Part shown: in pieces, positions 1-64,000 of the stretch | How positions within the stretch are numbered: position 1 is the first letter of the stretch | How the letters are laid out: each line of letters opens with the position of its first letter | From: Leucobacter allii | GTDB lineage: Bacteria; Actinomycetota; Actinomycetes; Actinomycetales; Microbacteriaceae | NCBI RefSeq assembly: GCF_022919155.1 | Contig: NZ_CP095045.1 | Span: 310,001 to 374,000, forward strand | DNA: 64,000 nt | Reading direction: 5' to 3' | Position numbers and translations under genes: made by a program | The notes under the pieces: model-generated | Seen by the model: only the letters and a program-made list of their open reading frames with translations | The model's database searches: none | Told to the model about the DNA's origin: nothing

Positions 1-1278
1 CAGCGCCAAGGGAACGATCGCGGTCCCGTACAGCGCGTTCGGTGAGACGTTCGCGGCGAGCAGCGCGCCGATGAGGCTCGGGGCGACGAGTCCGCCGAGT
101 CGACCCATCGCGGAGTACCAGCCGAGGCCCGTCGAACGGATGGTCGCGGGGTAGATCTGCGTGGCCAGCACCTGGCTGCAGGAGTTCGCACCGATGGCGC
201 CCGCCCCGAGAGCGGCTCCCAGGATCGCGAACACGAGTGCACCGGAATCGGCTGGCACGACCATGAGAACAAGGAACCCGACAATGGCGAGGAGCGTTCC
301 GAGCGATCCTGCTGCGACGCCCAGCGAGGTGCGATCCATCAGAAGCCCCAGTGCGACTCCGCCCACCATGCCACCGAAGGTGGCGAGTGAGACGCTGAGC
401 AACGATGCCGGCTCGGGGACGCCGTCGATGATGAGGATCGTCGCCAGGAAGCTGAAGATGAAGTACGAGTTGAACAGGCCGAGGAACGAGAGCACCCAGA
501 TGAGCACGGTCTGCGGGAGCCGCCCGTTCTTGAAGAGCAGGACGACGCGCGCGCCCTGCGCGCGTTCCGCGGGCGCGAACACGGCGTCGTCCCCGAGGCG
601 ATCCAGCGACTCGGGAGCGATGCGTCGCAGGGTCCGCCTGACCGCTTCCTGCCGATTCTGATCCGCAAGGTAGGCGACCGATTCGGGCAACGCCCACCAC
701 GTCGCAGCGAGGAGGACGAGCGGCAGGACCCCGCCCAGCGCGAGGAACGCCGCACCACCGTAATTCGGGATGAATTCGGACGCGACGAGCCCGATGAGGA
801 AGCCGCCCGCGGAGATCGACATCGACAGGATCGAGATCACTCGCCCCTTCGTCCGGTTCGGGGAGAAATCGCTGGCGAGGGTGAAGACGCTCGGCACCGC
901 CGCCCCGATTCCGAAACCCGCGAAGAATCGGCAGACGGCGAGTGCCTCGACGGAGCCGACGAACGCGGAGACGACGGCAGCAGTGCCGAAGATCAGGATG
1001 CCGACGCGGATCATGGTGCGGCGGCCGAACTTGTCGCCGAGCGGGGCGAGGACGAAGTTGCCGATGATCTCGCCGATGAGCGCGGTGATGAAGATGAAAG
1101 CGAAGGCCGCGGGCGGGACGTCGTAGAGTTCGGAGAGCGCGGGGATGACGTAGCCGAGCGAGAGGGCATTGATGCCCTCGGCCAACCCGAGGCCGAGGCA
1201 GAGCGCGACGACGCGCTTCTGGTACGTGGACAGTGCGGCTTCGTCGATGAAGCTCGCAACGGTGAGCGATGGAGACAT
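1..1278 (-). CDS. MFS transporter, aromatic-acid:H+ symporter-like (3' end outside window)
   Basis: Reading from an ATG at 1278, preceded by TGAGGT six bases upstream, the frame stays open for 426 codons to the window edge, so only the C-terminus is missing. The protein is hydrophobic throughout with about 11-12 membrane segments. The MFS loop motif LGDKFGRR lies at residues 80-87, between the second and third helices, and a second conserved loop (ATIRSTGLGW) occurs late in the protein. These features fit the AAHS branch that imports aromatic and other organic acids with protons. It is the last visible gene of a minus-strand run that starts with an alcohol dehydrogenase and an aldehyde dehydrogenase, so it probably imports their growth substrate or a relative. 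The exact substrate cannot be read from sequence. Confidence 0.85.
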   Translation of the reverse strand, partial: MSPSLTVASFIDEAALSTYQKRVVALCLGLGLAEGINALSLGYVIPALSELYDVPPAAFAFIFITALIGEIIGNFVLAPLGDKFGRRTMIRVGILIFGTAAVVSAFVGSVEALAVCRFFAGFGIGAAVPSVFTLASDFSPNRTKGRVISILSMSISAGGFLIGLVASEFIPNYGGAAFLALGGVLPLVLLAATWWALPESVAYLADQNRQEAVRRTLRRIAPESLDRLGDDAVFAPAERAQGARVVLLFKNGRLPQTVLIWVLSFLGLFNSYFIFSFLATILIIDGVPEPASLLSVSLATFGGMVGGVALGLLMDRTSLGVAAGSLGTLLAIVGFLVLMVVPADSGALVFAILGAALGAGAIGANSCSQVLATQIYPATIRSTGLGWYSAMGRLGGLVAPSLIGALLAANVSPNALYGTAIVPLAL

Positions 1279-1434
1279 GGTGAACCTCATTGTTCGATGC
1301 GTCTGGGGATCGGGGGACGGCGCGCGGGGCGCAGAATGCGGAATGCGAAGGCACGGCGAGGCCCGTCCCCGGCACGCTCGACGCGGTGCCGGGGCGGGCC
1401 TGCGGCGCAGGCGGGACGTCGATCGAGAGCCGGA

Positions 1435-2928
1435 CTATCCGCCGGCGACGCCCCAGACGACGCTCTTGGTCTCGAGGTACTCGTCGAGACCGGCTTCGCC
1501 GTATTCGCGGCCGAGGCCGCTGCTCTTGTAGCCGCCGTAGGGCAGGAGCGTGTTCGGGAAGGCGCCGCCGCCGCCGTTCAACGACACGGTGCCGGCCCGG
1601 AGTCGCTTGGCGATTCCGTACGCGCGCACCGGGTCGGCGGAGCGCACCGCCGCCCAGAGCCCGAACTCGCTGTCGTTGGCGATCCGCACGGCCTCCTCGT
1701 CCGTGTCGAAGGGGATCACGACGTTCACCGGGCCGAAGAACTCCTTTTGCGCGATCGACATGCTGTTGTGGACATCGGTGAAGAGGGTCGGTTCGACGAA
1801 GAATCCGCGATCCTGCCCGCCATCGGTGCCGCCGTAGGCGATCTTGGCGCCTTCGCGTACACCGTCCGCGATCATGCCGAGCACCTTGTCGCGCTGGGCA
1901 GCGGAGATCAGCGGGCCCATGGCAGTGGCGGGATCCGCGGGATCGCCGAGCGTCATCTGCGCGAAGCCGGCGCGTACCGCCTCCGTCAGCTCGTCCGCTC
2001 GGGAGCGGTGCACCACGGCGCGGGTGAGGAGGGAGCAGCCCTGCCCCGCGTGCAGCGTCGTGTTCAAGATGATGTCCTGCGCCGCGGCGTCGATGTCCGC
2101 ATCCTCGGTGACGATGAGCGGGGACTTCCCGCCGAGCTCCAGCACGACCTTCTTCAGCGACGTCGCCGCCTGGGCGTAGATGAGCTTGCCGACGTTGTCG
2201 GAGCCGGTGAAGCTGACGAGATCGACCATCGGATTCGTCGACATCTCGTAGCTCACCTCGCGGTCGCCGGTGATGACGTTGAGCACGCCGGCGGGGAGCC
2301 CGGCCTCCTCTGCGATCTCGCCGAGGACGATCGCCTCGATCGGGGTCGTGGAGGCGGGCTTGAGCACACTCGTGCACCCGGAGGCGAGCGCGGGTGCCAG
2401 CTTGACGATGTTCAGCAGCAGCGGGAAGTTGTACGCCGAGATCAACGCGGCCACGCCGAAGGGCTCCCGGAGGATGTTGCCCTGGCCGATGCCGGCACCC
2501 ACGTGCGCCGGGCTCGGCCGCTCCCAGTCGAAGCGGACCATGACCCGGTCGACCATGTCGCGGAAGTGCGCGATGGCGGCGTCGATCTGGATCGCGGCCG
2601 CAATGGGTCGGGTCGCACCGCCGGAGGTCACGTTGATGTCGACGAGCTCGTCGCGACGGCGCTCCAGGATCGCGAGCATCCGATGCATCACGCTGCGGCG
2701 CTCCTCCACGCTCATGCGTGGCCAGGGGCCGTGATCGAAGGCCTCGCGTGCGGAGCGAATGGCGGCGACGGTGTCGTCTGCCGTGGCGACCGTGACGCGT
2801 GCCACGACCTCCTCCGTCGCGGGGTTCAGCACGTCGGAGTACCGCCCGGAGGCGCCGTCGGTCCAGCGGCCGTCGATGAAGATGCCGTAGCTACGGACGT
2901 CGGTGTCCACATTGGGGGTCATGATCAT
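1435..2928 (-). CDS. Aldehyde dehydrogenase, NAD(P)+-dependent
   Basis: 497 residues, the usual length of the ALDH superfamily. The active-site set is complete: Asn167 in YNFPLLLN, Lys190 in the cofactor site, general-base Glu264 in ELGGKSP, nucleophile Cys298 in GQGCS, and the coenzyme loop FTGSDNVG at 240-247. It should oxidise an aldehyde to a carboxylic acid in the cytoplasm. The gene starts 19 bp after the stop of the zinc alcohol dehydrogenase on the same strand, so the two form an alcohol-to-acid module, with the MFS importer following 156 bp downstream. The start at 2928 (MIMTPNV) could instead be the second Met. Substrate unknown. Confidence 0.93.
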   Translation of the reverse strand: MIMTPNVDTDVRSYGIFIDGRWTDGASGRYSDVLNPATEEVVARVTVATADDTVAAIRSAREAFDHGPWPRMSVEERRSVMHRMLAILERRRDELVDINVTSGGATRPIAAAIQIDAAIAHFRDMVDRVMVRFDWERPSPAHVGAGIGQGNILREPFGVAALISAYNFPLLLNIVKLAPALASGCTSVLKPASTTPIEAIVLGEIAEEAGLPAGVLNVITGDREVSYEMSTNPMVDLVSFTGSDNVGKLIYAQAATSLKKVVLELGGKSPLIVTEDADIDAAAQDIILNTTLHAGQGCSLLTRAVVHRSRADELTEAVRAGFAQMTLGDPADPATAMGPLISAAQRDKVLGMIADGVREGAKIAYGGTDGGQDRGFFVEPTLFTDVHNSMSIAQKEFFGPVNVVIPFDTDEEAVRIANDSEFGLWAAVRSADPVRAYGIAKRLRAGTVSLNGGGGAFPNTLLPYGGYKSSGLGREYGEAGLDEYLETKSVVWGVAGG

Positions 2929-2947
2929 TCCTTTCTGAGTGCAGCGG

Positions 2948-4063
2948 TCACAGCGTGAAGTCGATGACGCCGCGGATGTTCCGTCCGGCGTGCATGTCGG
3001 CGTAGGCCTCGTTGATCCGCTCGAGGGGGTAGCGCTGGGTCACGAGCTCATCGAGCTTGAGGATCCCGTCGTCGTAGAGATCGAGCAGCTTCGGGATCTG
3101 GCGGCGCGGCGATTCGACGCCGTAGAGCACGCCCTGGATGCGCTTCTGGTACATCGAGATCTCGAAGAGATTCACGGGAATGTTGAACTCGTCGAGCGCC
3201 CCCTGGGAGGTGACGACCACGGTGCCGGCCTTCCGGATGGCGGAGAACGCCTCGGCGATGCGGTCGCCGTGGACGATCCCGACCGTCACGATCGCGGAGT
3301 CCGCGCCCTGGCCGTTCGTGATGCTCCGCGCGAACTCAGTAGCCTCCTCGATGGTGGCGAACGCCTCGGTGGCGCCGACGGAGAGCGCGACCTCGCGCTT
3401 GAACGCGACCGGATCGACGGCGATCACGTGCCCGGCGCCGGCGACCGCGGCGCCCTGCACCGCGTTGATCCCGACGCCGCCGGTGCCCATCACGATGACG
3501 ACGTCGCCGGGGCGGACCTCGGCGCCGTGCACGGCGGATCCGAATCCCGTCGGCACGCCGCAGGCGACGAGGCAGGCGACGTTCAGCGGAACGTCGTCGC
3601 GCACCTTGACGACGGAGAGCTGGTCGAAGACCTGCCAGTTCGCGAAGGTGCCGAGCATCGAAGCGGTGGCGACATCGCGGCCGTCGGCGCGCATGCGGAA
3701 GGTGCCGTCGAGCTGGTTGCCCTGCAGGATGAGCGCGCCGTTGTCGCAGAGGTTCTGGTACCCGGTCGCGCACCAGCGGCAGTGGCCGCAGGCGGGGATG
3801 AACGAGGTGACGATGTGATCGCCGACCTCGAGGCCGATGACGCCCGGGCCGACCTCGCGGATGATGCCGGCGCCCTCGTGGCCGCCGCAGAACGGCAGGT
3901 GGCCGACAGGCACGTCGCCCACCGAGATGTGGTCGTCGGAGTGGCAGAGCCCGCTGGCGACCATCTCGACGAGGACCTCCCCGGACTTCGGCGGGTCGAG
4001 CGTGACGTCGGTGATCTTCCACTCGCCAGGCTGTTCGTAGATCAGGGCAGCACGTGCGTCCAA
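2948..4063 (-). CDS. NDMA-dependent (mycofactocin-type) zinc alcohol dehydrogenase 1
   Basis: Medium-chain zinc alcohol dehydrogenase of 371 residues. The catalytic zinc ligands Cys40 (GLCHSD), His62 and Glu63 (GGHEG) and the structural-zinc cysteines 92, 95, 98 and 106 are all present, as is the Rossmann motif GTGGVGINAVQG. It closely resembles the second copy at 13435-14556, and the pattern matches the family of nicotinoproteins that hold NAD(H) tightly and need an external acceptor such as NDMA in vitro and mycofactocin in vivo. I chose a TTG start at 4063 because GAGGAG lies seven bases upstream and it gives the family's N-terminus; longer in-frame starts add an unrelated low-quality extension. 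First gene of an operon with the aldehyde dehydrogenase. Confidence 0.9.
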   Translation of the reverse strand: MDARAALIYEQPGEWKITDVTLDPPKSGEVLVEMVASGLCHSDDHISVGDVPVGHLPFCGGHEGAGIIREVGPGVIGLEVGDHIVTSFIPACGHCRWCATGYQNLCDNGALILQGNQLDGTFRMRADGRDVATASMLGTFANWQVFDQLSVVKVRDDVPLNVACLVACGVPTGFGSAVHGAEVRPGDVVIVMGTGGVGINAVQGAAVAGAGHVIAVDPVAFKREVALSVGATEAFATIEEATEFARSITNGQGADSAIVTVGIVHGDRIAEAFSAIRKAGTVVVTSQGALDEFNIPVNLFEISMYQKRIQGVLYGVESPRRQIPKLLDLYDDGILKLDELVTQRYPLERINEAYADMHAGRNIRGVIDFTL

Positions 4064-4172
4064 GATGTGACTCCTCGTTGAATCCCGTCGATGTCCCGCC
4101 GGGGCGGTGCTGCCCGGGCTGGGAGGACATCGGCTGTGCATCATCCTGTGCGGCCGCGGAGTGTGCGTCAAG

Positions 4173-4201
4173 CGCAACATGCGTTGCGAATCTATGCAGA
4201 T
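4173..4201. promoter_or_regulatory. Pair of adjacent inverted repeats, candidate operator
   Basis: GCAACATGCGTTGC (5-4-5) at 4173-4186 and AATCTATGCAGATT (5-4-5, perfect) at 4188-4201 lie back to back in the divergent promoter. Two symmetric boxes side by side are typical of LysR recognition and activation sites, and a LysR gene sits 4 kb away in the same island, but the assignment is a guess. Confidence 0.4.
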
Positions 4202-4212
4202 TGTGAATCATT

Positions 4213-4225
4213 GGCACTCCGTGCC
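4213..4225. promoter_or_regulatory. Degenerate copy of the GGCACTCAGTGCC palindrome
   Basis: GGCACTCCGTGCC differs at one base from the two perfect copies at 14594-14606 and 18252-18264. On the minus strand it is followed directly by AATGAT, a weak -10-like hexamer, repeating the operator-then--10 spacing of the other copies. Candidate operator for the first NDMA-type alcohol dehydrogenase. Confidence 0.5.
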
Positions 4226-4395
4226 GAAATTGAGGGGTCCGGGTGCGCGGGTGGCCGAGGGGGGATGGCGAGCAAAGATTCACTTGCCGCATCGAATTGC
4301 GAGAAACATTGCATTGGCGTCATGGAAGAGGGATGCATAGCTTGGACAGTGGCACGGCGCTGACTGCCCTGCGAACTCGAGGAATGGAGTTGCCG

Positions 4396-5358
4396 ATGGC
4401 GATGACTCAGAAGAAGACCACGCGGTTGAAGGCGCTCTTCAAGCGGCCCGAGACGGTGATCATGCCCTTCGGCGTGATGCCGATCCACGCGCAGATGGCC
4501 GAGGCGGCCGGCTTCGAGGCGTTCGAGGTCTCGGGCGGGATCAGCGCGTTCTGGTACGGCGTCCCCGATGTCGGCATCCTCACCATGACGGAGTTCGTCG
4601 ACCACTGCCGTCGTGTGGCTCGATCCGTCGATATCCCGGTGTTCTGCGATGCGGATACGGGGTTCGGCCCCGGCCCCGCGAGCGTGCGGCGCACCGTCCA
4701 CGAGTTCATCGACGCCGGCGTCGCCGGCATCCACATCGAGGATCAGGCCGATCCGAAGAAGGCCGGCGGGCAGACCGGGATCGCGCTCGTCTCCGATGAG
4801 GAGGCCATCGGCCGCTTGAACGCCGCGTGCGATGCGCGCGACGAGCTCGATGAGGACTTCGTGATCGTCGCCCGCACGGACGGCTACGGCGCCGGCGGCG
4901 GCAGCCTGGAGGAGGCGATCCGGCGCGGCAAGCTCTACGCCGAGGAGACGGACGCCGACGTCATCTTCTACGAGGGCCTGCACACCTGGGAGCAGATCCG
5001 CACCGCGCTCGCCGAGACGCCGAAGCCGGCGTACGTCATCCCGTCGTTCACGCTCACCTCGCGCCCGTCGATGGAGGAGCTCAGCGCGATGGGGCAGTCG
5101 ATCGACGTCACCCCTTTCATCTACCCGGCCGTCGGCGAGACCTGGCGCATGCTGCTGCAAGTACGCGAGGCGAACAGTTCGAAGCCGCTCAACGACTACA
5201 TGACGGCCGAGCTCGAGCGCCGCGGCACCGAGCTCTACGGCGGCGTCGGCGACAACTGGGTGAAGCCGAGCTACCAGCAGGTGCGCGAGATGGAGGAGAA
5301 ATACCTCCCCGCCTCGATGCAGCGCGACTACGTCAACAACCCGAATGTGAACGACTGA
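4396..5358 (+). CDS. Isocitrate lyase/PEP mutase superfamily protein with altered KKCGH motif
   Basis: 320 residues, a TIM-barrel enzyme of the family that includes 2-methylisocitrate lyase, 2,3-dimethylmalate lyase, PEP mutase and oxaloacetate hydrolases. The metal-binding segment DADTGFG (residues 85-91) and the IEDQ motif (114-117) are intact. The loop that carries the lyase catalytic cysteine (K-K/R-C-G-H) reads KKAGG at 121-125, so the cysteine and histidine are both missing. That argues against a classical isocitrate or methylisocitrate lyase and for a C-C or C-P bond reaction of the mutase/hydrolase type. Start at 4396 has GGAG six bases upstream; ATGs at 4384 and 4402 are possible. 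It is followed six bases later by an MFS gene, so the two are cotranscribed. Confidence 0.85.
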   Translation: MAMTQKKTTRLKALFKRPETVIMPFGVMPIHAQMAEAAGFEAFEVSGGISAFWYGVPDVGILTMTEFVDHCRRVARSVDIPVFCDADTGFGPGPASVRRTVHEFIDAGVAGIHIEDQADPKKAGGQTGIALVSDEEAIGRLNAACDARDELDEDFVIVARTDGYGAGGGSLEEAIRRGKLYAEETDADVIFYEGLHTWEQIRTALAETPKPAYVIPSFTLTSRPSMEELSAMGQSIDVTPFIYPAVGETWRMLLQVREANSSKPLNDYMTAELERRGTELYGGVGDNWVKPSYQQVREMEEKYLPASMQRDYVNNPNVND

Positions 5359-5364
5359 CCTGCC

Positions 5365-6723
5365 ATGACTGACGCAACGGTGGCATCGGACCGGATTCCG
5401 GGAGGCCCGGCGCCGGCGCCGGTGAGTGAATTCCGGCGGGGTTCGCGGGCGCTGATCGGGGGTGTGTTCTTCTACGCGGGCAGTCCGATCATCATCGCGC
5501 AGACGCAGAGCATCATGATCGGTCCGACGATGGAGGCGACGGGACTCCCCGCGACCGCGGTGACGATCAGCCCGTGGATCATCCTCTTCCTCGGGCTGCT
5601 GCAGCCCGTCGCCGGGTGGCTGCTCAAGCGCTACTCGCCGCGTCCCTTCCTCATCACAACCGTCGTGGTGAACGCGCTCGCCCTGCTCGCCTTCGCGACG
5701 CTGCCGCCCAGCTGGCCGATGTTCTGGGGAATCGCCTTCGCCGTCGGCATCTTCGGGTCGCTCGGGTACTTCACGGCGATCTCGCGGATGCTCTCGTTCT
5801 GGTACCGGAAGAACCTCGGGCTCGCCGTGGGCATCGTCGGCGGTGCGGCGTCGTTGCTGCCGTTGATCGCGCTGCCCGTGATGACCTCGTTCATCTACAA
5901 CGGCGGGGGCTGGCGCGCGGGGTACTGGACGCTCTTCGTCTACGTCGTGGTCGTGACGCTGCCGATGGTGATCTGGCTGTTCCGGAAGCCGAAGGAGCCG
6001 CTGTTCGCCGACGACGCCGCGCTGGAATCGACGGGGGCGGGGAAAGCGCCCGAGGCCGCCGGCATGGAGCTGCGCGACATCCTGCGCGACTCCCGCTTCT
6101 GGACGCTGGCCATCGGTTTCGGCATCACGAACACCGCCGTCGGCGGCTTCCTCGCGAACATCGCGGTCGTGGCGCAGGATCGCGGCTTCGACGCCCGCTT
6201 CGCCACCGGCCTCTCGATGGCGATGCTCGTCGGGGTCCTCCTCGGCCGCGTCGTCGGCGGCGTGCTCGTGGATCGGATCTGGAGCTACGCGGGTCCGATC
6301 CTCGTTTTCACCGTCTCCGGGGTCGGCGCCGTGCTGCTGGGCACGTTGCCGAACACGACGCCGATCATGCTGATGTGGATCGTGGCGGCCACGATCGGGC
6401 TGTCGCAGGGCGCGGAGGGGGACTACATCACCTTCTTCAGCCTGCGGGAGTTCGGGGCGAAGAACTTCACCGTCGTCAACGGGATCCTGCTCATGCTCGT
6501 CGGGGTCTCCACGTTCGCCGGCGGCATCACCTTCGCGATCGTGAAGGATCTGACCGGCTCGTACTCCGGGGTGTCGATCGTCATCTCCTTCGCCTTCTTC
6601 GTGGGCGCCGTACTCACGCTGCTCGCCGGGCTCGTGAGTATCCGTGCGCATCGCAACGGGGCGCAGCTCTATGCGGGGAAGGACGCCGCCAACCTCGACC
6701 TCGAGTTCGGCGCCGCCTCGTGA
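5365..6723 (+). CDS. MFS transporter (OFA/monocarboxylate-like)
   Basis: 452 residues with about 12 predicted membrane helices and a central cytoplasmic loop of roughly 40 residues near residues 205-240. The pattern of paired six-helix bundles and the motif after helix 2 (LLKRYSPRP) resemble oxalate/formate-antiporter and monocarboxylate-type MFS proteins rather than drug exporters. It begins six bases after the PEP-mutase-family gene and overlaps the next MFS gene by GTGA, so it is the middle of a three-gene operon. A role in moving an organic acid that the preceding enzyme uses or makes is likely by context only. Confidence 0.85.
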   Translation: MTDATVASDRIPGGPAPAPVSEFRRGSRALIGGVFFYAGSPIIIAQTQSIMIGPTMEATGLPATAVTISPWIILFLGLLQPVAGWLLKRYSPRPFLITTVVVNALALLAFATLPPSWPMFWGIAFAVGIFGSLGYFTAISRMLSFWYRKNLGLAVGIVGGAASLLPLIALPVMTSFIYNGGGWRAGYWTLFVYVVVVTLPMVIWLFRKPKEPLFADDAALESTGAGKAPEAAGMELRDILRDSRFWTLAIGFGITNTAVGGFLANIAVVAQDRGFDARFATGLSMAMLVGVLLGRVVGGVLVDRIWSYAGPILVFTVSGVGAVLLGTLPNTTPIMLMWIVAATIGLSQGAEGDYITFFSLREFGAKNFTVVNGILLMLVGVSTFAGGITFAIVKDLTGSYSGVSIVISFAFFVGAVLTLLAGLVSIRAHRNGAQLYAGKDAANLDLEFGAAS

Positions 6724-8120
6724 CCGCGCAGGCGGGCGGGCCGTCCAGTGCTGTGTACCGCTCCAGCGTCGCAGCCCTGGTGTTCGCCTGCCTCGTCGCC
6801 GGCATGATGCAGACGATGGTCATCCCGTTGCAGGGGGAGTTCCCCCGCCTGCTGGATGCGGAGCCGAGTGCGACGGCCTGGATCGTCACCGCCAATACTC
6901 TCAGCGCCTGCGCCTTCTCGCCCATCGGCGGGAAGCTCGGCGATCTCTTCGGCCGCACGCGCGTCGCGGTGATCCTGATGCTCGTCTTCTCCGCGGGATC
7001 GATCATCGCCGCGGCGAGCGCGCAGGTGGAGGTGCTCGTCGCCGGGCGCGCGCTGCAGGGCGTCGCGATCACGGTGATCCCGCTGAGCATGTCGATCCTG
7101 CAGGAGATCATGCCGGTCCATCGGGTCGCCACGGGCGTCGCGCTCGCGTCCGGCATGCTCGGCGCCGGGGCGGCGATCGGGATGCCGCTCGGCGCGGCCG
7201 TCACGCGTGTCGCCGGATGGCAGGCGATGTTCTGGGTCTGCGCGGTGCTCGGCTTCGTCAGCGTCGTCTGGATGCACCGGGCGGTGCCGCGCACGGCCCC
7301 CGCCGAGCGCGGGGCCCGCTTCGATCTGCTCGGCGCGCTCGGGCTGATGCTCGGCTCGAGCGCGCTGCTCATCGCGCTCTCGCAGAGCCTGAGCTGGGGC
7401 GCCGCATCCTTCGCCCTCTGGGGCGTCGGCGGAGCCGCGCTGCTCGTCCTCGTGGCGACGAATCTCTGGATGCTGCGTGCGGCCTCGCCGCTGATCGACG
7501 TCCGCGTCGCCTGGCGCCCGCAGGTGGTGCGCACCAATGCGGCCGCGCTGGCGCTGAACTTCGCGATGATGGGGGCGAATGTCGCGATCCCGCAACTGCT
7601 CGTGCTCGGCACGGGCATCGGCTACGGCCTGAGCCCGCTCGCCGCCTCGTTCGTCATGATGGTGACGTCGGCGGCGCAGGTCGCCGCGACGCCGGTCATC
7701 GCGCGCTGGAGCCGGCGCTCCGGGCCGCGCGTCGTGCTCGCCGTCGGCAGTGCCGCCGTCGTGGTCGCGCTGGGGGCACCCGCGCTGTGGCCCGGGCCGC
7801 TCTGGTTCCTCGTGGGCTGCGTGGCCGTGCTCGGCTTCGGGTTCGCGCTCGCCTTCGGCGCGGTGCCCCAGCTGGTCATGGCCGCGGTGCCGCCGCACCA
7901 AGTCGCCGCGGCGAACGGGCTGAACACCCAGATCCGCACCTTCGGCACGGCCTGGGGCGCAGCGCTCATCGGAGCGATCCTCGCGGCGACCGCGACGGCG
8001 GGCTGGAGCGCCGAGCGGGGCTTCCTCCTCGCGTTCCTGGTCTCGGCCGGTGCGGCGTTCGCCGCCGTGGTGATCGCCCTGCTGATCCCGAGAGCGGGGT
8101 GCTCGCCGGCCGCCGCCTAG
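6720..8120 (+). CDS. MFS transporter, DHA2/EmrB-like
   Basis: 466 residues from a GTG start that overlaps the preceding stop codon as GTGA (6720-6723), a sign of translational coupling. The sequence has the 14-helix drug:H+ antiporter pattern: WIVTANTLSACAFSPIGGKLGDLFGRTR at the start of the first bundle (GKLGDLFGR is motif A) and GMLGAGAAIGMPLGA (motif C, typical of antiporters). It probably exports a toxic intermediate or the substrate itself. The gene converges on the LysR gene and the two coding regions overlap by four bases (8117-8120). Confidence 0.88.
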   Translation: MTAQAGGPSSAVYRSSVAALVFACLVAGMMQTMVIPLQGEFPRLLDAEPSATAWIVTANTLSACAFSPIGGKLGDLFGRTRVAVILMLVFSAGSIIAAASAQVEVLVAGRALQGVAITVIPLSMSILQEIMPVHRVATGVALASGMLGAGAAIGMPLGAAVTRVAGWQAMFWVCAVLGFVSVVWMHRAVPRTAPAERGARFDLLGALGLMLGSSALLIALSQSLSWGAASFALWGVGGAALLVLVATNLWMLRAASPLIDVRVAWRPQVVRTNAAALALNFAMMGANVAIPQLLVLGTGIGYGLSPLAASFVMMVTSAAQVAATPVIARWSRRSGPRVVLAVGSAAVVVALGAPALWPGPLWFLVGCVAVLGFGFALAFGAVPQLVMAAVPPHQVAAANGLNTQIRTFGTAWGAALIGAILAATATAGWSAERGFLLAFLVSAGAAFAAVVIALLIPRAGCSPAAA

Positions 8121-9046
8121 TCGAGTTCCGGGGGCGGGGCGGTCCCGGGGCCGCCGAAGATCGCATAGGCGTGGGCGAGCACGATGCGGAGCACGAAGCG
8201 TCCGGCGGGGGAGAGGCTCCGGTGCGTCGGCCGGTTCAGCGTCACGGGCGCGCCGGGGAACAGCTGCTTCCGATCGGAGATCGCGAGGCGGACCAGCCCT
8301 GATGCAGCCGGCTCCTGGTTCATGCCGACCAGGATGAGATCCGCATCGTGGACGGCGCGTGCGAGGACGCCCGAGTCGTCGACCTCGATGGACGCCTCGA
8401 GCGGAGGGATATCTTGATCGGCGGAGGACGATGCCAGGACCTCGTTCCACGCCGTGCCGCAGATGCGCTGGTACTCCAGCACGTCCGCCAGCTTGACGCG
8501 CTTCTTCGCCGCGAGCGGATGTGCGGGGCGTACGAAGAACTCCGTCCGAGCCATGCCGATGGGCAGGACGTCCAGCTTCTCGAGCCACGAGGGGTTCGGC
8601 ATCCGCGAGACGAAGAAGTCGAGCTCGCCGTTCAACGTCATGGCGTACATCTCGGTCGCCGGACTCAGCGTCGCCCGGAGGGTGATGTCGTGCTCCGAAT
8701 CGACGATCTCGGAGATGACGCTCGGCAGGATCATCCCGCCGATGTTCGGTCCGAGCCCGATGTTGACGTGCCCGCGCATGCCCTGCGAGCGCATCGAGAT
8801 GTCGGCCTCGATGCTCGTGACGTGCTGCGCCAACGAGTGCGCGTGATGCAGCAGCTCGAGGCCGACGTCGGTGAGTTCGACGCCGTTGCGGCCGCGATCG
8901 AGCAGCCGTGCGTTCAGCGACTTCTCGAGCCCTTGGATGCTGCGGGTGAGCGTCGGCTGCGAGACATGGAGTGCGGCCGCGGCCGCGGTGTAACTCTGGT
9001 GGCTCGCGAGCACGCGGAAGTGCTCGAGCCGCTGCAGGTCAAGCAT
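8117..9046 (-). CDS. LysR-family transcriptional regulator
   Basis: 309 residues from the ATG at 9046 (MLDLQRLEHFRVLA), the usual LysR start; an in-frame ATG at 9058 would add four residues. The N-terminal winged helix contains AAAAALHVSQPTLTRSIQGLEKSL, with the recognition helix SQPTLTRSI, and is followed by a linker helix and a periplasmic-binding-protein-like effector domain from about residue 90. Its start overlaps the end of the HtaA-domain gene by eight bases, so both are made from one transcript that begins near 9480. LysR proteins normally control a divergent neighbour, here the SDR-P450-ferredoxin operon, and may also act at the 4.1-4.4 kb region. Effector unknown. Confidence 0.93.
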   Translation of the reverse strand: MLDLQRLEHFRVLASHQSYTAAAAALHVSQPTLTRSIQGLEKSLNARLLDRGRNGVELTDVGLELLHHAHSLAQHVTSIEADISMRSQGMRGHVNIGLGPNIGGMILPSVISEIVDSEHDITLRATLSPATEMYAMTLNGELDFFVSRMPNPSWLEKLDVLPIGMARTEFFVRPAHPLAAKKRVKLADVLEYQRICGTAWNEVLASSSADQDIPPLEASIEVDDSGVLARAVHDADLILVGMNQEPAASGLVRLAISDRKQLFPGAPVTLNRPTHRSLSPAGRFVLRIVLAHAYAIFGGPGTAPPPELD

Positions 9047-9473
9047 CGGGCTGCCCATCGACGCGCATCGGGTCGAGGAAGTCGCCGGGGGAGTACACGT
9101 CGCCGAGCAGCCGGGCGCCGGTGACGGTCATTCGGATCGTCGCAGTGGCGACGTCCGAGCCCTCGCCCTCGTTCAAGCGCCCGAACTCGAAGCGGACCCC
9201 GTCGCCCTGGTCGATGTCGATCGCGCCGGAGCCATCGATGAGGCGCACCGACGGGTTCGCGACGGTGACATCGAGCAAGCCGCCGTGCGCGACGAAGCGG
9301 ATCGCCCCGGCGAACCGGGTGCCGGTGCCACTGCCGACGGGGCTGCAGTCGACCGCTTGCGGGAAGACGAAGCCGTCGGAGCCCTCCCGCGCCCCGTCGG
9401 AGAGGTGGATCTCTCCGCCCACGGTGCGGACGTAGCGGACGAAGCTGTGGCGGATCGGCCAGATCAGTTTCAC
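9039..9473 (-). CDS. Cytosolic single HtaA-domain protein
   Basis: 144 residues covering one HtaA domain: the SF-x-x-Y start (Phe11, Tyr14), the GG-hairpin, and the FVAHGGLLDVTVANPSVRL core with His63. In corynebacterial HtaA proteins the equivalent Tyr is the heme-iron ligand and the His supports it. Unlike those surface proteins it has no signal peptide, no sortase or membrane tail and no second domain, so it should stay in the cytoplasm. It is cotranscribed with the LysR gene and divergent from the P450 operon, which suggests heme handling for the P450 or small-hydrophobe binding. Function is not established for such stand-alone forms. Confidence 0.75.
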   Translation of the reverse strand: MKLIWPIRHSFVRYVRTVGGEIHLSDGAREGSDGFVFPQAVDCSPVGSGTGTRFAGAIRFVAHGGLLDVTVANPSVRLIDGSGAIDIDQGDGVRFEFGRLNEGEGSDVATATIRMTVTGARLLGDVYSPGDFLDPMRVDGQPDA

Positions 9474-9500
9474 GAAAGACCCCTTTGTTATTCGAGAATC

Positions 9501-9514
9501 GCATTAAATAGTGC
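9501..9514. promoter_or_regulatory. Candidate LysR-type site in the HtaA/SDR divergent promoter
   Basis: The 150-bp gap between the HtaA gene and the SDR gene is unusually AT-rich for this genome. It contains the interrupted palindrome GCATTAAATAGTGC (GCA-n-TA-nn-TA-n-TGC symmetric positions), the kind of T-N11-A-like dyad LysR proteins use. Position next to the LysR operon supports the reading; no second copy was found. Confidence 0.4.
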
Positions 9515-9623
9515 ATCTAATTGCTGGATAAGAATCGGTCTGTCTTCATAGAGTACGGGGCAAGCCCGATCGCGTAAAGCGCGTCGACGAAGACGCGGCG
9601 CATCTGGAGAACTGGGTGGCAAC

Positions 9624-10466
9624 GTGAACGCCGAATTGGATTTCGCCAGCGCGAACGCAGTGGTGACCGGCGCCGGCAGCGGCATCGGCCGCTCGATCGC
9701 GCTCGAACTCGCACGACTGGGAACGCAGGTGCTCGTCGCCGACATCAACGGCGAGGCGGCGGCGGCGGTCGCGGCGGAGATCACCGCCGCCGGCGGCACC
9801 GCGATCTCGCGCGGCGTCGATGTCACCGACCTCGCGAGCGTCGAAGCGCTCGCCGACGACGCCTTCGGCGAGTTCGGCCGCGTCGACATCCTCTGCAACA
9901 ACGCGGGCGTCACCTGGCGCCCGTTCCGGGCGGTGTGGAACGCGAAGATCTCGGACTGGCGGTGGATGATGGAGGTCAACTTCTTCGGCGTGCTCAACGG
10001 TGTGCAGACCTTTCTGCCGCGCATGCGGGAGCAGTCGGGCCGCAAGCACATCGTGAACACCTCCTCCCTGGCCGTGCACTCCACGAACCCGGGACACGCG
10101 CCCTACACGGCATCGAAGCACGCGGTCGACGGCCTCAGCGACGTGCTCCGCGAGGAGCTCGTCGACCACCGGGACGACTTCGGCGTCACCGTGCTCTACC
10201 CCGGGCTCATCACCACGAACATCGGCGAGACGAGCAAGGCCGTGCGGCAGCAGGAGACCGGCGACGATCTCTCCGATGCCATCGCCTACGAGCAGGTGCG
10301 CACCTTCGACTTCCCGCACAACGCTCCGAAGTCCCCGGAGAACGTCGGCAAGCAGGTCGTCGAGGCGATCCGGCAGAACGACCCGTACTGCATCACCCAT
10401 CCCGCCCCCACGGATCAGATCGAGGAGCGCGGACGCCTCCTCGCCCGCGGCTACCGCGGCCACTGA
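9624..10466 (+). CDS. Short-chain dehydrogenase/reductase heading the P450 operon
   Basis: 280 residues, classical SDR: TGAGSGIGRS cofactor loop near residue 15, CNNAGV structural motif, and the catalytic Ser and Tyr-x3-Lys (YTASK). It lacks the extra segment after strand 2 that marks the mycofactocin-coupled SDRs further along, so ordinary NAD(P)+ use is expected. A GTG start at 9624 gives the family N-terminus. It lies 36 bp ahead of the cytochrome P450 and probably oxidises the alcohol that the P450 makes, or a related diol. Substrate not determinable. Confidence 0.9.
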   Translation: MNAELDFASANAVVTGAGSGIGRSIALELARLGTQVLVADINGEAAAAVAAEITAAGGTAISRGVDVTDLASVEALADDAFGEFGRVDILCNNAGVTWRPFRAVWNAKISDWRWMMEVNFFGVLNGVQTFLPRMREQSGRKHIVNTSSLAVHSTNPGHAPYTASKHAVDGLSDVLREELVDHRDDFGVTVLYPGLITTNIGETSKAVRQQETGDDLSDAIAYEQVRTFDFPHNAPKSPENVGKQVVEAIRQNDPYCITHPAPTDQIEERGRLLARGYRGH

Positions 10467-10502
10467 ACACCCGTCCCCGACCGCAGAGAAGCGAGAGTAC
10501 CC

Positions 10503-11765
10503 ATGACCATTCCAGCCGACATCGATGCGAAGCTCGTCGACCCCGCGTTCTTCGCCGGCACCGAGTTCCACGCCGTTCTGAAAGCCCTGCGCGAGGAGGA
10601 TCCCGTGCATTGGACCGATGCTCCCGGCTACTCGCGGGGCTTCTGGTCGTTGACGCGCTACGAGGACTGCCTGCGCCTGCTGCAGGAGCCGGAGAACTTC
10701 TCCAGCGCCGCCGGCACGCACATTCCGCCGAACGGGCGCGAGCTCACCGAGGAGGAGCGCTACAAGATGGGCTTCGACGTGAACCTCGTCACTTCCGACC
10801 CGCCGGAGCACCAGGAGCGCCGCGCCCCGTTCAACCCGCACTTCAGCGTTCCTGCCGTCAACAAGTTCCACGAAGACTGCGACGCGATCATCGACGGGAT
10901 CCTCGACGACATCGCCGAGAAGGGGACGGCGGAGGGCGTGACGGAGATCTCGGCGCTCCTCCCGGTGCGCCTCTTCCTGAACCTGATGGCCGTACCGGAG
11001 GAGGATTGGGAGATGGTGCGCAACATCACCCTGCGCATGCTCCACCCGGACGATCCCCACTGGGGGGATCCGCACGCGTCGGACCACAACGCCCTGATCG
11101 CCGACGCGATGGGCGACCTGAACGAGTACATGGCCTCCCATGTGCTCTCCCGCCGCGGGAAGGAAGGCTCCGACTTCGCGACCCTGATCGCGAACAAGGA
11201 CTACCGCGGCACGCTCCTTCCGGAGCGCGATGCGGGCGTCATGGGCTTCACCGTCGTCGCCGGCGGCCTCGAGACCACCCGCAACGCCGCCGCGATCGCG
11301 ATCATGGAACTCGCCCGTCGCCCCGAGCAAGCTGCTCTGCTGCAGGATCCGAAGATCGCGAAGTCCGCTGTGGAGGAGATCATCCGCTGGGTGACCCCGT
11401 CGAAGAACCGCCTCCGGGTCGCGACGAAGGATCTCGAGATCGGCGGCAAACAGATCAAGAAGGGCGACTGGGTCGTCGGCTGGATCGTTTCCGCGAACCG
11501 GGACGAGTCGGTGTTCGGCCCGACCGCGACGGAGTTCGACATCACGCGATCGCCGAACCCGCATCTGGGGTTCGGCGACGGCGAGCACATCTGTCTCGGA
11601 CGCAACGTCGCCCGGCTCGAGCTGCGGATGCTCATTCAGAAGCTGTTCGAGCGCTTCCCCGACCTGCACCTGTCGAGCGCACCCGAATGGGTGCACTCCA
11701 CCAACACGTCCGGTTTGACGTCGCTGCCGCTCGCATTCGAGCCGCGCGTCGCGGTCGGCGTCTGA
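10503..11765 (+). CDS. Cytochrome P450 (class I bacterial)
   Basis: 420 residues, soluble, no membrane anchor. The heme-binding loop is FGDGEHICLG with the axial thiolate Cys364; the I-helix has AGGLETTRN (acid-alcohol pair for O2 activation) and the K-helix has EEIIRW (ExxR). Overall it resembles actinobacterial P450s that hydroxylate terpenoids, fatty acids and sterol side chains (CYP124/125/142-like), but I cannot assign a family. It is followed directly by its own ferredoxin and reductase, giving a complete three-component monooxygenase. RBS-like GAGAAGCGAGAG lies shortly before the ATG. Confidence 0.95.
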   Translation: MTIPADIDAKLVDPAFFAGTEFHAVLKALREEDPVHWTDAPGYSRGFWSLTRYEDCLRLLQEPENFSSAAGTHIPPNGRELTEEERYKMGFDVNLVTSDPPEHQERRAPFNPHFSVPAVNKFHEDCDAIIDGILDDIAEKGTAEGVTEISALLPVRLFLNLMAVPEEDWEMVRNITLRMLHPDDPHWGDPHASDHNALIADAMGDLNEYMASHVLSRRGKEGSDFATLIANKDYRGTLLPERDAGVMGFTVVAGGLETTRNAAAIAIMELARRPEQAALLQDPKIAKSAVEEIIRWVTPSKNRLRVATKDLEIGGKQIKKGDWVVGWIVSANRDESVFGPTATEFDITRSPNPHLGFGDGEHICLGRNVARLELRMLIQKLFERFPDLHLSSAPEWVHSTNTSGLTSLPLAFEPRVAVGV

Positions 11766-11798
11766 ATCGTCGGCTCACAAGAATCTGAGGAGAGAATC

Positions 11799-12119
11799 AT
11801 GACGGAGATCACATTCATCACGCCGAGCGACGGAGCGGAGCGCCCCGTATCCTTCGCGGAGGGCGAGAGCGTGATGCAGGCGGCGGTGAACAGCGATGTC
11901 CCCGGCATCGAAGGCGAGTGCGGCGGCGAGATGAACTGCGGCACCTGTCATGTGCTGGTCGACGCGTCGTGGCGGGAGCGTTTCGAGGCGCCGAGCTGGG
12001 ACGAGGACGTGATGCTCGACATCGTGGAACGCGAGCCCGGCAGTCGTCTGGGGTGCCAGCTCAAGCTCCAGCGGGCGCACGCCGGACTGGTGGTCACCGT
12101 GGCCACCGGGGAGGACTGA
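11799..12119 (+). CDS. 2Fe-2S ferredoxin, putidaredoxin/adrenodoxin type
   Basis: 106 residues. The four cluster cysteines are Cys41, Cys47, Cys50 (C-x5-C-x2-C) and Cys86 in LGCQL, the spacing of vertebrate-type ferredoxins such as putidaredoxin. It should carry single electrons from the reductase encoded five bases downstream to the P450 encoded 33 bases upstream. The TGAGGAGAGAATC before the ATG is a strong ribosome-binding site. Confidence 0.95.
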   Translation: MTEITFITPSDGAERPVSFAEGESVMQAAVNSDVPGIEGECGGEMNCGTCHVLVDASWRERFEAPSWDEDVMLDIVEREPGSRLGCQLKLQRAHAGLVVTVATGED

Positions 12120-12124
12120 TCGAG

Positions 12125-13366
12125 ATGGACACCTTCGATACGGTCATCGTCGGCGCCGGGCATGCCGCCGTCTCGCTCTACGCACAGCTGCGGAAATCGG
12201 GTTACGCCGGCCGTATCGGCGTGTTCGAGAAGCAGGACCACCTGCCCTACGAGCGCCCGCCGCTGTCCAAGGGATACATGACCGGCGACGTCTCAGAGAC
12301 CGAGCTGCTGCTTCGACAGCCGCAGTACTGGGACGACGCCGCGGTCGAGTTGCGCACCTCCACGGAGGTCGTGTCGTTGGACGCCGCCTCGCAGACGGTG
12401 ACGACGGCCGCCGGTGAGACGATCGGCTACGGAACGCTCGTCTGGGCGACCGGCGCCTCGGCCCGCGAGCTCCCGCTCGACGGCGCCGACTCGGCCAACG
12501 TCGTCTCGGTGCGGACCCTGGACGATGCCAGGCGGCTCTCGACGCTCGCCCGGGGAACCGCGCACTCGGTGATCATCGGCGGCGGCTACATCGGGCTGGA
12601 GACCGCGTCGACGCTCGTGAAGCTCGGCCATCGGGTGACGGTGCTCGAAGCTCAGGAGCGCCTGCTCGCCCGCGTCGCCGGACCGACGATCGCGGCTCGG
12701 TTGCAGCGGGTGCATGAGGAACACGGCGTGCGGGTCCTGCTCGGCGTCGGCGTGGAGCGCATCGAGACCGACGGGGATCGCGCGGTGGCCGTCCACCTCG
12801 CCGATGGCGAGCGGCTCCCCGCCGATGTGATCGTCGTCGGGGTGGGCGTGATCCCGGAGATCGCACTGCTCGCGGAGGCCGGAGCGGAGATCGGCAACGG
12901 CGTCATCGTCGATGCTGAGGGGCGGACGACGCTGCCGCACGTGTACGCGGTGGGCGATATCGCCGCGCAGCAGAACGCGTTCGCCGGCGGCGCGGTCGCG
13001 CGGCTCGAATCCGTGCCGAACGCGGCCGACCAGGCGAAGGTCGTCGCCGCCTCGATCGTCGGCGCGGCGCCGGTCGAGCGCGCCGTGCCATGGTTCTGGT
13101 CCCACCAGTACGAGCTCAGGCTGCAGACGGCCGGCATTCTGACGGGCTTTGACCGGGAGGTCGTGCGCGAAGGGGCGGACGGAGCGATCACGGTCGGCTA
13201 CTTCAAAGACGACGCGCTCCTGGCCGCGGATTGCCTCGGGGCGCCGGCGGACTTCAACGCCGTGAAGAACGCGCTGAAGCAGCGCGTCGCGGTGACGGCG
13301 GAGCGGTTCGGCAGTGCGGAGCCGTTGACCGTCGCGCTGCGCATGACGAGTCCGGCCTCAGCTTGA
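12125..13366 (+). CDS. Ferredoxin reductase, FAD and NAD(P)H dependent
   Basis: 413 residues from the ATG at 12125. An N-terminal FAD-binding motif (VIVGAGHAA), a central NAD(P)H-binding motif (IIGGGYIGLE) and the late FAD motif ending in YAVGDIA match putidaredoxin-reductase-like oxygenase reductases, as does the C-terminal beta domain (WSHQYELRLQTAG). It delivers electrons to the adjacent ferredoxin. Last gene of the SDR-P450-ferredoxin-reductase operon; a strong hairpin follows. Confidence 0.95.
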   Translation: MDTFDTVIVGAGHAAVSLYAQLRKSGYAGRIGVFEKQDHLPYERPPLSKGYMTGDVSETELLLRQPQYWDDAAVELRTSTEVVSLDAASQTVTTAAGETIGYGTLVWATGASARELPLDGADSANVVSVRTLDDARRLSTLARGTAHSVIIGGGYIGLETASTLVKLGHRVTVLEAQERLLARVAGPTIAARLQRVHEEHGVRVLLGVGVERIETDGDRAVAVHLADGERLPADVIVVGVGVIPEIALLAEAGAEIGNGVIVDAEGRTTLPHVYAVGDIAAQQNAFAGGAVARLESVPNAADQAKVVAASIVGAAPVERAVPWFWSHQYELRLQTAGILTGFDREVVREGADGAITVGYFKDDALLAADCLGAPADFNAVKNALKQRVAVTAERFGSAEPLTVALRMTSPASA

Positions 13367-13372
13367 ACGACC

Positions 13373-13422
13373 GCGTCGCCGGGAGCGGGTGCCCGAAGTA
13401 CCCAGCCCGCTCCCGGCGACGC
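13373..13422. terminator. Bidirectional hairpin between convergent genes
   Basis: A perfect 17-bp stem (13373-13389 with 13406-13422) and 16-base loop lies between the converging ferredoxin reductase and alcohol dehydrogenase 2 genes. There is little T after either arm, so factor-independent release may be inefficient, but the position fits a shared terminator. Confidence 0.7.
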
Positions 13423-13434
13423 TCCTTCAGGCGT

Positions 13435-14556
13435 CTAGCCGAAGCGGATCACGCCGCGGATGTTCTTCCCCGCGCGCATGTCGTCGTAGGCGTCGTTGAT
13501 CTCGTCGAGCGAATAGGTCTTCGTGACCAGTTCGTCGAGCTTGAGGTTGCCGGCCCGGTACATCGCGAGCAGCTGCGGCATGGCCTCGCGCGGCGACTTC
13601 ATGCCGTAGAGGGCGCCCTGGATCCGCTTCTGCATCATGGCGAGGTGGAAGCCGTTGAGGCCGGGGACGGTGCCCTCCTCTCGGTCGTTGCTCACCGCCG
13701 TCACCACGACGGTGCCGGCCTTGCGGATCGCGAGCAGGCCCTCGCCGATGATCTGATTCGTCATGAGGCTCGGGGTGAGCACGGCGACGTCGGCGCCCTG
13801 GCCGTTCGTCAGCTCGCGGATGCGCGGCATCGCCTCCTCGATCGAGGCGAAGGCCTCCGTGGCGCCGAAGTCGAGCGACCACCGCTGCTTGTCGGGCACC
13901 GGATCGGCGACGATGATGTGCGACGCCCCGGATTCCCGCGCGCCCTGCACGGCGTTCATGCCGACGCCGCCGACGCCGGCGACCAGCACGACGTCGCCGG
14001 GCTGGATGTCCCCGGCGTAGGCCGCGGAGCCGAAGCCGGTCTGCACGCCGCAGGCGACGAGGCAGGCGACTTCGAGCGGGATGCTCGGATCGATCTTGAT
14101 GAGCGAGAGCTGGTCGTACACCTGCCATTCGGCGAAGGTGCCGAGGAGCGCGGCGGTCGCGACGTCGAGGCCGTCGTCGGTGTGGATGCGGAACGTGCCG
14201 TCGAGCTGGTCGCCGACCATGATCTTCGCGCCGTTGTCGCAGAGGTTCTGCTTCCCGTTGGCGCACCAGCGGCACTTGCCGCAGGCGGGGATGAAGGAGG
14301 TGAGCACGTGGTCTCCCTCGGCGAAGTCGGTGACTCCCGGTCCGAGCTTGCGCACGATGCCGGAGCCCTCGTGCCCGCCGATGACCGGGAGGTGCGCCAC
14401 CTGCGCGTCCCCGGCCGAGATGTGGTCGTCGCTGTGGCAGAGGCCCGTCGCGACCATCTCGACCAGCACCTCCCCGTAGCCCGGCTCGTCGAGCTCGACC
14501 TCCTCGACGTTCCATTTCCCTGGTGCTTCCCTGAGGACGGCGACGCGCGTGCGCAT
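13435..14556 (-). CDS. NDMA-dependent (mycofactocin-type) zinc alcohol dehydrogenase 2
   Basis: 373 residues, closely similar along its length to the enzyme at 2948-4063. It shares the catalytic zinc ligands Cys40, His62 and Glu63 and the structural cysteines in CGKCRWC...C, and has GVGGVGMNAVQG as the nucleotide loop. Members of this family hold NAD(H) without exchanging it and are reoxidised by mycofactocin. AAAGGAG stands eight bases before the ATG, an excellent ribosome-binding site. A perfect GGCACTCAGTGCC palindrome and a TATACT -10 box lie just upstream, so it has its own regulated promoter. It lies between the P450 operon and the MFT locus, which fits oxidation of a P450-made alcohol. 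Confidence 0.92.
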   Translation of the reverse strand: MRTRVAVLREAPGKWNVEEVELDEPGYGEVLVEMVATGLCHSDDHISAGDAQVAHLPVIGGHEGSGIVRKLGPGVTDFAEGDHVLTSFIPACGKCRWCANGKQNLCDNGAKIMVGDQLDGTFRIHTDDGLDVATAALLGTFAEWQVYDQLSLIKIDPSIPLEVACLVACGVQTGFGSAAYAGDIQPGDVVLVAGVGGVGMNAVQGARESGASHIIVADPVPDKQRWSLDFGATEAFASIEEAMPRIRELTNGQGADVAVLTPSLMTNQIIGEGLLAIRKAGTVVVTAVSNDREEGTVPGLNGFHLAMMQKRIQGALYGMKSPREAMPQLLAMYRAGNLKLDELVTKTYSLDEINDAYDDMRAGKNIRGVIRFG

Positions 14557-14587
14557 GGATGATCTCCTTTGATCGAGCAGTGCACCG

Positions 14588-14606
14588 AGTATAGGCACTC
14601 AGTGCC
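14588..14606 (-). promoter_or_regulatory. Promoter and operator of alcohol dehydrogenase 2
   Basis: On the minus strand the perfect palindrome at 14594-14606 (GGCACTGAGTGCC in that direction) is followed without a gap by TATACT (14593-14588), a near-consensus -10 box. A bound repressor would cover the -35/-10 spacer. The same 13 bases recur at 18252-18264. Confidence 0.65.
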
Positions 14607-14626
14607 GTTATCCTGCGCTCTCAGGT

Positions 14627-15187
14627 CTACCGGAGGTCGCGGCCCCCGTCAAGCACCCCCGCCCCGCCGTCCCTCCGGCGGGCGCGGTGGCGCCGGACGG
14701 CCTCCCGGCTGCCGCACCTCGGGGAGCAGAACCGCTGCCGGCCGTTGCGGGAGACGTCGACGACGACGCGGTCGCAGCCGTCGGCCGCGCAGCGTCCGAG
14801 CCGCGACATGCCCCGGGTGGTGAGATGGAGCGCCGTTCCGACGCCGAACACGGCGTGGAGCACGCGCGGCAGCTCGTCCTCGGTGCCCCGGTAGTGCAGG
14901 TGCCAGCCCTCCCCGTCGTGGTCCGTGAGCCGCGGGTAGGCCGCGGCCGCCGCCATCGCGTCGTTGAGGAGCACCGCGCGCGCATCGGCGCTCGGCGCGT
15001 CCACGACGCGGAGCCACGCGTCGACCACGGCGCGGCAGCGGTCGTGATCGTCCGCCTGCTCGCGGAACCGCATGGTCATGCCGTACTCGCGCGTGCGCGC
15101 CACGACGCCGGCCCGATCGTCGGGCCAGTCGTCGGCGAGCGAGCGGGCCAGCAGCACCGCGTACTCGCCGTAAGGGTTGAGATGCAT
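14627..15187 (-). CDS. CGNR zinc-finger / ABATE-domain protein, probable regulator
   Basis: 186 residues. The N-terminal part matches the stress-induced ABATE domain, and the C-terminus has the zinc-finger arrangement C-x4-C ... C-x3-CGSR, the CGNR motif with Ser for Asn, followed by a basic helix. Proteins of this build are thought to be transcriptional regulators. It is divergent from the LysE-family exporter, with only 17 bases between the two starts, so control of that exporter is the simplest role. Alternative start codons exist but ATG at 15187 gives the full ABATE domain. Confidence 0.82.
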   Translation of the reverse strand: MHLNPYGEYAVLLARSLADDWPDDRAGVVARTREYGMTMRFREQADDHDRCRAVVDAWLRVVDAPSADARAVLLNDAMAAAAAYPRLTDHDGEGWHLHYRGTEDELPRVLHAVFGVGTALHLTTRGMSRLGRCAADGCDRVVVDVSRNGRQRFCSPRCGSREAVRRHRARRRDGGAGVLDGGRDLR

Positions 15188-15204
15188 AAAGGCATTACAT
15201 CAGC

Positions 15205-15882
15205 ATGGACCACATGCTGTCGAACGCCGCTCTGCTCCCCGTCTCCGCCGCCGCGGCCGCGGCGATGATCGCGACCGCCCTGGCGATGGTGCTCGTCCCC
15301 GGCCCGAACATGATCTACCTGCTCTCCCGCAGCATCGCTCAGGGGCGTCGTGCGGGGCTCGTGTCCTTGGGCGGTACCGCGCTCGGCTTCGTCTGCTACA
15401 TGCTCCTTGCCAACCTCGGCCTCGCCGTCGTGCTCGTCGCCGTGCCGTGGCTGTTCATCGGCCTTAAGGCCGCGGGGGCCCTCTATCTCGCGCACCTCGC
15501 CTGGCGGGCGCTCCGGCCGGGGCGCCGGGATCCGTTCGAGCTGCGCGGCGCCCCGCGCCACAGCGCGGTCCGCCTGTTCCGCATGGGCCTGACGACCAAC
15601 CTGCTCAACCCCAAGTCGGCGATCATGTACCTCACGCTCATCCCGCAGTACGTGGATCCCGCGCGCGGTCACGCGCTGCTCCAGGGCGTGACGCTCGGCG
15701 CGCTGCAGATCCTCGTGAGCGTCGCGGTCAACGCGCTCATCGTCCTCGCCGCGGGCTCACTGGCGCCGAGGCTCGCGGCCCGCCCGGCGTGGGAGACGTG
15801 GCAGCGCCGGATCACCGGCAGCCTGCTCGGCGCCGGGGCGCTCCTCCTCGCCCGCGAGATCCCGGCGCGCGCCCACGGCTGA
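15205..15882 (+). CDS. LysE/RhtB-family exporter
   Basis: 225 residues with about six membrane helices and the family signature MVLVPGPNMIYLLSRSIAQGRRAG near the N-terminus, plus the conserved LLNPKSAIMYL segment. LysE/RhtB proteins export amino acids and related small metabolites by proton exchange. It starts 17 bases from the divergent CGNR gene and is probably regulated by it. The specific solute is unknown. Confidence 0.9.
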   Translation: MDHMLSNAALLPVSAAAAAAMIATALAMVLVPGPNMIYLLSRSIAQGRRAGLVSLGGTALGFVCYMLLANLGLAVVLVAVPWLFIGLKAAGALYLAHLAWRALRPGRRDPFELRGAPRHSAVRLFRMGLTTNLLNPKSAIMYLTLIPQYVDPARGHALLQGVTLGALQILVSVAVNALIVLAAGSLAPRLAARPAWETWQRRITGSLLGAGALLLAREIPARAHG

Positions 15883-15946
15883 GCCGCCGGACGCGCGTCG
15901 GAGCACGCCGGATGCCGGCGCGCATCGGCCCTGAAACCCCTGCGCG

Positions 15947-17503
15947 CTACCGCCCGACGAGCATCGCGCGCGCCAGGAACTCCCCGATGAAGACGGCGGT
16001 GTTCGCCGGGCCCCGATGCGGGGCGGAGGGGAGGATCGAGGTGTCGGCGACGCGCAGCCCGGCGACGCCGCGCACCCGCCCCGCACCGTCGACGACCGCG
16101 CCCATCGGCGCCGTCGCGCACGTGTGGAGCGCGGTGCCGTGGCGGGCGAGGATCCAGTCGTCGAGCGCCGCGTCGTCGTCGAGCACGGCGCCGTCGAGGT
16201 CGATCAGCCGGCCGAACACCTCGGAGAAGGCCGGCGCGCGCAGCAGGGCGACGGCGGCCCGAACGCCGGCGCGCATCCGCCTGCGGTCCTCCGCTCCCGC
16301 GAAGTAGTCGTACTTGATCCGCGGCGGATCCAGCGGGTCGGCGCTCGTGAGCGAGAGCCGTCCGCGGCCGCGGTGCTCCTGCAGCGCCACGAGGAACTGC
16401 AGCGTCTCGGCCTCCCGCCGCCCGCCCGCGAGCAGGAACTCGAGCGGTTTCGCGCCGAGCAGGATCTCGAGGTCGCCCTCGGGGCAGGGAACGAGCGCGG
16501 GATCGACCGCGGCGGCGTCGAGGTTCAGCGCGGTCGGGAAGCCGTACCCCGCCTCCCAATCGACCACGGGGCGGCGCGGCTCCCAGGCGAGCGCGAGATT
16601 CGGGTGATCCGCGAGGGCGGTGCCGACGGGGAGCGCCGCGACGACCCCGATCCCGTGCTCGGCGAGGTGCGCGCGCGGTCCGATGCCGCTCAGCAGGAGC
16701 AGCTGCGGCGTCGCGATCGCGCCGGCCGAGAGCACGACCTCGTCCGCGGCGACGGGGCCGCGCTCGGTCTCGACGCCGACGGCGCGCGGGCCCTCCGCGG
16801 CGCCCTCGATGATCACCCGCAGCACGCGCGTGCCGCCGCGGATCTCGAGTCGCCCGCGCGCGGCCGCCTCGAGCGCCGCCCCCTCCAGGTAGGCCGTCGC
16901 GGTGCTCCGCCGCACGCCGTCGATGATGTTCGACGGGACCGGGCCGACGCCGGGGGCGCCGCCCGCGTTCTTGTCGGCCTCGACGGGGAAGCCGAGCTCG
17001 CGCGCCGCCGCGGTGAACGCCGCGGCGACGGGTCCGTCCTGCGGGGGCCGCGCGACGCGGACCGGGCCGTCGGCGCCGTGCAGGGCGGTATCGCGGACCG
17101 GATCGAGCTCGTGCTCCAGTGCGCGGAGGATCGGCAGGGCGCGCGCGTACGACCACTCGGGGCCGCCCGCGGCGGCCCAGCGGGCGAAATCGTCCCGCGT
17201 CGCGCGGACGAAGTAGCCGCCGTTCACTGCGGTCGAGCCGCCGAGCCGCTTCCCCCGCGCGATGACGTCGGGCCGCCCGCGCCCGAGCTCCACCTCGTAG
17301 CGCCAGCCGTCCGGCCGGCCGGGCAGCGCGCCGCGGAGCGCTCCGCCGTCGAGGAGTTCGGGCGGGGGAGGGGCGGAGTCCCCGGCCTCCAGGAGGACGA
17401 CCGCCCGGCCCGGATCCGCGGCGAGCCGGGCGGCGAGCGGCGCTCCCGCGCCGCCCGCGCCCACGATCACGGTGCGCCGCGGGCGCCCCGGTGTGGCGCT
17501 CAC
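15947..17503 (-). CDS. mftG: Mycofactocin-system GMC oxidoreductase MftG
   Basis: 518 residues from a GTG start that overlaps the mftR stop codon as GTGA (17500-17503). It is a GMC flavoprotein: FAD motif VIVGAGGAGAPLAARL near residue 12, the GGSTAVNGGYFVRA segment, the second GMC signature (GAIATPQLLLLSGIG), and the C-terminal active-site region with HTCATAPMG and RGPANTAVFIGEF. The close fit to MftG and its coupling to mftR make the call firm. In mycobacteria MftG reoxidises reduced mycofactocin and passes electrons to the respiratory chain. Here it would close the redox cycle for the nearby nicotinoprotein dehydrogenases. Confidence 0.9.
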   Translation of the reverse strand: MSATPGRPRRTVIVGAGGAGAPLAARLAADPGRAVVLLEAGDSAPPPPELLDGGALRGALPGRPDGWRYEVELGRGRPDVIARGKRLGGSTAVNGGYFVRATRDDFARWAAAGGPEWSYARALPILRALEHELDPVRDTALHGADGPVRVARPPQDGPVAAAFTAAARELGFPVEADKNAGGAPGVGPVPSNIIDGVRRSTATAYLEGAALEAAARGRLEIRGGTRVLRVIIEGAAEGPRAVGVETERGPVAADEVVLSAGAIATPQLLLLSGIGPRAHLAEHGIGVVAALPVGTALADHPNLALAWEPRRPVVDWEAGYGFPTALNLDAAAVDPALVPCPEGDLEILLGAKPLEFLLAGGRREAETLQFLVALQEHRGRGRLSLTSADPLDPPRIKYDYFAGAEDRRRMRAGVRAAVALLRAPAFSEVFGRLIDLDGAVLDDDAALDDWILARHGTALHTCATAPMGAVVDGAGRVRGVAGLRVADTSILPSAPHRGPANTAVFIGEFLARAMLVGR

Positions 17504-18120
17504 GATGCGTGCAGGCCGAACACCGACTCCGCCGTGACGAAGGCCTCGTCGATCAGCGCGAGCAGGTCGGCGTCGTCGTCGGCGAGCCAGCGCTCGTACG
17601 ATCCGATGCACATGCCGAGGCACGCGTACGCGATGGTCTGCGGAGCGAGGTCGTCGGGCGCCGCGCCCGTGCGCGCGGCGACGAACTCGGCGATGACCGC
17701 GCGCCAGTCCGCGTACTTCAAGGTGGAGTAGGCGGTGAGCGAGGGCACGGTGAGCAGCAGCGACATCCGGCCGCGGTGGTAGGCATGCTCCTCCGCGGGG
17801 AAGGTGTTGAAATCGAGGATGGCGTCCTTGAGCGCGCGCATGAGCGGCAGCTCGGGATCGGTGCCCGCGAGCCGCGCGCGCATCGCCTGCAGCAGGGGCG
17901 CGAAGTCCCCCCACGGCAGCTCGTTCTTCGAGGCGAAGTAGCGGAAGAGCGTGCGTCTGCCGATGCCCGCGCGCTGCGCGATGTCGTCCATCGTGGTCGC
18001 GTCGAAGCCCCGCTCGATGAACAGGTTCAGCGCGATGTGGCTGAGCTCCCCGTGCGTCGTCGCCGGGGCGCGGCCGATGCGCGGCGCCGTCGCCGCGGTT
18101 CCGGCCGGTTCGGGATCCAT
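17500..18120 (-). CDS. mftR: Mycofactocin-system TetR-family regulator MftR
   Basis: 206 residues. The N-terminal helix-turn-helix reads FIERGFDATTMDDIAQRAGIGRRTLFRYFASKNELPWGDF, matching MftR proteins, which carry this RRTLFRYF-SKN-PWG pattern. The ATG at 18120 has GGAG six bases upstream; longer forms read through low-quality sequence. MftR in mycobacteria represses the mft operon and responds to long-chain acyl-CoA. Here it is divergent from the first mycofactocin-coupled SDR and cotranscribed with mftG. The palindrome at 18252-18264 between the two starts is its likely operator. Confidence 0.9.
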   Translation of the reverse strand: MDPEPAGTAATAPRIGRAPATTHGELSHIALNLFIERGFDATTMDDIAQRAGIGRRTLFRYFASKNELPWGDFAPLLQAMRARLAGTDPELPLMRALKDAILDFNTFPAEEHAYHRGRMSLLLTVPSLTAYSTLKYADWRAVIAEFVAARTGAAPDDLAPQTIAYACLGMCIGSYERWLADDDADLLALIDEAFVTAESVFGLHAS

Positions 18121-18251
18121 GTGCTGCTCCGTTTCCTCTGCCGTGCAGCTTACCCCGGCGCGTCCCGGTGCACGGCGGAGGCCGGGCGGGCGGCCGGATG
18201 GCCGCGTGCGGGAGCCCGCCGACGGCGAAGTGCCGGCCATCCCTTCCCACC

Positions 18252-18272
18252 GGCACTCAGTGCCACTAGGGT
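18252..18272 (+). promoter_or_regulatory. Probable MftR operator with -10 box before SDR 1
   Basis: Perfect palindrome GGCACTCAGTGCC (18252-18264) followed two bases later by TAGGGT (18267-18272), a TAnnnT -10 box reading toward the SDR gene. The copy is identical to that before alcohol dehydrogenase 2. It lies between divergent mftR and SDR 1 and could control both. The rest of the 275-bp gap shows nothing else. Confidence 0.65.
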
Positions 18273-18395
18273 GAGGACTGCGGGCAGGACCCGCCGATGC
18301 CGTCGCCCGGGCCCACCGGACCGGCGCGACACGACACGGGTCATCCGCTGCGCAACACACCGCTGCACATCTCAACGACGAGAAGAGGAATGGTC

Positions 18396-19220
18396 ATGGC
18401 TGGAAGAGTCGAGGGCAAGGTCGCGTTCATCACGGGGGCCGCGCGCGGGCAGGGCCGCGCGCACGCGCTGCGCCTCGCCGAGGAGGGCGCCGACATCATC
18501 GCGATCGACATCGACACCCAGGTGGAGGGCGTGCCCTACGCCACCGCTCGCGCGGAGGACCTGCAGGAGACGGTGCGGCAGGTGGAGGCGCTCGACCGGC
18601 GGATCGTCGCGGAGACCTGCGATGTGCGGGATCCGGATCGGCTGCGGCAGGTCGTCGCGCAGGGCGTCGCCGAGCTCGGCCGGCTCGACATCGTCGCGGG
18701 CAACGCCGGCGTCGACATCGTCGGCCCGTGGCACTCGATGACCCCCGAGATCGTGCGCACCACGATCGACATCAACCTCATCGGCGTCTGGAACACCGTC
18801 ATGGCCGCCGTCCCCGCCATCATCGAGGCGGGCAACGGCGGATCCATCATCCTCACGAGCTCCGCGAACGGCCTGAAGGCCGGGCCGTGGAACATGGCCT
18901 ACAACATGTCGAAGTACGGCGTGACGGGCATGGCGAAGTCCTTCGCGCAGGAGCTCGCGAAGGACGGCATCCGCGTCAACAGCGTGCACCCCGGCGGGGT
19001 GGACACTCCCATGGCGCAGGGCATCATGGGCGTCGAGGATTCCGGCTTCACCCGGGGCAACGAGGAGAACCCGCTGCTCATGGGCATGCTCACCCAGTGG
19101 ATCCCCGGCATGATGCCGCCGCGGGAGATCTCCAACGCGGTGCTCTTCCTGGCCTCGGACGACGCCGCGTGGGTCACCGGCCACGCGCTCGCGGTCGACG
19201 GCGGCATGACCCAGTACTGA
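18396..19220 (+). CDS. Mycofactocin-coupled SDR 1
   Basis: 274 residues. TGAARGQGR (13-21) is the cofactor loop, NAG(V) and the Tyr-x3-Lys (YNMSK) are in place, and the extra segment after the second strand (ATARAEDLQETVRQVEALDRR) marks the mycofactocin-coupled SDR family, whose members keep NAD bound and use MFT as acceptor. It differs from the three following SDRs most clearly in its substrate loop (PMAQGIMGVEDSG). AGAGG lies seven bases before the chosen ATG; an ATG six bases earlier is possible. Two hairpins follow it, so it may be a separate transcript from SDRs 2-4. Confidence 0.92.
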   Translation: MAGRVEGKVAFITGAARGQGRAHALRLAEEGADIIAIDIDTQVEGVPYATARAEDLQETVRQVEALDRRIVAETCDVRDPDRLRQVVAQGVAELGRLDIVAGNAGVDIVGPWHSMTPEIVRTTIDINLIGVWNTVMAAVPAIIEAGNGGSIILTSSANGLKAGPWNMAYNMSKYGVTGMAKSFAQELAKDGIRVNSVHPGGVDTPMAQGIMGVEDSGFTRGNEENPLLMGMLTQWIPGMMPPREISNAVLFLASDDAAWVTGHALAVDGGMTQY

Positions 19221-19227
19221 GCGCGAT

Positions 19228-19289
19228 CGGGGCGCCCGCGGGCGCCCCGAGGGCGGCTCGCCCGGTCTCGCGCCGCAGGCGAGCCGCCC
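19228..19289 (+). terminator. Two consecutive hairpins after SDR 1
   Basis: A perfect 22-bp palindrome (19228-19249, CGGGGCGCCCG and its complement) is followed by a 12-bp stem (19251-19262 with 19278-19289). No T-run follows. They fill most of the gap to SDR 2 and probably end or reduce transcription from the SDR 1 promoter. Confidence 0.55.
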
Positions 19290-19340
19290 GTACCACCCCA
19301 GATGCGGCGCGAACCCGAACACGAAGGAGTGGCAGGAATC

Positions 19341-20171
19341 ATGACCGGAAGACTCGCAGGCAAGGTGGCGTTCATCACGGGGGCGGCGCGAGGACAGGGG
19401 CGCTCCCACGCGATCCGGCTCGCGCAGGAGGGCGCCGACATCATCGCCGTGGACGTCTCGCAGCAGATCGAGACCGTCCCCTACCCGACCGCCCGCGCCG
19501 AGGATCTCGCCGAGACCGTGCGGCAGGTCGAGGCGCTCGACCGCCGCATCGTCGCCCGCGAGGCCGACGTCCGCGACCTCGCCGCGCTCACCGCCGTCGT
19601 CGATGACGCGGTCGCCGAGCTCGGCCGGCTCGACATCGTGCTCGCGAACGCCGGGATCTCGACCCCCGCCTCGTCCCTCGACATGGACGAGGAGACGTGG
19701 CAGACGATGATCGACATCAATCTCACCGGGGTCTGGAAGACGATCAAGGCCGCGGTGCCCCACATCCAGGCGGGCGGCCGCGGCGGTTCCGTCGTCATCA
19801 CGAGTTCGCTCGCGGCCATCTACGCGAACCCGGGGACGGCGCACTACTCGGCGGCGAAAGCCGGCCTCGTCATGCTCGCGAAGGTGCTGGCGAAGGAGCT
19901 GGCGCCGGAGTCGATCCGGGTCAACACGGTGCACCCCACGACGGTCGCGACCGACATGATCCTCAACGAGCCGACCTACCGGCTGTTCCGTCCCGACCTC
20001 GAGCACCCGACGCGCGAGGATTTCGAGGTCGCCGCGCGCACGCTCAACCGGCTGCCCATCGCGGCCATGGAGCCGGTGGACATCTCGAACGCCATCCTCT
20101 ACCTCGTCTCCGACGACGGCCGCTACGTCACCGGCACGACCCATGTCGTGGACGCGGGCGGACAGCTCTGA
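19341..20171 (+). CDS. Mycofactocin-coupled SDR 2
   Basis: 276 residues. It has TGAARGQGR, the family insertion (PTARAEDLAETVRQVEALDRR), LANAG and the catalytic YSAAK. The substrate loop (NEPTYRLFRPDLEHPTREDFE) is nearly the same kind as in SDR 3, including an EHPTRE string, and resembles carveol-dehydrogenase-type members of the family. Start at the ATG at 19341, with AGGA close by. First gene of the run SDR 2-SDR 3-SDR 4-MoxR. Confidence 0.92.
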   Translation: MTGRLAGKVAFITGAARGQGRSHAIRLAQEGADIIAVDVSQQIETVPYPTARAEDLAETVRQVEALDRRIVAREADVRDLAALTAVVDDAVAELGRLDIVLANAGISTPASSLDMDEETWQTMIDINLTGVWKTIKAAVPHIQAGGRGGSVVITSSLAAIYANPGTAHYSAAKAGLVMLAKVLAKELAPESIRVNTVHPTTVATDMILNEPTYRLFRPDLEHPTREDFEVAARTLNRLPIAAMEPVDISNAILYLVSDDGRYVTGTTHVVDAGGQL

Positions 20172-20213
20172 CGACCGACGACGAACCGCACCACGAGAGA
20201 AAGGGAAGACACC

Positions 20214-21056
20214 ATGACCGGAAGACTCGAAGGCAAAGTGGCGTTCATCACCGGGGCCGCCCGCGGGCAGGGGCGCTCGCACGCGCTCCGGATGGCGCAG
20301 GAGGGTGCCGACATCATCGCGATCGACCTCTGCGAGGCGGTGCCGAGCATCAGCCGGTTCTATCCGGGCGCCACCGAGGAGGATCTCGCCGAGACCGTGC
20401 GGCAGGTCGAGGCGCTCGACCGCCGGATCATCGCCTCGAAGGCCGATGTGCGCGACTACGACGCGCTCAAGGGCGCGCTCGACGCGGGCGTCGCCGAACT
20501 CGGCCACGTCGACATCGTCGCGGCGAACGCGGGCGTGTTCTCCTTCGGCGACAAGACGCAGGACGTCACCGACGCCGACTGGCAGGACGTGATCGACATC
20601 AACCAGACGGGCGTCTGGCACACGGCCAAGGCGGTCATCCCGCACCTCATCGAGCAGGGCACGGGCGGCTCGATCATCATCACCAGCTCCACCGCGGGGA
20701 TCAAGGGCACGCCGAACGTCGCCGCGTACACGGCCTCCAAGCACGCGGTCGTCGGCATCATGCGCACCCTCGCGCTGGAGCTCGCGCCGCACCGCGTGCG
20801 CGTGAACACCGTGCACCCGACGGGCGTCGACACCGACATGATCCAGAACGAGGCGACCTTCCGCCTGTTCATGCCCGATGTCGAGCACCCGACCCGCGAG
20901 CAGGCGGCGCCGATCTTCCAGTCGACGAACGCGCTGCCGGTGCCCTGGGTGGAGCCGATCGACATCTCGAACGCCGTGCTCTTCCTCGCCTCCGACGAGG
21001 CGCGGTACGTCACCGGCACCGAGCTCAAGGTCGACGCCGGGTACACGATCAAGTAG
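20214..21056 (+). CDS. Mycofactocin-coupled SDR 3
   Basis: 280 residues, the closest relative of SDR 2 in the array: the first residues (MTGRLEGKVAFITGAARG) and the substrate-loop string EHPTRE are shared. Catalytic YTASK is present, as is the insertion EEDLAETVRQVEALDRR, here preceded by a slightly longer loop (SISRFYPGAT). AAAGGGAAG precedes the ATG. Likely a recent duplicate of SDR 2 with altered substrate pocket. Confidence 0.92.
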   Translation: MTGRLEGKVAFITGAARGQGRSHALRMAQEGADIIAIDLCEAVPSISRFYPGATEEDLAETVRQVEALDRRIIASKADVRDYDALKGALDAGVAELGHVDIVAANAGVFSFGDKTQDVTDADWQDVIDINQTGVWHTAKAVIPHLIEQGTGGSIIITSSTAGIKGTPNVAAYTASKHAVVGIMRTLALELAPHRVRVNTVHPTGVDTDMIQNEATFRLFMPDVEHPTREQAAPIFQSTNALPVPWVEPIDISNAVLFLASDEARYVTGTELKVDAGYTIK

Positions 21057-21074
21057 CGGGAAGGGACGAGGATC

Positions 21075-21935
21075 ATGGGAATGCTCGAAGGCAAGGTCGC
21101 CCTCATCACGGGCGGCTCGCGCGGACAGGGACGGGCGCACGCGATCACCTGCGCGAGGGAGGGCGCGGACGTCGTCATCATCGACACGCTGGAGCAGATC
21201 GGGTCGGTCGCGTACCCGATGGCGCAGCAGGCCGACTTCGACGAGACGGTGCGCCAGGTCGAGGCCCTCGACCGGCGCATCGTCGCGGTGAACGGCGACG
21301 TGCGGAAGCAGGCGGACCTCGACGGGGCGGTGGCGCAGGGGCTCGCGGAGTTCGGGCGCATCGACATCCTCATCGCGAACGCCGGCATCTTCTCGCTGGC
21401 CCCCTCGCACGAGCTGTCGGAGGAGGCGTGGGACGACATGATCGCCGTGAATCTCACGGGGGTCTGGAAGTCGGCGAAGGCGGTGCTGCCGCACATGATG
21501 GAGGCGGGCGGCGGTTCGATCGTCATGACCTCCTCGATCAACGGCCTCGAGCCCGGCGAGAACTACGCGCACTACTGCTCGGCGAAGTTCGGCGTGGTCG
21601 GCCTCATGAAGACGCTCGCCCTCGAGTACGCGAAGCACGGCATCCGCGTGAACGCCGTGCATCCGGGGGCGATCCTCACCCCGATGACGAGCTGGCAGGG
21701 CGCGTGGGACATGATGTCGGGCAAGCCCGCCGGCGAGGGGACCGAGGCTGACATGCTCGAGGCCGGGTACTCCTTCCACGCGCTCAAGGGCGCCGGGTTC
21801 CTCGAACCGCAGCGGATCGCGGACGCCGCGCTGTGGCTGAACTCGGAGCTCGCGGCCCGCGTCACCGGGATCTCGGTGCCGGTCGACGCCGGGCACCTGC
21901 TGCAGCCCGGCTACAACCCCGCCCCGGTGAAGTAG
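21075..21935 (+). CDS. Mycofactocin-coupled SDR 4
   Basis: 286 residues, the most diverged of the four. It has TGGSRGQGR rather than TGAARGQGR, YCSAK as catalytic pair, and a different substrate loop (TSWQGAWDMMSGKPAGEG). The family insertion (FDETVRQVEALDRR) is kept. It ends seven bases before the MoxR-type ATPase gene, so the array and the ATPase are one operon. A GGGAAGGGACGAGG stretch precedes the ATG. Confidence 0.92.
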   Translation: MGMLEGKVALITGGSRGQGRAHAITCAREGADVVIIDTLEQIGSVAYPMAQQADFDETVRQVEALDRRIVAVNGDVRKQADLDGAVAQGLAEFGRIDILIANAGIFSLAPSHELSEEAWDDMIAVNLTGVWKSAKAVLPHMMEAGGGSIVMTSSINGLEPGENYAHYCSAKFGVVGLMKTLALEYAKHGIRVNAVHPGAILTPMTSWQGAWDMMSGKPAGEGTEADMLEAGYSFHALKGAGFLEPQRIADAALWLNSELAARVTGISVPVDAGHLLQPGYNPAPVK

Positions 21936-21941
21936 GCGCGC

Positions 21942-22889
21942 ATGCTGGATCAGCAGCGCCCCGCCGGGGCGACCGCGGAGGCGAGCGGGCGCATCGGCGC
22001 CCGCGTCGTCGGCCGCGAGCGCGAGCTCGAACTCGCGCTCGCGGCCGTCTCCGCGGGCCGGGACCTCCTGCTGGAGGGGCCCCCGGGCACGAGCAAGACG
22101 ACCATCCTCTCCGCGATCACCGAGGAGTGGGGGATCCCCCTGTTCTTCATCGAGGGGAACGCCGACCTCACTCCCGCGAAGCTCGTGGGCCACCACAACC
22201 CCGCGCGCGTGCTCCGCGAGGACTACTCCGCCGACAACTTCGTCCCCGGCCCGCTCGTGGAGGCCATGCAGCAGGGCGGGTTCCTCTACATCGAGGAGCT
22301 CAACCGCGCCCCCGAGGACACGATGAACACGCTGCTCATGGCGATGGGGGACCGCGCGATCAGCGTGCCGCGCGTCGGCCGGGTCGCGGCGCTGCCGACC
22401 TTCCGGGTCGTCGCCTCCATGAACCCCTACGACAACATCGGCACGGCGCGTCTCTCGCAGAGCATCCACGACCGGCTGAACCGCATCGTCATCGGCTACC
22501 AGGACGCGGAGGCCGAGACGCGCATCGTGCGGCTGCGGGCCGGGCTCGGGGAGGCGGGCGCCGACCCGGGCGCCTCGCTCCCCGAACGGATCGTGCAGGA
22601 CGCGGTCGCCGTGACCCGCGCCACCCGGGTCCACCCCGACGTGCGGCAGGGGTCGAGCGTGCGCGGCGCGATCGACGCCGCGATGATCGCCGCGCAGCTC
22701 GCCGGGCTCCGCGGCGTCTCGGAGGCGGAAGACGAGCGCTACCCGGAGCTCTGCTTCGACGCGATGACGGTGGCGCTCTCCGGCCGCATCCACGTCGACG
22801 AGGCGGCGGAGACGACGCCGGAGCGGGTGCTGCGCGAGATCTGGGAGGACCGCTTCATCCTCGAGCCGCACGCCGCGGCACCGGGCTGA
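21942..22889 (+). CDS. MoxR-type AAA+ ATPase
   Basis: 315 residues. Walker A is GPPGTSKTT (46-54); Walker B reads FLYIEELNRAP, with Glu where MoxR proteins usually have Asp; sensor 1 is ASMNP and arginine-finger and sensor 2 regions follow. MoxR ATPases usually work with a VWA protein to insert metals or cofactors into partner enzymes, as for methanol dehydrogenase. The next gene is such a VWA protein. Embedded between mycofactocin-coupled SDRs and mftD, the pair may mature a dehydrogenase or the MFT-bound form of one. Confidence 0.9.
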   Translation: MLDQQRPAGATAEASGRIGARVVGRERELELALAAVSAGRDLLLEGPPGTSKTTILSAITEEWGIPLFFIEGNADLTPAKLVGHHNPARVLREDYSADNFVPGPLVEAMQQGGFLYIEELNRAPEDTMNTLLMAMGDRAISVPRVGRVAALPTFRVVASMNPYDNIGTARLSQSIHDRLNRIVIGYQDAEAETRIVRLRAGLGEAGADPGASLPERIVQDAVAVTRATRVHPDVRQGSSVRGAIDAAMIAAQLAGLRGVSEAEDERYPELCFDAMTVALSGRIHVDEAAETTPERVLREIWEDRFILEPHAAAPG

Positions 22890-23036
22890 AGAGCCGTCGC
22901 GGCGGACTCGCCGCTCACCCGCGAGGCGCGTGAGCGGGACGGCGCTCGCGGCAAGCCGCTGAAGCGACGGCCGAAGCAGCTCGACGAGGCGCCGACGCTG
23001 CACGACGCCCGAGCGCGACCGGGCAGGCACGGCCCC

Positions 23037-23879
23037 GTGCTGCAGGGCGGGGGCTCGCGCGAGCCGGGCGCGCGGGCGCTGCCCGGGGTGGTCGCGCCGG
23101 GGGAGACGGATGAGCCGGCCGAGCTCATCGCGAGCCCCGAGGAGGAGGCGCCGGTCGATCCCGCCGTGCGCGCGCTCGCGCGTCAGATCGCCGCGCGCCT
23201 CGCGGTGCGCCGACCCCGGCGGGACGCCTCGGCCGTGCGCGGCATCGGCGCGCTCGAGACGGTGCCCTATCGGGGGGCCTCCGACGAGATCGACCTCGAT
23301 GCGACGCTCGAGGTGCTCGCCGAGCGGCCGGTGCCAGACGACGAGGACATCCTCGTGCGGGAGCGCCTGCGCACGACGCGCTCGGTGGTGCTGCTCGTCG
23401 ACGTCTCGGGCTCGATGAAGGGGGAGCGGATCCGGACCGCGGCCGCGACGGTCGGCGCCCTCACGGCGGAGCTCTCCCACGACGCGCTCGCGGTCGTCGC
23501 CTTCTGGTCCGACGCGGCCGTGCTCCTCGAACTCGGCGGTCCCGTGCGGCCGATGGAGCTGCTCGAGCGGATCCTCCGGATCCCGGCGCGCGGGCTCACC
23601 AACGTCGCCTTCCCCCTCGAGGTCGCGGCGCAGCAGCTCGCCCGCGTGCCGGCGCGCGAGGCGCGGGTGATCCTGCTCTCCGACTGCGTGCACAACGCGG
23701 GGCCCGATCCGCGCGTCTTCGCCGCGAGGCTGCCGCGCGTCGACGTGCTGCTCGACGCGAGCGGCGAGAAGGACATCGAGCTGGGCCGCGAGATCGCCTC
23801 CCGCGGCCGCGGCACCTGCCACGTGCTGCGCTCGCACCGCGACGTCGCCCCGGCGCTCAGCGCGATCTTCGGCCGGTGA
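23037..23879 (+). CDS. VWA-domain protein, partner of the MoxR ATPase
   Basis: 280 residues from a GTG at 23037. The von Willebrand factor A domain begins near residue 115; the MIDAS motif D-x-S-x-S is Asp122, Ser124, Ser126 in LVDVSGSMKG, followed by the TNVAFPL threonine and the LSDCVHN aspartate. It has no membrane helix or signal, so it acts in the cytoplasm, like CoxE-type partners of MoxR proteins. The start is uncertain: the same frame is open without ATG or GTG right back to the ATPase stop at 22887-22889 and its translation looks coding (RGKPLKRRPKQLDEAP), so the true start could be an unusual codon. Confidence 0.82.
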   Translation: MLQGGGSREPGARALPGVVAPGETDEPAELIASPEEEAPVDPAVRALARQIAARLAVRRPRRDASAVRGIGALETVPYRGASDEIDLDATLEVLAERPVPDDEDILVRERLRTTRSVVLLVDVSGSMKGERIRTAAATVGALTAELSHDALAVVAFWSDAAVLLELGGPVRPMELLERILRIPARGLTNVAFPLEVAAQQLARVPAREARVILLSDCVHNAGPDPRVFAARLPRVDVLLDASGEKDIELGREIASRGRGTCHVLRSHRDVAPALSAIFGR

Positions 23880-24144
23880 GGGATCCGTCCGCTCCCGCTC
23901 GCGGCCGCTGCGCGGCATCGCTCGGCGTTCGCTCCGCCATGTTGTTCGGCGACCGCTTCGCGACGTTGCTCGGCGACCGCTGCGCGACGTTGTTCGGCGA
24001 CAGCTCCGCCATGTTGCTCGGCGACCGCTCCGTCACTTCGGTCGGAGATGCGGCTTCGGTGAGACGAGATGGCGGATTTGCGGCTCACGGAACGCGCATC
24101 CCCGACGCACGGCGCGCCCACAGGGCGGGCTCCGACGCAAGGGG
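23880..24144. repeat. 24-bp tandem repeats and repeat-derived DNA before mftD
   Basis: No gene is supported in this gap. Five imperfect 24-bp units run from 23907 to 24026 (core GCTCCGCCATGTTG then TTCGGCGACC, third unit to fifth unit with few changes). A plus-strand frame reads them as eight-residue repeats (xAMLFGDR), but there is no ribosome-binding site and no homologue I recognise. The repeats lead into 24041-24063, a 23-base string that recurs with one mismatch at 36913-36935. Confidence 0.75.
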
Positions 24145-24173
24145 TTCCTTTTGACACCGGGTGTCAATATAAT
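24145..24173 (+). promoter_or_regulatory. mftD promoter with palindromic operator in the spacer
   Basis: TATAAT at 24168-24173 is a perfect -10 box. Exactly 17 bases separate it from a weak -35 (TTCCTT, 24145-24150), and those 17 bases are the perfect 8-1-8 palindrome TTGACACCGGGTGTCAA (24151-24167). A repressor bound there would block the promoter. The half-site differs from the GGCACT type, so a second regulator or a second mode of MftR binding is possible. Confidence 0.65.
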
Positions 24174-24232
24174 CGGAGCATCGTGCCGGTACGATCGACG
24201 AGCGGCTTTTCAACGACGAAAGCGAGACCCTG

Positions 24233-25513
24233 ATGAGCAAGATCTGGCCCTGGGTGAAGAACCCCTGGTTCGAGACCGTCCTCGAGGCGCAGCGGCGGTC
24301 GAAGGCGTTCCTGCCGCCCTCCGTGTACGCCGCCCTCGTCGCGGGATCCGAGCGCGGCCGCACCCCGCAGGACAATCTCGACGCCTTTGCCGAGCTCGAG
24401 TTCGCCCCGCACGTCGCCGGCCACCAGCCCGAGCGCGAGCTCTCGACCACCATCCTCGGGATCCCCGTGTCGATGCCGGTCATGATCTCCCCGACCGGCG
24501 TGCAGGCGATCCGCCCCGAAGGCGAGGTGGCCGTCGCCCGTGCCGCGGCCAATCGCGGCACGATCATGGGGCTCAGCTCCTTCGCCTCCAAGCCCGTCGA
24601 GGAGGTGGCCGCCGCCAATGAGAACACCTTCTTCCAGATGTACTGGACCGGCACCCGCGACGCCATGCTGCAGCGCATGGAGCGCGCCCGGGCCGCGGGC
24701 GCCAAGGCGCTCATCACCACGACCGACTGGTCCTTCTCGATCGGCCGCGACTGGGGCAGCCCCGCCATTCCGGAGCGCATGGATTTCGCGGCCCTCTACA
24801 AGATGGCCCCCGAGGGGGTGCTCCGCCCGAGCTGGACCCTCACCTGGCTGAAGGCCGGACTGCCCGACCTCACGGCGCCGAACCTGAAGCCCCCGAGCGG
24901 CCCCGCCCCGACGTTCTTCGGAGCCTACGGCGAGTGGTCGCAGACCCCGCCGCCGAGCTGGGAGGACCTGGAGTGGCTGCGCGAGGCGTGGGGCGGGCCC
25001 TTCATGGTCAAGGGCATCACGCGCATCGACGACGCCAAGCGCGCCGTCGACATCGGAGCCGACGCGATCTCCGTCTCCAACCACGGCGGCAACAACCTCG
25101 ACACGACGCCGGCCGCCATCCGCTGCCTCGGACCGATCGCCGATGCGGTCGGCGATCAGCTCGAGGTGCTCCTCGACGGCGGTGTGCGCCGGGGCGGCGA
25201 TGTCGCGAAGGCGCTCGCCCTCGGCGCCCGCGCCGTCATGATCGGTCGCGCCTACCTCTGGGGCCTCGGCGCGAACGGCCAGACCGGGGTCGAGAACGTG
25301 CTCGACCTGCTGCGCATGGGGCTCGACTCCGCCCTCATCGGCCTGGGGCACAAGTCGATCTCCGAGCTCAGCCGAGACGACTTCCACATCCCCGAGGGCT
25401 TCGAGCGCGTGCTCGGCGACACCGGGGAGCCGGCACCGGACTCCGCGGCCGAGAAGCGCCGGACGCCGCGCAAGCCCGCCGCAGAGCGGCCCGTCGAGAA
25501 GACCATTCAGTAG
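24233..25513 (+). CDS. mftD: Mycofactocin biosynthesis FMN oxidoreductase MftD
   Basis: 426 residues of the FMN-dependent alpha-hydroxy-acid oxidase family. Lys260 and the FMN/substrate segment SNHGGNNLD (282-290) are in place; the NN in that motif, in contrast to the RQ of lactate dehydrogenases, fits MftD. In known systems MftD oxidises the AHDP intermediate to premycofactocin by oxidative deamination. The C-terminus has a charged tail (AEKRRTPRKPAAERP) beyond the enzyme core. It has its own promoter and is followed 89 bp later by mftF. The upstream mftA, mftB and mftC that normally precede it are absent here. Confidence 0.9.
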   Translation: MSKIWPWVKNPWFETVLEAQRRSKAFLPPSVYAALVAGSERGRTPQDNLDAFAELEFAPHVAGHQPERELSTTILGIPVSMPVMISPTGVQAIRPEGEVAVARAAANRGTIMGLSSFASKPVEEVAAANENTFFQMYWTGTRDAMLQRMERARAAGAKALITTTDWSFSIGRDWGSPAIPERMDFAALYKMAPEGVLRPSWTLTWLKAGLPDLTAPNLKPPSGPAPTFFGAYGEWSQTPPPSWEDLEWLREAWGGPFMVKGITRIDDAKRAVDIGADAISVSNHGGNNLDTTPAAIRCLGPIADAVGDQLEVLLDGGVRRGGDVAKALALGARAVMIGRAYLWGLGANGQTGVENVLDLLRMGLDSALIGLGHKSISELSRDDFHIPEGFERVLGDTGEPAPDSAAEKRRTPRKPAAERPVEKTIQ

Positions 25514-25602
25514 GCTGACGCCGCCGGCCGACGCGCGTCGGCCGCGCCGCCGGCCGGCGGCATCCCCGTCGACCCGTGACGTTCGAAGGAGCACCGATCC
25601 GC

Positions 25603-27231
25603 ATGACCGCCCGCGATGCCGTCGCGCCCTGGGGGCCGCCGCCGTACCCGCAGCCGCCGACGGACCGCGCCGCGCGCGCTGAGGCCGTCGCGCGCACCCC
25701 CCTCGCCTGGACCTCCGGGGTCGCGCTCCGCGCGGGCCGGGTGACGATCGGCGGTTCGCCGTGGACCGTGACCCTCATCCCGGAGCGCTTCCGCGTCTTC
25801 GCGCGACGGCTCTTCGCGGCGAACCGGCGCGGGGTCCTGCCAGCGACCCCGGAGGAGACGGACGCGGCGCTGTTCCTCCTCGACCTGGGCATCGCCGATC
25901 CGCTGCCCCCGACGGCCGCGGCGGCGAGCCGTCCCGACGACGTCGAGGTGGTCGTCCCCGTCTACCGCCACGTCGAGGAGCTCGAGCGCTGCCTCGCCTC
26001 GCTGCGCGAGGAGGGGCTCCCGGTGATCGTGGTGGACGACGCCTCGCCGCGACCCGACGCCGCGCGGATCCGGAAGGCCGCTCGCGCGCACGGCGCCCGC
26101 CTCATCGTGCGGAAGACGAACGGCGGCCCCGGGGAAGCGCGCAACGACGGATTCCGCGCGAGCACCGCGCCGTTCGTGGCGTTCCTCGACGCCGATGTGA
26201 CCGCGTCCCCCGGCTTCGCGGCGCGGCTCCGGCCGCTGTTCGACGATCCGCTCGTCGGCGCGCTCGGCCCCCGCGTGCGGCCGCGCATCGAGGGGGGATC
26301 CGCGATCGAGCTCTACGAGGAGACGCGCTCCGAGCTCGACATGGGCCCCGACCCCAGTCGCGTCGTCTACGGCGTGCCGGTCGGCTGGCTGCCGAGCGCC
26401 TCCGTGATCGTGCGGCGCAGCGCCGTCACCGATCCGCCGTTCGAACCGGGGATGCGGGTCGGCGAGGACGTCGACCTCTTCTGGCGCATGCACGAGGCCG
26501 GCTGGACCGTGCGCTACGTCCCCGACGTCGTGCACCACCACGAGGTGCGCACCGCGCTGACGGACTTCAGCCAGCGGCGGGCCATGTACGGCTCGTCCGC
26601 CGCGGAGCTCGAACTGCGGCATCCGGGGCGGCTCATCCCTGCCCGGCCCTCGCTCTCCGGCCTCGCGATGGTCGCCGTGCTCGCGAACCGGCGCTCGTGG
26701 GTGCGGCTGCTCGCGCTGCCGATCGCCGGCTACGAGTTCGCCCGCCAGCGCCGCCTGCTCGGCCCGCGCATGCCGCTCTCGATCGCGGTCGAGATGACGG
26801 GGCGCTCGCTGTGGTCGGACGCGTTCTGGATGGGGCACCTGCTGCGCCGCGACTGGTGGCCGGTGGGCTGGGGCGTGCTCGTGCTCACGCCGTTCTCCCG
26901 CCTCGCGCGGGGCGTCGCCGCCGCGATGATCTGGGAACCGGTGCGGGATCATCTGCTGCGGCCCACCCGGCTCGGCCCGTTCAAGAGCCTCGCTCTGCGG
27001 CTCGTCGACGACGCCTCCTACGGCTCCGGCGTGATCCGCAATGCGATCCGCAAGCGCGTCCCGAACGTCGTGACCCCGCGCGTGCGGATCCCGAGCTGGC
27101 CCGCGCGCTCCGCCCCCGCAGGCGGCGCGACCATGCAGGCCGGACCGCAGGCCGCCGACGCCCCGCCCGTCCGCCGGCTCCAGCCGGTGGACGCCCCCGA
27201 GCCCGCAGAGAAAGCGACCCCCGCAGCATGA
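25603..27231 (+). CDS. mftF: Mycofactocin-system glycosyltransferase MftF
   Basis: 542 residues. An MftF-specific N-terminal region (about residues 1-105) is followed by a GT2 domain with VVPVYRHVEELERCLASL, IVVDDASPRP, NGGPGEARN and the metal-binding LDADV, then a C-terminal part with hydrophobic helices that may sit on the membrane. MftF adds the beta-1,4-linked glucose chain to mycofactocin. The ATG at 25603 has GGAG 11 bases upstream; a GTG at 25576 would add nine residues. Its stop codon overlaps the ATG of the next gene (27228-27231), so it is translationally tied to an ABC importer. Confidence 0.9.
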   Translation: MTARDAVAPWGPPPYPQPPTDRAARAEAVARTPLAWTSGVALRAGRVTIGGSPWTVTLIPERFRVFARRLFAANRRGVLPATPEETDAALFLLDLGIADPLPPTAAAASRPDDVEVVVPVYRHVEELERCLASLREEGLPVIVVDDASPRPDAARIRKAARAHGARLIVRKTNGGPGEARNDGFRASTAPFVAFLDADVTASPGFAARLRPLFDDPLVGALGPRVRPRIEGGSAIELYEETRSELDMGPDPSRVVYGVPVGWLPSASVIVRRSAVTDPPFEPGMRVGEDVDLFWRMHEAGWTVRYVPDVVHHHEVRTALTDFSQRRAMYGSSAAELELRHPGRLIPARPSLSGLAMVAVLANRRSWVRLLALPIAGYEFARQRRLLGPRMPLSIAVEMTGRSLWSDAFWMGHLLRRDWWPVGWGVLVLTPFSRLARGVAAAMIWEPVRDHLLRPTRLGPFKSLALRLVDDASYGSGVIRNAIRKRVPNVVTPRVRIPSWPARSAPAGGATMQAGPQAADAPPVRRLQPVDAPEPAEKATPAA

Positions 27232-28427
27232 TCGCCCACCCCCGCCCCGCCCTCGCGCGCACCGTCGCGCTCACCGCCCTCGTCGGGCTCGTCCTCACCG
27301 GGTGCGCCCCGGGGGGCGCCGCATCGGAGGGGAGCGGCGCCCCGGGCGAGCCTATCCGGATCGGCGCCGTGAGCTCCCTCACCGGACCCGCGCCCTTCCC
27401 CGAGGTGCCCGGCGCCGCCCAGGCCGTGTTCGACGAGGTGAACGCCGCGGGCGGCATCGGCGGGCGGCCGATCGAGTTCATCTCCGAGGACGACGGCGCC
27501 GATCCCGCGCAGGCCGCCCAGGCCGGCCGCCGCCTCGTCGACGAGGAGGGCGTCGTCGCCATGGTCGGCTCCGCGAGCCTCGTCGAGTGCAGCGCGAACG
27601 CGGCGCTCTACGCCCAGCGCGGCGTGCTCTCGGTCATGGGCACCGGGATCGAGGCCTCGTGCTTCACCTCGCCGAGCATCGCTCCCGTGAACGCGGGCAC
27701 CTTCAACGGCTACGAGAGCCTCCTCTACTTCGCGAAGGACCAGCTGGAGGCCGAGCGGATCTGCCCCGTGATCCTCAAGAGCGAGGGCCTCACCGAGCCC
27801 TACCTCGCGCTGCTGGACGAGTGGCAGCAGACGACGGGCATGGAGTTCGCGCACATCGACACCTCGGTGAACCTCGGCGACGACCCGACCCCGGCCATCC
27901 TCGCCGTGAAGGACGCCGCCTGCGACGCGGTCGTGCTCAACCCCACCGAGCCGGAGGGCGTCGCCTTCATGAAGGCTGTCCAGCAGCAGGGCATCCTGGA
28001 GCAGGCCGACTGGCTCATGCTCACCAACGTCTACACGGAAGCCGCCATCGAGGCGCTCGGGGCCCAGGGCACCATCGGCAACGTCTACGCGAACTCCGAG
28101 TTCCTGCCGTTCACGAGCGACGACCCCGAGGTCGCGGCCTGGCGCGGCACCCTGGACGCCGCCGATGTGCCGATCACCTCGCTCTCCGAGGGCGGCTACG
28201 TGAGCGCGCGCATCATCGTCGAGGTGCTCGAGGGCATCGACGGCGAGATCACGCGCGAGTCGGTGGCGGCGGCGCTGCACGCCGCCGGGGAGATCGAGCA
28301 CCCGCTCATGGGCATGCCCTACGTCTTCGACGACGGCGACGCGCACAACCCCAACCGTGCGAGCATGATGGTGCAGGCGACCGCGGACGGCTGGGTCCCG
28401 GTCGGCGACTGGGTGGAGGTGCCGTAG
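27228..28427 (+). CDS. ABC transporter substrate-binding lipoprotein, LivK type
   Basis: 399 residues. A signal peptide ends in the lipobox LVLTGC with Cys26 as the lipidation site. The rest is a type I periplasmic-binding fold of the branched-chain amino acid family (IRIGAVSSLTGPAPFPEVPGAAQAVFDEVNAAGGIGGRPIE at the start). Such receptors also bind aromatic acids, urea and other organic acids in catabolic clusters. It overlaps mftF by ATGA and is followed by two permease functions and two ATPases. The ligand is unknown; context suggests the substrate of the MFT-linked dehydrogenases. Confidence 0.92.
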   Translation: MIAHPRPALARTVALTALVGLVLTGCAPGGAASEGSGAPGEPIRIGAVSSLTGPAPFPEVPGAAQAVFDEVNAAGGIGGRPIEFISEDDGADPAQAAQAGRRLVDEEGVVAMVGSASLVECSANAALYAQRGVLSVMGTGIEASCFTSPSIAPVNAGTFNGYESLLYFAKDQLEAERICPVILKSEGLTEPYLALLDEWQQTTGMEFAHIDTSVNLGDDPTPAILAVKDAACDAVVLNPTEPEGVAFMKAVQQQGILEQADWLMLTNVYTEAAIEALGAQGTIGNVYANSEFLPFTSDDPEVAAWRGTLDAADVPITSLSEGGYVSARIIVEVLEGIDGEITRESVAAALHAAGEIEHPLMGMPYVFDDGDAHNPNRASMMVQATADGWVPVGDWVEVP

Positions 28428-28467
28428 CGCCCCCGCTCGCGGACCGGACCGTGCGGAGGAGGCAGCC

Positions 28468-29328
28468 ATGCTCGACGGGCTGATCGTCTCCGGCCTCGTG
28501 ACCGGCTCCGCGTACGCGATCCTCGCGGTGTGCCTCGTCGTGCTCTTCCGGCTCGTCGGGGTGCTCAACCTCGGGCAGGCGGCGATCGGCGGCTTCGGGG
28601 CGTACACGGTCTACGCGCTCGCGGGGACGGGGCTCTCGCTCCCGCTCGCCGCGCTCGCGGGGATCGCCGTCTCCGCCGCCATCGCCGCCGTCGCCGGCTG
28701 GGTGATGGCCCGCTGGTTCGGCGAGGCCGGCCCCGTCGTCGGCGCGGTCGTCACGGTCGTGCTGCTCGTCGTGATCCTCACCGCCGGCTACCGCCTTTTC
28801 GGCGACGCGCCGCGGGTGATGCCGAGCCTCGTCCCCGACGTCTCCTTCCCCCTCGCGGGCGTGCGGGTGTCGCTCACGACGCTGCTCGCGCTCGCGGCGA
28901 CCCTCGCGCTCGCCGCCGGGCTCACCCTCCTGCTCCGGCGCACGCGCGTTGGCATCCGTCTGCAGGCCGTCGCGGAGCGCCCCACGAGCGCCCAGCTGCT
29001 CGGCGTGAACGCGCGCGCCCTGTCGGTCGGCGTCTGGGCCGCGGCGGGCGCCCTGTCCGCCCTCGCGCTCCTCTTCGTGGCGCCGACGCGCAACCCCACC
29101 TTCGAATCGATGGCGCTCCTCGTGGTGCCCGCGCTCGCCGCGGCGCTCGTCGGCGCGCTCTCGAACGTGTGGCTCGCCGCCGCCGCCGGTCTCGGCATCG
29201 GCGCGATCGAGGGCGCGGGTGCGCGCGTCCCGTGGCTCGCCGACTACCGCGGCGCCCTGCCCTTCGTCGTCGTCATCGTCGCGCTCGTCTGGATGCGGCG
29301 GCGGGAGGTGTGGGATGCGGTCCGTTGA
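28468..29328 (+). CDS. ABC transporter permease, LivH type
   Basis: 286 residues, almost wholly hydrophobic with about eight helices. The family start (GLVTGSAYAILAVCLVVLFRLVGVLNLGQAAIGGFGAY) and the cytoplasmic ATPase-contact loop (RTRVGIRLQAVAERPTSAQLLGVN) are clear. Together with the next gene's N-terminal half it forms the membrane channel. Its end overlaps the next start by 14 bases. Confidence 0.92.
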   Translation: MLDGLIVSGLVTGSAYAILAVCLVVLFRLVGVLNLGQAAIGGFGAYTVYALAGTGLSLPLAALAGIAVSAAIAAVAGWVMARWFGEAGPVVGAVVTVVLLVVILTAGYRLFGDAPRVMPSLVPDVSFPLAGVRVSLTTLLALAATLALAAGLTLLLRRTRVGIRLQAVAERPTSAQLLGVNARALSVGVWAAAGALSALALLFVAPTRNPTFESMALLVVPALAAALVGALSNVWLAAAAGLGIGAIEGAGARVPWLADYRGALPFVVVIVALVWMRRREVWDAVR

Positions 29329-31147
29329 ACTCGGCGGCTGGGCGCTCCTCGCGGTCGCCCTGCCGGTGCTCGGATGGCTGCTGCCCGTCTACTGGGTGTA
29401 CCTGCTCGCGAGCGTCGCCGTCACGGGGATCATCGCCCGGAGCATCGGGCTCGTCACCGGGCGGCTCGGTCTCATCACCCTGTGCCAGATGTCTTTCGCG
29501 GCGATCGGCGGCTGGACCGTCTCCGCCCTGGCCCTCGCCTGGCCCGCGGCGCCCTTTCCGCTCCTCGTGCTCGCGGGCGGGGCCGCGGCGGCGCCCGCCG
29601 GCCTCGCGATCGGCCTCGCGACCGCCCGCATCCGCGGCGTCGAGTTCGCCATCGTGACCCTCGGCTTCGCCGCAGCGCTCGATCTCGTGCTGCGCCAGGG
29701 CGGCTTCCCCGGCGTCGGGACGGGCACGCCGGTGATCCCGCACGGCCCCTTCGCGGAGCCCCGCGGCTTCTTCGCGCTCGCGTGGACCGCGCTCGTGCTC
29801 GTGCAGCTCGCGCTCGGGGCGCTCGGTCGCAGCCGCGTCGGCCTCGCCTGGGGCGCGGTGCGTTCGGGGGAGCGGGCCGCCGCGGCCCTCGGCGTGCGCG
29901 TCGCCCGGGTGAAGGCGCTCGGCTTCGCGACCGGGGCGTGCATCGCGGGCCTCGGCGGCGGCCTGCTGGCGGGGCAGTTCGGGCTGCTCACCACGAGCGT
30001 CTTCACCCCGCTGACCTCGATGATGCAGCTCGTCACCGCGGTGCTGTGCGGAGCGAGCCTCTTCGGGGGCGCCGTGCTCGCCGGAGCGTTCTCGGTCTTC
30101 CTCCCCGAGCTGCTGCGGCGCGCCGGCATCCCCCTCGACGTGGGGAACGCGCTCCTGGCCGTCGGCGCCTTCGACGTGCTGCGCCGCGGCCGGGGCGGAC
30201 TGGCCGAGCAGCTGCGCGCGGCCCTCCAGGATCGGGCGTTCGCGCGGGCACGGCTCCAGGTGGCGCTGGGGCCGACGGCACCGGACGACGCGGCGGCGTC
30301 GCCCGGACCGCCCTGCGCGCCCGCGGTGCCCGTGCCGCCGGTGCCCACGCCGACGGTCTCCGTGCCCGCGGTGTCCGCGCCGGCGGTGTCCGCGCCTGCG
30401 GCGGAGACGGGTGCGGCCTCCGGGGTTCCACCGCGGCTCGCCGTCGCCGGGCTCACGGTCCGCTACGGCGGGGTGACGGCGCTCGACGAGGTGTCGCTGA
30501 GTCTCATGGCCGGCGAGGTGCACGCGCTCGTCGGGCCGAACGGGGCGGGCAAGTCCACGTTCGTCGATGCGGTCACCGGCTTCCTGCCCGAGGTCGGCGG
30601 CACCGTGGCGCTCGACGGCGTCTCCGGGTTCGATGCCCTGCCGGCGAGGGAACGGGCGGTGCGCGGCGTGCGGCGCACCTTCCAGCATGCTCGCCCGGTC
30701 GACGGCGCCACGGTCGGCGGCTTCCTGCGGCTCGCGGCCGCCGGCCGTCCGGACGCGGGCCCGGAACGCGCGGAGCGGATCCGCGTCGCCGTCCGCTTCC
30801 TCGGCCTGCCCGGGGCGGACGTGCCGGTGCGGCTCCTGGACGCCGGTTCGCGCCGCGTGCTCGAGATCGCCGGCGCGCTCGTGGCGGCCCCGCGCGCGGT
30901 GCTCCTGGATGAGCCGGCCGCCGGACTCGGGGAGGCGGAGCGGGCGGGGCTCGCGGAGCGGGTGCGGCGGATCCCCGAGGTCTTCGACTGCGCGGTGCTC
31001 CTCATCGAGCACGACATGGGGTTCGTGCGCGCCGCCGTCTCCCGGGCGACCGTGCTCGATGACGGCCGTGTCATCGCGCACGGCGCGGTCGACCGCGCGC
31101 TCGCCGAACCCCGCGTCATCGCGGGCTACCTCGGGGGTGAAGCGTGA
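29315..31147 (+). CDS. Fused ABC permease (LivM type) and ATPase (LivG type)
   Basis: 610 residues. Residues 1 to about 335 are a LivM-like permease with the contact loop RVGLAWGAVRSGERAAAALGV. A Pro/Val/Ala/Ser-rich linker of about 45 residues with repeated VSAPA units follows. The ATPase half starts near residue 375: Walker A GPNGAGKST at 407-415 and Walker B AVLLDEPAAGL are intact. The ABC signature, normally LSGGQ, reads LDAGS at 508-512, with the serine and both-glycine pattern broken. LivF downstream has a normal signature, so the pair would have one canonical and one degenerate ATP site. Start at the ATG at 29315 with GGGAGG upstream. Confidence 0.88.
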   Translation: MRSVELGGWALLAVALPVLGWLLPVYWVYLLASVAVTGIIARSIGLVTGRLGLITLCQMSFAAIGGWTVSALALAWPAAPFPLLVLAGGAAAAPAGLAIGLATARIRGVEFAIVTLGFAAALDLVLRQGGFPGVGTGTPVIPHGPFAEPRGFFALAWTALVLVQLALGALGRSRVGLAWGAVRSGERAAAALGVRVARVKALGFATGACIAGLGGGLLAGQFGLLTTSVFTPLTSMMQLVTAVLCGASLFGGAVLAGAFSVFLPELLRRAGIPLDVGNALLAVGAFDVLRRGRGGLAEQLRAALQDRAFARARLQVALGPTAPDDAAASPGPPCAPAVPVPPVPTPTVSVPAVSAPAVSAPAAETGAASGVPPRLAVAGLTVRYGGVTALDEVSLSLMAGEVHALVGPNGAGKSTFVDAVTGFLPEVGGTVALDGVSGFDALPARERAVRGVRRTFQHARPVDGATVGGFLRLAAAGRPDAGPERAERIRVAVRFLGLPGADVPVRLLDAGSRRVLEIAGALVAAPRAVLLDEPAAGLGEAERAGLAERVRRIPEVFDCAVLLIEHDMGFVRAAVSRATVLDDGRVIAHGAVDRALAEPRVIAGYLGGEA

Positions 31148-31845
31148 GCGGCGCGCTGCGGATCGAGACGGCATCCGTCCGCCGCGGCGGGCTCGAGATC
31201 TGCCGGGATGTCTCGATCACCGTGCCCGCGGGCGAGATCACGGTGCTCCTCGGGGCGAACGGGGCGGGGAAGTCCACGCTGCTCGACGGCGTCGCCGGGG
31301 TGCTGCCCCTCGCCGGCGGGCGCGTCGTGCTCGACGGCCGCCGGATCGACGCGCTTCCCGTGCACCGCCGCGCCGCGCGCGGCGTCGCCTACGTCGAACA
31401 GCAGCGCACCGTGTTCGCGCGGCTCACGGTCGCCGAGAACCTCGCGGTCGCCGACGGCTCGCCCGGCGCGTTCGCGCGAGCCGCGGCCGTGTTTCCGCGG
31501 CTGGCGGCGAAACGCGACGTGCGCGCCGGGCTCCTCTCCGGTGGCGAGCAGCAGATGCTGCTCGTCGCCCGGGCGCTCGCGACGCGGCCGCGCTTCCTCC
31601 TCGTCGACGAGCTCTCCCTCGGCCTCGGACCCGGCGTGGTGCGAGTGCTCGTCGACGCCCTCGTCGCGCTCGCGCGCGACGGTGCCGGGATCCTGCTCGT
31701 CGAGCAGTTCGTGGAGACCGCGCTCCGCGTCGGCACGACGGCGCACGTCATGCAGCGCGGCCGCATCGTGCGCACGGCGCCCTGCGCCGAAGTGCTGCGC
31801 GATCGCGCCTCGCTGCTCTCGCCCTACCTGCGCGGCGGTGAGTGA
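31144..31845 (+). CDS. ABC transporter ATPase, LivF type
   Basis: 233 residues from a GTG overlapping the previous stop (GTGA, 31144-31147). Walker A is GANGAGKST, the signature is LLSGGEQQML, Walker B is FLLVDELSLGL and the switch histidine is replaced in a LLVEQF context typical of LivF. It completes the importer of lipoprotein, LivH, LivM-LivG fusion and LivF, encoded as one run with mftF. Last gene of this operon. Confidence 0.93.
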   Translation: MSGALRIETASVRRGGLEICRDVSITVPAGEITVLLGANGAGKSTLLDGVAGVLPLAGGRVVLDGRRIDALPVHRRAARGVAYVEQQRTVFARLTVAENLAVADGSPGAFARAAAVFPRLAAKRDVRAGLLSGGEQQMLLVARALATRPRFLLVDELSLGLGPGVVRVLVDALVALARDGAGILLVEQFVETALRVGTTAHVMQRGRIVRTAPCAEVLRDRASLLSPYLRGGE

Positions 31846-31853
31846 CGCCGCGC

Positions 31854-32276
31854 TCACCCCTCCGGCTGCTGCGCCGCCGCGAGGCAGCGCACGAGGAGCT
31901 CGCGGAGCGCATCCCGATCCACGCCCGTCAGCCGGGTGAGGTACAGGCAGACCTTGCTCGCGCGATGCGTGCCGAGGCGTTCGAGGAGCTCGGGCCAGCG
32001 CTCCGCGAACCCCTCGACAAGGTAGAGCGTGTGCTTCGCCGGACCGGGGGCGAAGGCGAGCAGCGGCATGCGCCCCTCGCGGCCGCCCGGCGTGCGATAG
32101 TCGGTCTCGCCGAAGCCGATGATGCGGCCGGCCCAGACGACGGGCTGCTCGCCCGTGAGCTCGGCGTGCAGGGCGAGGAGCTCCTCGGCCTCCGCGCGCC
32201 GGGCTCCCGTCGCGCGGTCGAGCACCGCGGCGACCGGGAGATCCGACGGGGACATGGCTGGCTCCTGCGCGGACAT
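31854..32276 (-). CDS. DUF1801-domain protein
   Basis: 140 residues (133 if the ATG at 32255 is used; both have GGAG upstream). The sequence has the YdhG/DUF1801 pattern: an N-terminal helix of LL-HAELTGEQPVVWAGRIIGFG, a central strand pair with YRTPGGREGRMPLLAFAPGPAKHTLYL and a C-terminal KVCLYLTRL segment. Proteins of this fold are small, soluble and of uncertain role, sometimes linked to iron or stress. It converges on the livF gene with nine bases between and is divergent from the aldo/keto reductase. Confidence 0.8.
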   Translation of the reverse strand: MSAQEPAMSPSDLPVAAVLDRATGARRAEAEELLALHAELTGEQPVVWAGRIIGFGETDYRTPGGREGRMPLLAFAPGPAKHTLYLVEGFAERWPELLERLGTHRASKVCLYLTRLTGVDRDALRELLVRCLAAAQQPEG

Positions 32277-32432
32277 GCGACCTCCTGGCCTCGAGGCGGC
32301 CGCACGCGCGTCCGCCGGATGCCTCCAGCGTAGGGCGTGCGAGCGCCCCTGTCGCGCTCCGTCATCGACGCCCGCACCGGGCCGGCTCGGTGCTAGCGTC
32401 GGAAGCACGTCCGTTCCTCGATTGGAGCCCTC

Positions 32433-33392
32433 ATGGCACAGCACGCACCCGTCCGCATCGGCAGCTCCGAACTCGAGATCGTCCCGCTCGCGCTCGGCGG
32501 CAACGTCTTCGGCTGGACCGCGGACCGGGAGGGCTCCTTCGAGGTGCTCGACGCGTTCCTCGCCGGCGGCGGCGACTTCATCGACACCGCGGACGGCTAC
32601 TCGCACTGGGTGCCGGGGAACACCGGCGGCGAGTCCGAGACGATCATCGGGCAGTGGCTGGCGGCGCGCGGGGGTCGCGACGACGTCGTGATCGCCACGA
32701 AGGTCTCCACGCACCCGGAGTTCTCCGGACTCGCCGCCGACAACGTGCGCGCGGCCGCCGACGCGTCGCTCGCGCGCCTCGGCACCGACCGCATCGACCT
32801 CTACTACGCGCACTACGACGACGCCGAGACCCCGCTGGAGGAGACGGTCGCCGCATTCTCGGCGCTCGTGGACGCGGGCAAGGCGCGCGCGATCGGCGTC
32901 TCGAACTACACGGCGGAGCGGGTCGCCGAGTGGATCGGGATCGCGCGGGCGGGCGGCTACCACCTGCCCGTGGCGCTGCAGCCCCACTACAATCTCGTCG
33001 AGCGCGACTTCGAGACGAACGGGCTGCGCGAGGTCGCCGAGCGCGAGGGCCTTGCGGTCTTCCCCTACTACTCCCTCGCGAAGGGCTTCCTCGCGGGGAA
33101 GTACCGCGACGCCGCCGACGCGACCGCGCCGGGGGCCAGCGATCGCGCCGCCGGCGCGGCCGAGTACCTCGACGCGCGAGGACGGCGCGTGCTCGCGGCA
33201 CTCGACGCCGCCGCCGCGGCGCACGGCACCGAGGTCGCGACGGTCGCCCTCGCCTGGCTGCGGCAGCAGCCGGTGGTCGCGGCGCCGATCGCGAGCGCAC
33301 GCACGACGGCGCAGCTGCCGGCGCTGCTCGCCTCGGTCGATCTCGAGCTGAGCGCCGCCGAGCTCGCTGCGCTCGGCGCGGCCTCGGCGTAG
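32433..33392 (+). CDS. Aldo/keto reductase
   Basis: 319 residues, a TIM-barrel NADPH-dependent oxidoreductase. The catalytic tetrad is visible as Asp and Tyr in FIDTADGYSHW, Lys in VIATKV and His in YYAHYDD, and the late NADPH-binding region as APIASARTTAQL. It is of the YajO/general stress AKR group and probably reduces carbonyl compounds. Monocistronic, with a start at the ATG at 32433 after TGGAGCCC. No special link to neighbours. Confidence 0.9.
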   Translation: MAQHAPVRIGSSELEIVPLALGGNVFGWTADREGSFEVLDAFLAGGGDFIDTADGYSHWVPGNTGGESETIIGQWLAARGGRDDVVIATKVSTHPEFSGLAADNVRAAADASLARLGTDRIDLYYAHYDDAETPLEETVAAFSALVDAGKARAIGVSNYTAERVAEWIGIARAGGYHLPVALQPHYNLVERDFETNGLREVAEREGLAVFPYYSLAKGFLAGKYRDAADATAPGASDRAAGAAEYLDARGRRVLAALDAAAAAHGTEVATVALAWLRQQPVVAAPIASARTTAQLPALLASVDLELSAAELAALGAASA

Positions 33393-33442
33393 CCCTGCGG
33401 TCGCTCCGCACCCCCGGGGCAGGGCGACCCGTCTAGCGGTCC

Positions 33443-33502
33443 TTCCCGCCGCTCCCGCCGCTCCTGCCGCTCCCACCGCCCCCGCCGCTCCCGCCGCGAC
33501 GG
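33443..33502. repeat. Low-complexity CCCGCCGCT repeats
   Basis: Imperfect nine-base units (CCCGCCGCT and variants) fill the gap between the aldo/keto reductase and the RNA methyltransferase. On the minus strand they would read as Gly/Ser repeats, but no start codon or gene is supported there. Confidence 0.5.
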
Positions 33503-33559
33503 CCCGTCCGCGCGCGGCCCGCGTCGTCGCTCGATGCGCCGTCGTGGCAGGATTGACGG

Positions 33560-34216
33560 GTGAGCGAGACGCAGCCGGCCGAGCCCCACCCCGAGCGCAC
33601 CACGGCGGGCGTGGGGCCCTGGCCCGGCGGCCGCGACGCCTGGCCGGACGAGGAGTGCTACGACCCCGAGCTCCTCGAGCACGGCGACACCCGCAACGTG
33701 ATCGACCGCTACCGCTACTGGCGGATGGACGCGATCGTCGCCGACCTCGACGCGCACCGGCATCCCTTCCACGTCGCCATCGAGAACTGGCAGCACGACA
33801 TGAACATCGGCTCCATCGTGCGCAGCGCCAACGCCTTCGCGGCCGACACCGTGCACATTGTGGGCCGTCGCCGCTGGAACAAGCGCGGCGCCATGGTGAC
33901 CGACCGCTACCAGCACGTCGAGCACCGTGAGGACGTCGTCGCGCTCACCGCCTGGGCGCGGCGCGAGGAGATCCCCATCATCGCGATCGACAACGTGCCC
34001 GGCTGCGTACCGATGGAGACGTTCGCGTGGCCCGAGCGCTGCGTGATGCTGTTCGGCCAGGAGGGGCCGGGACTCACCGCCGAGGCGATCGCCGCCGCCG
34101 AGGCCGTCGTCGAGATCACGCAGTACGGATCGACGCGCTCCATCAACGCCTCGGCGGCGGCCGCCGTCGCGATGCACAGCTGGGTGCAGCAGCACTCGCC
34201 GCTCCGCCCGCGCTGA
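33560..34216 (+). CDS. SpoU/TrmH-family RNA 2'-O-methyltransferase
   Basis: 218 residues. The three SpoU motifs are clear: NIGSIVRSANAFAADTVHIVG, CVMLFGQEGPGLTAEAI and the knotted C-terminal YGSTRSINASAAAAVAMH. It should methylate a ribose in tRNA or rRNA with S-adenosylmethionine. The N-terminal 40 residues are an acidic, proline-rich extension common in actinobacterial members. GTG start at 33560. Confidence 0.92.
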   Translation: MSETQPAEPHPERTTAGVGPWPGGRDAWPDEECYDPELLEHGDTRNVIDRYRYWRMDAIVADLDAHRHPFHVAIENWQHDMNIGSIVRSANAFAADTVHIVGRRRWNKRGAMVTDRYQHVEHREDVVALTAWARREEIPIIAIDNVPGCVPMETFAWPERCVMLFGQEGPGLTAEAIAAAEAVVEITQYGSTRSINASAAAAVAMHSWVQQHSPLRPR

Positions 34217-34240
34217 GCGGGGAGGGCAGCCGGAACCGCC

Positions 34241-34288
34241 CTGCCGGGCTCAGCGCCTGCCGGGCTCAGCGCCTGCCGGGCTCAGTGC
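34241..34288. repeat. Three tandem 16-bp repeats
   Basis: CTGCCGGGCTCAGCGC is repeated at 34241-34256 and 34257-34272, with one mismatch at 34273-34288. The third unit contains the stop codon of the FAD oxidoreductase on the minus strand, so unit number could change without affecting the protein. Confidence 0.85.
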
Positions 34289-35466
34289 CCGCCGCCGGTG
34301 TACGGTCCGGAGACCGCGAGCCGCTCGAGATGCGCGGGGAGCGCGAAGCGCGGATCCCACCCCGAGATCGCGTCGAGATCGTCGCCCGCGGCGAGGCCCG
34401 CCGCCCACTCGCCCAGCTGCGGCGAGAACTTGAAGCCGTGCCCGGACAGCCCCGCCACGGTGACGACCCGGCCGCTCGCGCTGCGGTCGACCACGGGCAG
34501 TCGATCCGGCGTGTACGCGCAGTGGTGCACGCTCTCGCGCACCGGCTCGGGGTTGATGCCCTCGAAGAGCTCGGCGGCGCGCTGGCCGATCCGGATCAGC
34601 TCCTCGCGCGTGTGCGCCGTCGGCACCTCCGCGACGTCGCGGTACACCGGCCACTCGGGGTTTGTGCAGGCCTTGAATGCGTAGCCGTCGAAGCTCGGCG
34701 CGCCGAAGAAGTGGACCGATCCCGCGTCGCGCAGGAACGCCGGGAACTGCTCGGGCGCGAACAGATCCGGCCGTTTCGGCATGAACCAGGTGAGCCCGAG
34801 CACCTGCAGGCGGAGCAGGTCGTTCAGCTCGGGAGAGAGCCGGGTCGACCAGGATCCCGACGCGATGACCACCGAGTCGGCGAGCCAGGCGCCCTGCGTG
34901 GTGCGCACGACCACGCCGTTCGCGCGCTCCTCGATGTCGATGACGGCCGTGTTGAAGTGCAGTTCGGCGCCGTTCGCCTCGGCGAGGTCGAGCGCGCTCA
35001 TCACGGCGACCTCCGGGCGGAGCCCGCCGCCGTGCGCGTCGAGCAGCCCGACGTCGCCGTCGTGGATGCGGTGCTGCGGGAACTCCGCCCGCAGCTCCTC
35101 CGTGCTCAGCGTGCGGTGCGGCAGATCGAACTCGCGCACGGTGCCGAGCGCGGTCTCGAAGTCGGGGAAGCCCTCGGGCGCGATGCTCAGGCAGCCCACC
35201 TCCGCGTAGATGTCGCGGCCCGACTCCCGCTCCAGCTCACGCCACAGATCGCGCGAGCGCTGGATCATGCGCACGTACGTGCCGCCCTCGTGCACCGCGG
35301 TGCGGAACACCCGCGACTCGCCGGCGTAGGAGGCGTGGGAGTGCACGCGGCCGTACTGCTCGATGCCCACCACGGTGAGCCCGGGGCGCTTGCTCAGCTG
35401 CCAGAGGGCCATCGAGCCCACCGTTCCGGCTCCGATGACGACGACGTTGCTGCGTTGGAGATCCAT
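34282..35466 (-). CDS. FAD-dependent amine oxidase of the sarcosine/N-methyltryptophan oxidase type
   Basis: 394 residues from the ATG at 35466 (AAGGA five bases upstream). A dinucleotide-binding motif VVVIGAGTVGSMALWQLSKR begins at residue 8; the middle carries the DAO fold (GGLRPEVAVMSALDLAEANGAEL) and the late CAYTPDRLPVVDR has the cysteine that holds FAD covalently in monomeric sarcosine oxidases; the SGHGFKFSPQLGEWAA end is typical. It is cotranscribed with an ornithine-cyclodeaminase-family gene 72 bp upstream. Related actinobacterial pairs are annotated as a two-subunit tyramine oxidase, so a primary or secondary amine is the probable substrate. Confidence 0.87.
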   Translation of the reverse strand: MDLQRSNVVVIGAGTVGSMALWQLSKRPGLTVVGIEQYGRVHSHASYAGESRVFRTAVHEGGTYVRMIQRSRDLWRELERESGRDIYAEVGCLSIAPEGFPDFETALGTVREFDLPHRTLSTEELRAEFPQHRIHDGDVGLLDAHGGGLRPEVAVMSALDLAEANGAELHFNTAVIDIEERANGVVVRTTQGAWLADSVVIASGSWSTRLSPELNDLLRLQVLGLTWFMPKRPDLFAPEQFPAFLRDAGSVHFFGAPSFDGYAFKACTNPEWPVYRDVAEVPTAHTREELIRIGQRAAELFEGINPEPVRESVHHCAYTPDRLPVVDRSASGRVVTVAGLSGHGFKFSPQLGEWAAGLAAGDDLDAISGWDPRFALPAHLERLAVSGPYTGGGH

Positions 35467-35538
35467 GGTTCCTTCTTCGATGTGCGGGCGGGGAGGGCGG
35501 CGGGACGAGCGGCGGAGCACGGGCGAGCGGGCGGCGGC

Positions 35539-36678
35539 TCAGGCGAGGGCCGGGGTCTCCCACAGGTTGAGCTTCGTGCCGATGCCGTCGCGGAGCGCAT
35601 TGCGGTAGACCCGGGTGGCCCAGGCGACGTCCTCCACCGGCATGCCGCCGACGGAATAGATGAAGATCTCGTCGTCGTCGGTGCGGCCGGGGGTGAGCCC
35701 GTTGATGATCTCGCCCATGTCTTCGAACTGCTCGGGGCGCATGCGGCCGTCGCGCACCCGATCCACGAGGTGGATGCCCCAGATGCCGACGACCTCGTGC
35801 GCGGGCTCGGGCAGCTCCTCCGCCCAGGCCTGGTAGATCTTGCGGGCGTCGGCGACGTGCCGGGAGCGCAGTACCAGCTCCTCGTCGACGGCGAGATGGG
35901 CCGAGCAGCAGATGAAGGCGCCGGGCTTCACCCAGGCGTCGCGCACGCGCGGGTAGTGCTCGGAGCCCATATCGCTCGGCACGGCGATGCTGACGATGTC
36001 GGAGTCGCGCACGGCCGCCTCCATATCGGCGACCTGGGTGACGCGCAGCCCGGGGAACCGCTCGCCCGCCCACGCGAGGAAGGCGTCGACGCCGGCCTGG
36101 CTGCGCCCGGCGACCTTCACGGTGTCGATGCCGGGACGCACGGCGAGGAACGACTCGAGCGAGGTGCGGTTCATCGGACCCGGGCCGACGATCCCGACGA
36201 CCCTGGCGTCCTCGCGGGCGAGGGATCGGGCGCCGACGCCGGGGATCGCCCCGGTGCGGTAGGCGCTCAGGAGGTTCGCCGACATGTAGGCGAGCGGGGC
36301 GCCCGTGTCCTTGTCGTTGAGGGTGAACATGAGGATGGACCGGGGGAGCCCCCGTTGCTTGTTGGCCACGTTCGAGCCGTACCACTTGCAGCCGGCCGTC
36401 TGGTAGTCGCCGCCGAGGTAGGCCGGCATGGCCATGAACCGGCGATCCGGACCGTCGACGGGCATGCCCGGGAACGTCTCCTCGGCCGGGAAGAACACCT
36501 GCGCGCCGTGCGAGTTGTTCTCGGTGCCCGCCATCCGGTAGTCGCCGGCCGCGAAGAGCCCGAGCATGTCAGTCATGGTGTCCACGCACGCCGCCATGTC
36601 GGTGACGCCGGCGCGGATCATGTCGGCTTCGTTGAGGTAGAGGAAATCGATCCGGGGATCTGCGGGGGAGGTCGTCAC
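35539..36678 (-). CDS. Ornithine cyclodeaminase/mu-crystallin family protein (tyramine oxidase subunit B-like)
   Basis: 379 residues. The Rossmann part is marked by RVVGIVGPGPMNRTSLESFL and VKVAGRS; the substrate loop region KWYGSN and the Y-R-T-G-A motif (SAYRTGAIPGVGARSL) are those of the family. It is longer than true ornithine cyclodeaminases (about 330) and its C-terminal part ends in a distinct segment, fitting the amine-oxidase-associated subgroup. First gene of the two-gene operon with the FAD oxidase, under the palindrome at 36767-36784. Confidence 0.83.
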   Translation of the reverse strand: MTTSPADPRIDFLYLNEADMIRAGVTDMAACVDTMTDMLGLFAAGDYRMAGTENNSHGAQVFFPAEETFPGMPVDGPDRRFMAMPAYLGGDYQTAGCKWYGSNVANKQRGLPRSILMFTLNDKDTGAPLAYMSANLLSAYRTGAIPGVGARSLAREDARVVGIVGPGPMNRTSLESFLAVRPGIDTVKVAGRSQAGVDAFLAWAGERFPGLRVTQVADMEAAVRDSDIVSIAVPSDMGSEHYPRVRDAWVKPGAFICCSAHLAVDEELVLRSRHVADARKIYQAWAEELPEPAHEVVGIWGIHLVDRVRDGRMRPEQFEDMGEIINGLTPGRTDDDEIFIYSVGGMPVEDVAWATRVYRNALRDGIGTKLNLWETPALA

Positions 36679-36766
36679 GGCGGTGTGTCCCTTCGGTCGG
36701 TCCCGACTGCGGTGTTCGGGATCGCGGCGGCCCGGCGGTCGCCGGCTGCGGTGGCAACAGCCTAGG

Positions 36767-36784
36767 ACTATCCATTTGGATAGT
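36767..36784. promoter_or_regulatory. Perfect palindrome, candidate TetR operator
   Basis: ACTATCCATTTGGATAGT is a perfect 8-2-8 inverted repeat 88 bases upstream of the ornithine-cyclodeaminase-family start. A TetR gene lies directly upstream on the same strand. The AT-rich sequence stands out in this genome and is probably its binding site in the promoter of the amine-oxidase operon. Confidence 0.65.
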
Positions 36785-36791
36785 CAAGATC

Positions 36792-36900
36792 GGGTGCGGG
36801 TGCGGGTGCGTGCGGGTGCGGGTGCGTGGGCGTGGGCGTGGGCGTGCGAGCGTGCGGGTGCAGGTGCGTGCGGGTGCGTGAGCGTGCGGGCGTGCGGACG
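36792..36900. repeat. G-rich hexamer-like repeats
   Basis: About 110 bases of GGGTGC, GGGCGT and GCGTGC units in tandem. G is on the plus strand almost throughout. Part of a 314-bp gap without a gene between the TetR regulator and the amine-oxidase operon. Confidence 0.8.
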
Positions 36901-36910
36901 CCCGCACGCT

Positions 36911-36980
36911 CCGTCGGCGATGCGGCTTCGGTGAGCCCGATGCGCCCGATTCGGGCTCACCGAAGCCGCATCGCCGACGG
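36911..36980. repeat. Perfect 30-bp inverted repeat
   Basis: The arms 36911-36940 and 36951-36980 are exact reverse complements with a 10-base loop. It lies 12 bases after the TetR stop codon on the minus strand, where it could serve as a terminator. Bases 36913-36935 recur at 24041-24063 with one mismatch, so the arm belongs to a dispersed repeat family rather than being only a local terminator. Confidence 0.85.
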
Positions 36981-36992
36981 AATCTTCGCGCT

Positions 36993-37529
36993 TCAGTCCT
37001 GGGCGTCGGCGATGAGGCGCCGGATGAGCCGCAGCGCAGCGTCGACGCCCTCGGGAGCGACGAGCTGTTTGAAGACGATGCCGTCGAGCGCGAACCAGAT
37101 GAGCTCCGCGAGCTCGGGGTCGCGCACCCCGAGCGCGTCGAGGCGCCGCACGATCGCCTCGCGGTAGGCGCGGTAGTGGTGCTCGGCGAGCGCCCGCAGC
37201 TCGGGTCGCCTCCGCGATTCGAGCAGCAGCTCGTACTGGAACGCCTGGCTCGCGGTATCGCGCGCGGAGAGGGACTCGATGCCGGCGGCGAAGGTCTCCG
37301 CGGTGAGCGCGCCGCCGAGCATATTCGAGCCGGCGAGGCTCTCGTCGATGGCGAACTCCATCGCCTCGGCCACGAGCTGATCCCGCGTGCCGAAGTGGTG
37401 CCGTACGAGCCCGTGCGACACCCCCGCCTCCGCGGCCACGGCGCGGTACGTCAGCGCGCGCAGGCCGCCGTCCGCCACGACGGCGACGGTCGCGCGCAGC
37501 AGGGCCGTGCGTCCGTTCGCGTCCTTCAT
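36993..37529 (-). CDS. TetR-family transcriptional regulator
   Basis: 178 residues from the ATG at 37529. The helix-turn-helix is ALTYRAVAAEAGVSHGLVRHHFGTRDQLVAEAM. The C-terminal ligand domain is not diagnostic. It precedes the amine-oxidase operon on the same strand, separated by the inverted repeat and G-rich repeats, and is the best candidate to bind the palindrome at 36767-36784. It is also divergent from the Ada-AlkA gene, 102 bases away, though a role there is less likely. Confidence 0.9.
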   Translation of the reverse strand: MKDANGRTALLRATVAVVADGGLRALTYRAVAAEAGVSHGLVRHHFGTRDQLVAEAMEFAIDESLAGSNMLGGALTAETFAAGIESLSARDTASQAFQYELLLESRRRPELRALAEHHYRAYREAIVRRLDALGVRDPELAELIWFALDGIVFKQLVAPEGVDAALRLIRRLIADAQD

Positions 37530-37631
37530 CCCATGAGCGTATCGGCTTCCCGGCGGCGCGCCGTCCGCGCCGTCCACCGCGATGTCCGATTCCCGCGTGC
37601 GCGGTCCGCGGTCCGGCGGGAGAATGGAGGC

Positions 37632-39182
37632 GTGAACCTCCCCGCACTCGATTTCGACGCCTGCTACCGCGCGGCCTCCGGCCGGGACGCCCGGTGGGAC
37701 GGGCGCGTCTACCTCGGGGTCACGAGCACCGGCGTCTACTGCCGGCCGTCGTGCCCGGCGCGCAAGCCGCGGCCCGAGAACTGCCGCTTCTTCCCGAGTG
37801 CGGCGGCGTGCGTCGCGGCGGGCTTCCGCGCGTGCAAGCGCTGCCGTCCCGAGGCCGTGCCCGGCACCCGGGACTGGGACGCCCGGGGCGATCTCGTGGC
37901 ACGGGCGGTGCGCCGGATCCGCGACGGGGCCGTCGATGCGGTCGGCGTGCCCGGCCTCGCATCGGAGCTCGCCGTGAGCGAGCGCCACCTGCGCCGCATG
38001 CTCGTGGAGGAGATCGGCGCCGGTCCCCTGCAGCTCGCTCGGACGCGCCGCGCCCACGCCGCGCGCGCCCTCATCGAGGAGACGGCTCTGCCGATCGTCG
38101 ACGTCGCGTTCGCTGCCGGGTTCGGCAGCGTCCGCCAGTTCGGCGACACGATGCGGGAGGAGTTCGGGATCGCGCCGTCCGCGATGCGGCGCCGCGCGCG
38201 GCCGGAGGGACCGCCGACGGCGGGCCCGACATCGGACGAGTTCCCCACGCTGGCGCTGCGCCTGCGCACGCGGGCGCCCTTCGACGCCGTCGCGATCCGG
38301 CATCATCTCGCCGCCCACGCCGTCCCCGGGCGCGACCGCATCGAGGCCGACGGCGTCACGGCGCACGCCATCGACACGCCGGGCGGCACGGCCGTCGCGC
38401 GGATCGACTGGCCGCGACTGACGGGCGCGGACGACGCGGCGCCCGATCGCGCCGCGTCGCGCGGGCGGACGATCGGGATCCCGGTCGCCCTCACCCTCCC
38501 GACCCTCGCCGATGCCATGCCCGCCATCCAGACCGTGCGCCGCCTCCTCGATCTCGACGCCGATCCCGCGCAGATCGCGGACGCCTTCGCGGGGGATCCG
38601 ATCCTCGGCCCGCTCGTCGCCCGCAGACCCGGTCTCCGGCTTCCCGGCGCGCGCGACCCCGAGGAGTTCGCCTTCGGCACGGTGCTGGGTCAGCAGGTCT
38701 CCCTCGCTGCGGCGCGCACGCTGCAGGGCCGGCTCGCCGAGCGCTTCGCCGATCCCGGGGCCGTCGTGGTCGATCCCGGATTCCTGGCGCGCCCCTCGGC
38801 CGCGCGGATCCTCGCGATGCCCGCGGAGGAGCTGCGCGCCGCGCTCGGGCTGACGGCGGCGCGGGCGGAGACGCTGCGCGCGCTGGCCGCGTCGCTCGCC
38901 GGCGGGCTCGCGCTCGACGGCGGCGCCGACCGCGCCGCGGTGCGCGAGGAGCTCGCCGGGATCCGCGGCATCGGCCCGTGGACGGTGGAGCTCGTGGCGC
39001 TCCGCGCCCTCGGCGACCCCGACGCGTTCCCCGCGGGCGACCTCATCCTCCGGCGGGCCCTCGGCTCGCCGCCGCTCCGCGAGGCCGCGCGCCTCGCCGA
39101 ATCCTGGCGACCGTTCCGCGGCTACGCCACCCAACACCTCTGGGCCGACTTCCTCGCGGCCGGAAAGCAGGACACCCCATGA
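37632..39182 (+). CDS. Ada-AlkA fusion: methyl-sensing regulator and 3-methyladenine DNA glycosylase
   Basis: 516 residues. The N-terminal Ada domain has the four zinc cysteines 37, 41, 68 and 71 (YCRPSC, CKRC), one of which accepts methyl groups from phosphotriesters. An AraC-type HTH follows (about 85-190; VDVAFAAGFGSVRQFGDTMREEFGIAPS). The C-terminal half is AlkA, with the HhH motif GIRGIGPWTVELVALRALG and the catalytic Asp in FPAGDLILRR. Ada domain, activator and base-excision glycosylase are therefore one protein. GTG start at 37632. It overlaps the ogt-like gene by ATGA, and the two form an adaptive-response operon. Confidence 0.92.
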   Translation: MNLPALDFDACYRAASGRDARWDGRVYLGVTSTGVYCRPSCPARKPRPENCRFFPSAAACVAAGFRACKRCRPEAVPGTRDWDARGDLVARAVRRIRDGAVDAVGVPGLASELAVSERHLRRMLVEEIGAGPLQLARTRRAHAARALIEETALPIVDVAFAAGFGSVRQFGDTMREEFGIAPSAMRRRARPEGPPTAGPTSDEFPTLALRLRTRAPFDAVAIRHHLAAHAVPGRDRIEADGVTAHAIDTPGGTAVARIDWPRLTGADDAAPDRAASRGRTIGIPVALTLPTLADAMPAIQTVRRLLDLDADPAQIADAFAGDPILGPLVARRPGLRLPGARDPEEFAFGTVLGQQVSLAAARTLQGRLAERFADPGAVVVDPGFLARPSAARILAMPAEELRAALGLTAARAETLRALAASLAGGLALDGGADRAAVREELAGIRGIGPWTVELVALRALGDPDAFPAGDLILRRALGSPPLREAARLAESWRPFRGYATQHLWADFLAAGKQDTP

Positions 39183-39730
39183 CCGCAGCACCCGCACCGC
39201 TCCGGCGCACCGTCGTCACCATCGCCGGGCACCCCTTCCATGCGCTCTGGACCCCCGAGGACGGCGCGATCCGCGCCGCCGGGTTCGCGACCGCCGACGA
39301 CCCCGGGGCGATCGGGCTCGAGGAGCGCCTCGCGCGACTCGATCCGGCGACGAGCGCGCGCGGCGTCGCCGATGCGTCGTCGGGGGAGGACCGCTTCGGC
39401 ATCGCCGCGTCGCTCGAGGCGTACGCGGCGGGCGAGCTGGACGCCATCGATCGGCTCGCCGTCGCGCAGCCGGAGACCCCCTTCCGCGGCGAGGTGTGGC
39501 GGGCGCTGCGCGGCGTCGCCGCGGGCGAGGCCGTGACCTACACCGAACTCGCGGCACGCGCCGGGCGGCCCTCCGCGGTGCGCGCGGCCGCATCGGGCTG
39601 CGCGACGAACCTCGTCGCGCTCGTCGTGCCCTGCCACCGCATCGTCCGCAGGGACGGCGGTCTCGGCGGGTATCTCTTCGGCGTCGAGATCAAGGAGCGA
39701 CTGCTGCGCCACGAGGGCGCGATCGCCTGA
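39179..39730 (+). CDS. ogt: Methylated-DNA-[protein]-cysteine S-methyltransferase
   Basis: 183 residues. The acceptor motif VVPCHRI is intact, with the Asn-hinge region preceding it (AASGCATNLVALVVPCHR) and the GEAVTYTELAARAGRPSAVRAAA helix-turn-helix. It repairs O6-methylguanine by transferring the methyl to its own cysteine. Coupled to the Ada-AlkA gene by a four-base overlap (39179-39182). Confidence 0.95.
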   Translation: MTAAPAPLRRTVVTIAGHPFHALWTPEDGAIRAAGFATADDPGAIGLEERLARLDPATSARGVADASSGEDRFGIAASLEAYAAGELDAIDRLAVAQPETPFRGEVWRALRGVAAGEAVTYTELAARAGRPSAVRAAASGCATNLVALVVPCHRIVRRDGGLGGYLFGVEIKERLLRHEGAIA

Positions 39731-39886
39731 CGCGCCGGGGCGCCGCGGTCCGCGCCCTGCCGCCGGACGGCCGGTGCCGGCGCGCCGAGCGAGCCGTGCA
39801 GACCGTGCCGTGCAGACCGTGCCGGCCGTATCGCGACGCCGATCGAGGCCGGGCGTCCGCCGGCGCCCGCAGCTTCCGATGCCGCG

Positions 39887-39944
39887 CGGAAATGACGCGT
39901 TCGGGGTTCGCCGAGCCGTATCGGGCCGCAATGCGTCACTTCCG
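39887..39944. repeat. Inverted repeat with AATGCGTCACTTCCG arm
   Basis: CGGAAATGACGCGTT at 39887 pairs with AATGCGTCACTTCCG at 39930-39944 (two mismatches) around a 28-base centre. Too far from ogt to be a simple terminator; looks like a dispersed intergenic repeat. Confidence 0.6.
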
Positions 39945-39954
39945 AGGGGAGCCC

Positions 39955-40013
39955 GAGGCGCGGGATCGGTGGCGACGCGGGGCCGAGCGGAGGCGCGGGA
40001 TCGGTGGCGACGC
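39955..40013. repeat. 24-base direct repeat
   Basis: Identical 24-base copies at 39955-39978 and 39990-40013 separated by 11 bases. Confidence 0.8.
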
Positions 40014-40197
40014 CGGGCCGGGCGAAGCCGGCGGGATTGCGGCGATACCCGGGTCGCGGCGATCCTCGGTTCGGCGATGCCCGGTCGCGGCGATCCCCGG
40101 TCGGGGCGTTCCCTGGTCGGGGCGATGCCCGATCGGGCCTCGGGGAACGGGCGCGCAGTGGAGCGGGCGCAGAGCCCGGCAGGCCCGGGAAATGCAT

Positions 40198-40228
40198 CAG
40201 GCCCTCCCCGATCTCTCGGGAAGGGCCT
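40198..40228 (-). terminator. Terminator hairpin of tRNA-Gly
   Basis: CAGGCCCT-c-CCCGA and TCGGG-a-AGGGCCTG pair around TCTC, directly downstream of the tRNA on the minus strand. The following minus-strand sequence has TGATGCATTTC, a modest T-rich tail. Confidence 0.7.
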
Positions 40229-40234
40229 GGTCGG

Positions 40235-40305
40235 AGGGGATGACGGGAATCGAACCCGCGCTGTCAGCTTGGGAAGCTGAAGTTCTACCATTGAACTACA
40301 TCCCC
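40235..40305 (-). tRNA. tRNA-Gly (anticodon CCC)
   Basis: Folds as a full cloverleaf: acceptor GGGGATG/CATCCCC with discriminator T, D arm GTTCAATGGTAGAAC, anticodon stem TCAGC/GCTGA with loop TTCCCAA (anticodon CCC at 40271-40273), and T arm GCGGG-TTCGATT-CCCGT. CCA is not encoded. It reads GGG codons. A terminator hairpin follows. Confidence 0.95.
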
Positions 40306-40454
40306 GGGGTGGGATCCTGCGATCCCGACTCGACCACCCTAGCAGATCGCCGGCCCCGATCCTCCCCGCCCGGCGGGAGCCGCGAGCGGGGGCGCGGACG
40401 GGCGGAGCGCAGCCGGCGACCGGGGCGGCGAGAGCCGGATCGGGGACGCGGGGG

Positions 40455-41738
40455 CTACTGGCAGACGGCCGCCTTGGCGAGCGCCCCGCGCTGATCCTCC
40501 GCGGTCCACGCGAGCTCGGGGCCCGAGCCGGCCTCGGCGGAGATCGCGGCGATCTCGAAGGCGAGCGACTTCGCGAAGCCGGCGCCCGCCGAGGAGTTGT
40601 TCAGCGCGACGACGACCGTGTAGCCGGACTCGGGATCGTGATAGGCGGCCGTCAGGGTGCCCGTGATCGAGCCGGTGCGCCCGTAGAGGGGGCCGACCTT
40701 CTCCATGCCGAAGGTCCACTGCCGACCGGCGGTGTCGGGCTCCGTCGTGGGGTTGCCGTCCTGGTCCCGATCCGGGTTCTTGGTGGGGATCCCCGTCGTC
40801 ACGACCGAGGCGTCCTCCCCGCCGAAGGCGCCGTCGAGGTACGCCGTGTAGAAGTTCTTGAGGTCGGTCACCGTCGTCACCGTGGCCCCGGCGCCGCCGA
40901 GCATCGACGGCGACACCTCGGCGACCGCCACCGGCTCGACGTCGCAGACTGGTGCGCCGCCGCTGGAGGGGTAGGTGAGCCCGTTCAGCGTCGTGCCGCT
41001 CACGGTGGTCGTCGACATGTCGGGGTAGTAGCTCGAGCCCATGCCCGCGGGGCTGAAGATGCGATTGCGCAGCAGCGAGGAGATGTCGGTCGCGGTCTCG
41101 ACCTTGAGCACCCGGGCGAGGAGCACGGCGTTGGTGTCCGACTGGTGCATGTTGAGGCCGCGCCAGCGGAAGGGGCCATCGGAGAGCCCCTGCGCGATGA
41201 GCTCCTGCTCGGGCCACGGGCGCGAGGGGTTGTTCGCGAAGATGTCGGTGTAGGCGCCCTTGAAGTCGCGGATCCCCGAGGTCATGTCGCACAGCTGGCG
41301 GTAGGTGACGCCATCGACGCCCGACTGCCTGGTGAGGTCCTCCGTGATCTCGCGGTCGAGATCGAGGCGCCCCTCCTCGACGAGGTCGAGCAGCAGCGCG
41401 CACATGACGGGCTGGGTCGCCTGGGCCCCGCGGATGCGCGCCGAGCCGTCGATGCCGTCGCCGTAGCCCGTGACGTACTCCCCGTCGGCCGACCACACGC
41501 CGACCACGGCCTCGGTGGAGCCGCTCTGCTGCATCGCCGAGGCGATCGCGTCGTCGATGCTGCTCGACAGCGCCCCGTCGACCGTGTTCACATCGCCGCC
41601 CGATGAGAGCACCCCGCCGCCGGAGCACGCCGTCAGACCGATCGCGGCCGCCGCGACGAGCGCCACGCCTGCGATGCGGGTGCGATGCGCAATCCTCGGA
41701 ATCAAACTCGACCGCCAATCTCCACGGGAACAGGGCAC
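40455..41738 (-). CDS. Serine beta-lactamase-like lipoprotein with replaced catalytic residues
   Basis: 427 residues. A signal peptide with lipobox IGLTAC (Cys38) makes it a surface lipoprotein. The rest aligns with class C/EstB-type serine hydrolases, including LLLDLVEEGRLDLD, YRQLCDMTSGI and YGRTGSITGT. The S-x-x-K nucleophile motif is Q-A-T-Q at residues 106-109, the Y-x-N motif is QSD near 199-201, and H-T-G is R-T-G. All three catalytic motifs are changed, so hydrolysis is unlikely and a binding or scaffold role is more probable. GTG start at 41738, about 12 bases after TAGACT, suggests a near-leaderless message; a TTG at residue 12 is also possible. Confidence 0.82.
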   Translation of the reverse strand: MPCSRGDWRSSLIPRIAHRTRIAGVALVAAAAIGLTACSGGGVLSSGGDVNTVDGALSSSIDDAIASAMQQSGSTEAVVGVWSADGEYVTGYGDGIDGSARIRGAQATQPVMCALLLDLVEEGRLDLDREITEDLTRQSGVDGVTYRQLCDMTSGIRDFKGAYTDIFANNPSRPWPEQELIAQGLSDGPFRWRGLNMHQSDTNAVLLARVLKVETATDISSLLRNRIFSPAGMGSSYYPDMSTTTVSGTTLNGLTYPSSGGAPVCDVEPVAVAEVSPSMLGGAGATVTTVTDLKNFYTAYLDGAFGGEDASVVTTGIPTKNPDRDQDGNPTTEPDTAGRQWTFGMEKVGPLYGRTGSITGTLTAAYHDPESGYTVVVALNNSSAGAGFAKSLAFEIAAISAEAGSGPELAWTAEDQRGALAKAAVCQ

Positions 41739-41794
41739 AGAACACCGGAGAGTCTAGTGCGTGCGACTGAGAAGACCGGCTTTGGGCGGGCGAA

Positions 41795-41822
41795 GTGAGG
41801 ATATCCTTACTAGACTGTCGGG
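41795..41822 (+). promoter_or_regulatory. Possible iron box and leaderless promoter of the heme oxygenase gene
   Basis: GTGAGGATATCCTTAC (41795-41810) is a 16-bp palindrome with one mismatched pair and contains AGG-n-TA-n-CCT spacing like DtxR/IdeR boxes. TAGACT (41811-41816) follows at once as a -10 box, six bases before the GTG start, so the message is probably leaderless. Heme oxygenases of relatives are repressed by DtxR. Confidence 0.5.
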
Positions 41823-42905
41823 GTGACGATCTTTACTGATGACGTGATCGCCGGCGTGACCGGCCATATGAACGGCGACCACCCGGAGGACAACCTCCTG
41901 ATCGCGCGGGCTTTCGGGTCCCCCGCCGCCCACTCGAGCCGGATGGTCGGCGTGACGGGCGAGGCCGGCGTCTGGCTCGTCGCCGACGCGGACGGCGAGC
42001 ACGAGCTCGAGGTCGCCTGGCCGGGCGGAGCGATCTCCGAGCGCCCCGAGATCCGCCGCGAGGTCGTCGCGCTCTACAAGACGGCCTGCGAGCGCCTCGG
42101 CGTGCCCGCCCGCGAGGAGCACGCCCCGGCATCGGCCCCGCAGGGCGGCGGCCACCCGCACGGCGGCCACCCGCACGGCGGCCACCCGCACGGCGGCCAC
42201 CCGCACGGCGGCCCGCGTCACGCCGGTGAGATCGAGGAGACCGGTGAGAAGCCGTTCTCCGTCACCCTCCGCGAGGGCTCCTGGTCGGACCACTCGGACA
42301 GCGAGGGCGCGACGTTCATGGAGGACATCATGCGCGGGATCGGCTCCCGCCAGGACTACATCGACCTCGTCGCGCAGCACTACTTCATGTACGAGGCGCT
42401 GGAGGAGGCGGCCATGCAGCTCGCCGCCGACCCGGCGACCGCGGCCTTCCACCCCGCCGGGATCGTGCGCATGCCCGCGCTCGAGGCGGACCTCGCGGCG
42501 CTGATCGGGGCGGACTGGCGCGAGCGGATCGCGCCGGTGCCTGCGACGGCCGACTACGCGGCGCGGATCCGCGAGATCGCCGCGGAGGGGTGGATCGCGG
42601 GGATCGTCGCCCACCACTACACCCGCTACCTCGGCGACCTCTCCGGCGGCCAGATGATCGCCAAGCGCGTCGCGCGGCAGCACGGCCTCTCCGCGGAGGG
42701 CATCGCCTTCTACGACTTCGCTGGCCTCGGCGCCCCGACCGACTTCAAGAACGCGTACCGCGCCGCGCTCGACGCCTTCGGCGCGACGCTCGACGAGTCC
42801 GAGCGGCAGCGCATGCTCGACGAGGTGCGCACGGCCTACGGCTTCAACACGGCCGTCTTCGTGGATCTCGGCAAGGCGAAGGCGGCGAAGGCCGCGGCCG
42901 CCTGA
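41823..42905 (+). CDS. DUF2470-His-rich linker-heme oxygenase fusion
   Basis: 360 residues. Residues 1-95 are a DUF2470 domain (HMNGDHPEDNL at 15-25), a unit otherwise seen next to HugZ-type heme-degrading folds. Residues 108-133 are a His/Gly/Pro linker with four GGHPH repeats. The C-terminal domain from about residue 143 is a canonical HmuO-type heme oxygenase: proximal His157 in WSDHSDSE and the distal helix GDLSGGQ at 271-277. It should open heme to biliverdin, CO and Fe2+. The His repeats could hold iron or heme. GTG start, probably leaderless. Confidence 0.9.
   Translation: MTIFTDDVIAGVTGHMNGDHPEDNLLIARAFGSPAAHSSRMVGVTGEAGVWLVADADGEHELEVAWPGGAISERPEIRREVVALYKTACERLGVPAREEHAPASAPQGGGHPHGGHPHGGHPHGGHPHGGPRHAGEIEETGEKPFSVTLREGSWSDHSDSEGATFMEDIMRGIGSRQDYIDLVAQHYFMYEALEEAAMQLAADPATAAFHPAGIVRMPALEADLAALIGADWRERIAPVPATADYAARIREIAAEGWIAGIVAHHYTRYLGDLSGGQMIAKRVARQHGLSAEGIAFYDFAGLGAPTDFKNAYRAALDAFGATLDESERQRMLDEVRTAYGFNTAVFVDLGKAKAAKAAAA
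42147..42206 (+). repeat. Four exact 15-bp coding repeats
   Basis: GGCGGCCACCCGCAC is repeated four times without change at 42147, 42162, 42177 and 42192, encoding GGHPH units in the linker of the heme oxygenase fusion. Exact identity suggests recent expansion by slippage. Confidence 0.95.
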
Positions 42906-42977
42906 TCCCGCGCGATGGAACCCCGCGACCCGCTCAGGGCCGCGGGGTTGCGCGCATGCGGCGCGCGAACGGACCCG

Positions 42978-44258
42978 CTACTGCTCGCGGCCGTGCATGA
43001 AGCGCACGACGTTCGGGTCCACGATGACGTCGCGCGGCTGCAGCGGCCGCTGCAGGTAGAGTCCGTCGAGCGAGCGCACCCGGCTCAGTGCGACGTACGT
43101 CTGCCCCGCGCTGAACGCCCGCGGGCCCAGGTCGACGATGGCCGCGTCGTAGGTGTGCCCCTGGGACTTGTGCACGGTCACGGCCCAGGCGAGGCGGAGC
43201 GGGAACTGCTCGAACTCCGCGACGACCTCTTTCTCGAGCTTCTTGGTCTCCGCGTCGTAGCGGTAGCGGTATCGCTCCCACACGGTCGGCTCGACCTCGA
43301 ACTCCTCGGCGTCGGAGCCCGCGCCGATCTCCACCCACACGGTGCCGTCCACGCGGGAGACCGTGCCGATGGTGCCGTTGACCCAGCGCCCGTCCGGATC
43401 GTTGCGGAGGAACATGACCTGCGCGCCCGGCTTGAGCTCGAGGACCTCGTCGGCGGGATAGGTGTTCTCCCGGAACTCGCCGTTGATCTCGGCGACCGCC
43501 TTGAGCGCGGTGCCGCGGATCTCGGCGAGGCGCTGCGCGTTGATGCGGTTCACGGTCGCGTTCGTCGTCGCGAGCGTGATCACGTCCTTCGGCGCGGGCC
43601 GCGCGCCGGCCGCGTTGAGCTCGGCGGCCTGATCCTCCGCCACCACCCCGTGCCGCACGGCTCCGAGGATCTGCTTGAATCGGTCGTCGCGCTGCCGATG
43701 CACCTCGACGAGCTCGATGACGGAGAGCGGCGTGGTCGCCCACACCTGCGCGTCGAAGAACCAGAGCGATCGGTAGGTGTCGGCGAAGTAGGCGCGCTCG
43801 TGCGGATCCCGCGGCGGCACGGGCGGCAGCTGGTAGGGGTCGCCGAACATGATGACCTGGGCCCCGCCGAACGGATCGTGCTTCTTGCCGCGCGCGATGC
43901 GGAGGGATCGGTCGATAGCGTCCATGAGGTCGGCGGAGACCATCGAGATCTCGTCGATCACGAGGGTGTCGATGGCGGCGAGCATCTTCTTGAGCTCGGC
44001 GGGCTGATCGAGATCGTGGTCCGCGATGATGCCCGTCGGCAGCCGCAGCAGGGAGTGGATGGTCTGCCCGCCGACGTTGAGCGCGGCGACACCGGTCGGG
44101 GCGCAGACCGCGATGATCTTGCTCGTGTTCCAGGAGAGATGGTTCAGGATCGTCGACTTGCCGGTGCCCGCCCGGCCCGTGACGAAGATGTGCTCGCGGG
44201 TGTGCTCGATGCGCTCGTAGACGGCGAGCTGCTCGGGGCTGAGGGGAGGACGGGCCAC
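42978..44258 (-). CDS. Pif1/RecD-like superfamily 1 helicase
   Basis: 426 residues. Walker A GRAGTGKST (28-36), motif Ia CAPTGVAALNVGG, Walker B TLVIDEISM, motif III FGDPYQLPPV, and the C-terminal AWAVTVHKSQGHTYD with the VALSRVRS motif VI define a 5'-3' SF1B helicase of the Pif1/RecD2 kind. There are no nuclease or RecD N-terminal domains. It probably unwinds forks or structured DNA in repair. Single gene; no operon partners. Confidence 0.9.
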   Translation of the reverse strand: MARPPLSPEQLAVYERIEHTREHIFVTGRAGTGKSTILNHLSWNTSKIIAVCAPTGVAALNVGGQTIHSLLRLPTGIIADHDLDQPAELKKMLAAIDTLVIDEISMVSADLMDAIDRSLRIARGKKHDPFGGAQVIMFGDPYQLPPVPPRDPHERAYFADTYRSLWFFDAQVWATTPLSVIELVEVHRQRDDRFKQILGAVRHGVVAEDQAAELNAAGARPAPKDVITLATTNATVNRINAQRLAEIRGTALKAVAEINGEFRENTYPADEVLELKPGAQVMFLRNDPDGRWVNGTIGTVSRVDGTVWVEIGAGSDAEEFEVEPTVWERYRYRYDAETKKLEKEVVAEFEQFPLRLAWAVTVHKSQGHTYDAAIVDLGPRAFSAGQTYVALSRVRSLDGLYLQRPLQPRDVIVDPNVVRFMHGREQ

Positions 44259-44332
44259 CCGGATAGCCTATCCGCGAGCGGGGGTCGCGGGCGGAGCGGC
44301 GCCGGGGTGCCGCACGCGGCCGCAGGATCCCG

Positions 44333-45706
44333 CTACGGCCGCCGCGGGAGCAGCACGTGCGTCGAGGCGCCGTCGCGGGCGAGGAGGTATCCCGCCACGA
44401 CGGAGACGCCCTGCTCCGCGAGCGGCCATTCGATCACGCGCTCCCCGCGCTGATCGATGACGACGGCGCGGCCGCTCTCCACCCCGGGCAGGGGCGGCTC
44501 GGCCCCCGACTCCCCGGAGAACAGCAGCAGCGAGCCGTCGCGGCTCACGCTCCGCAGGCCGATGATGCTGTCGGGGAGGTCCCGCTCGCCGACGGTCGCG
44601 CCGCGGAGCCGGTTCTTCCGGTCGTCGTCCTCGATGAGGGCCGGCCGGCCCGCGGCGTCGACCCCGACCGTCGTGCCGCCCGCGAGCTGGTCGGCGATCG
44701 TGTAGGTGATGCCCTGTCCGGGCCCCGGCGCGAAGCCGTACTGCGAGTCGCCGACCGTGCGCTCGACCTCGGCGCCGTCGAGATCGTAGAAGGCGTACGC
44801 CGGGTCCGATTCGTTCTCGCGGAGCATGTAGCCGTCGCTCAGCCAGGTCAGCGCGTGCACGTCCTCGACCGCGGTGTCGACGGCGATCTCCCCGCTCGTG
44901 CCGTCGAGGATCTGGATCCGGTCGTTCAGGCGGTGCGTGACCCCGATCATGCCGTCGCCGAGCGGCACGGCCTCGGGTTCGGCGCCGATCGCGGTCGCCC
45001 AGTTCAGCGTGCCCGTCGGGAGGCCCGGATCGGCGCCCGGGTCCGCGGCCTCGAGCTCCGCCGCGCCGGGGTCGGGCGGGGAGACGCTCATGATCGTGTC
45101 CGATCCCACCGCGTAGAGCCGGGGAGCGGCGGGATCGAGGATCCCGTCCTCCGCGGCGCCCCAGCGGATGGGCACCGCGTCGCCCGGCTGCGCCGAATCG
45201 TCGGGGCGCGGCAGCTGCATGATGGCGCGGCCCGTCCGGGTGCTCACCAGGGTCGAGCCCCGCGCGTTCGCGCCGCCGAATCCGGAGACCACGACGGTGT
45301 CGCCGACGACCGCCCCCTCCCGGCAACTCCCCGGCACCTCCCACATGACCGCTCCGCCGGAGAGGCTGCGCCCGACGACGCGGGGGGACCCGGGCGATTC
45401 GCGCGCCTCGACGACGATGTCGCCGGGCACGTCGTCGGATTCGAGGTCCGGGGGGAGCTCCCGACCGATGCCGCAGACGTCGTCGGAGGTCGAGTAGGCG
45501 CCCGCGAGGCCGTTCGCGTACGCATCCCAGAACCACGCGCCGGGATCTCCGCTCGGGTGCATCGTCTCGCCGAGCGCCGCGATCGCCTCGTCGGAGTTCA
45601 GATCTTCGCCGCCCGATCCGGGACCGGCGGCGCATCCCGTGAGCAGCGCCACGGCGACGAGACCCGCGAACCCGCGCAGGCGGCGCCGGCCGGATCGCGA
45701 GGTCAT
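44333..45706 (-). CDS. Secreted lipoprotein, beta-propeller-like, unknown function
   Basis: 457 residues. A signal peptide ends in the lipobox VALLTGC. The mature part is acidic, with repeated strand-turn units of the type GDTVVVSGFG, LYAVGSDTIMSV and HALTWLSDGYMLREN, suggesting a PQQ- or WD-like propeller, though no blade motif is strict enough to name. Its ATG overlaps the stop of the preceding MFS gene (45703-45706), so it is cotranscribed with that transporter. I recognise no family. Confidence 0.75.
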   Translation of the reverse strand: MTSRSGRRRLRGFAGLVAVALLTGCAAGPGSGGEDLNSDEAIAALGETMHPSGDPGAWFWDAYANGLAGAYSTSDDVCGIGRELPPDLESDDVPGDIVVEARESPGSPRVVGRSLSGGAVMWEVPGSCREGAVVGDTVVVSGFGGANARGSTLVSTRTGRAIMQLPRPDDSAQPGDAVPIRWGAAEDGILDPAAPRLYAVGSDTIMSVSPPDPGAAELEAADPGADPGLPTGTLNWATAIGAEPEAVPLGDGMIGVTHRLNDRIQILDGTSGEIAVDTAVEDVHALTWLSDGYMLRENESDPAYAFYDLDGAEVERTVGDSQYGFAPGPGQGITYTIADQLAGGTTVGVDAAGRPALIEDDDRKNRLRGATVGERDLPDSIIGLRSVSRDGSLLLFSGESGAEPPLPGVESGRAVVIDQRGERVIEWPLAEQGVSVVAGYLLARDGASTHVLLPRRP

Positions 45707-47055
45707 GCCGCTGCCTCCCGGCGGGGTCGCGAGCCCCCCGCGCGCATCGGCAGCAGGAGCAGGAGCCCGATGAGGAGCACGACGCCGATGCCGATGATGC
45801 CGAAGATCGTGGCTCCGCCGATCGCGATCGCGATCGTGAAGCCGGCGGGGGCGAGGAAGGAGACGGCGCGCCCCGTCGTCGCGTACAGGCCGAAGATCTC
45901 GCCCTCGCGCCCGGCGGGGATGAGGCGGGCGAGGAAGGAGCGGCTCGCGGACTGCACGGGGCCGACGAAGATGCACAGGAGCAGGCCGAAGGCCCAGAAC
46001 ACCCAGGCGCCGGCGTCGTGCAGTGCGAAGACGAGCATGGCGCAGACCACCATGAGCAGAATCGACCAGATCATGACCCGCTTGGCCCCGAGCCGATCCT
46101 CGAAGAAGCCGACGAGGATCGTGGCGAGGCCCGCGACGACGTTCGCGGCGATCGCGAAGACGATCACCGTGGTGCTGTCGAAACCGAAGCTGCGCGCGGC
46201 GATGACGCCGCCGAAGGTGAAGACGCCGGCGAGGCCGTCTCGGAACACGGCGCTCGCGACGAGGAAGTGCAGCGTCTGCCTGGCATCGCGCCAGAGGCCG
46301 GCGATGCTGCGGAAGACGTCGGCGTACGCCGAGACGAACCACCGGCCGCCGCTCGCGGGGTGCGCCCGCGCGTCGATCTCGGGGACGGCGAGGAAGACCG
46401 GGATCGCGAAGACCGCGAACCAGGCCGCCGAGACGAGCATCGCGATGCGCACGTTCCACGAGCCCTCCGCGGTGACGCCGAACCAGCCGACCTCCGGGAA
46501 GATGAATCCGACGAGCAGGATCGCGAGGAGCACGATGCCCCCGAGGTAGCCCATGCCCCAGCCGATCCCGGAGATCTTGCCGACGTTGCCGTTGTGGGCG
46601 ATCTGCCCGAGCATCGCGTTGTAGCTGACGCTCGCGAACTCGAAGGCCACATTGCCGATGGCGAGCAGCACGAGGCCGAAGATCAGGAACTGCTCGTCGG
46701 GGGCGACGAGCACCATGAGCAGGGTGCAGACCACGACGATGGCGGTGTTGATCCCGAGCCAGGTCTTGCGCCGGCCGGCTTGATCGGTGAGCCGGCCGAT
46801 GACGGGCGCGAACAGCGCGACGACGACCCCGGCCACGAGGAGGGCCACGCCGAGCTCGGCCGAGACCCGCTCCTCCGGCCCGAAGGGGGCGCTGGTGATG
46901 TAGACGCTGAAGACGAAGGTGGTGACCACCGCGTTGAACGACGCGGAGCCCCAGTCCCACAGCGACCAGGCGAGCACGGTCCGCTTCCGCACTGCGGGGG
47001 CGGCCGCGGACGCGGCGGTCGGCGCGGCGGGGGCCGGCGACGGGTTCTCGCTCAT
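45703..47055 (-). CDS. MFS transporter, UMF1/Atg22-like
   Basis: 450 residues, about 12 helices. The start WSLWDWGSASFNAVVTTFVFSVYI and the motif GRLTDQAGRRKTWL, together with SYNAMLGQIAHNGNVGKISGIGWGMGYLGG, are specific to the UMF1 family related to yeast Atg22. The usual cargo in bacteria is not known. It is divergent from dnaK, 217 bases away, and is cotranscribed with the lipoprotein that follows. Confidence 0.9.
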   Translation of the reverse strand: MSENPSPAPAAPTAASAAAPAVRKRTVLAWSLWDWGSASFNAVVTTFVFSVYITSAPFGPEERVSAELGVALLVAGVVVALFAPVIGRLTDQAGRRKTWLGINTAIVVVCTLLMVLVAPDEQFLIFGLVLLAIGNVAFEFASVSYNAMLGQIAHNGNVGKISGIGWGMGYLGGIVLLAILLVGFIFPEVGWFGVTAEGSWNVRIAMLVSAAWFAVFAIPVFLAVPEIDARAHPASGGRWFVSAYADVFRSIAGLWRDARQTLHFLVASAVFRDGLAGVFTFGGVIAARSFGFDSTTVIVFAIAANVVAGLATILVGFFEDRLGAKRVMIWSILLMVVCAMLVFALHDAGAWVFWAFGLLLCIFVGPVQSASRSFLARLIPAGREGEIFGLYATTGRAVSFLAPAGFTIAIAIGGATIFGIIGIGVVLLIGLLLLLPMRAGGSRPRREAAA

Positions 47056-47090
47056 GGGGTCACTGTATCCGAGGCGAGTGAATTCTGAGA

Positions 47091-47111
47091 GTTGAGTGTA
47101 TTCGACTCAAG
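47091..47111. promoter_or_regulatory. HAIR element 1 (HspR operator)
   Basis: GTTGAGT-N7-ACTCAAG, one base from the HspR consensus CTTGAGT-N7-ACTCAAG. Lies 16 bases upstream of the -35 of dnaK. Binding by the HspR encoded at 50786-51208 is well supported by family knowledge. Confidence 0.9.
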
Positions 47112-47126
47112 TTCACTCGCGACGAC

Positions 47127-49135
<2,009 letters not shown>

Positions 49136-49137
49136 CG

Positions 49138-49755
49138 ATGACGAACGAGGAACAGCGCACGCCGGGCGAGGAGCCGAGCGGCGACGAAGTTCCTGCTGCG
49201 GGGTCGGAGGCGAATGCCTCCGGCCCCGTGCCGCAGGAGCCGGGTGAGGCGGACGCCGAGCTCACCGTCGACGACATCCTGAGCGCGGAGCAGAACGCCG
49301 ATGCGGCGGAGGCCGAAGGGTCCGAGGACGCCGATCCCGAGTCCCAGTACCTCGAGGATCTGCGCCGCCTCACGGCCGAGTACGCGAACTACCGCAAGCG
49401 GACCGAGGCCAACGCGGCGCTCGAGAAGCAGCGCGCGATCGCGGCCGCCGTGACGCCGCTGCTCTCGGTGCTCGACGACCTCGACCGCGCCGAGCAGCAC
49501 GGCGATCTCGCCGAGGGCAGCGCCTTCGCGACGATCGCGCAGAAGCTGCGCGCGTCGATGGAGCGCCTCGGGCTCTCGAGCTTCGGGGAGAAGGGCGACC
49601 CCTTCGACCCGCAGCTGCACGAGGCCATTGCGCAGGTGCCCGTGCCCGGCACCGAGCAGCACACGGTGCTGGACGTGATCGAGCGGGGGTACCGCATCGG
49701 CGATGTCGAGCTGCGCCCCGCCAAGGTAGCGGTGGCGGTGGGGGCAGATGGCTAG
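49138..49755 (+). CDS. grpE: Nucleotide exchange factor GrpE
   Basis: 205 residues. An acidic, disordered N-terminus of about 70 residues leads into the long coiled-coil helix (YLEDLRRLTAEYANYRKRTEANAALEKQ) and the beta domain with the C-terminal GYRIGDVELRPAKVAVAV. It releases ADP from DnaK. Two bases after dnaK and overlapping dnaJ by eight. Confidence 0.97.
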   Translation: MTNEEQRTPGEEPSGDEVPAAGSEANASGPVPQEPGEADAELTVDDILSAEQNADAAEAEGSEDADPESQYLEDLRRLTAEYANYRKRTEANAALEKQRAIAAAVTPLLSVLDDLDRAEQHGDLAEGSAFATIAQKLRASMERLGLSSFGEKGDPFDPQLHEAIAQVPVPGTEQHTVLDVIERGYRIGDVELRPAKVAVAVGADG

Positions 49756-50707
49756 TCAGGATTGGCTCGAGAAGGACTTCTACCGCATCCTCGGCGTCTC
49801 CAAGGACGTCGACGACGCCGGTCTGAAGAAGACCTACCGCAAGCTCGCGCGGAAGTACCACCCGGACTCCAACCCGGGTGACGCGGTGGCCGAGGCGAAG
49901 TTCAAGGAGGTCAGCGAGGCGTACTCGGTGCTCTCCGACGCGGAGCAGCGCGCCGAGTACGACCAGATCCGCGCGATGGGCGCCGGCGGCGCCCGCTTCA
50001 CGGCGGGCGGCGGCGGAGGCCAGGGCTTCGAGGACGTCTTCGGCGGCATGTTCGGCGGCGCGGGCGGCCGCGGCCAGTACAGCTACCAGCAGGGCGGAGG
50101 CGCCGGCTTCGAGGACATCTTCGGCGGCATGTTCGGCGGCGGCGCGCCCCGCGGCCCGCAGCCCGGGCGGGACATCCAGGCCACCACGACCCTCGACTTC
50201 GAGACCGCCGTGCAGGGCAAGACCGTGACGCTGCAGGCCTCCTCGGGCGCCGTGAAGGTGAAGATCCCCGCGGGCGTCTCCGACGGCCAGAAGATCAAGG
50301 TGCGCGGCAAGGGCGAACCGAGCCCGAACGGCGGACCGGCCGGCGACATCATCCTCACGGTGAGCGTGCGCAAGCATCCCGTCTTCGAGCGGGACGGGCA
50401 GCACCTCAGGCTGAAGCTCCCGGTCACCTTTTCGGAGGCCGCGCTCGGCGCGACGGTCGAGGTGCCGACGCTCGGCGGCGCGCCCGTCAAGCTGAAGGTG
50501 CAGCCGGGCACTCCGAGCGGCCGGGTGCTCCGGGTGAAGGGCCGCGGGGTGTCGAGCTCCAAGGGCACCGGCGATCTGCTGGCCGAGGTGCAGATCGTCG
50601 TGCCGTCGCACCTCTCCGACGCCGCGAAGGAGGCGCTCGAGGCCTTCCGCGAGGTCGAGCCCCAGGAGAATCCGCGCGCGGATCTCCTCTCCCGGGCCCG
50701 CGGCTAG
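49748..50707 (+). CDS. dnaJ: DnaJ co-chaperone without zinc-finger domain
   Basis: 319 residues. The J domain has the HPD motif in RKYHPDSN; a Gly/Phe-rich region follows with two copies of a GFED-FGGMFGG unit, and then the two C-terminal client-binding domains. The four CxxCxGxG repeats of class A DnaJ are absent, so it is of the class B/CbpA kind, as is usual for the copy in hspR operons. ATG overlaps grpE by eight bases. Confidence 0.95.
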   Translation: MASQDWLEKDFYRILGVSKDVDDAGLKKTYRKLARKYHPDSNPGDAVAEAKFKEVSEAYSVLSDAEQRAEYDQIRAMGAGGARFTAGGGGGQGFEDVFGGMFGGAGGRGQYSYQQGGGAGFEDIFGGMFGGGAPRGPQPGRDIQATTTLDFETAVQGKTVTLQASSGAVKVKIPAGVSDGQKIKVRGKGEPSPNGGPAGDIILTVSVRKHPVFERDGQHLRLKLPVTFSEAALGATVEVPTLGGAPVKLKVQPGTPSGRVLRVKGRGVSSSKGTGDLLAEVQIVVPSHLSDAAKEALEAFREVEPQENPRADLLSRARG

Positions 50708-50708
50708 G

Positions 50709-50744
50709 CCGGGCGCTCCCCGGACTCATCCGGGGAGCGCCCGG
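50709..50744 (+). terminator. Strong hairpin between dnaJ and hspR
   Basis: A perfect 16-bp stem (50709-50724 with 50729-50744) with loop CTCA begins two bases after the dnaJ stop. It has no T-run. It may lower read-through and so set hspR below the chaperones. Confidence 0.65.
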
Positions 50745-50785
50745 TACCGGACCTCCCTCACGACGAACCGAAAGCAGGTGCAGAG

Positions 50786-51208
50786 ATGGCGCTTCCGCAG
50801 ATGGACCGCTTCACCCCGGTCTTCGCGATCGCGGCCGCCGCGGAGCTCGCGCAGATGCACCCGCAGACGCTGCGGCAGTACGACCGGATCGGACTGGTGT
50901 CTCCGCAGCGCACCCGGGGCAACACCCGGAGGTACTCGCTGCACGACGTCGCGCGGCTGCGCGAGGTCGCCAGACTGTCGGGGGAGGGGCTGAGCCTCGA
51001 GGGGATCAGGCGCGTGCTCGAGCTCGAGGATCGCGTGCGCGATCTCGAGGGGCGGGTGCGCGAGCTCGAGCGGGCCCTCACGGAGGAGCGCCTGCAGCGA
51101 CCGGAGCGCCGCGTCTTCGCGGCGGGCGCGGCCGGCGGCGAGGTGGTGACGCTCCGGCGCGGCGCGCGCGTCAAGCGCAGCGCCGACGTCGTGGTCTGGC
51201 AGCCGTGA
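50786..51208 (+). CDS. hspR: Heat-shock repressor HspR (MerR family)
   Basis: 140 residues. The MerR HTH reads MHPQTLRQYDRIGLVSPQRTRGNTRRYSLHDVARL, as in HspR, followed by a dimerising coiled coil (LELEDRVRDLEGRVRELERAL) and a basic tail. It represses the dnaK operon at HAIR elements and uses DnaK as co-repressor. It ends in a GTGA overlap with the methyltransferase. Confidence 0.95.
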   Translation: MALPQMDRFTPVFAIAAAAELAQMHPQTLRQYDRIGLVSPQRTRGNTRRYSLHDVARLREVARLSGEGLSLEGIRRVLELEDRVRDLEGRVRELERALTEERLQRPERRVFAAGAAGGEVVTLRRGARVKRSADVVVWQP

Positions 51209-52452
51209 GGTCGGAGGGCCGGCCCGCCGAGACTCCGCCGCGCACCGTCGGCCGCTCCGAGTCCGACGCGCTGCGGGAGCGGCTGCGGACGCTCTTCGCG
51301 GCGCTGTCGCGCGCCCCCGACTTCGACGCCCCCGAGCTCCAGGCGTTCGACGCGGCCGACGAGCTGCTGCTCCTGACGCTCGCCCAGGAGATCGCGGACG
51401 CCGGGACGCCGATCGGAGCCGGCGAGCTCGTCGTGATCGGCGATCACCACGGGGCGCTCGCGCTCGGCGCCGCGTCGGTGCTCGGGCTGCACGGGATCCG
51501 CGTCTACCAGGACCCCCTGCTCGGCGAGCGCGCGCTGCACGCGAACGCGGCGAGGCTCGGGATCGACGCCCCCGCGTCGCACGGGGCGCTCGACGCGGCG
51601 CTCCTCGGCGGCGCCCGCCTCGTGCTGCTCCGGCTGCCGCGCGGGCTCGACGCCCTCGCCGAGATCGCCGAGGCGATCGCGCGCTGCGCCGCGCCCGACG
51701 TGCGCGTGCTCGCGGGCGGCAGGGTGAAGCACATGACGCTCGCCCAGAACCAGGTGCTCGCGCGCTCCTTCGCGCTGGTGCGCGCCGGGCTCGCCCGGCG
51801 CAAGGCGCGCGTGCTCACGGCGAGCGCCCCCGTTGCGAACGGCGACGGCTCGAAGAACGGCCCGGCCTCGAGCGGCGGGGCCGGGCCCGCGCCGCGCTGG
51901 GGGAGCGATCCTGCGCTGTCGTTCCGGGTCGCGGCCTTCGGCGCGACCTTCGGCGGGCCGACGCTCGATCGCGGCAGCCGCCTGCTGCTCGCCGGCCTCG
52001 ACGATGCGGCGCCCGGGGCGCGCCGCATCGTCGATCTCGGCTGCGGCACCGGCGTGCTCGCGGTCTCGGCGGCGCTCGCGCGGCCCGAGGCCCGCGTCAT
52101 CGCCACGGACCAGTCGAGCGCGGCCGTGGCCGCCACCCGGTGCACGGCAGAGGCCGCGGGCGTCGCCGAGCGCATCGAGATCCATCGCGCCGACGCGCTC
52201 GAGGCGGTGCCCGAGGGGTGGGCCGAGCTGATCCTGCTGAACCCGCCGTTCCACACGGGCGCGACGGTCCACGCGGGAGTCGCGCACCGCCTCATCCGCT
52301 CCTGCGCCCGGGTGCTCGCGCCCGGCGGCGAGCTGCGGCTCGTCTTCAACTCGCCTCTCGCCTACCGCCCGCTCGTGGAGCGCGAGATCGGCCCCGCCAG
52401 GCAGATCGACCGGGACCGCACCTTCACCGTGCTCGCCGCCCGCCGCCGCTGA
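51205..52452 (+). CDS. RsmC/RlmG-like rRNA guanine-N2 methyltransferase
   Basis: 415 residues from the GTG at 51205. The N-terminal half is a degenerate methyltransferase-like domain (AGELVVIGDHHGALALGAASVLGLHGIRVYQD), the C-terminal half a functional one with DLGCGTGVLAVSAAL and the catalytic NPPF in ELILLNPPFHTG. This two-domain build is that of RsmC and RlmG, which methylate guanine N2 in 16S or 23S rRNA. Coupled to hspR by a four-base overlap, which places an rRNA methylase in the heat-shock operon. Confidence 0.88.
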   Translation: MRSEGRPAETPPRTVGRSESDALRERLRTLFAALSRAPDFDAPELQAFDAADELLLLTLAQEIADAGTPIGAGELVVIGDHHGALALGAASVLGLHGIRVYQDPLLGERALHANAARLGIDAPASHGALDAALLGGARLVLLRLPRGLDALAEIAEAIARCAAPDVRVLAGGRVKHMTLAQNQVLARSFALVRAGLARRKARVLTASAPVANGDGSKNGPASSGGAGPAPRWGSDPALSFRVAAFGATFGGPTLDRGSRLLLAGLDDAAPGARRIVDLGCGTGVLAVSAALARPEARVIATDQSSAAVAATRCTAEAAGVAERIEIHRADALEAVPEGWAELILLNPPFHTGATVHAGVAHRLIRSCARVLAPGGELRLVFNSPLAYRPLVEREIGPARQIDRDRTFTVLAARRR

Positions 52453-52467
52453 ATCGCTTCGCTCTGT

Positions 52468-52487
52468 AGCAATAGTGCTATATTGCT
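52468..52487. promoter_or_regulatory. Operator of the ArsR gene
   Basis: AGCAATA and TATTGCT are perfect reverse complements separated by six bases, ending three bases before the ATG. TATATT inside it may be the -10. A typical self-regulation site for an ArsR-family repressor. Confidence 0.7.
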
Positions 52488-52490
52488 TTC

Positions 52491-52823
52491 ATGGCAGACA
52501 CGATGAGCGACGTCTTCGGGGCGCTGGCGCACCCGACCAGGCGGCAGATCCTGCAGGACCTCAAGGCGGGCGAGCGCGCCGCCGGCGAGATCGCCGCGGC
52601 CTTCCGGGCCACGGGACCCACGATCTCCCGGCACCTGGCCGTGCTCAGGCAGGCCGGCCTCGTGACGGAGCGGCGCGAGGGGAACCGGATCCTCTACTCC
52701 CTCGTGGGGGAGCGGCTCGCGCTCTCGGTCGGCGACTTCCTCTCCGCCGTCTGCCCCGAGCAGATCGTGCTCAGGCAGACGCGCGGGAGCGGTCGCCGCG
52801 ACGCCGCGGAGCGCGACGCATGA
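52491..52823 (+). CDS. ArsR-family transcriptional regulator
   Basis: 110 residues. The winged helix is clear (ALAHPTRRQILQDLKAGERAAGEIAAAFRATGPTISRHLAVLRQAGLVTERREGNRILYSL). The metal-binding ELCVCDL box is absent, so it is of the SdpR-like non-metal subgroup. It sits behind its own palindromic operator and overlaps the next gene by ATGA. Confidence 0.92.
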   Translation: MADTMSDVFGALAHPTRRQILQDLKAGERAAGEIAAAFRATGPTISRHLAVLRQAGLVTERREGNRILYSLVGERLALSVGDFLSAVCPEQIVLRQTRGSGRRDAAERDA

Positions 52824-53548
52824 GCGTCACCGCGCTCCTGACCCCGTGGTACCGGCGCACCGCGACCCGTGCCGGCGGTGGGGCGGACGAGCCCGGCTCG
52901 CTCGCCGCCACGCCGATCCTCGACCACGGCTCCGCGGGGATCCGCCGCCTCGTCGAGCGCGCGCGGCGGGACGCGGCGTCCGAGCGGCCGCTCGCGATCC
53001 TGGAGGCCGCGCACGCCGTCATCCGCGACGAGGTCCGCGCGGTGTACGCCCTCGCCGAGGACACCCCGGCGTCCCGCACGCTCGCGCGCGGCTTCGGGTC
53101 GTGCAGCCAGCGCCTCGCGATCCTCGAGAGCGCCGCCCGCGCCCTCGGCACCGCCACCCGGGTGCGGGCGCTGCTCATCGACCGCGCGTTCTGGTACCCG
53201 CGCTTCCCGCGCATCGGCTTCGCGCTGCCCGACCGGGTCCTGCTCGCCTGGCCCGAGTTCGACGTCGACGGCTGGCGCCCCGCATCGGAGCTCTTCGGCG
53301 CCATCGGATGCCGCGGCGGCGGATCGTTCACCAATCGCGGCGCGGAGACCCTCTTCGAGGCCGTCGGCCGGTGCGCGGTGGACTGGGACGGGCGCAGCGG
53401 GGGCGGCGCGTACGACCTCTCGCGGTTCGTCCGCGCCGACCACGGATACTTCGCCGACCGCGACGACGCGTTCGCCGTGCTCGGCCAGACCCTCTGCGCG
53501 CCGTCGCGCCGCATCGCGGATCCGATCCTCCGCCGGGTCGCCGCCTGA
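52820..53548 (+). CDS. Transglutaminase-like protein
   Basis: 242 residues, soluble. The core GSCSQRLAILESAARALGTATRVRALLI carries the cysteine-helix pattern of the transglutaminase-like fold. The strand with the catalytic His (usually H-x-W) reads LLAWPEFDVDGW, with Leu at the His position, so activity is doubtful. ATG overlaps the ArsR stop (52820-52823), so the regulator controls it. A function beyond the fold cannot be given. Confidence 0.72.
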   Translation: MSVTALLTPWYRRTATRAGGGADEPGSLAATPILDHGSAGIRRLVERARRDAASERPLAILEAAHAVIRDEVRAVYALAEDTPASRTLARGFGSCSQRLAILESAARALGTATRVRALLIDRAFWYPRFPRIGFALPDRVLLAWPEFDVDGWRPASELFGAIGCRGGGSFTNRGAETLFEAVGRCAVDWDGRSGGGAYDLSRFVRADHGYFADRDDAFAVLGQTLCAPSRRIADPILRRVAA

Positions 53549-53621
53549 CGGCGCCGCGCAGACGAGGAGGAGCCGACAGTCCGGCGGGGAGGAGCCGCCA
53601 GGGCCGGCGGCGCCGTTCCGC

Positions 53622-53972
53622 TCAGCCGCGCTCGCGTGCGCGCTGCTGCTCCCCGCGGGCGCGGATCAGATCCCGCACCGAGACCTGGCGCTCGCGCTGG
53701 CCGTAGGCGTCGGACGAGATGCCGGAGAGGAACATGCCGGGATCCACCTCGAGCGCCGAGGCGAGCCGCACGAGCGTCTCGGCGGTCGGGCTCGACGCGC
53801 CGCGCTCGATCTTGCCGATGCTCGTCCAGCTGATCTCCGAGAGCTCGCCGAGATCCTCCAGCGAGATGCCCAGCTCCTGGCGCACCGCGCGGATGCGTCC
53901 GCCGATCTCGCGGGCGGCGGCGGAGTGGATCTTCGGCACCCCTCCAGCGTGATCGACCAGTGCGCGCGACAC
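53622..53972 (-). CDS. XRE-family regulator
   Basis: 116 residues. The helix-turn-helix is IRAVRQELGISLEDLGELSEISWTSIGKIERGASSPTAETLVRLASAL. No ligand domain follows, only a basic tail with VSVRDLIRARGEQQRARERG. GTG start at 53972; the in-frame GTG 12 codons on would also leave the HTH whole. It is divergent from the MFS gene at 54059, which it may control. Confidence 0.88.
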   Translation of the reverse strand: MSRALVDHAGGVPKIHSAAAREIGGRIRAVRQELGISLEDLGELSEISWTSIGKIERGASSPTAETLVRLASALEVDPGMFLSGISSDAYGQRERQVSVRDLIRARGEQQRARERG

Positions 53973-54058
53973 CAGAACGCCGACGTCCTGGGTGAAAACA
54001 GCCAGTGCGCGAAGCCCCTGCCGCGAAGCCGCCGCGGCGGCGGACTACGCTGGGAGCC

Positions 54059-55360
54059 GTGCAGGCGAACTCCGCTCGCGCCCTGCTCCTGCGCATGGCG
54101 CCGAGCATCTACGGTCCGACGATGCTCTTCACCCTCGGCGAGTACGCGATGCTGCCGCTGATCCCCGTGATCGCCACGGGCATGGGGGCGGGGATCGGGC
54201 TCTCCGGGCTCATCGCCTCGGCCGCGGTCGTCGGGCAGCTGGCCGGCAACCTCCCGGCCAGCTGGGTGGTCGCGCGCGCCGGCGAGCGCATCGCCATGCT
54301 CGCGGCGTCGGCCGTCGCGCTGCTCGGCGCCGCCGGCGTCGCGCTCGCACCCCACCTCGCGCTGCTCGGCGCCTCCGTCTTCCTCGTCGGCTTCGCGGCC
54401 GCGACCTTCGGACTCGCGCGGCACGCCTTCATGACGACCCGCGTCCCCGTCGCCTTCCGCGCCCGCTCGCTCGCCCTGATCGGCGGGGCACACCGGCTCG
54501 GCCGCTTCGCCGGGCCCTTCCTCGCCGCCGGCCTGCTCGCCGCGACGGGGGATCAGTCGCTCCCCGTCTGGGCCTTCGTCGGCTGCCTCGCGCTCACCGC
54601 CGCGCTCGTCGGCTTCGCCCCCGATCCCGAGCGAAGCGCGCTCGCCGGATCGGCCCCGGGGGCGGCACCGGGGGCGGTCCCGGCCGCCGGGGGCGGCGCG
54701 GCGGGCTCCGGCGCCCGGCCCGGCCCGGACGCCGCGTCCGGCGGGATCCGGAGCGCCGTGCGCGCGGGGGGCGGCGGGCTGCTGCGGGTCGGCGGGGCCT
54801 CCGCGATCCTCGCCGGGCTGCGCGCCGTCAAGGACGTGCTGCTGCCGCTCTGGGGCGTCTCGATCGGCATGGATCCCGCCGCCGTCGCGCTCGTCGTCGG
54901 CGTCTCGGGCACGATCGACTTCGCGCTCTTCTACGCGAGCGGGCAGGTGATGGACCGCTTCGGCCGGCTCTGGGCGGCGCTGCCGGCGACCGTCGCCATG
55001 GCGCTCAGCTTCCTCGTGCTCTCCGTCACCCACGACGCTCCGGGCGCCGAGATCTGGCTCATCGCCTGCGGGGCGGCGATGGGCCTCGGCAACGGCCTGT
55101 CGAGCGGCATCAATCTGACCCTCGGCGCCGACCTCGCGCCGCCGGGGAACCCCGCGCCCTATCTGGCCGCCTGGCGCACCCTCACCGATTTCGGCGGGGC
55201 GGCCGCACCGCTCGCGGCCTCGGCGATCGCCGTCGTCTCCCTCCCGGCGGCCGCCGCGGCGACGGGCGTGCTCGCGGTGCTCGGGGCCGCGGCATTCGCA
55301 CGCTGGGTCCCCCGATACGTTCCCCGCGCGCCCACCCGCCGCCGAGGCGGCGCTGTCTAG
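54059..55360 (+). CDS. MFS transporter
   Basis: 433 residues from a GTG at 54059; TACGCT seven bases ahead is a -10 box, so the message is probably leaderless. There are about 12 helices with a 60-residue Gly/Ala/Pro-rich cytoplasmic loop in the middle (about 200-255). It resembles sugar-efflux or drug-efflux MFS proteins (GLARHAFMTTRVPVAFRARSLALIGGAHRLGRF), but lacks decisive motifs. It precedes two glycosyltransferase genes. Confidence 0.85.
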   Translation: MQANSARALLLRMAPSIYGPTMLFTLGEYAMLPLIPVIATGMGAGIGLSGLIASAAVVGQLAGNLPASWVVARAGERIAMLAASAVALLGAAGVALAPHLALLGASVFLVGFAAATFGLARHAFMTTRVPVAFRARSLALIGGAHRLGRFAGPFLAAGLLAATGDQSLPVWAFVGCLALTAALVGFAPDPERSALAGSAPGAAPGAVPAAGGGAAGSGARPGPDAASGGIRSAVRAGGGGLLRVGGASAILAGLRAVKDVLLPLWGVSIGMDPAAVALVVGVSGTIDFALFYASGQVMDRFGRLWAALPATVAMALSFLVLSVTHDAPGAEIWLIACGAAMGLGNGLSSGINLTLGADLAPPGNPAPYLAAWRTLTDFGGAAAPLAASAIAVVSLPAAAAATGVLAVLGAAAFARWVPRYVPRAPTRRRGGAV

Positions 55361-55419
55361 ACTGGTCCGTGCCCGCCCACCGGCGCCCCCGATCCCCGAC
55401 CGAAGGACTCCCGCACACC

Positions 55420-56607
55420 GTGAGCACCAGCGATCGTCCCGCACCACTGCGCATCCTCATCGGGTGCGACACCTTCCTCCCCGACGTGAACGGCGCCGCC
55501 CGCTTCGCCGAGCGGCTCGCCGCCGGCCTCGTCGATCGGGGCCACGACGTGCACGTCGTCGCCCCTTCGGTGACGCACCGGCGCGCCGGAGCCTTCGTGG
55601 AGACGATCGAGGGCGAGGAGATGACGGTGCACCGCTGGGCCAGCTGGCGCTGGTACCCGCACGACTGGCTCCGCTTCGTGCTGCCCTGGCGGGCCCGCGG
55701 CATGGCCAGGCGGCTGCTCGACCGGGTCAGGCCCGACGTCATCCACATCCAGTCGCACATCGTCATCGGTCGCGCGCTCGCGATCGAGGGCGCGAAGCGC
55801 GGCATCCGGATCGTCGCCACCAACCACGTGATGCCCGAGAACGTGCTCGACTTCACCCTGCTCCCGGAGCGGGCCAAGCGGGTCTTCGTGCGCTGGGGCT
55901 GGCGCGCGGCCGATCGCGTGCTGAAGCTCGCGTCGGCGGTCACGACCCCCACGCGCCGCGCCGCCGACTTCCTCGAGCGCAGCACCCACCGGCGGGGGGT
56001 GCTGCCCGTGAGCTGCGGGCTGCGCGCCGCGAACTACACGGCCGATCTCGCGCCCCGCACCTCCCACACGCTCGTCTTCGTCGGACGCGTCACGCTCGAG
56101 AAGGAGATCGACGTGATCCTCCGCGCGATCCCGCGCCTCGACCCCGCGCTCGACGTGCGCTTCGCGGTCGTCGGCGACGGCGACCAGCGCCGCAACCTCG
56201 AGAAGCTCGCGTCGGAGCTCGGGATCGCCGACCGCGTCGAGTTCACGGGCCGCGTCACCGACGAGGAGCTCCGCGCCCGACTCACCGGCGCGAGCGCGTT
56301 CGTCATCGCGTCCATCGCCGAGCTGCAGTCGATCGCGACGATGGAGGCGATGGCCTCCGGCCTCCCCATCGTCGCCGCCGACGCGATGGCGCTGCCGCAC
56401 CTCGTGCAGCACGGCGAGAACGGCTACCTCTTCCAGCCGGGGAACGACCGCGAGCTCGCCGAGCGCATCGCGGACGTGCTCGACCGCACCCCGGAGGCGT
56501 ACCGGGCGATGCAGGAGGCCTCGCTCGCGGCGGTGCAGGCGCACGACATCGACCGCACCCTCGAGACCTTCGAGCAGCTCTACCGCGGCGAGGCCGGCGC
56601 CCGCTGA
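55420..56607 (+). CDS. GT4-family glycosyltransferase 1
   Basis: 395 residues, GT-B fold: the N-terminal half has CDTFLPDVNGAARFAERLA and DVIHIQSHIVIGRALAIEG, and the C-terminal donor half has LVFVGRVTLEKEIDVILRAI and the nucleotide-sugar motif ASIAELQSIATMEAMASGLPIVAADAMALPHLV. It resembles actinobacterial mannosyltransferases acting on phosphoinositide or diacylglycerol lipids. GTG at 55420 is chosen with AAGGA 12 bases ahead; a GTG at 55369 just after TAGACT would give a leaderless form 17 residues longer. Confidence 0.88.
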   Translation: MSTSDRPAPLRILIGCDTFLPDVNGAARFAERLAAGLVDRGHDVHVVAPSVTHRRAGAFVETIEGEEMTVHRWASWRWYPHDWLRFVLPWRARGMARRLLDRVRPDVIHIQSHIVIGRALAIEGAKRGIRIVATNHVMPENVLDFTLLPERAKRVFVRWGWRAADRVLKLASAVTTPTRRAADFLERSTHRRGVLPVSCGLRAANYTADLAPRTSHTLVFVGRVTLEKEIDVILRAIPRLDPALDVRFAVVGDGDQRRNLEKLASELGIADRVEFTGRVTDEELRARLTGASAFVIASIAELQSIATMEAMASGLPIVAADAMALPHLVQHGENGYLFQPGNDRELAERIADVLDRTPEAYRAMQEASLAAVQAHDIDRTLETFEQLYRGEAGAR

Positions 56608-57863
56608 TGCACGTCCTCATCGTCACCGACCAGCACCCGGAGTCGCTCGGCGGCGTGCAGGTGGCGATCCGGCTGCAGCGCCGCGCCCTCGAGCGGCTCG
56701 GGCACCGGGTCACGATCGCCGCTCCCGCCCTGCACCGCCGCGAGTACATCACCGATCGGGAGAATCGGGAGGCCTACGTCGATCTCCCCTCCCGCCCCAT
56801 CACGCGCGACCGCGAGTACGGGCTGAGCTGGCCGGGCGCCCGCACGGACCGGGTGCTCGCAGCCGCCCTCGCCGACCGCCCGCGGGCCGACCTCGTCCAC
56901 GTGCAGGGGGACTTCTGGGGCGCCATGATCGGGCTCCGCGCGGCCCGCGGGCTGCGCGTGCCGCTCGTCATCACGCTGCACAACCACGTCGATGCGGGCA
57001 CGCGTGCGGTCACCCCGCTCGCGCCGTTCGTCTTCCGGGCGCTGCGCGGCTGGCGGCGGCTCGCGCTCGGCCGCGTCCGCCCGGCTGACGGGGCGGTCCG
57101 CATCCCGCAGCGCGCCCGCGGCGCCTGGCGCTACCTCGCCGAGCTCACCGCCGAGGCGGTCCGCATCTCCGCACCGTCCCGGCACTTCGCCCGCCAGCTG
57201 GAGGCGCACGGCGTGCGCGCCGGGGCGGGGGACGGCGCGGTCCGGGTGACCCCCGGCGGCGTCGACGACGCCGCGATCGAGGCGGCCCGCGCCGCTCCCC
57301 GCGCGCCGCGGGAGCGCCCGCGGCTCGTCTGGCTCGGCCGCATGAGCCACGAGAAGCGCGTGCTCGAGCTCGTCGACGCCGTCGCGGCCTCCGGTATCGA
57401 CGCCGAGCTCGTGCTCCACGGCGCGGGTCTGCTCCTGCCCCAGCTGCGCGAGCGGATCGCGCGGCACGGCCTCGGCGAGCGGGTGCGCATCGCGGGGCCC
57501 GTGCCCTACGCCGAGGCGCTCGCCGCCATGCGCGACGCCGACGCGCTCGTGCAGACCTCGATCGGCTTCGAGACGCAGGGCCTCACGCCGTTCGAGGCGG
57601 CCGCGCTCGGCACGCCGACCGTGTTCTGCGACCCCGCGATCGCCGAGGACGTGGCCGCGAGCGTCGAGTGGCGGGCCGCCGACGCCTCGGTCGCCGCCCT
57701 CGCGAGCGCGCTGCGCATCGCCGTCGCCGAGCTCGCGGCGGCGTCGGCGGCCGGGGATGCCGAGCGGTTCCGCATCCCGGCGGCCGAGTCGGCCCGCTTC
57801 CTGCAGTCCGCCCGGTCGGAGGCGATGCTGCGGCTGTACGGGGAGGCGCTCACCCGATCCTGA
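56607..57863 (+). CDS. GT4-family glycosyltransferase 2
   Basis: 418 residues; its ATG shares a base with the previous stop (TGATG). The GT-B halves are HVLIVTDQHPESLGGVQVAIRLQRRAL and LVWLGRMSHEKRVLELVDAV with SIGFETQGLTPFEAAALGTPTVFCDP as the donor site. The E-x7-E spacing is kept (ETQGLTPFE). Probably acts after glycosyltransferase 1 on the same glycolipid or glycan. Confidence 0.9.
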   Translation: MHVLIVTDQHPESLGGVQVAIRLQRRALERLGHRVTIAAPALHRREYITDRENREAYVDLPSRPITRDREYGLSWPGARTDRVLAAALADRPRADLVHVQGDFWGAMIGLRAARGLRVPLVITLHNHVDAGTRAVTPLAPFVFRALRGWRRLALGRVRPADGAVRIPQRARGAWRYLAELTAEAVRISAPSRHFARQLEAHGVRAGAGDGAVRVTPGGVDDAAIEAARAAPRAPRERPRLVWLGRMSHEKRVLELVDAVAASGIDAELVLHGAGLLLPQLRERIARHGLGERVRIAGPVPYAEALAAMRDADALVQTSIGFETQGLTPFEAAALGTPTVFCDPAIAEDVAASVEWRAADASVAALASALRIAVAELAAASAAGDAERFRIPAAESARFLQSARSEAMLRLYGEALTRS

Positions 57864-57872
57864 GCGCCCCGC

Positions 57873-58682
57873 CTACGTCGCGTCGGCCGCCGCCGAGGCC
57901 TTCTGCGAGAAGTAGACGGGGATGAGCGAGAGCAGGATGATGATCGTGGCGACCACGTTCACCTGGTTCGCCTCGTTCGGCCGCGCCATCTGGTTCATGA
58001 TCCACAGCGGCAGCGTCTCGACGCCCGGGGGTGCCGTGAAGATGGTCACGACGACCTCGTCGAAGGACAGCGCGAAGGCGAGGAGGCCGCCGGCGATGAA
58101 GGCGCTGCGGAACTGCGGGAAGGTCACGAGCCGGAAGGTCTGGCCGATCCCCGCGCCGAGATCCATCGATGCCTCCTCGAGGTTGGGGTGCATGCGGCGC
58201 AGGCGGGCGATGACGTTGTTGAAGACCATGACGACGCAGAAGGTGGCGTGGGCGATGATCATGCCGGCGTAGCCGACCTTGATGCCCATGGGATCGAGCA
58301 CCCCGTAGAACGTGTTGGAGAGCGCGACGCCGGTGACGATGCCGGGGAGCGTGATGGGGAGGATGATGAGGAGGTTCACGACCTCGCGTCCGAAGAAGCG
58401 GAACCGCTGGAGTGCGAACGCGGAGAGCGTGCCCAGGAGCAGCGCGATCGCCGTGGCCGCCGCGGCGACGATGAGCGAGTTGAGCACCGCCGCGTGCACG
58501 GCGGGGTTCTTGAGCGCCTTCTCCCACCACACGAGGGAGAACCCGGGGATCGGCCAGCCGGCGACCCTGCCGGAGTTGAAGGAGTTCAGGATGATGACGA
58601 GCAGCGGGACGTAGGTGCAGAGGATGATGAGTGCGGCGATCACCGCGAGGGCGATCTTCGATCCGCGGCCAAGACGCAGCAC
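57873..58682 (-). CDS. ABC transporter permease, PotC type
   Basis: 269 residues, six helices, with the EAA loop HPNLEEASMDLGAGIGQTFRLVTFPQFRSAF. The start LLVIILNSFNSGR is typical of PotC. It pairs with the next PotB-type permease, 10 bases upstream in the operon. Last of four genes for polyamine- or GABA-type uptake. Confidence 0.93.
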   Translation of the reverse strand: MLRLGRGSKIALAVIAALIILCTYVPLLVIILNSFNSGRVAGWPIPGFSLVWWEKALKNPAVHAAVLNSLIVAAAATAIALLLGTLSAFALQRFRFFGREVVNLLIILPITLPGIVTGVALSNTFYGVLDPMGIKVGYAGMIIAHATFCVVMVFNNVIARLRRMHPNLEEASMDLGAGIGQTFRLVTFPQFRSAFIAGGLLAFALSFDEVVVTIFTAPPGVETLPLWIMNQMARPNEANQVNVVATIIILLSLIPVYFSQKASAAADAT

Positions 58683-58691
58683 GGCGGCCTC

Positions 58692-59576
58692 CTAGAGATT
58701 CTCGAGCGCGCCGGTGCGGCGGACGGCGAGCAGGTAGACGAGGACGAGGACGATCGGCACGACCGAGAAGGCGGCGGCGACCGGCGGGTTGAGGTTGATG
58801 TTCGAGGCGATGATCGTGCCGATCATCTGGGTCGAGCCGCCGACGAACTTCGCGGCGATGTAGTCGCCGAGGCTGAGCGAGAAGGTGAAGATGGACCCGG
58901 CGATCAGGGCGGGCTTCAGCAGCGGCACGACCACGGTGGTGATGGTGCGCAGCCCCTTCGCGCCGAGATCGGAGGAGGCGTCGAAGAGGTTCACCGGGAT
59001 CTGCGCGACGGCCGTGTAGACCGGGATGGCCATGTAGGGGAACCAGAGGTAGACGAGCGCGATCACCGTGACCACGACGCCGTAGCCGGGGCTCTCGATC
59101 CCGAGCGGCCCGAACAGCCAGGTGAAGAAGCCGGTGTCGGAGAACACGATGCGGATCGACAGGATCTTCACGAGATAGCCGGCCCAGAGCGGCAGCGTCA
59201 CGGCGATCGCGAGCACGGCGCGCAGCCAGGGCCTCGCGACCTTGGCCATGAAGATCGCGAGCGGCACGGCGAGGACCGCGCAGATGAGCGTGACCGCGAG
59301 CGCGATCCCGAGGGTGCGCGCCGCGGCGGCGAAGTAGGCGGGCACCGTGAAGATGCTCGCGAAGTTGTCGAGCGTGAAGCCCGGCTTCACCTTCGAGGTG
59401 AAGGGATCGGTCACCCAGAACGCCGTGAGCAGCATGAGGGCGAGCGAGAGGATGTAGACGCCGACGAGCCACACCATGGGCAGCGCGAGCAGCGAGGCGA
59501 GGCGACCGCGCGGGTGGCGGTGCAGGGCCGAGGACAGCGGCTTGGGCCGGGTCTCGAACGATGAGGTGGAGATCAC
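58692..59576 (-). CDS. ABC transporter permease, PotB type
   Basis: 294 residues with six helices and the EAA loop VNLFDASSDLGAKGLRTITTVVVPLLKPAL. The long cytoplasmic N-terminus before the first helix is usual for PotB. Forms the channel with the PotC-type permease. Confidence 0.93.
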   Translation of the reverse strand: MISTSSFETRPKPLSSALHRHPRGRLASLLALPMVWLVGVYILSLALMLLTAFWVTDPFTSKVKPGFTLDNFASIFTVPAYFAAAARTLGIALAVTLICAVLAVPLAIFMAKVARPWLRAVLAIAVTLPLWAGYLVKILSIRIVFSDTGFFTWLFGPLGIESPGYGVVVTVIALVYLWFPYMAIPVYTAVAQIPVNLFDASSDLGAKGLRTITTVVVPLLKPALIAGSIFTFSLSLGDYIAAKFVGGSTQMIGTIIASNINLNPPVAAAFSVVPIVLVLVYLLAVRRTGALENL

Positions 59577-59672
59577 GTCGGTTCCGTTTTCTGCGAGGCG
59601 GATCGGGCGGGCGGGGGTCGATCCGTCGGGGCGGCGCGCGCCGCCCCGACGGACCGGGTCACCCCGTGGCGG

Positions 59673-60857
59673 TCATCCCTTGACGGTGAGCCAGGCGTCG
59701 GTCCACTGCTGGAAATTGGTGCAGGTGACGTCGGTGCGCCCGTCGATGCACTGCTCGATCGGGGTCGTCCAGAACCAGACGTTCGAGAAGTACTCCTCGT
59801 CGGTCGCGTTGAACAGCTCGCAGTGCTCGCGCGCCTCGTCGTTCAGCTCGCAGAAGGCGGCGTTCGCGGGGGCCATGCCGAAGTTCATGGCGATCTGCCC
59901 GTTGACCTCCGCGGCGCTCGTGTAATCCATCCACGCGTAGGCGCAGTTCGGATTGGCCGCCTCGGCGCCGAGCATCCAGGCGTCCGACCAGCCGGTCGAG
60001 CCCTCCTCGGGGAGCGTGCCCTCGAGCGCGCGGTTCTCGGACAGCTTCTTCAGGACCTCCCAGGAGGTGCCCACGACGACGTCGCCGCCGTTGAAGGCCG
60101 TGATCTGCTTCACCGGATCGGACCAGTAGTCGCCGATGATCGCGTTCTGCTGCGTGAGCAGATCGACCGCGGCCTGCAGCTGGGTCTCGTCGAGCGCGTA
60201 GGGGTTGGTGATGCCGAGATCCGGCTCGTGCGCCATGAGGTAGACCGCGGCGTCCGCGATGTAGATGGGCGCGTCGTAGCCGATGATCTTGCCGGCGTAG
60301 GGCGAGTCCTCCTCCCAGACGACGTCCCAGCTGGTGGGGGCCTCGGCGACCTCCTCGGTGTTGTACTGGAGGATGTTCGCGCCGCGGCCGATGGGCACGC
60401 CGTAGGACTGGCCGTTGAGCGTGTCGTAGAGCTGGCCCTTCATGCCCTCGACGATGTCGTCGCCGAAGTTCGGGATGAGCTCGAGGTTGAGCGGCTGCAC
60501 GTCGCCGCCGACGATGAGCCTGAGGCTCGCATCGCCCGAGGCGGAGACGAGATCGTAGTTGCCGGTGCGCATGAGCTGCACCATCTCGTCGGAGGTGCCG
60601 GCGACCTTGCGGTTCACGGTGCAGCCGGTCTCCGCGGTGAACGCGTCGGACCACTCGGGCTCGACGAAGCCGGACCAGGCGACGATGTTCACCTCGTCCT
60701 CGAAATCGCCGAGCTCCTCCTGCATGGGGATGTCGGGGACGTCGATCTGGAGCTCGCCGCCGGCGTCGTCGGTGGCGCCGCTCGACGAGCATCCCGTGAG
60801 GGCGAGGCCCAGCGCCGCCGCCATGGCGAGCGGCACGGCCAGCATCTTCTTCTGCAT
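59673..60857 (-). CDS. ABC transporter substrate-binding lipoprotein, PotD type
   Basis: 394 residues. The signal peptide ends in the lipobox ALTGC; the mature part is a PotD-like spermidine/putrescine binding fold (VNIVAWSGFVEPEWSDAFTAETGC, KVAGTSDEMVQLMRTGNYDLVSASGDASL, and the C-terminal YSNVWFWTTPIEQC). The ligand is likely a polyamine or an omega-amino acid. It lies between the ATPase and permease genes. Confidence 0.92.
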   Translation of the reverse strand: MQKKMLAVPLAMAAALGLALTGCSSSGATDDAGGELQIDVPDIPMQEELGDFEDEVNIVAWSGFVEPEWSDAFTAETGCTVNRKVAGTSDEMVQLMRTGNYDLVSASGDASLRLIVGGDVQPLNLELIPNFGDDIVEGMKGQLYDTLNGQSYGVPIGRGANILQYNTEEVAEAPTSWDVVWEEDSPYAGKIIGYDAPIYIADAAVYLMAHEPDLGITNPYALDETQLQAAVDLLTQQNAIIGDYWSDPVKQITAFNGGDVVVGTSWEVLKKLSENRALEGTLPEEGSTGWSDAWMLGAEAANPNCAYAWMDYTSAAEVNGQIAMNFGMAPANAAFCELNDEAREHCELFNATDEEYFSNVWFWTTPIEQCIDGRTDVTCTNFQQWTDAWLTVKG

Positions 60858-60969
60858 CAGTGACTCCTTCGTGCGATGAGTGTCGGTGTTGGGTGGTGCG
60901 GTGTTCGGGTCTGTGAGGTCCGGGTCCGTCGCGTCCGGCCGACGCGCGGGTCCAGGGGGATCCGCCGCG

Positions 60970-62049
60970 TCAGGCCGCCGCGGCCGCGGGGACGGCGCCG
61001 GGGATCGGGGTCGCGTGGCCCCGATCGAAGCGGATGCTCACGCGGTCGCCCCGGGCGATGCCGGGACCGACGCGGGGCGTGTGCGCGTTCTGCCGCTCCG
61101 CGATGAAGCGCGTGCCGTCGGCGCTGTCGACGAGGTAGCGGGTGTGGGGTCCGGCGTAGACGGTCTCGGCGACGGTCCCGGGGATCGCGACCGCGCCCTC
61201 CTCGACCGGAGCGGCGGGATCGGTCAGCCGCACGCGCTCGGGGCGCAGGCTGTGCACCTGCGGGTCGCCGAGCAGCCGGAGGGAGAGCGGCGAGGGGAGC
61301 AGGTTCGTGACTCCGAGGAACCTCGCCACGAACTCGGTCTCGGGGAACTCGTACACCTCGCGCGGGCTGCCGACCTGCTCGATCCGCCCGTCGTTGAAGA
61401 CGGCGACGCGGTCGGAGAGCGTGAGCGCCTCCTCCTGATCGTGGGTGACGAAGATGAAGGTGATGCCGACCTCGCGCTGGATCTGCTTGAGCTCGACCTG
61501 CATCTCCTCGCGCAGCTGCTTGTCGAGCGCGCCGAGCGGTTCGTCGAGGAGGAGCACCTTCGGGCGCAGGATCAGGGCGCGGGCGAGGGCGATGCGCTGC
61601 CGCTGTCCGCCGGAGAGCTGGGAGGGGAGCCGGCCGGCCACGTGCTCGAGCCGGACCTGGGCGAGCGCCTCCTCGACGAGCCCGGCGCGCGCGCCGCGGG
61701 CGACGCCGCGGACCTTGAGCCCGTAGGCGACGTTCTCGGCGATCGAGAGATGGGGGAAGAGGGCGTAGTCCTGGAAGACGGTGTTGACCTCGCGGTCGAA
61801 CGGCGCGGCGCGGGTGACGTCCGCGCCGTGCAGCAGGATCCTGCCCGCGCTCGGCTCCTCGAATCCCGCGATCATGCGCAGCACCGTCGTCTTGCCCGAG
61901 CCGGAGGGGCCGAGCATCGAGAAGAACTCTCCGGCGCGGATGTCGATGTCGAGATCCTTGACCGCGACGAGCTCGCCGAACTGCTTGTGGACGCCCTGGA
62001 CGGCGACGGCGATCTCGCCGGGTGCTGCGGGGGGTGTGGTGTCTGGCAT
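60970..62049 (-). CDS. ABC transporter ATPase, PotA type
   Basis: 359 residues. Walker A GPSGSGKTT, Q-loop DYALFPHLS, signature LSGGQRQR and Walker B VLLLDEPLGALD are intact, and the C-terminal TOBE domain (SLRPERVRL) is that of PotA. The ATG at 62049 has GAGGAG ten bases upstream. First gene of the pot-type operon, divergent from the GntR regulator. Confidence 0.93.
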   Translation of the reverse strand: MPDTTPPAAPGEIAVAVQGVHKQFGELVAVKDLDIDIRAGEFFSMLGPSGSGKTTVLRMIAGFEEPSAGRILLHGADVTRAAPFDREVNTVFQDYALFPHLSIAENVAYGLKVRGVARGARAGLVEEALAQVRLEHVAGRLPSQLSGGQRQRIALARALILRPKVLLLDEPLGALDKQLREEMQVELKQIQREVGITFIFVTHDQEEALTLSDRVAVFNDGRIEQVGSPREVYEFPETEFVARFLGVTNLLPSPLSLRLLGDPQVHSLRPERVRLTDPAAPVEEGAVAIPGTVAETVYAGPHTRYLVDSADGTRFIAERQNAHTPRVGPGIARGDRVSIRFDRGHATPIPGAVPAAAAA

Positions 62050-62092
62050 GGTGCCGGATCTCCTCAACATCGTTGTCGGACCGATGGAAGAA

Positions 62093-62119
62093 CCATAACA
62101 TATGGGTTTATAGGTTTAT
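62093..62119. promoter_or_regulatory. Operator candidate between potA-type gene and GntR regulator
   Basis: CCATA-ACA-TATGG (62093-62105) is a perfect inverted repeat, followed by a tandem GGTTTAT (62105-62111 and 62113-62119). The AT-rich patch is 44-70 bases from the ATPase start and fits a GntR-family operator plus promoter. Confidence 0.55.
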
Positions 62120-62243
62120 GACGGCGCAGCGACATTCGTGTCACGATTCGATCACGGAGACGACTCAGCCTTCAGCGGCGCCGACGTGGCAGACTCGGTG
62201 CGTAGGCCCAGACGCTCGAACGGGACCCGGACGGAGGACGCGC

Positions 62244-63083
62244 GTGAGCAGCACCCTCCTGCAGGCGACGCCGAGCCGCCTGCGCACGGCCGCCTTCGCC
62301 CCGATCGGCGACGAGGGCCGCACGGAGCTCGTGGAGTCGCGGATCGTCCAGGCCATCTCCGTCGGCGCCTTCGTGGAGGGGGAGCGGCTGCCGAGCGAGA
62401 CGGAGCTGTCCGCCCTCCTCGGCGTCGCGGTCGTGACGGTGCGCGAGGCGCTCAGCGGCCTGCGGCACCGGGGACTCATCGAGACCCGGCGCGGGCGCAA
62501 CGGGGGCAGCTTCGTGCGTCCCTCGCACGGCGCCGTCGAGGAGGTCAACGCGCGGGCGCTCATGGACCTGCCGCGCGTCGCCCTCGCGGATCTCGGCGTG
62601 CACTACGAGGTCATCGTCGGCGCCTGCGCGGAGTTCGCCTGCATGCGCGCGACCGCCGACGAGCTCGGGGTCGTCGCGCGCATGCTCGAGGACGCTCGCG
62701 GCCTCGAGCGGCACGTGTGGCGCCGGCGCGTCACCGAGGTGCAGCTCGAGCTCGCGGCCCTCAGCCAGTCCGTGCGCCTCACCACGGAGCACGTCAGGGT
62801 GCAGACGGAGTTCACCCCGCTCCTCGCCCTTCAGGATCTCGACGCGGCCGCCCGCCTCGCGACGCACGACGCGCTCGCCGCGCAGATCGCCGCGACCGAG
62901 CGCGGGGAGGCCGCGGCCGCCCGAGCCGCCGTGCGCGAGAGCGTGCGCTCGTCGGTGCGCTGGCTCGTCGGCTTCCGATCCGAGCTTCTCGCCGATCCCG
63001 CGGACGCCGCGATCCGTGCGACACTTGAGGCACGCCGCGGAGGTGACGACCGCCGCGCACTCGACGCCGAGGGGGATTCGTGA
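62244..63083 (+). CDS. GntR-family regulator, FCD type
   Basis: 279 residues. The winged helix reads ELVESRIVQAISVGAFVEGERLPSETELSALLGVAVVTVREALSGLRHRGLIETRRGRNGGSFV, followed by an all-helical FCD effector domain (VHYEVIVGACAEFACMRAT). GTG at 62244 with GGAGG seven bases ahead. Divergent from the polyamine-type transporter and coupled to the cache-domain gene by GTGA. Confidence 0.92.
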   Translation: MSSTLLQATPSRLRTAAFAPIGDEGRTELVESRIVQAISVGAFVEGERLPSETELSALLGVAVVTVREALSGLRHRGLIETRRGRNGGSFVRPSHGAVEEVNARALMDLPRVALADLGVHYEVIVGACAEFACMRATADELGVVARMLEDARGLERHVWRRRVTEVQLELAALSQSVRLTTEHVRVQTEFTPLLALQDLDAAARLATHDALAAQIAATERGEAAAARAAVRESVRSSVRWLVGFRSELLADPADAAIRATLEARRGGDDRRALDAEGDS

Positions 63084-63793
63084 GCACGCAGACCGCCAGC
63101 GCACTCGCGCACGCGATGGAGCGCGTCGACGAGTTCTTCGACGGCGTGTTCGCACCGCTCGAGGCCTGGCTCCCCGAGCTCCAGCGCACGCTCGCCGCGC
63201 GGGCCGCCGACGGGCCGATGACCGGCGCGCAGCTCGCCGCGCTCGTCGAGCCGGGAGCCCACGCGATCCTCGACACCGTCGACCGGCCGCTCTACGGCGC
63301 CGGGTACTGCGCGAACGCCCTCGTGGTGTCCGAGGGGAACCCGCTCGCGTGGTGGCAGGGCCCCGAGCGCGGCCTCCTCGCGTCCTCCACCTTCGGGCCG
63401 GGGCAGGCGGCCATCGACCTCGTGCGCCTGGAGTGGTACCGGGTGCCTGAGGCCACGGGGGAGCGTCACGTCGCCGGCCCGTTCGTCGACTACCTCTGCT
63501 CGAACGAGATCACGGTCACGGCGGCCATTCCCGTGCGGCTCGGCGGCGCCTTCGCCGGGGTGATCTGCGCCGACGTGCTCGTCGCGAGCCTCGAGCGGGT
63601 GCTGCTCCCGCAGCTGCCCGCGGACGCGCAGGCCACGCTCGTGAACGCGGGCGGACGGGTGGTCGTCACGAGCGATCCCGCCTACGAGACGGGCGACCGG
63701 CACGCGGACGCCGCCGAGGCGTCCGACTCCGGCGACGACGCGCGCGTCGCCGTCTCGCAGCGCTACCCCTTCGCGCTCCTCGCCGCGGGCTGA
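63080..63793 (+). CDS. Soluble cache-domain protein
   Basis: 237 residues. The middle and C-terminus show a single cache fold (LYGAGYCANALVVSEGNPLAWWQG; VTAAIPVRLGGAFAGVICADVLVASLERVLLP), a small-molecule sensor domain usually found outside the membrane in receptors. This one has no membrane helix or output domain. Overlap with the GntR gene suggests it senses or buffers the ligand of the regulator and the transporter. Confidence 0.8.
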   Translation: MSTQTASALAHAMERVDEFFDGVFAPLEAWLPELQRTLAARAADGPMTGAQLAALVEPGAHAILDTVDRPLYGAGYCANALVVSEGNPLAWWQGPERGLLASSTFGPGQAAIDLVRLEWYRVPEATGERHVAGPFVDYLCSNEITVTAAIPVRLGGAFAGVICADVLVASLERVLLPQLPADAQATLVNAGGRVVVTSDPAYETGDRHADAAEASDSGDDARVAVSQRYPFALLAAG

Positions 63794-63818
63794 GCCGGCC
63801 GGTCCTCCCGAGCCGGGG

Positions 63819-64000
63819 CTACAGGAGGTGGCCGCCGCCGGTCACCTTCATCCGCGAGACGAGCTGCTTCACGTCCTGCGCGCGGCTCTTGGTGGTCACG
63901 AGCAGCACGTCGGCGGTGTCGACGACCACCACGTCGTCCATGCCGACGAGCGCGACGAGCCGGTCGCTCTCGGAGACGACGATCCCGCTCGAGGCGTCCG
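63819..64000 (-). CDS. Mannose-1-phosphate guanylyltransferase, C-terminal fragment (5' end outside window)
   Basis: The last 60 codons are visible. The segment LVGMDDVVVVDTADVLLVTTKSRAQDVKQLV is the C-terminal signature of GDP-mannose pyrophosphorylases. The enzyme makes GDP-mannose for glycolipid or glycan synthesis and might supply the two GT4 enzymes. The stop is at 63819-63821. Confidence 0.9.
   Translation of the reverse strand, partial: DASSGIVVSESDRLVALVGMDDVVVVDTADVLLVTTKSRAQDVKQLVSRMKVTGGGHLL

Follow-up and report, generated by a model that had tools for sequence, protein, structure and literature searches.

Why should one 13-bp palindrome stand before alcohol dehydrogenase (ADH) genes and also between mftR and an array of SDR genes in Leucobacter allii? 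The original prediction was that a single regulator, most simply MftR, controls the catabolic genes as well as the mycofactocin (MFT) locus. The window, by which we mean the whole stretch of 64,000 nucleotides that was analysed, has exact copies of the 13-mer GGCACTCAGTGCC at 14594-14606 and 18252-18264 and a one-mismatch copy, GGCACTCCGTGCC, at 4213-4225. A search confirmed these positions, and the predicted -10-like boxes TATACT, TAGGGT and AATGAT are separated from it by 0, 2 and 0 bp, respectively. We propose that the palindrome is very probably the operator of the MftR encoded at 17500-18120, and that MftR would thereby switch the cofactor genes and some of their client dehydrogenases together.

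Palindromes at the promoters of the window

The mftR gene (17500-18120, minus strand) codes for a TetR-family repressor with a TIGR03968 match of 254.7 bits (cut-off 224.9) and the MftR C-terminal domain PF17754. Between it and the SDR array lies the predicted operator GGCACTCAGTGCC (18252-18264, plus strand), followed after 2 bp by TAGGGT (18267-18272, plus strand) towards the array. The array has four MFT-coupled SDR genes, all on the plus strand, at 18390-19220 (TIGR03971, carveol dehydrogenase-like), 19341-20171, 20214-21056 and 21075-21935. Further downstream, a diverged predicted operator, GACACCGGGTGTC (24153-24165, plus strand), lies within a 17-bp palindrome, TTGACACCGGGTGTCAA (24151-24167), and 2 bp from the operator is a -10 box, TATAAT (24168-24173, plus strand). 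This promoter precedes mftD for premycofactocin synthase (24233-25513, plus strand; TIGR03966, 658 bits) and, downstream of it, mftF for a glycosyltransferase (25576-27231, plus strand; TIGR03965, 300 bits, cut-off 280). The mft genes of L. allii are split over two loci, with mftD and mftF in the window and mftC (649 bits) at 617 kb, and the mftA promoter at 616 kb carries the same diverged form GACACCGGGTGTC as mftD does. The 17-mer shared by these two promoters occurs nowhere else in the genome when up to two mismatches are allowed.

On the minus strand, ADH2 (13435-14556; TIGR03989, 522 bits, cut-off 440), an NDMA-/MFT-dependent alcohol dehydrogenase, has upstream of it a predicted operator at 14594-14606 that reads GGCACTGAGTGCC towards the gene and is a perfect 6+1+6 dyad (matrix score 19.6), with TATACT (14588-14593, minus strand) immediately adjoining. 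ADH1, of the same type (2948-4063, minus strand; 541.3 bits, same cut-off; TTG start proposed), has a predicted operator at 4213-4225 (minus strand) that reads GGCACGGAGTGCC towards the gene, has one arm pair broken and scores 15.3, and AATGAT (4207-4212, minus strand) adjoins it with no gap. An aldehyde dehydrogenase gene (1435-2928, minus strand) perhaps forms one operon with ADH1. Both alcohol dehydrogenases had been said to share the palindrome, and these two do carry a site, but the genome holds four NDMA-type ADH genes above the cut-off and the other two have no site upstream. No site was found at 109-113 kb, where there is an ADH-ALDH-ADH cluster, and the idea of one there was rejected.

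With up to two mismatches there were 9 strand-matches to the 13-mer against 2.6 expected, and one of 100 shuffles got to 9. The genome scan set beforehand, at up to one mismatch, found GGCACTSAGTGCC at four places in the 3.56-Mb genome, namely the three window sites and only one further place, at 993825, whereas a reversed control pattern was found at 7 places. Moreover, seven perfect 6+1+6 dyads recur in the window, the 13-mer among them, and four of the six others are made of G/C only. Rarity as a proof that stands alone was therefore rejected, and it is the location of the copies and the outside evidence, not the count, that carry the case. Three of the four places precede MFT-dependent dehydrogenase genes, and random placement would give this with a probability near 3e-10, computed post hoc. 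The place at 993825 is overlapped by an ORF of 259 aa without a Pfam match and no mft gene was recognised beside it; it was rejected as a member of the regulon. The palindrome had been thought to be in just three promoters, but a diverged version is present at the mftD and mftA promoters as well. The palindromes could instead be structural elements, such as terminators or hairpins; in genome G023, which gave no MftR match, the 13-mer forms the centre of a longer inverted repeat that resembles a terminator (L051). The window dyads, however, are short and situated upstream of genes, beside -10-like boxes, and we consider such a role for them highly improbable.

The M. smegmatis operator and mft promoters of relatives

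According to Mendauletova and Latham (PMC8728441), MftR of Mycolicibacterium smegmatis, also of the TetR family, protects TCCATTCTGGCACTCGATGCCATATAT in the operator Omft, and the palindrome core of this sequence is GGCA-N5-TGCC with an odd centre. This core is present at all three sites of the 13-mer (4213, 14594 and 18252), while the mftA and mftD sites read GACA-N5-TGTC instead. The published flanks, T-N2 ahead of the core and N2-A behind it, do not occur together at any of the three sites; the flank positions at all three are A or T, as they mostly are in the matrix of 41 sites. The protected sequence ends in ATATAT, by our own reading a presumptive -10 box.

For the comparison with relatives, six of nine loci were used in one set, three weak or partial matches being left out, and five of ten matches in another, where those left out were of 110-126 bits. 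In a third set of 98 matches, 90 were used besides L. allii's own, leaving out six that were second copies and one located where a contig begins. Of 100 loci, 48 have the core GGCA-N5-TGCC within 400 bp upstream of mftR, where random windows gave 4.4 on average (maximum 12 in 200 draws), which is an enrichment of about tenfold, and the reversed control was found at two of 100. It is absent from the other 52 upstream regions. The broader pattern GRCAYN3RTGYC was found upstream of mftR at 63 of 100 loci (5.1 at random), in 12 of 15 groups, and within 900 bp upstream of mftC at 45 of 66 loci, the latter count being without a random control. The exact 13-mer itself is upstream of mftR at L082, L125 and L128, and in G140 (family f25) it stands between mftA and mftR, with a second exact copy before the mftC-D-E-F run. 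This comparison with mft promoters, which had been set beforehand, agrees with the prediction, and the choice of MftR as regulator is supported by its TIGR03968 match, the shared published core, the G140 copies and the enrichment upstream of mftR. The conserved recognition helix was rejected as evidence because its residues, invariant in the 48 operator-bearing MftRs, are nearly so in the other 53 and so do not discriminate between the two groups.

Two predicted operator forms and the number of regulators

In the L. allii genome the two operator forms divide cleanly by gene type, as they would if MftR acted on GACACCGGGTGTC only, at mftA and mftD, and another repressor acted on GGCACTCAGTGCC at the dehydrogenase promoters. 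In addition, 40 of 43 sampled genomes of family f24 have 1-6 exact copies of the 13-mer and MftR is present in one of the 43; since exact GGCACTSAGTGCC is enriched there, some other protein may use it. But the split breaks in sister genomes, where the SDR promoter of G033 has the GACACC form and mftA of G028 has TGCACCGAGTGCC. It is also the GGCACTSAGTGCC form that stands between the mftA and mftR genes of G140 and that is closer to the footprinted sequence than the GACACCGGGTGTC form is. Two regulators that divide the sites in this way are, in our judgement, quite unlikely.

Intermediates between the two forms occur in the three sister genomes with MftR, and because of them a single operator family, GRCACYNRGTGYC, can account for each of the five L. 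allii sites, with one base off at ADH1. GRCACYNRGTGYC is found at six places in the L. allii genome, four of them at promoters of MFT genes; of the other two, one falls inside a long G/C3-typical frame and ORFs overlap the other. Mixed forms are found also in families f21, f25, f42 and f43, and f20 has a GACAC..GTGTC form. The form GACACC..GGTGTC has a score of only 4.8 in the matrix, which was trained on GGCA-N5-TGCC sites, and the sites at mftD of G033 and at the SDR gene of G052 were identified by eye and not by the scan. A TANNNT box starts exactly 2 bp past the dyad in all nine non-ADH sites compared in the genus.

Alcohol dehydrogenases and the predicted MftR regulon

Predicted control of alcohol dehydrogenases by MftR draws mainly on the L. 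allii genome. Among 104 regions upstream of NDMA-type ADH genes in MftR-bearing genomes (one, L233, shortened by a contig end), four score at least 14, two of them in L. allii, against a shuffled mean of 0.4 (maximum 1); with a cut-off of 10 the count is five against 2.95 (maximum 7). Elsewhere in the genus a single further NDMA-ADH was found, in G052, and it has no site upstream. At the ADH-side sites of f25 the -10-like box is directed away from the ADH. In favour of MftR, the ADH of G109 (f35) has GACACTCGATGCC and then TAGGTT 2 bp past it. Alternatively, MftR may act on the mftR/SDR promoter and on those of the mft genes, the two ADH sites being chance or effectless relics; these are not conserved in the genus and are rare before ADHs elsewhere, the ADH1 copy has its broken arm pair and a box, AATGAT, that does not match TANNNT, and at both the box directly abuts the dyad (0 bp), where the other genus sites have a gap of 2 bp. 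Against this, three of the four close copies in the genome precede MFT-dependent dehydrogenase genes, and each ADH site has next to it a -10-like box oriented with the gene. Chance sites or relics are thus an unlikely explanation, and we favour MftR control of the two ADHs as well.

An MftR dimer on GRCACYNRGTGYC, positioned as it is just before the -10 box, would exclude RNA polymerase from five promoters, those of ADH1 with the aldehyde dehydrogenase, ADH2, the four-gene SDR array, mftD-mftF and mftABCE (616 kb), the operon extents being presumed. Binding of an acyl-CoA ligand has been shown for the M. smegmatis MftR, and if the L. allii protein behaves likewise then acyl-CoA would turn on synthesis of the cofactor and, at the same time, several dehydrogenases that use it. 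Acyl-CoA is itself probably an end product when alcohols and aldehydes are oxidised, and the circuit would then be a positive feed-forward loop. We also suggest, tentatively, that there may be two operator grades, an extended palindrome of 17 bp at the two promoters for cofactor synthesis and one of 13 bp at the dehydrogenase promoters; if so, as acyl-CoA rises, the threshold at which dehydrogenases open would differ from that for cofactor synthesis.

In the methylotrophy of M. smegmatis, the two-component system MnoSR is linked to the MFT-dependent methanol dehydrogenase; it is likewise tied to MFT-dependent alcohol oxidation but differs from MftR in regulator type. For MftR of M. smegmatis, PMC8728441 reports one protected site, before mftA, whereas L. 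allii has five predicted sites, three of them at dehydrogenase promoters, its mft genes are over two loci and its cofactor promoters use GACACC..GGTGTC. The authors of that study expect further regulators to act as well. A literature search for the 13-mer gave no match, and in titles, the starts of abstracts and passages no report of MftR control of alcohol dehydrogenases was found. The operator is known in kind, and its predicted use at catabolic dehydrogenases seems to be new. The finding bears on what switches mycofactocin-dependent dehydrogenases and on whether they share their regulation with the cofactor. The L. allii genome, having five MftR-type sites of which three precede MFT dehydrogenases, allows a direct test of this question outside mycobacteria, and MftR regulons would become predictable from the motif GRCACYNRGTGYC.

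Palindromes at the mycofactocin promoters

The original prediction placed one palindrome at the promoters of two alcohol dehydrogenase genes and of mftR and the SDR genes, and all three sites were found in place, each with an adjoining -10-like box. Read towards the gene, the site is GGCACGGAGTGCC followed at 0 bp by AATGAT before the NDMA-dependent alcohol dehydrogenase gene ADH1 (2948-4063, minus strand, TIGR03989), which an aldehyde dehydrogenase gene adjoins, GGCACTGAGTGCC followed at 0 bp by TATACT before ADH2 (also NDMA-dependent; 13435-14556, minus strand, TIGR03989), and GGCACTCAGTGCC-AC-TAGGGT, with the box at 2 bp, before a tandem array of four paralogous mycofactocin (MFT)-coupled SDR genes (18390-21935, plus strand, TIGR03971). 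The PDB entries nearest to the first SDR are a 'putative oxidoreductase' and carveol dehydrogenases. MftR (17500-18120, minus strand) matches TIGR03968 at 254.7 bits and PF17754, and 8x0a, with a chain under the name MftR, is among its nearest relatives in the PDB. Beside ADH2, within 10503-14556, lie a P450 gene, with CYP125 designs nearest in the PDB, and a ferredoxin reductase-like gene; our guess is that a route may begin with hydroxylation.

The window, positions 310001-374000, is part of one contig of 3,562,128 bases. With at most one mismatch, GGCACTSAGTGCC occurs at four genome places, namely the ADH1, ADH2 and SDR sites and 993825, where an overlapping ORF of 259 aa has no Pfam match. 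The three reported promoters hold three of the four places, but the reversed control, the same scan with the pattern reversed, gave seven, so the count is unremarkable and it is the placement that is remarkable. The core GGCA-N5-TGCC occurs at 64 genome places as against 229 for its reversed control, and its three places within the window are exactly the ADH1, ADH2 and SDR sites.

A second form, TTTTGACACCGGGTGTCA, lies before both mftD (24153) and mftA (genome 616448), with TATAAT or TAGGAT 2 bp past the 13-bp dyad. The mftD and mftA promoters carry a 17-bp palindrome, TTGACACCGGGTGTCAA (24151-24167 and genome 616446-616462), with one end base differing between the copies, and with up to two mismatches these are its sole places in the genome. 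The pattern GRCACYNRGTGYC, which spans both forms, has six genome places versus seven for its reversed control: ADH2, SDR, mftD, mftA and two loci, L293, where it lies within a long G/C3-typical frame, and L294, where ORFs overlap it. The ADH1 site is one base short of this pattern.

The mft cluster is in two parts, with mftR, mftD and mftF at 17500-27231 and mftABCE about 280 kb off at genome 616-619 kb. The gene order runs from the SDR array through an AAA (GvpN-like) and a VWA (CoxE-like) gene (21942-23879), a pair also present in sister genome G052 (L058), to mftD and mftF. mftC lies at genome 617 kb; mftA, before it, was named by the protein end IDGMCGVY, which we take to be typical, and mftB and mftE by gene position.

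Probable link of the palindrome to MftR

In the M. smegmatis study (PMC8728441), the footprinted operator contains GGCACTCGATGCC, then ATATAT. These 13 bases also precede mftC at many loci of family f11. We compiled 101 mftR loci from the genus sample, the class sample (393 genomes, MftR match in 92, 91 above cut-off) and one further search. GGCA-N5-TGCC lies within 400 bp upstream of mftR at 48 of the 101 loci. Among the 100 with the full 400 bp it is likewise 48, where random windows average 4.4 and the reversed control gives 2. Because f11 and f23 are overweight (35 and 23 of the 100), the 48 are not counted as independent cases. Two of them, including Leucobacter allii itself, are from the genus. 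The exact 13-mer is found at mft promoters of f25, upstream of mftR at L082, L125 and L128. In G140 one exact copy lies between mftR and the divergent mftA and a further one before the mftC-D-E-F run, as ttccctac-GGCACTCAGTGCC-AT-TAGGGT, a setting much like the SDR promoter of Leucobacter allii. In G230, a second MftR-like gene lies amid six operator-like dyads, in pairs (L287:4465-5977 and 18249-18315).

The recognition-helix letters RRT-x-FRY are invariant in the 48 operator-bearing cases and nearly so in the other 53, so the helix does not discriminate. Exact GGCACTSAGTGCC occurs in 95 of the 393 class-sample genomes; in f24 it occurs in 40 of 43, with 2-6 copies in 34, and the reversed control is rare. 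Of these 43, the MftR list includes just one (G240). A 13-mer by itself therefore cannot be assigned to MftR; its neighbourhood decides. The f24 pattern may reflect some other use of the palindrome. The reading of the palindrome as a putative MftR site is supported on sequence grounds.

Probably one protein on two forms

MftR is above cut-off in 4 of 54 genus genomes, Leucobacter allii counted. The sister sites are GGCACCGAGTGCC (SDR/mftR) and TGCACCGAGTGCC (mftA) in G028, GGCACTTGGTGCA (SDR/mftR) and GGCACTCGGTGTC (mftD) in G052, and GGCACCCGATGTC (mftD) and GACACCCGGTGTC (SDR) in G033. In these six and the SDR, mftD and mftA sites of Leucobacter allii (9/9), a TANNNT box starts exactly 2 bp past the dyad. 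Because the forms swap between gene types across the genus, the sites speak for a single protein acting on both. Mixed forms precede mftC in other families: GACACCGAGTGCC and GGCACTGAGTGTC (f21), GACACCGGGTGCC (f42), GGCACTGGGTGTC (f25) and GGCACCGGGTGTC (f43). MftR is above cut-off in none of the 22 other same-family genomes of the class sample, and this patchiness, with 4 of 54 in the genus, suggests gain by transfer.

The alcohol dehydrogenase sites and predicted control

Among 53 chosen MftR-bearing genomes, Leucobacter allii included, 40 have NDMA-dependent alcohol dehydrogenases at E <= 1e-125 (104 genes). Upstream regions scoring at least 14 number four of 104, two in Leucobacter allii and two in f25 (G140 and G232), against a mean of 0.4 (maximum 1) for shuffled controls and 0/33 for coding controls. 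The -10-like box at the G140 and G232 sites faces away from the ADH, which makes them poorer parallels. The best outside parallel in geometry is G109 (f35), where, in a region scoring 11.8, GACACTCGATGCC is followed 2 bp later by TAGGTT in the direction of the ADH. Within the genus, only Leucobacter allii (four) and G052 (one) have such genes at this threshold, and the G052 upstream region, scored for the operator, had no site. The ADH1 and ADH2 boxes directly abut the dyad (0 bp), whereas the spacing is 2 bp at the nine other genus sites.

The dyads adjoin -10-like boxes at MFT-gene promoters, and the genome has an MftR gene. In M. smegmatis, overexpressed MftR represses the mft genes, and MftR binds C12-C18 acyl-CoA (PMC8728441). 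MftR of Leucobacter allii would sit on all five sites and block polymerase, and an acyl-CoA would release it. Its control of ADH1 and ADH2 is likely but unproven. MftR as the shared regulator, the simplest candidate in the original prediction, is supported, and its putative control, judged from the sites, would reach beyond those three promoters to mftA and mftD.
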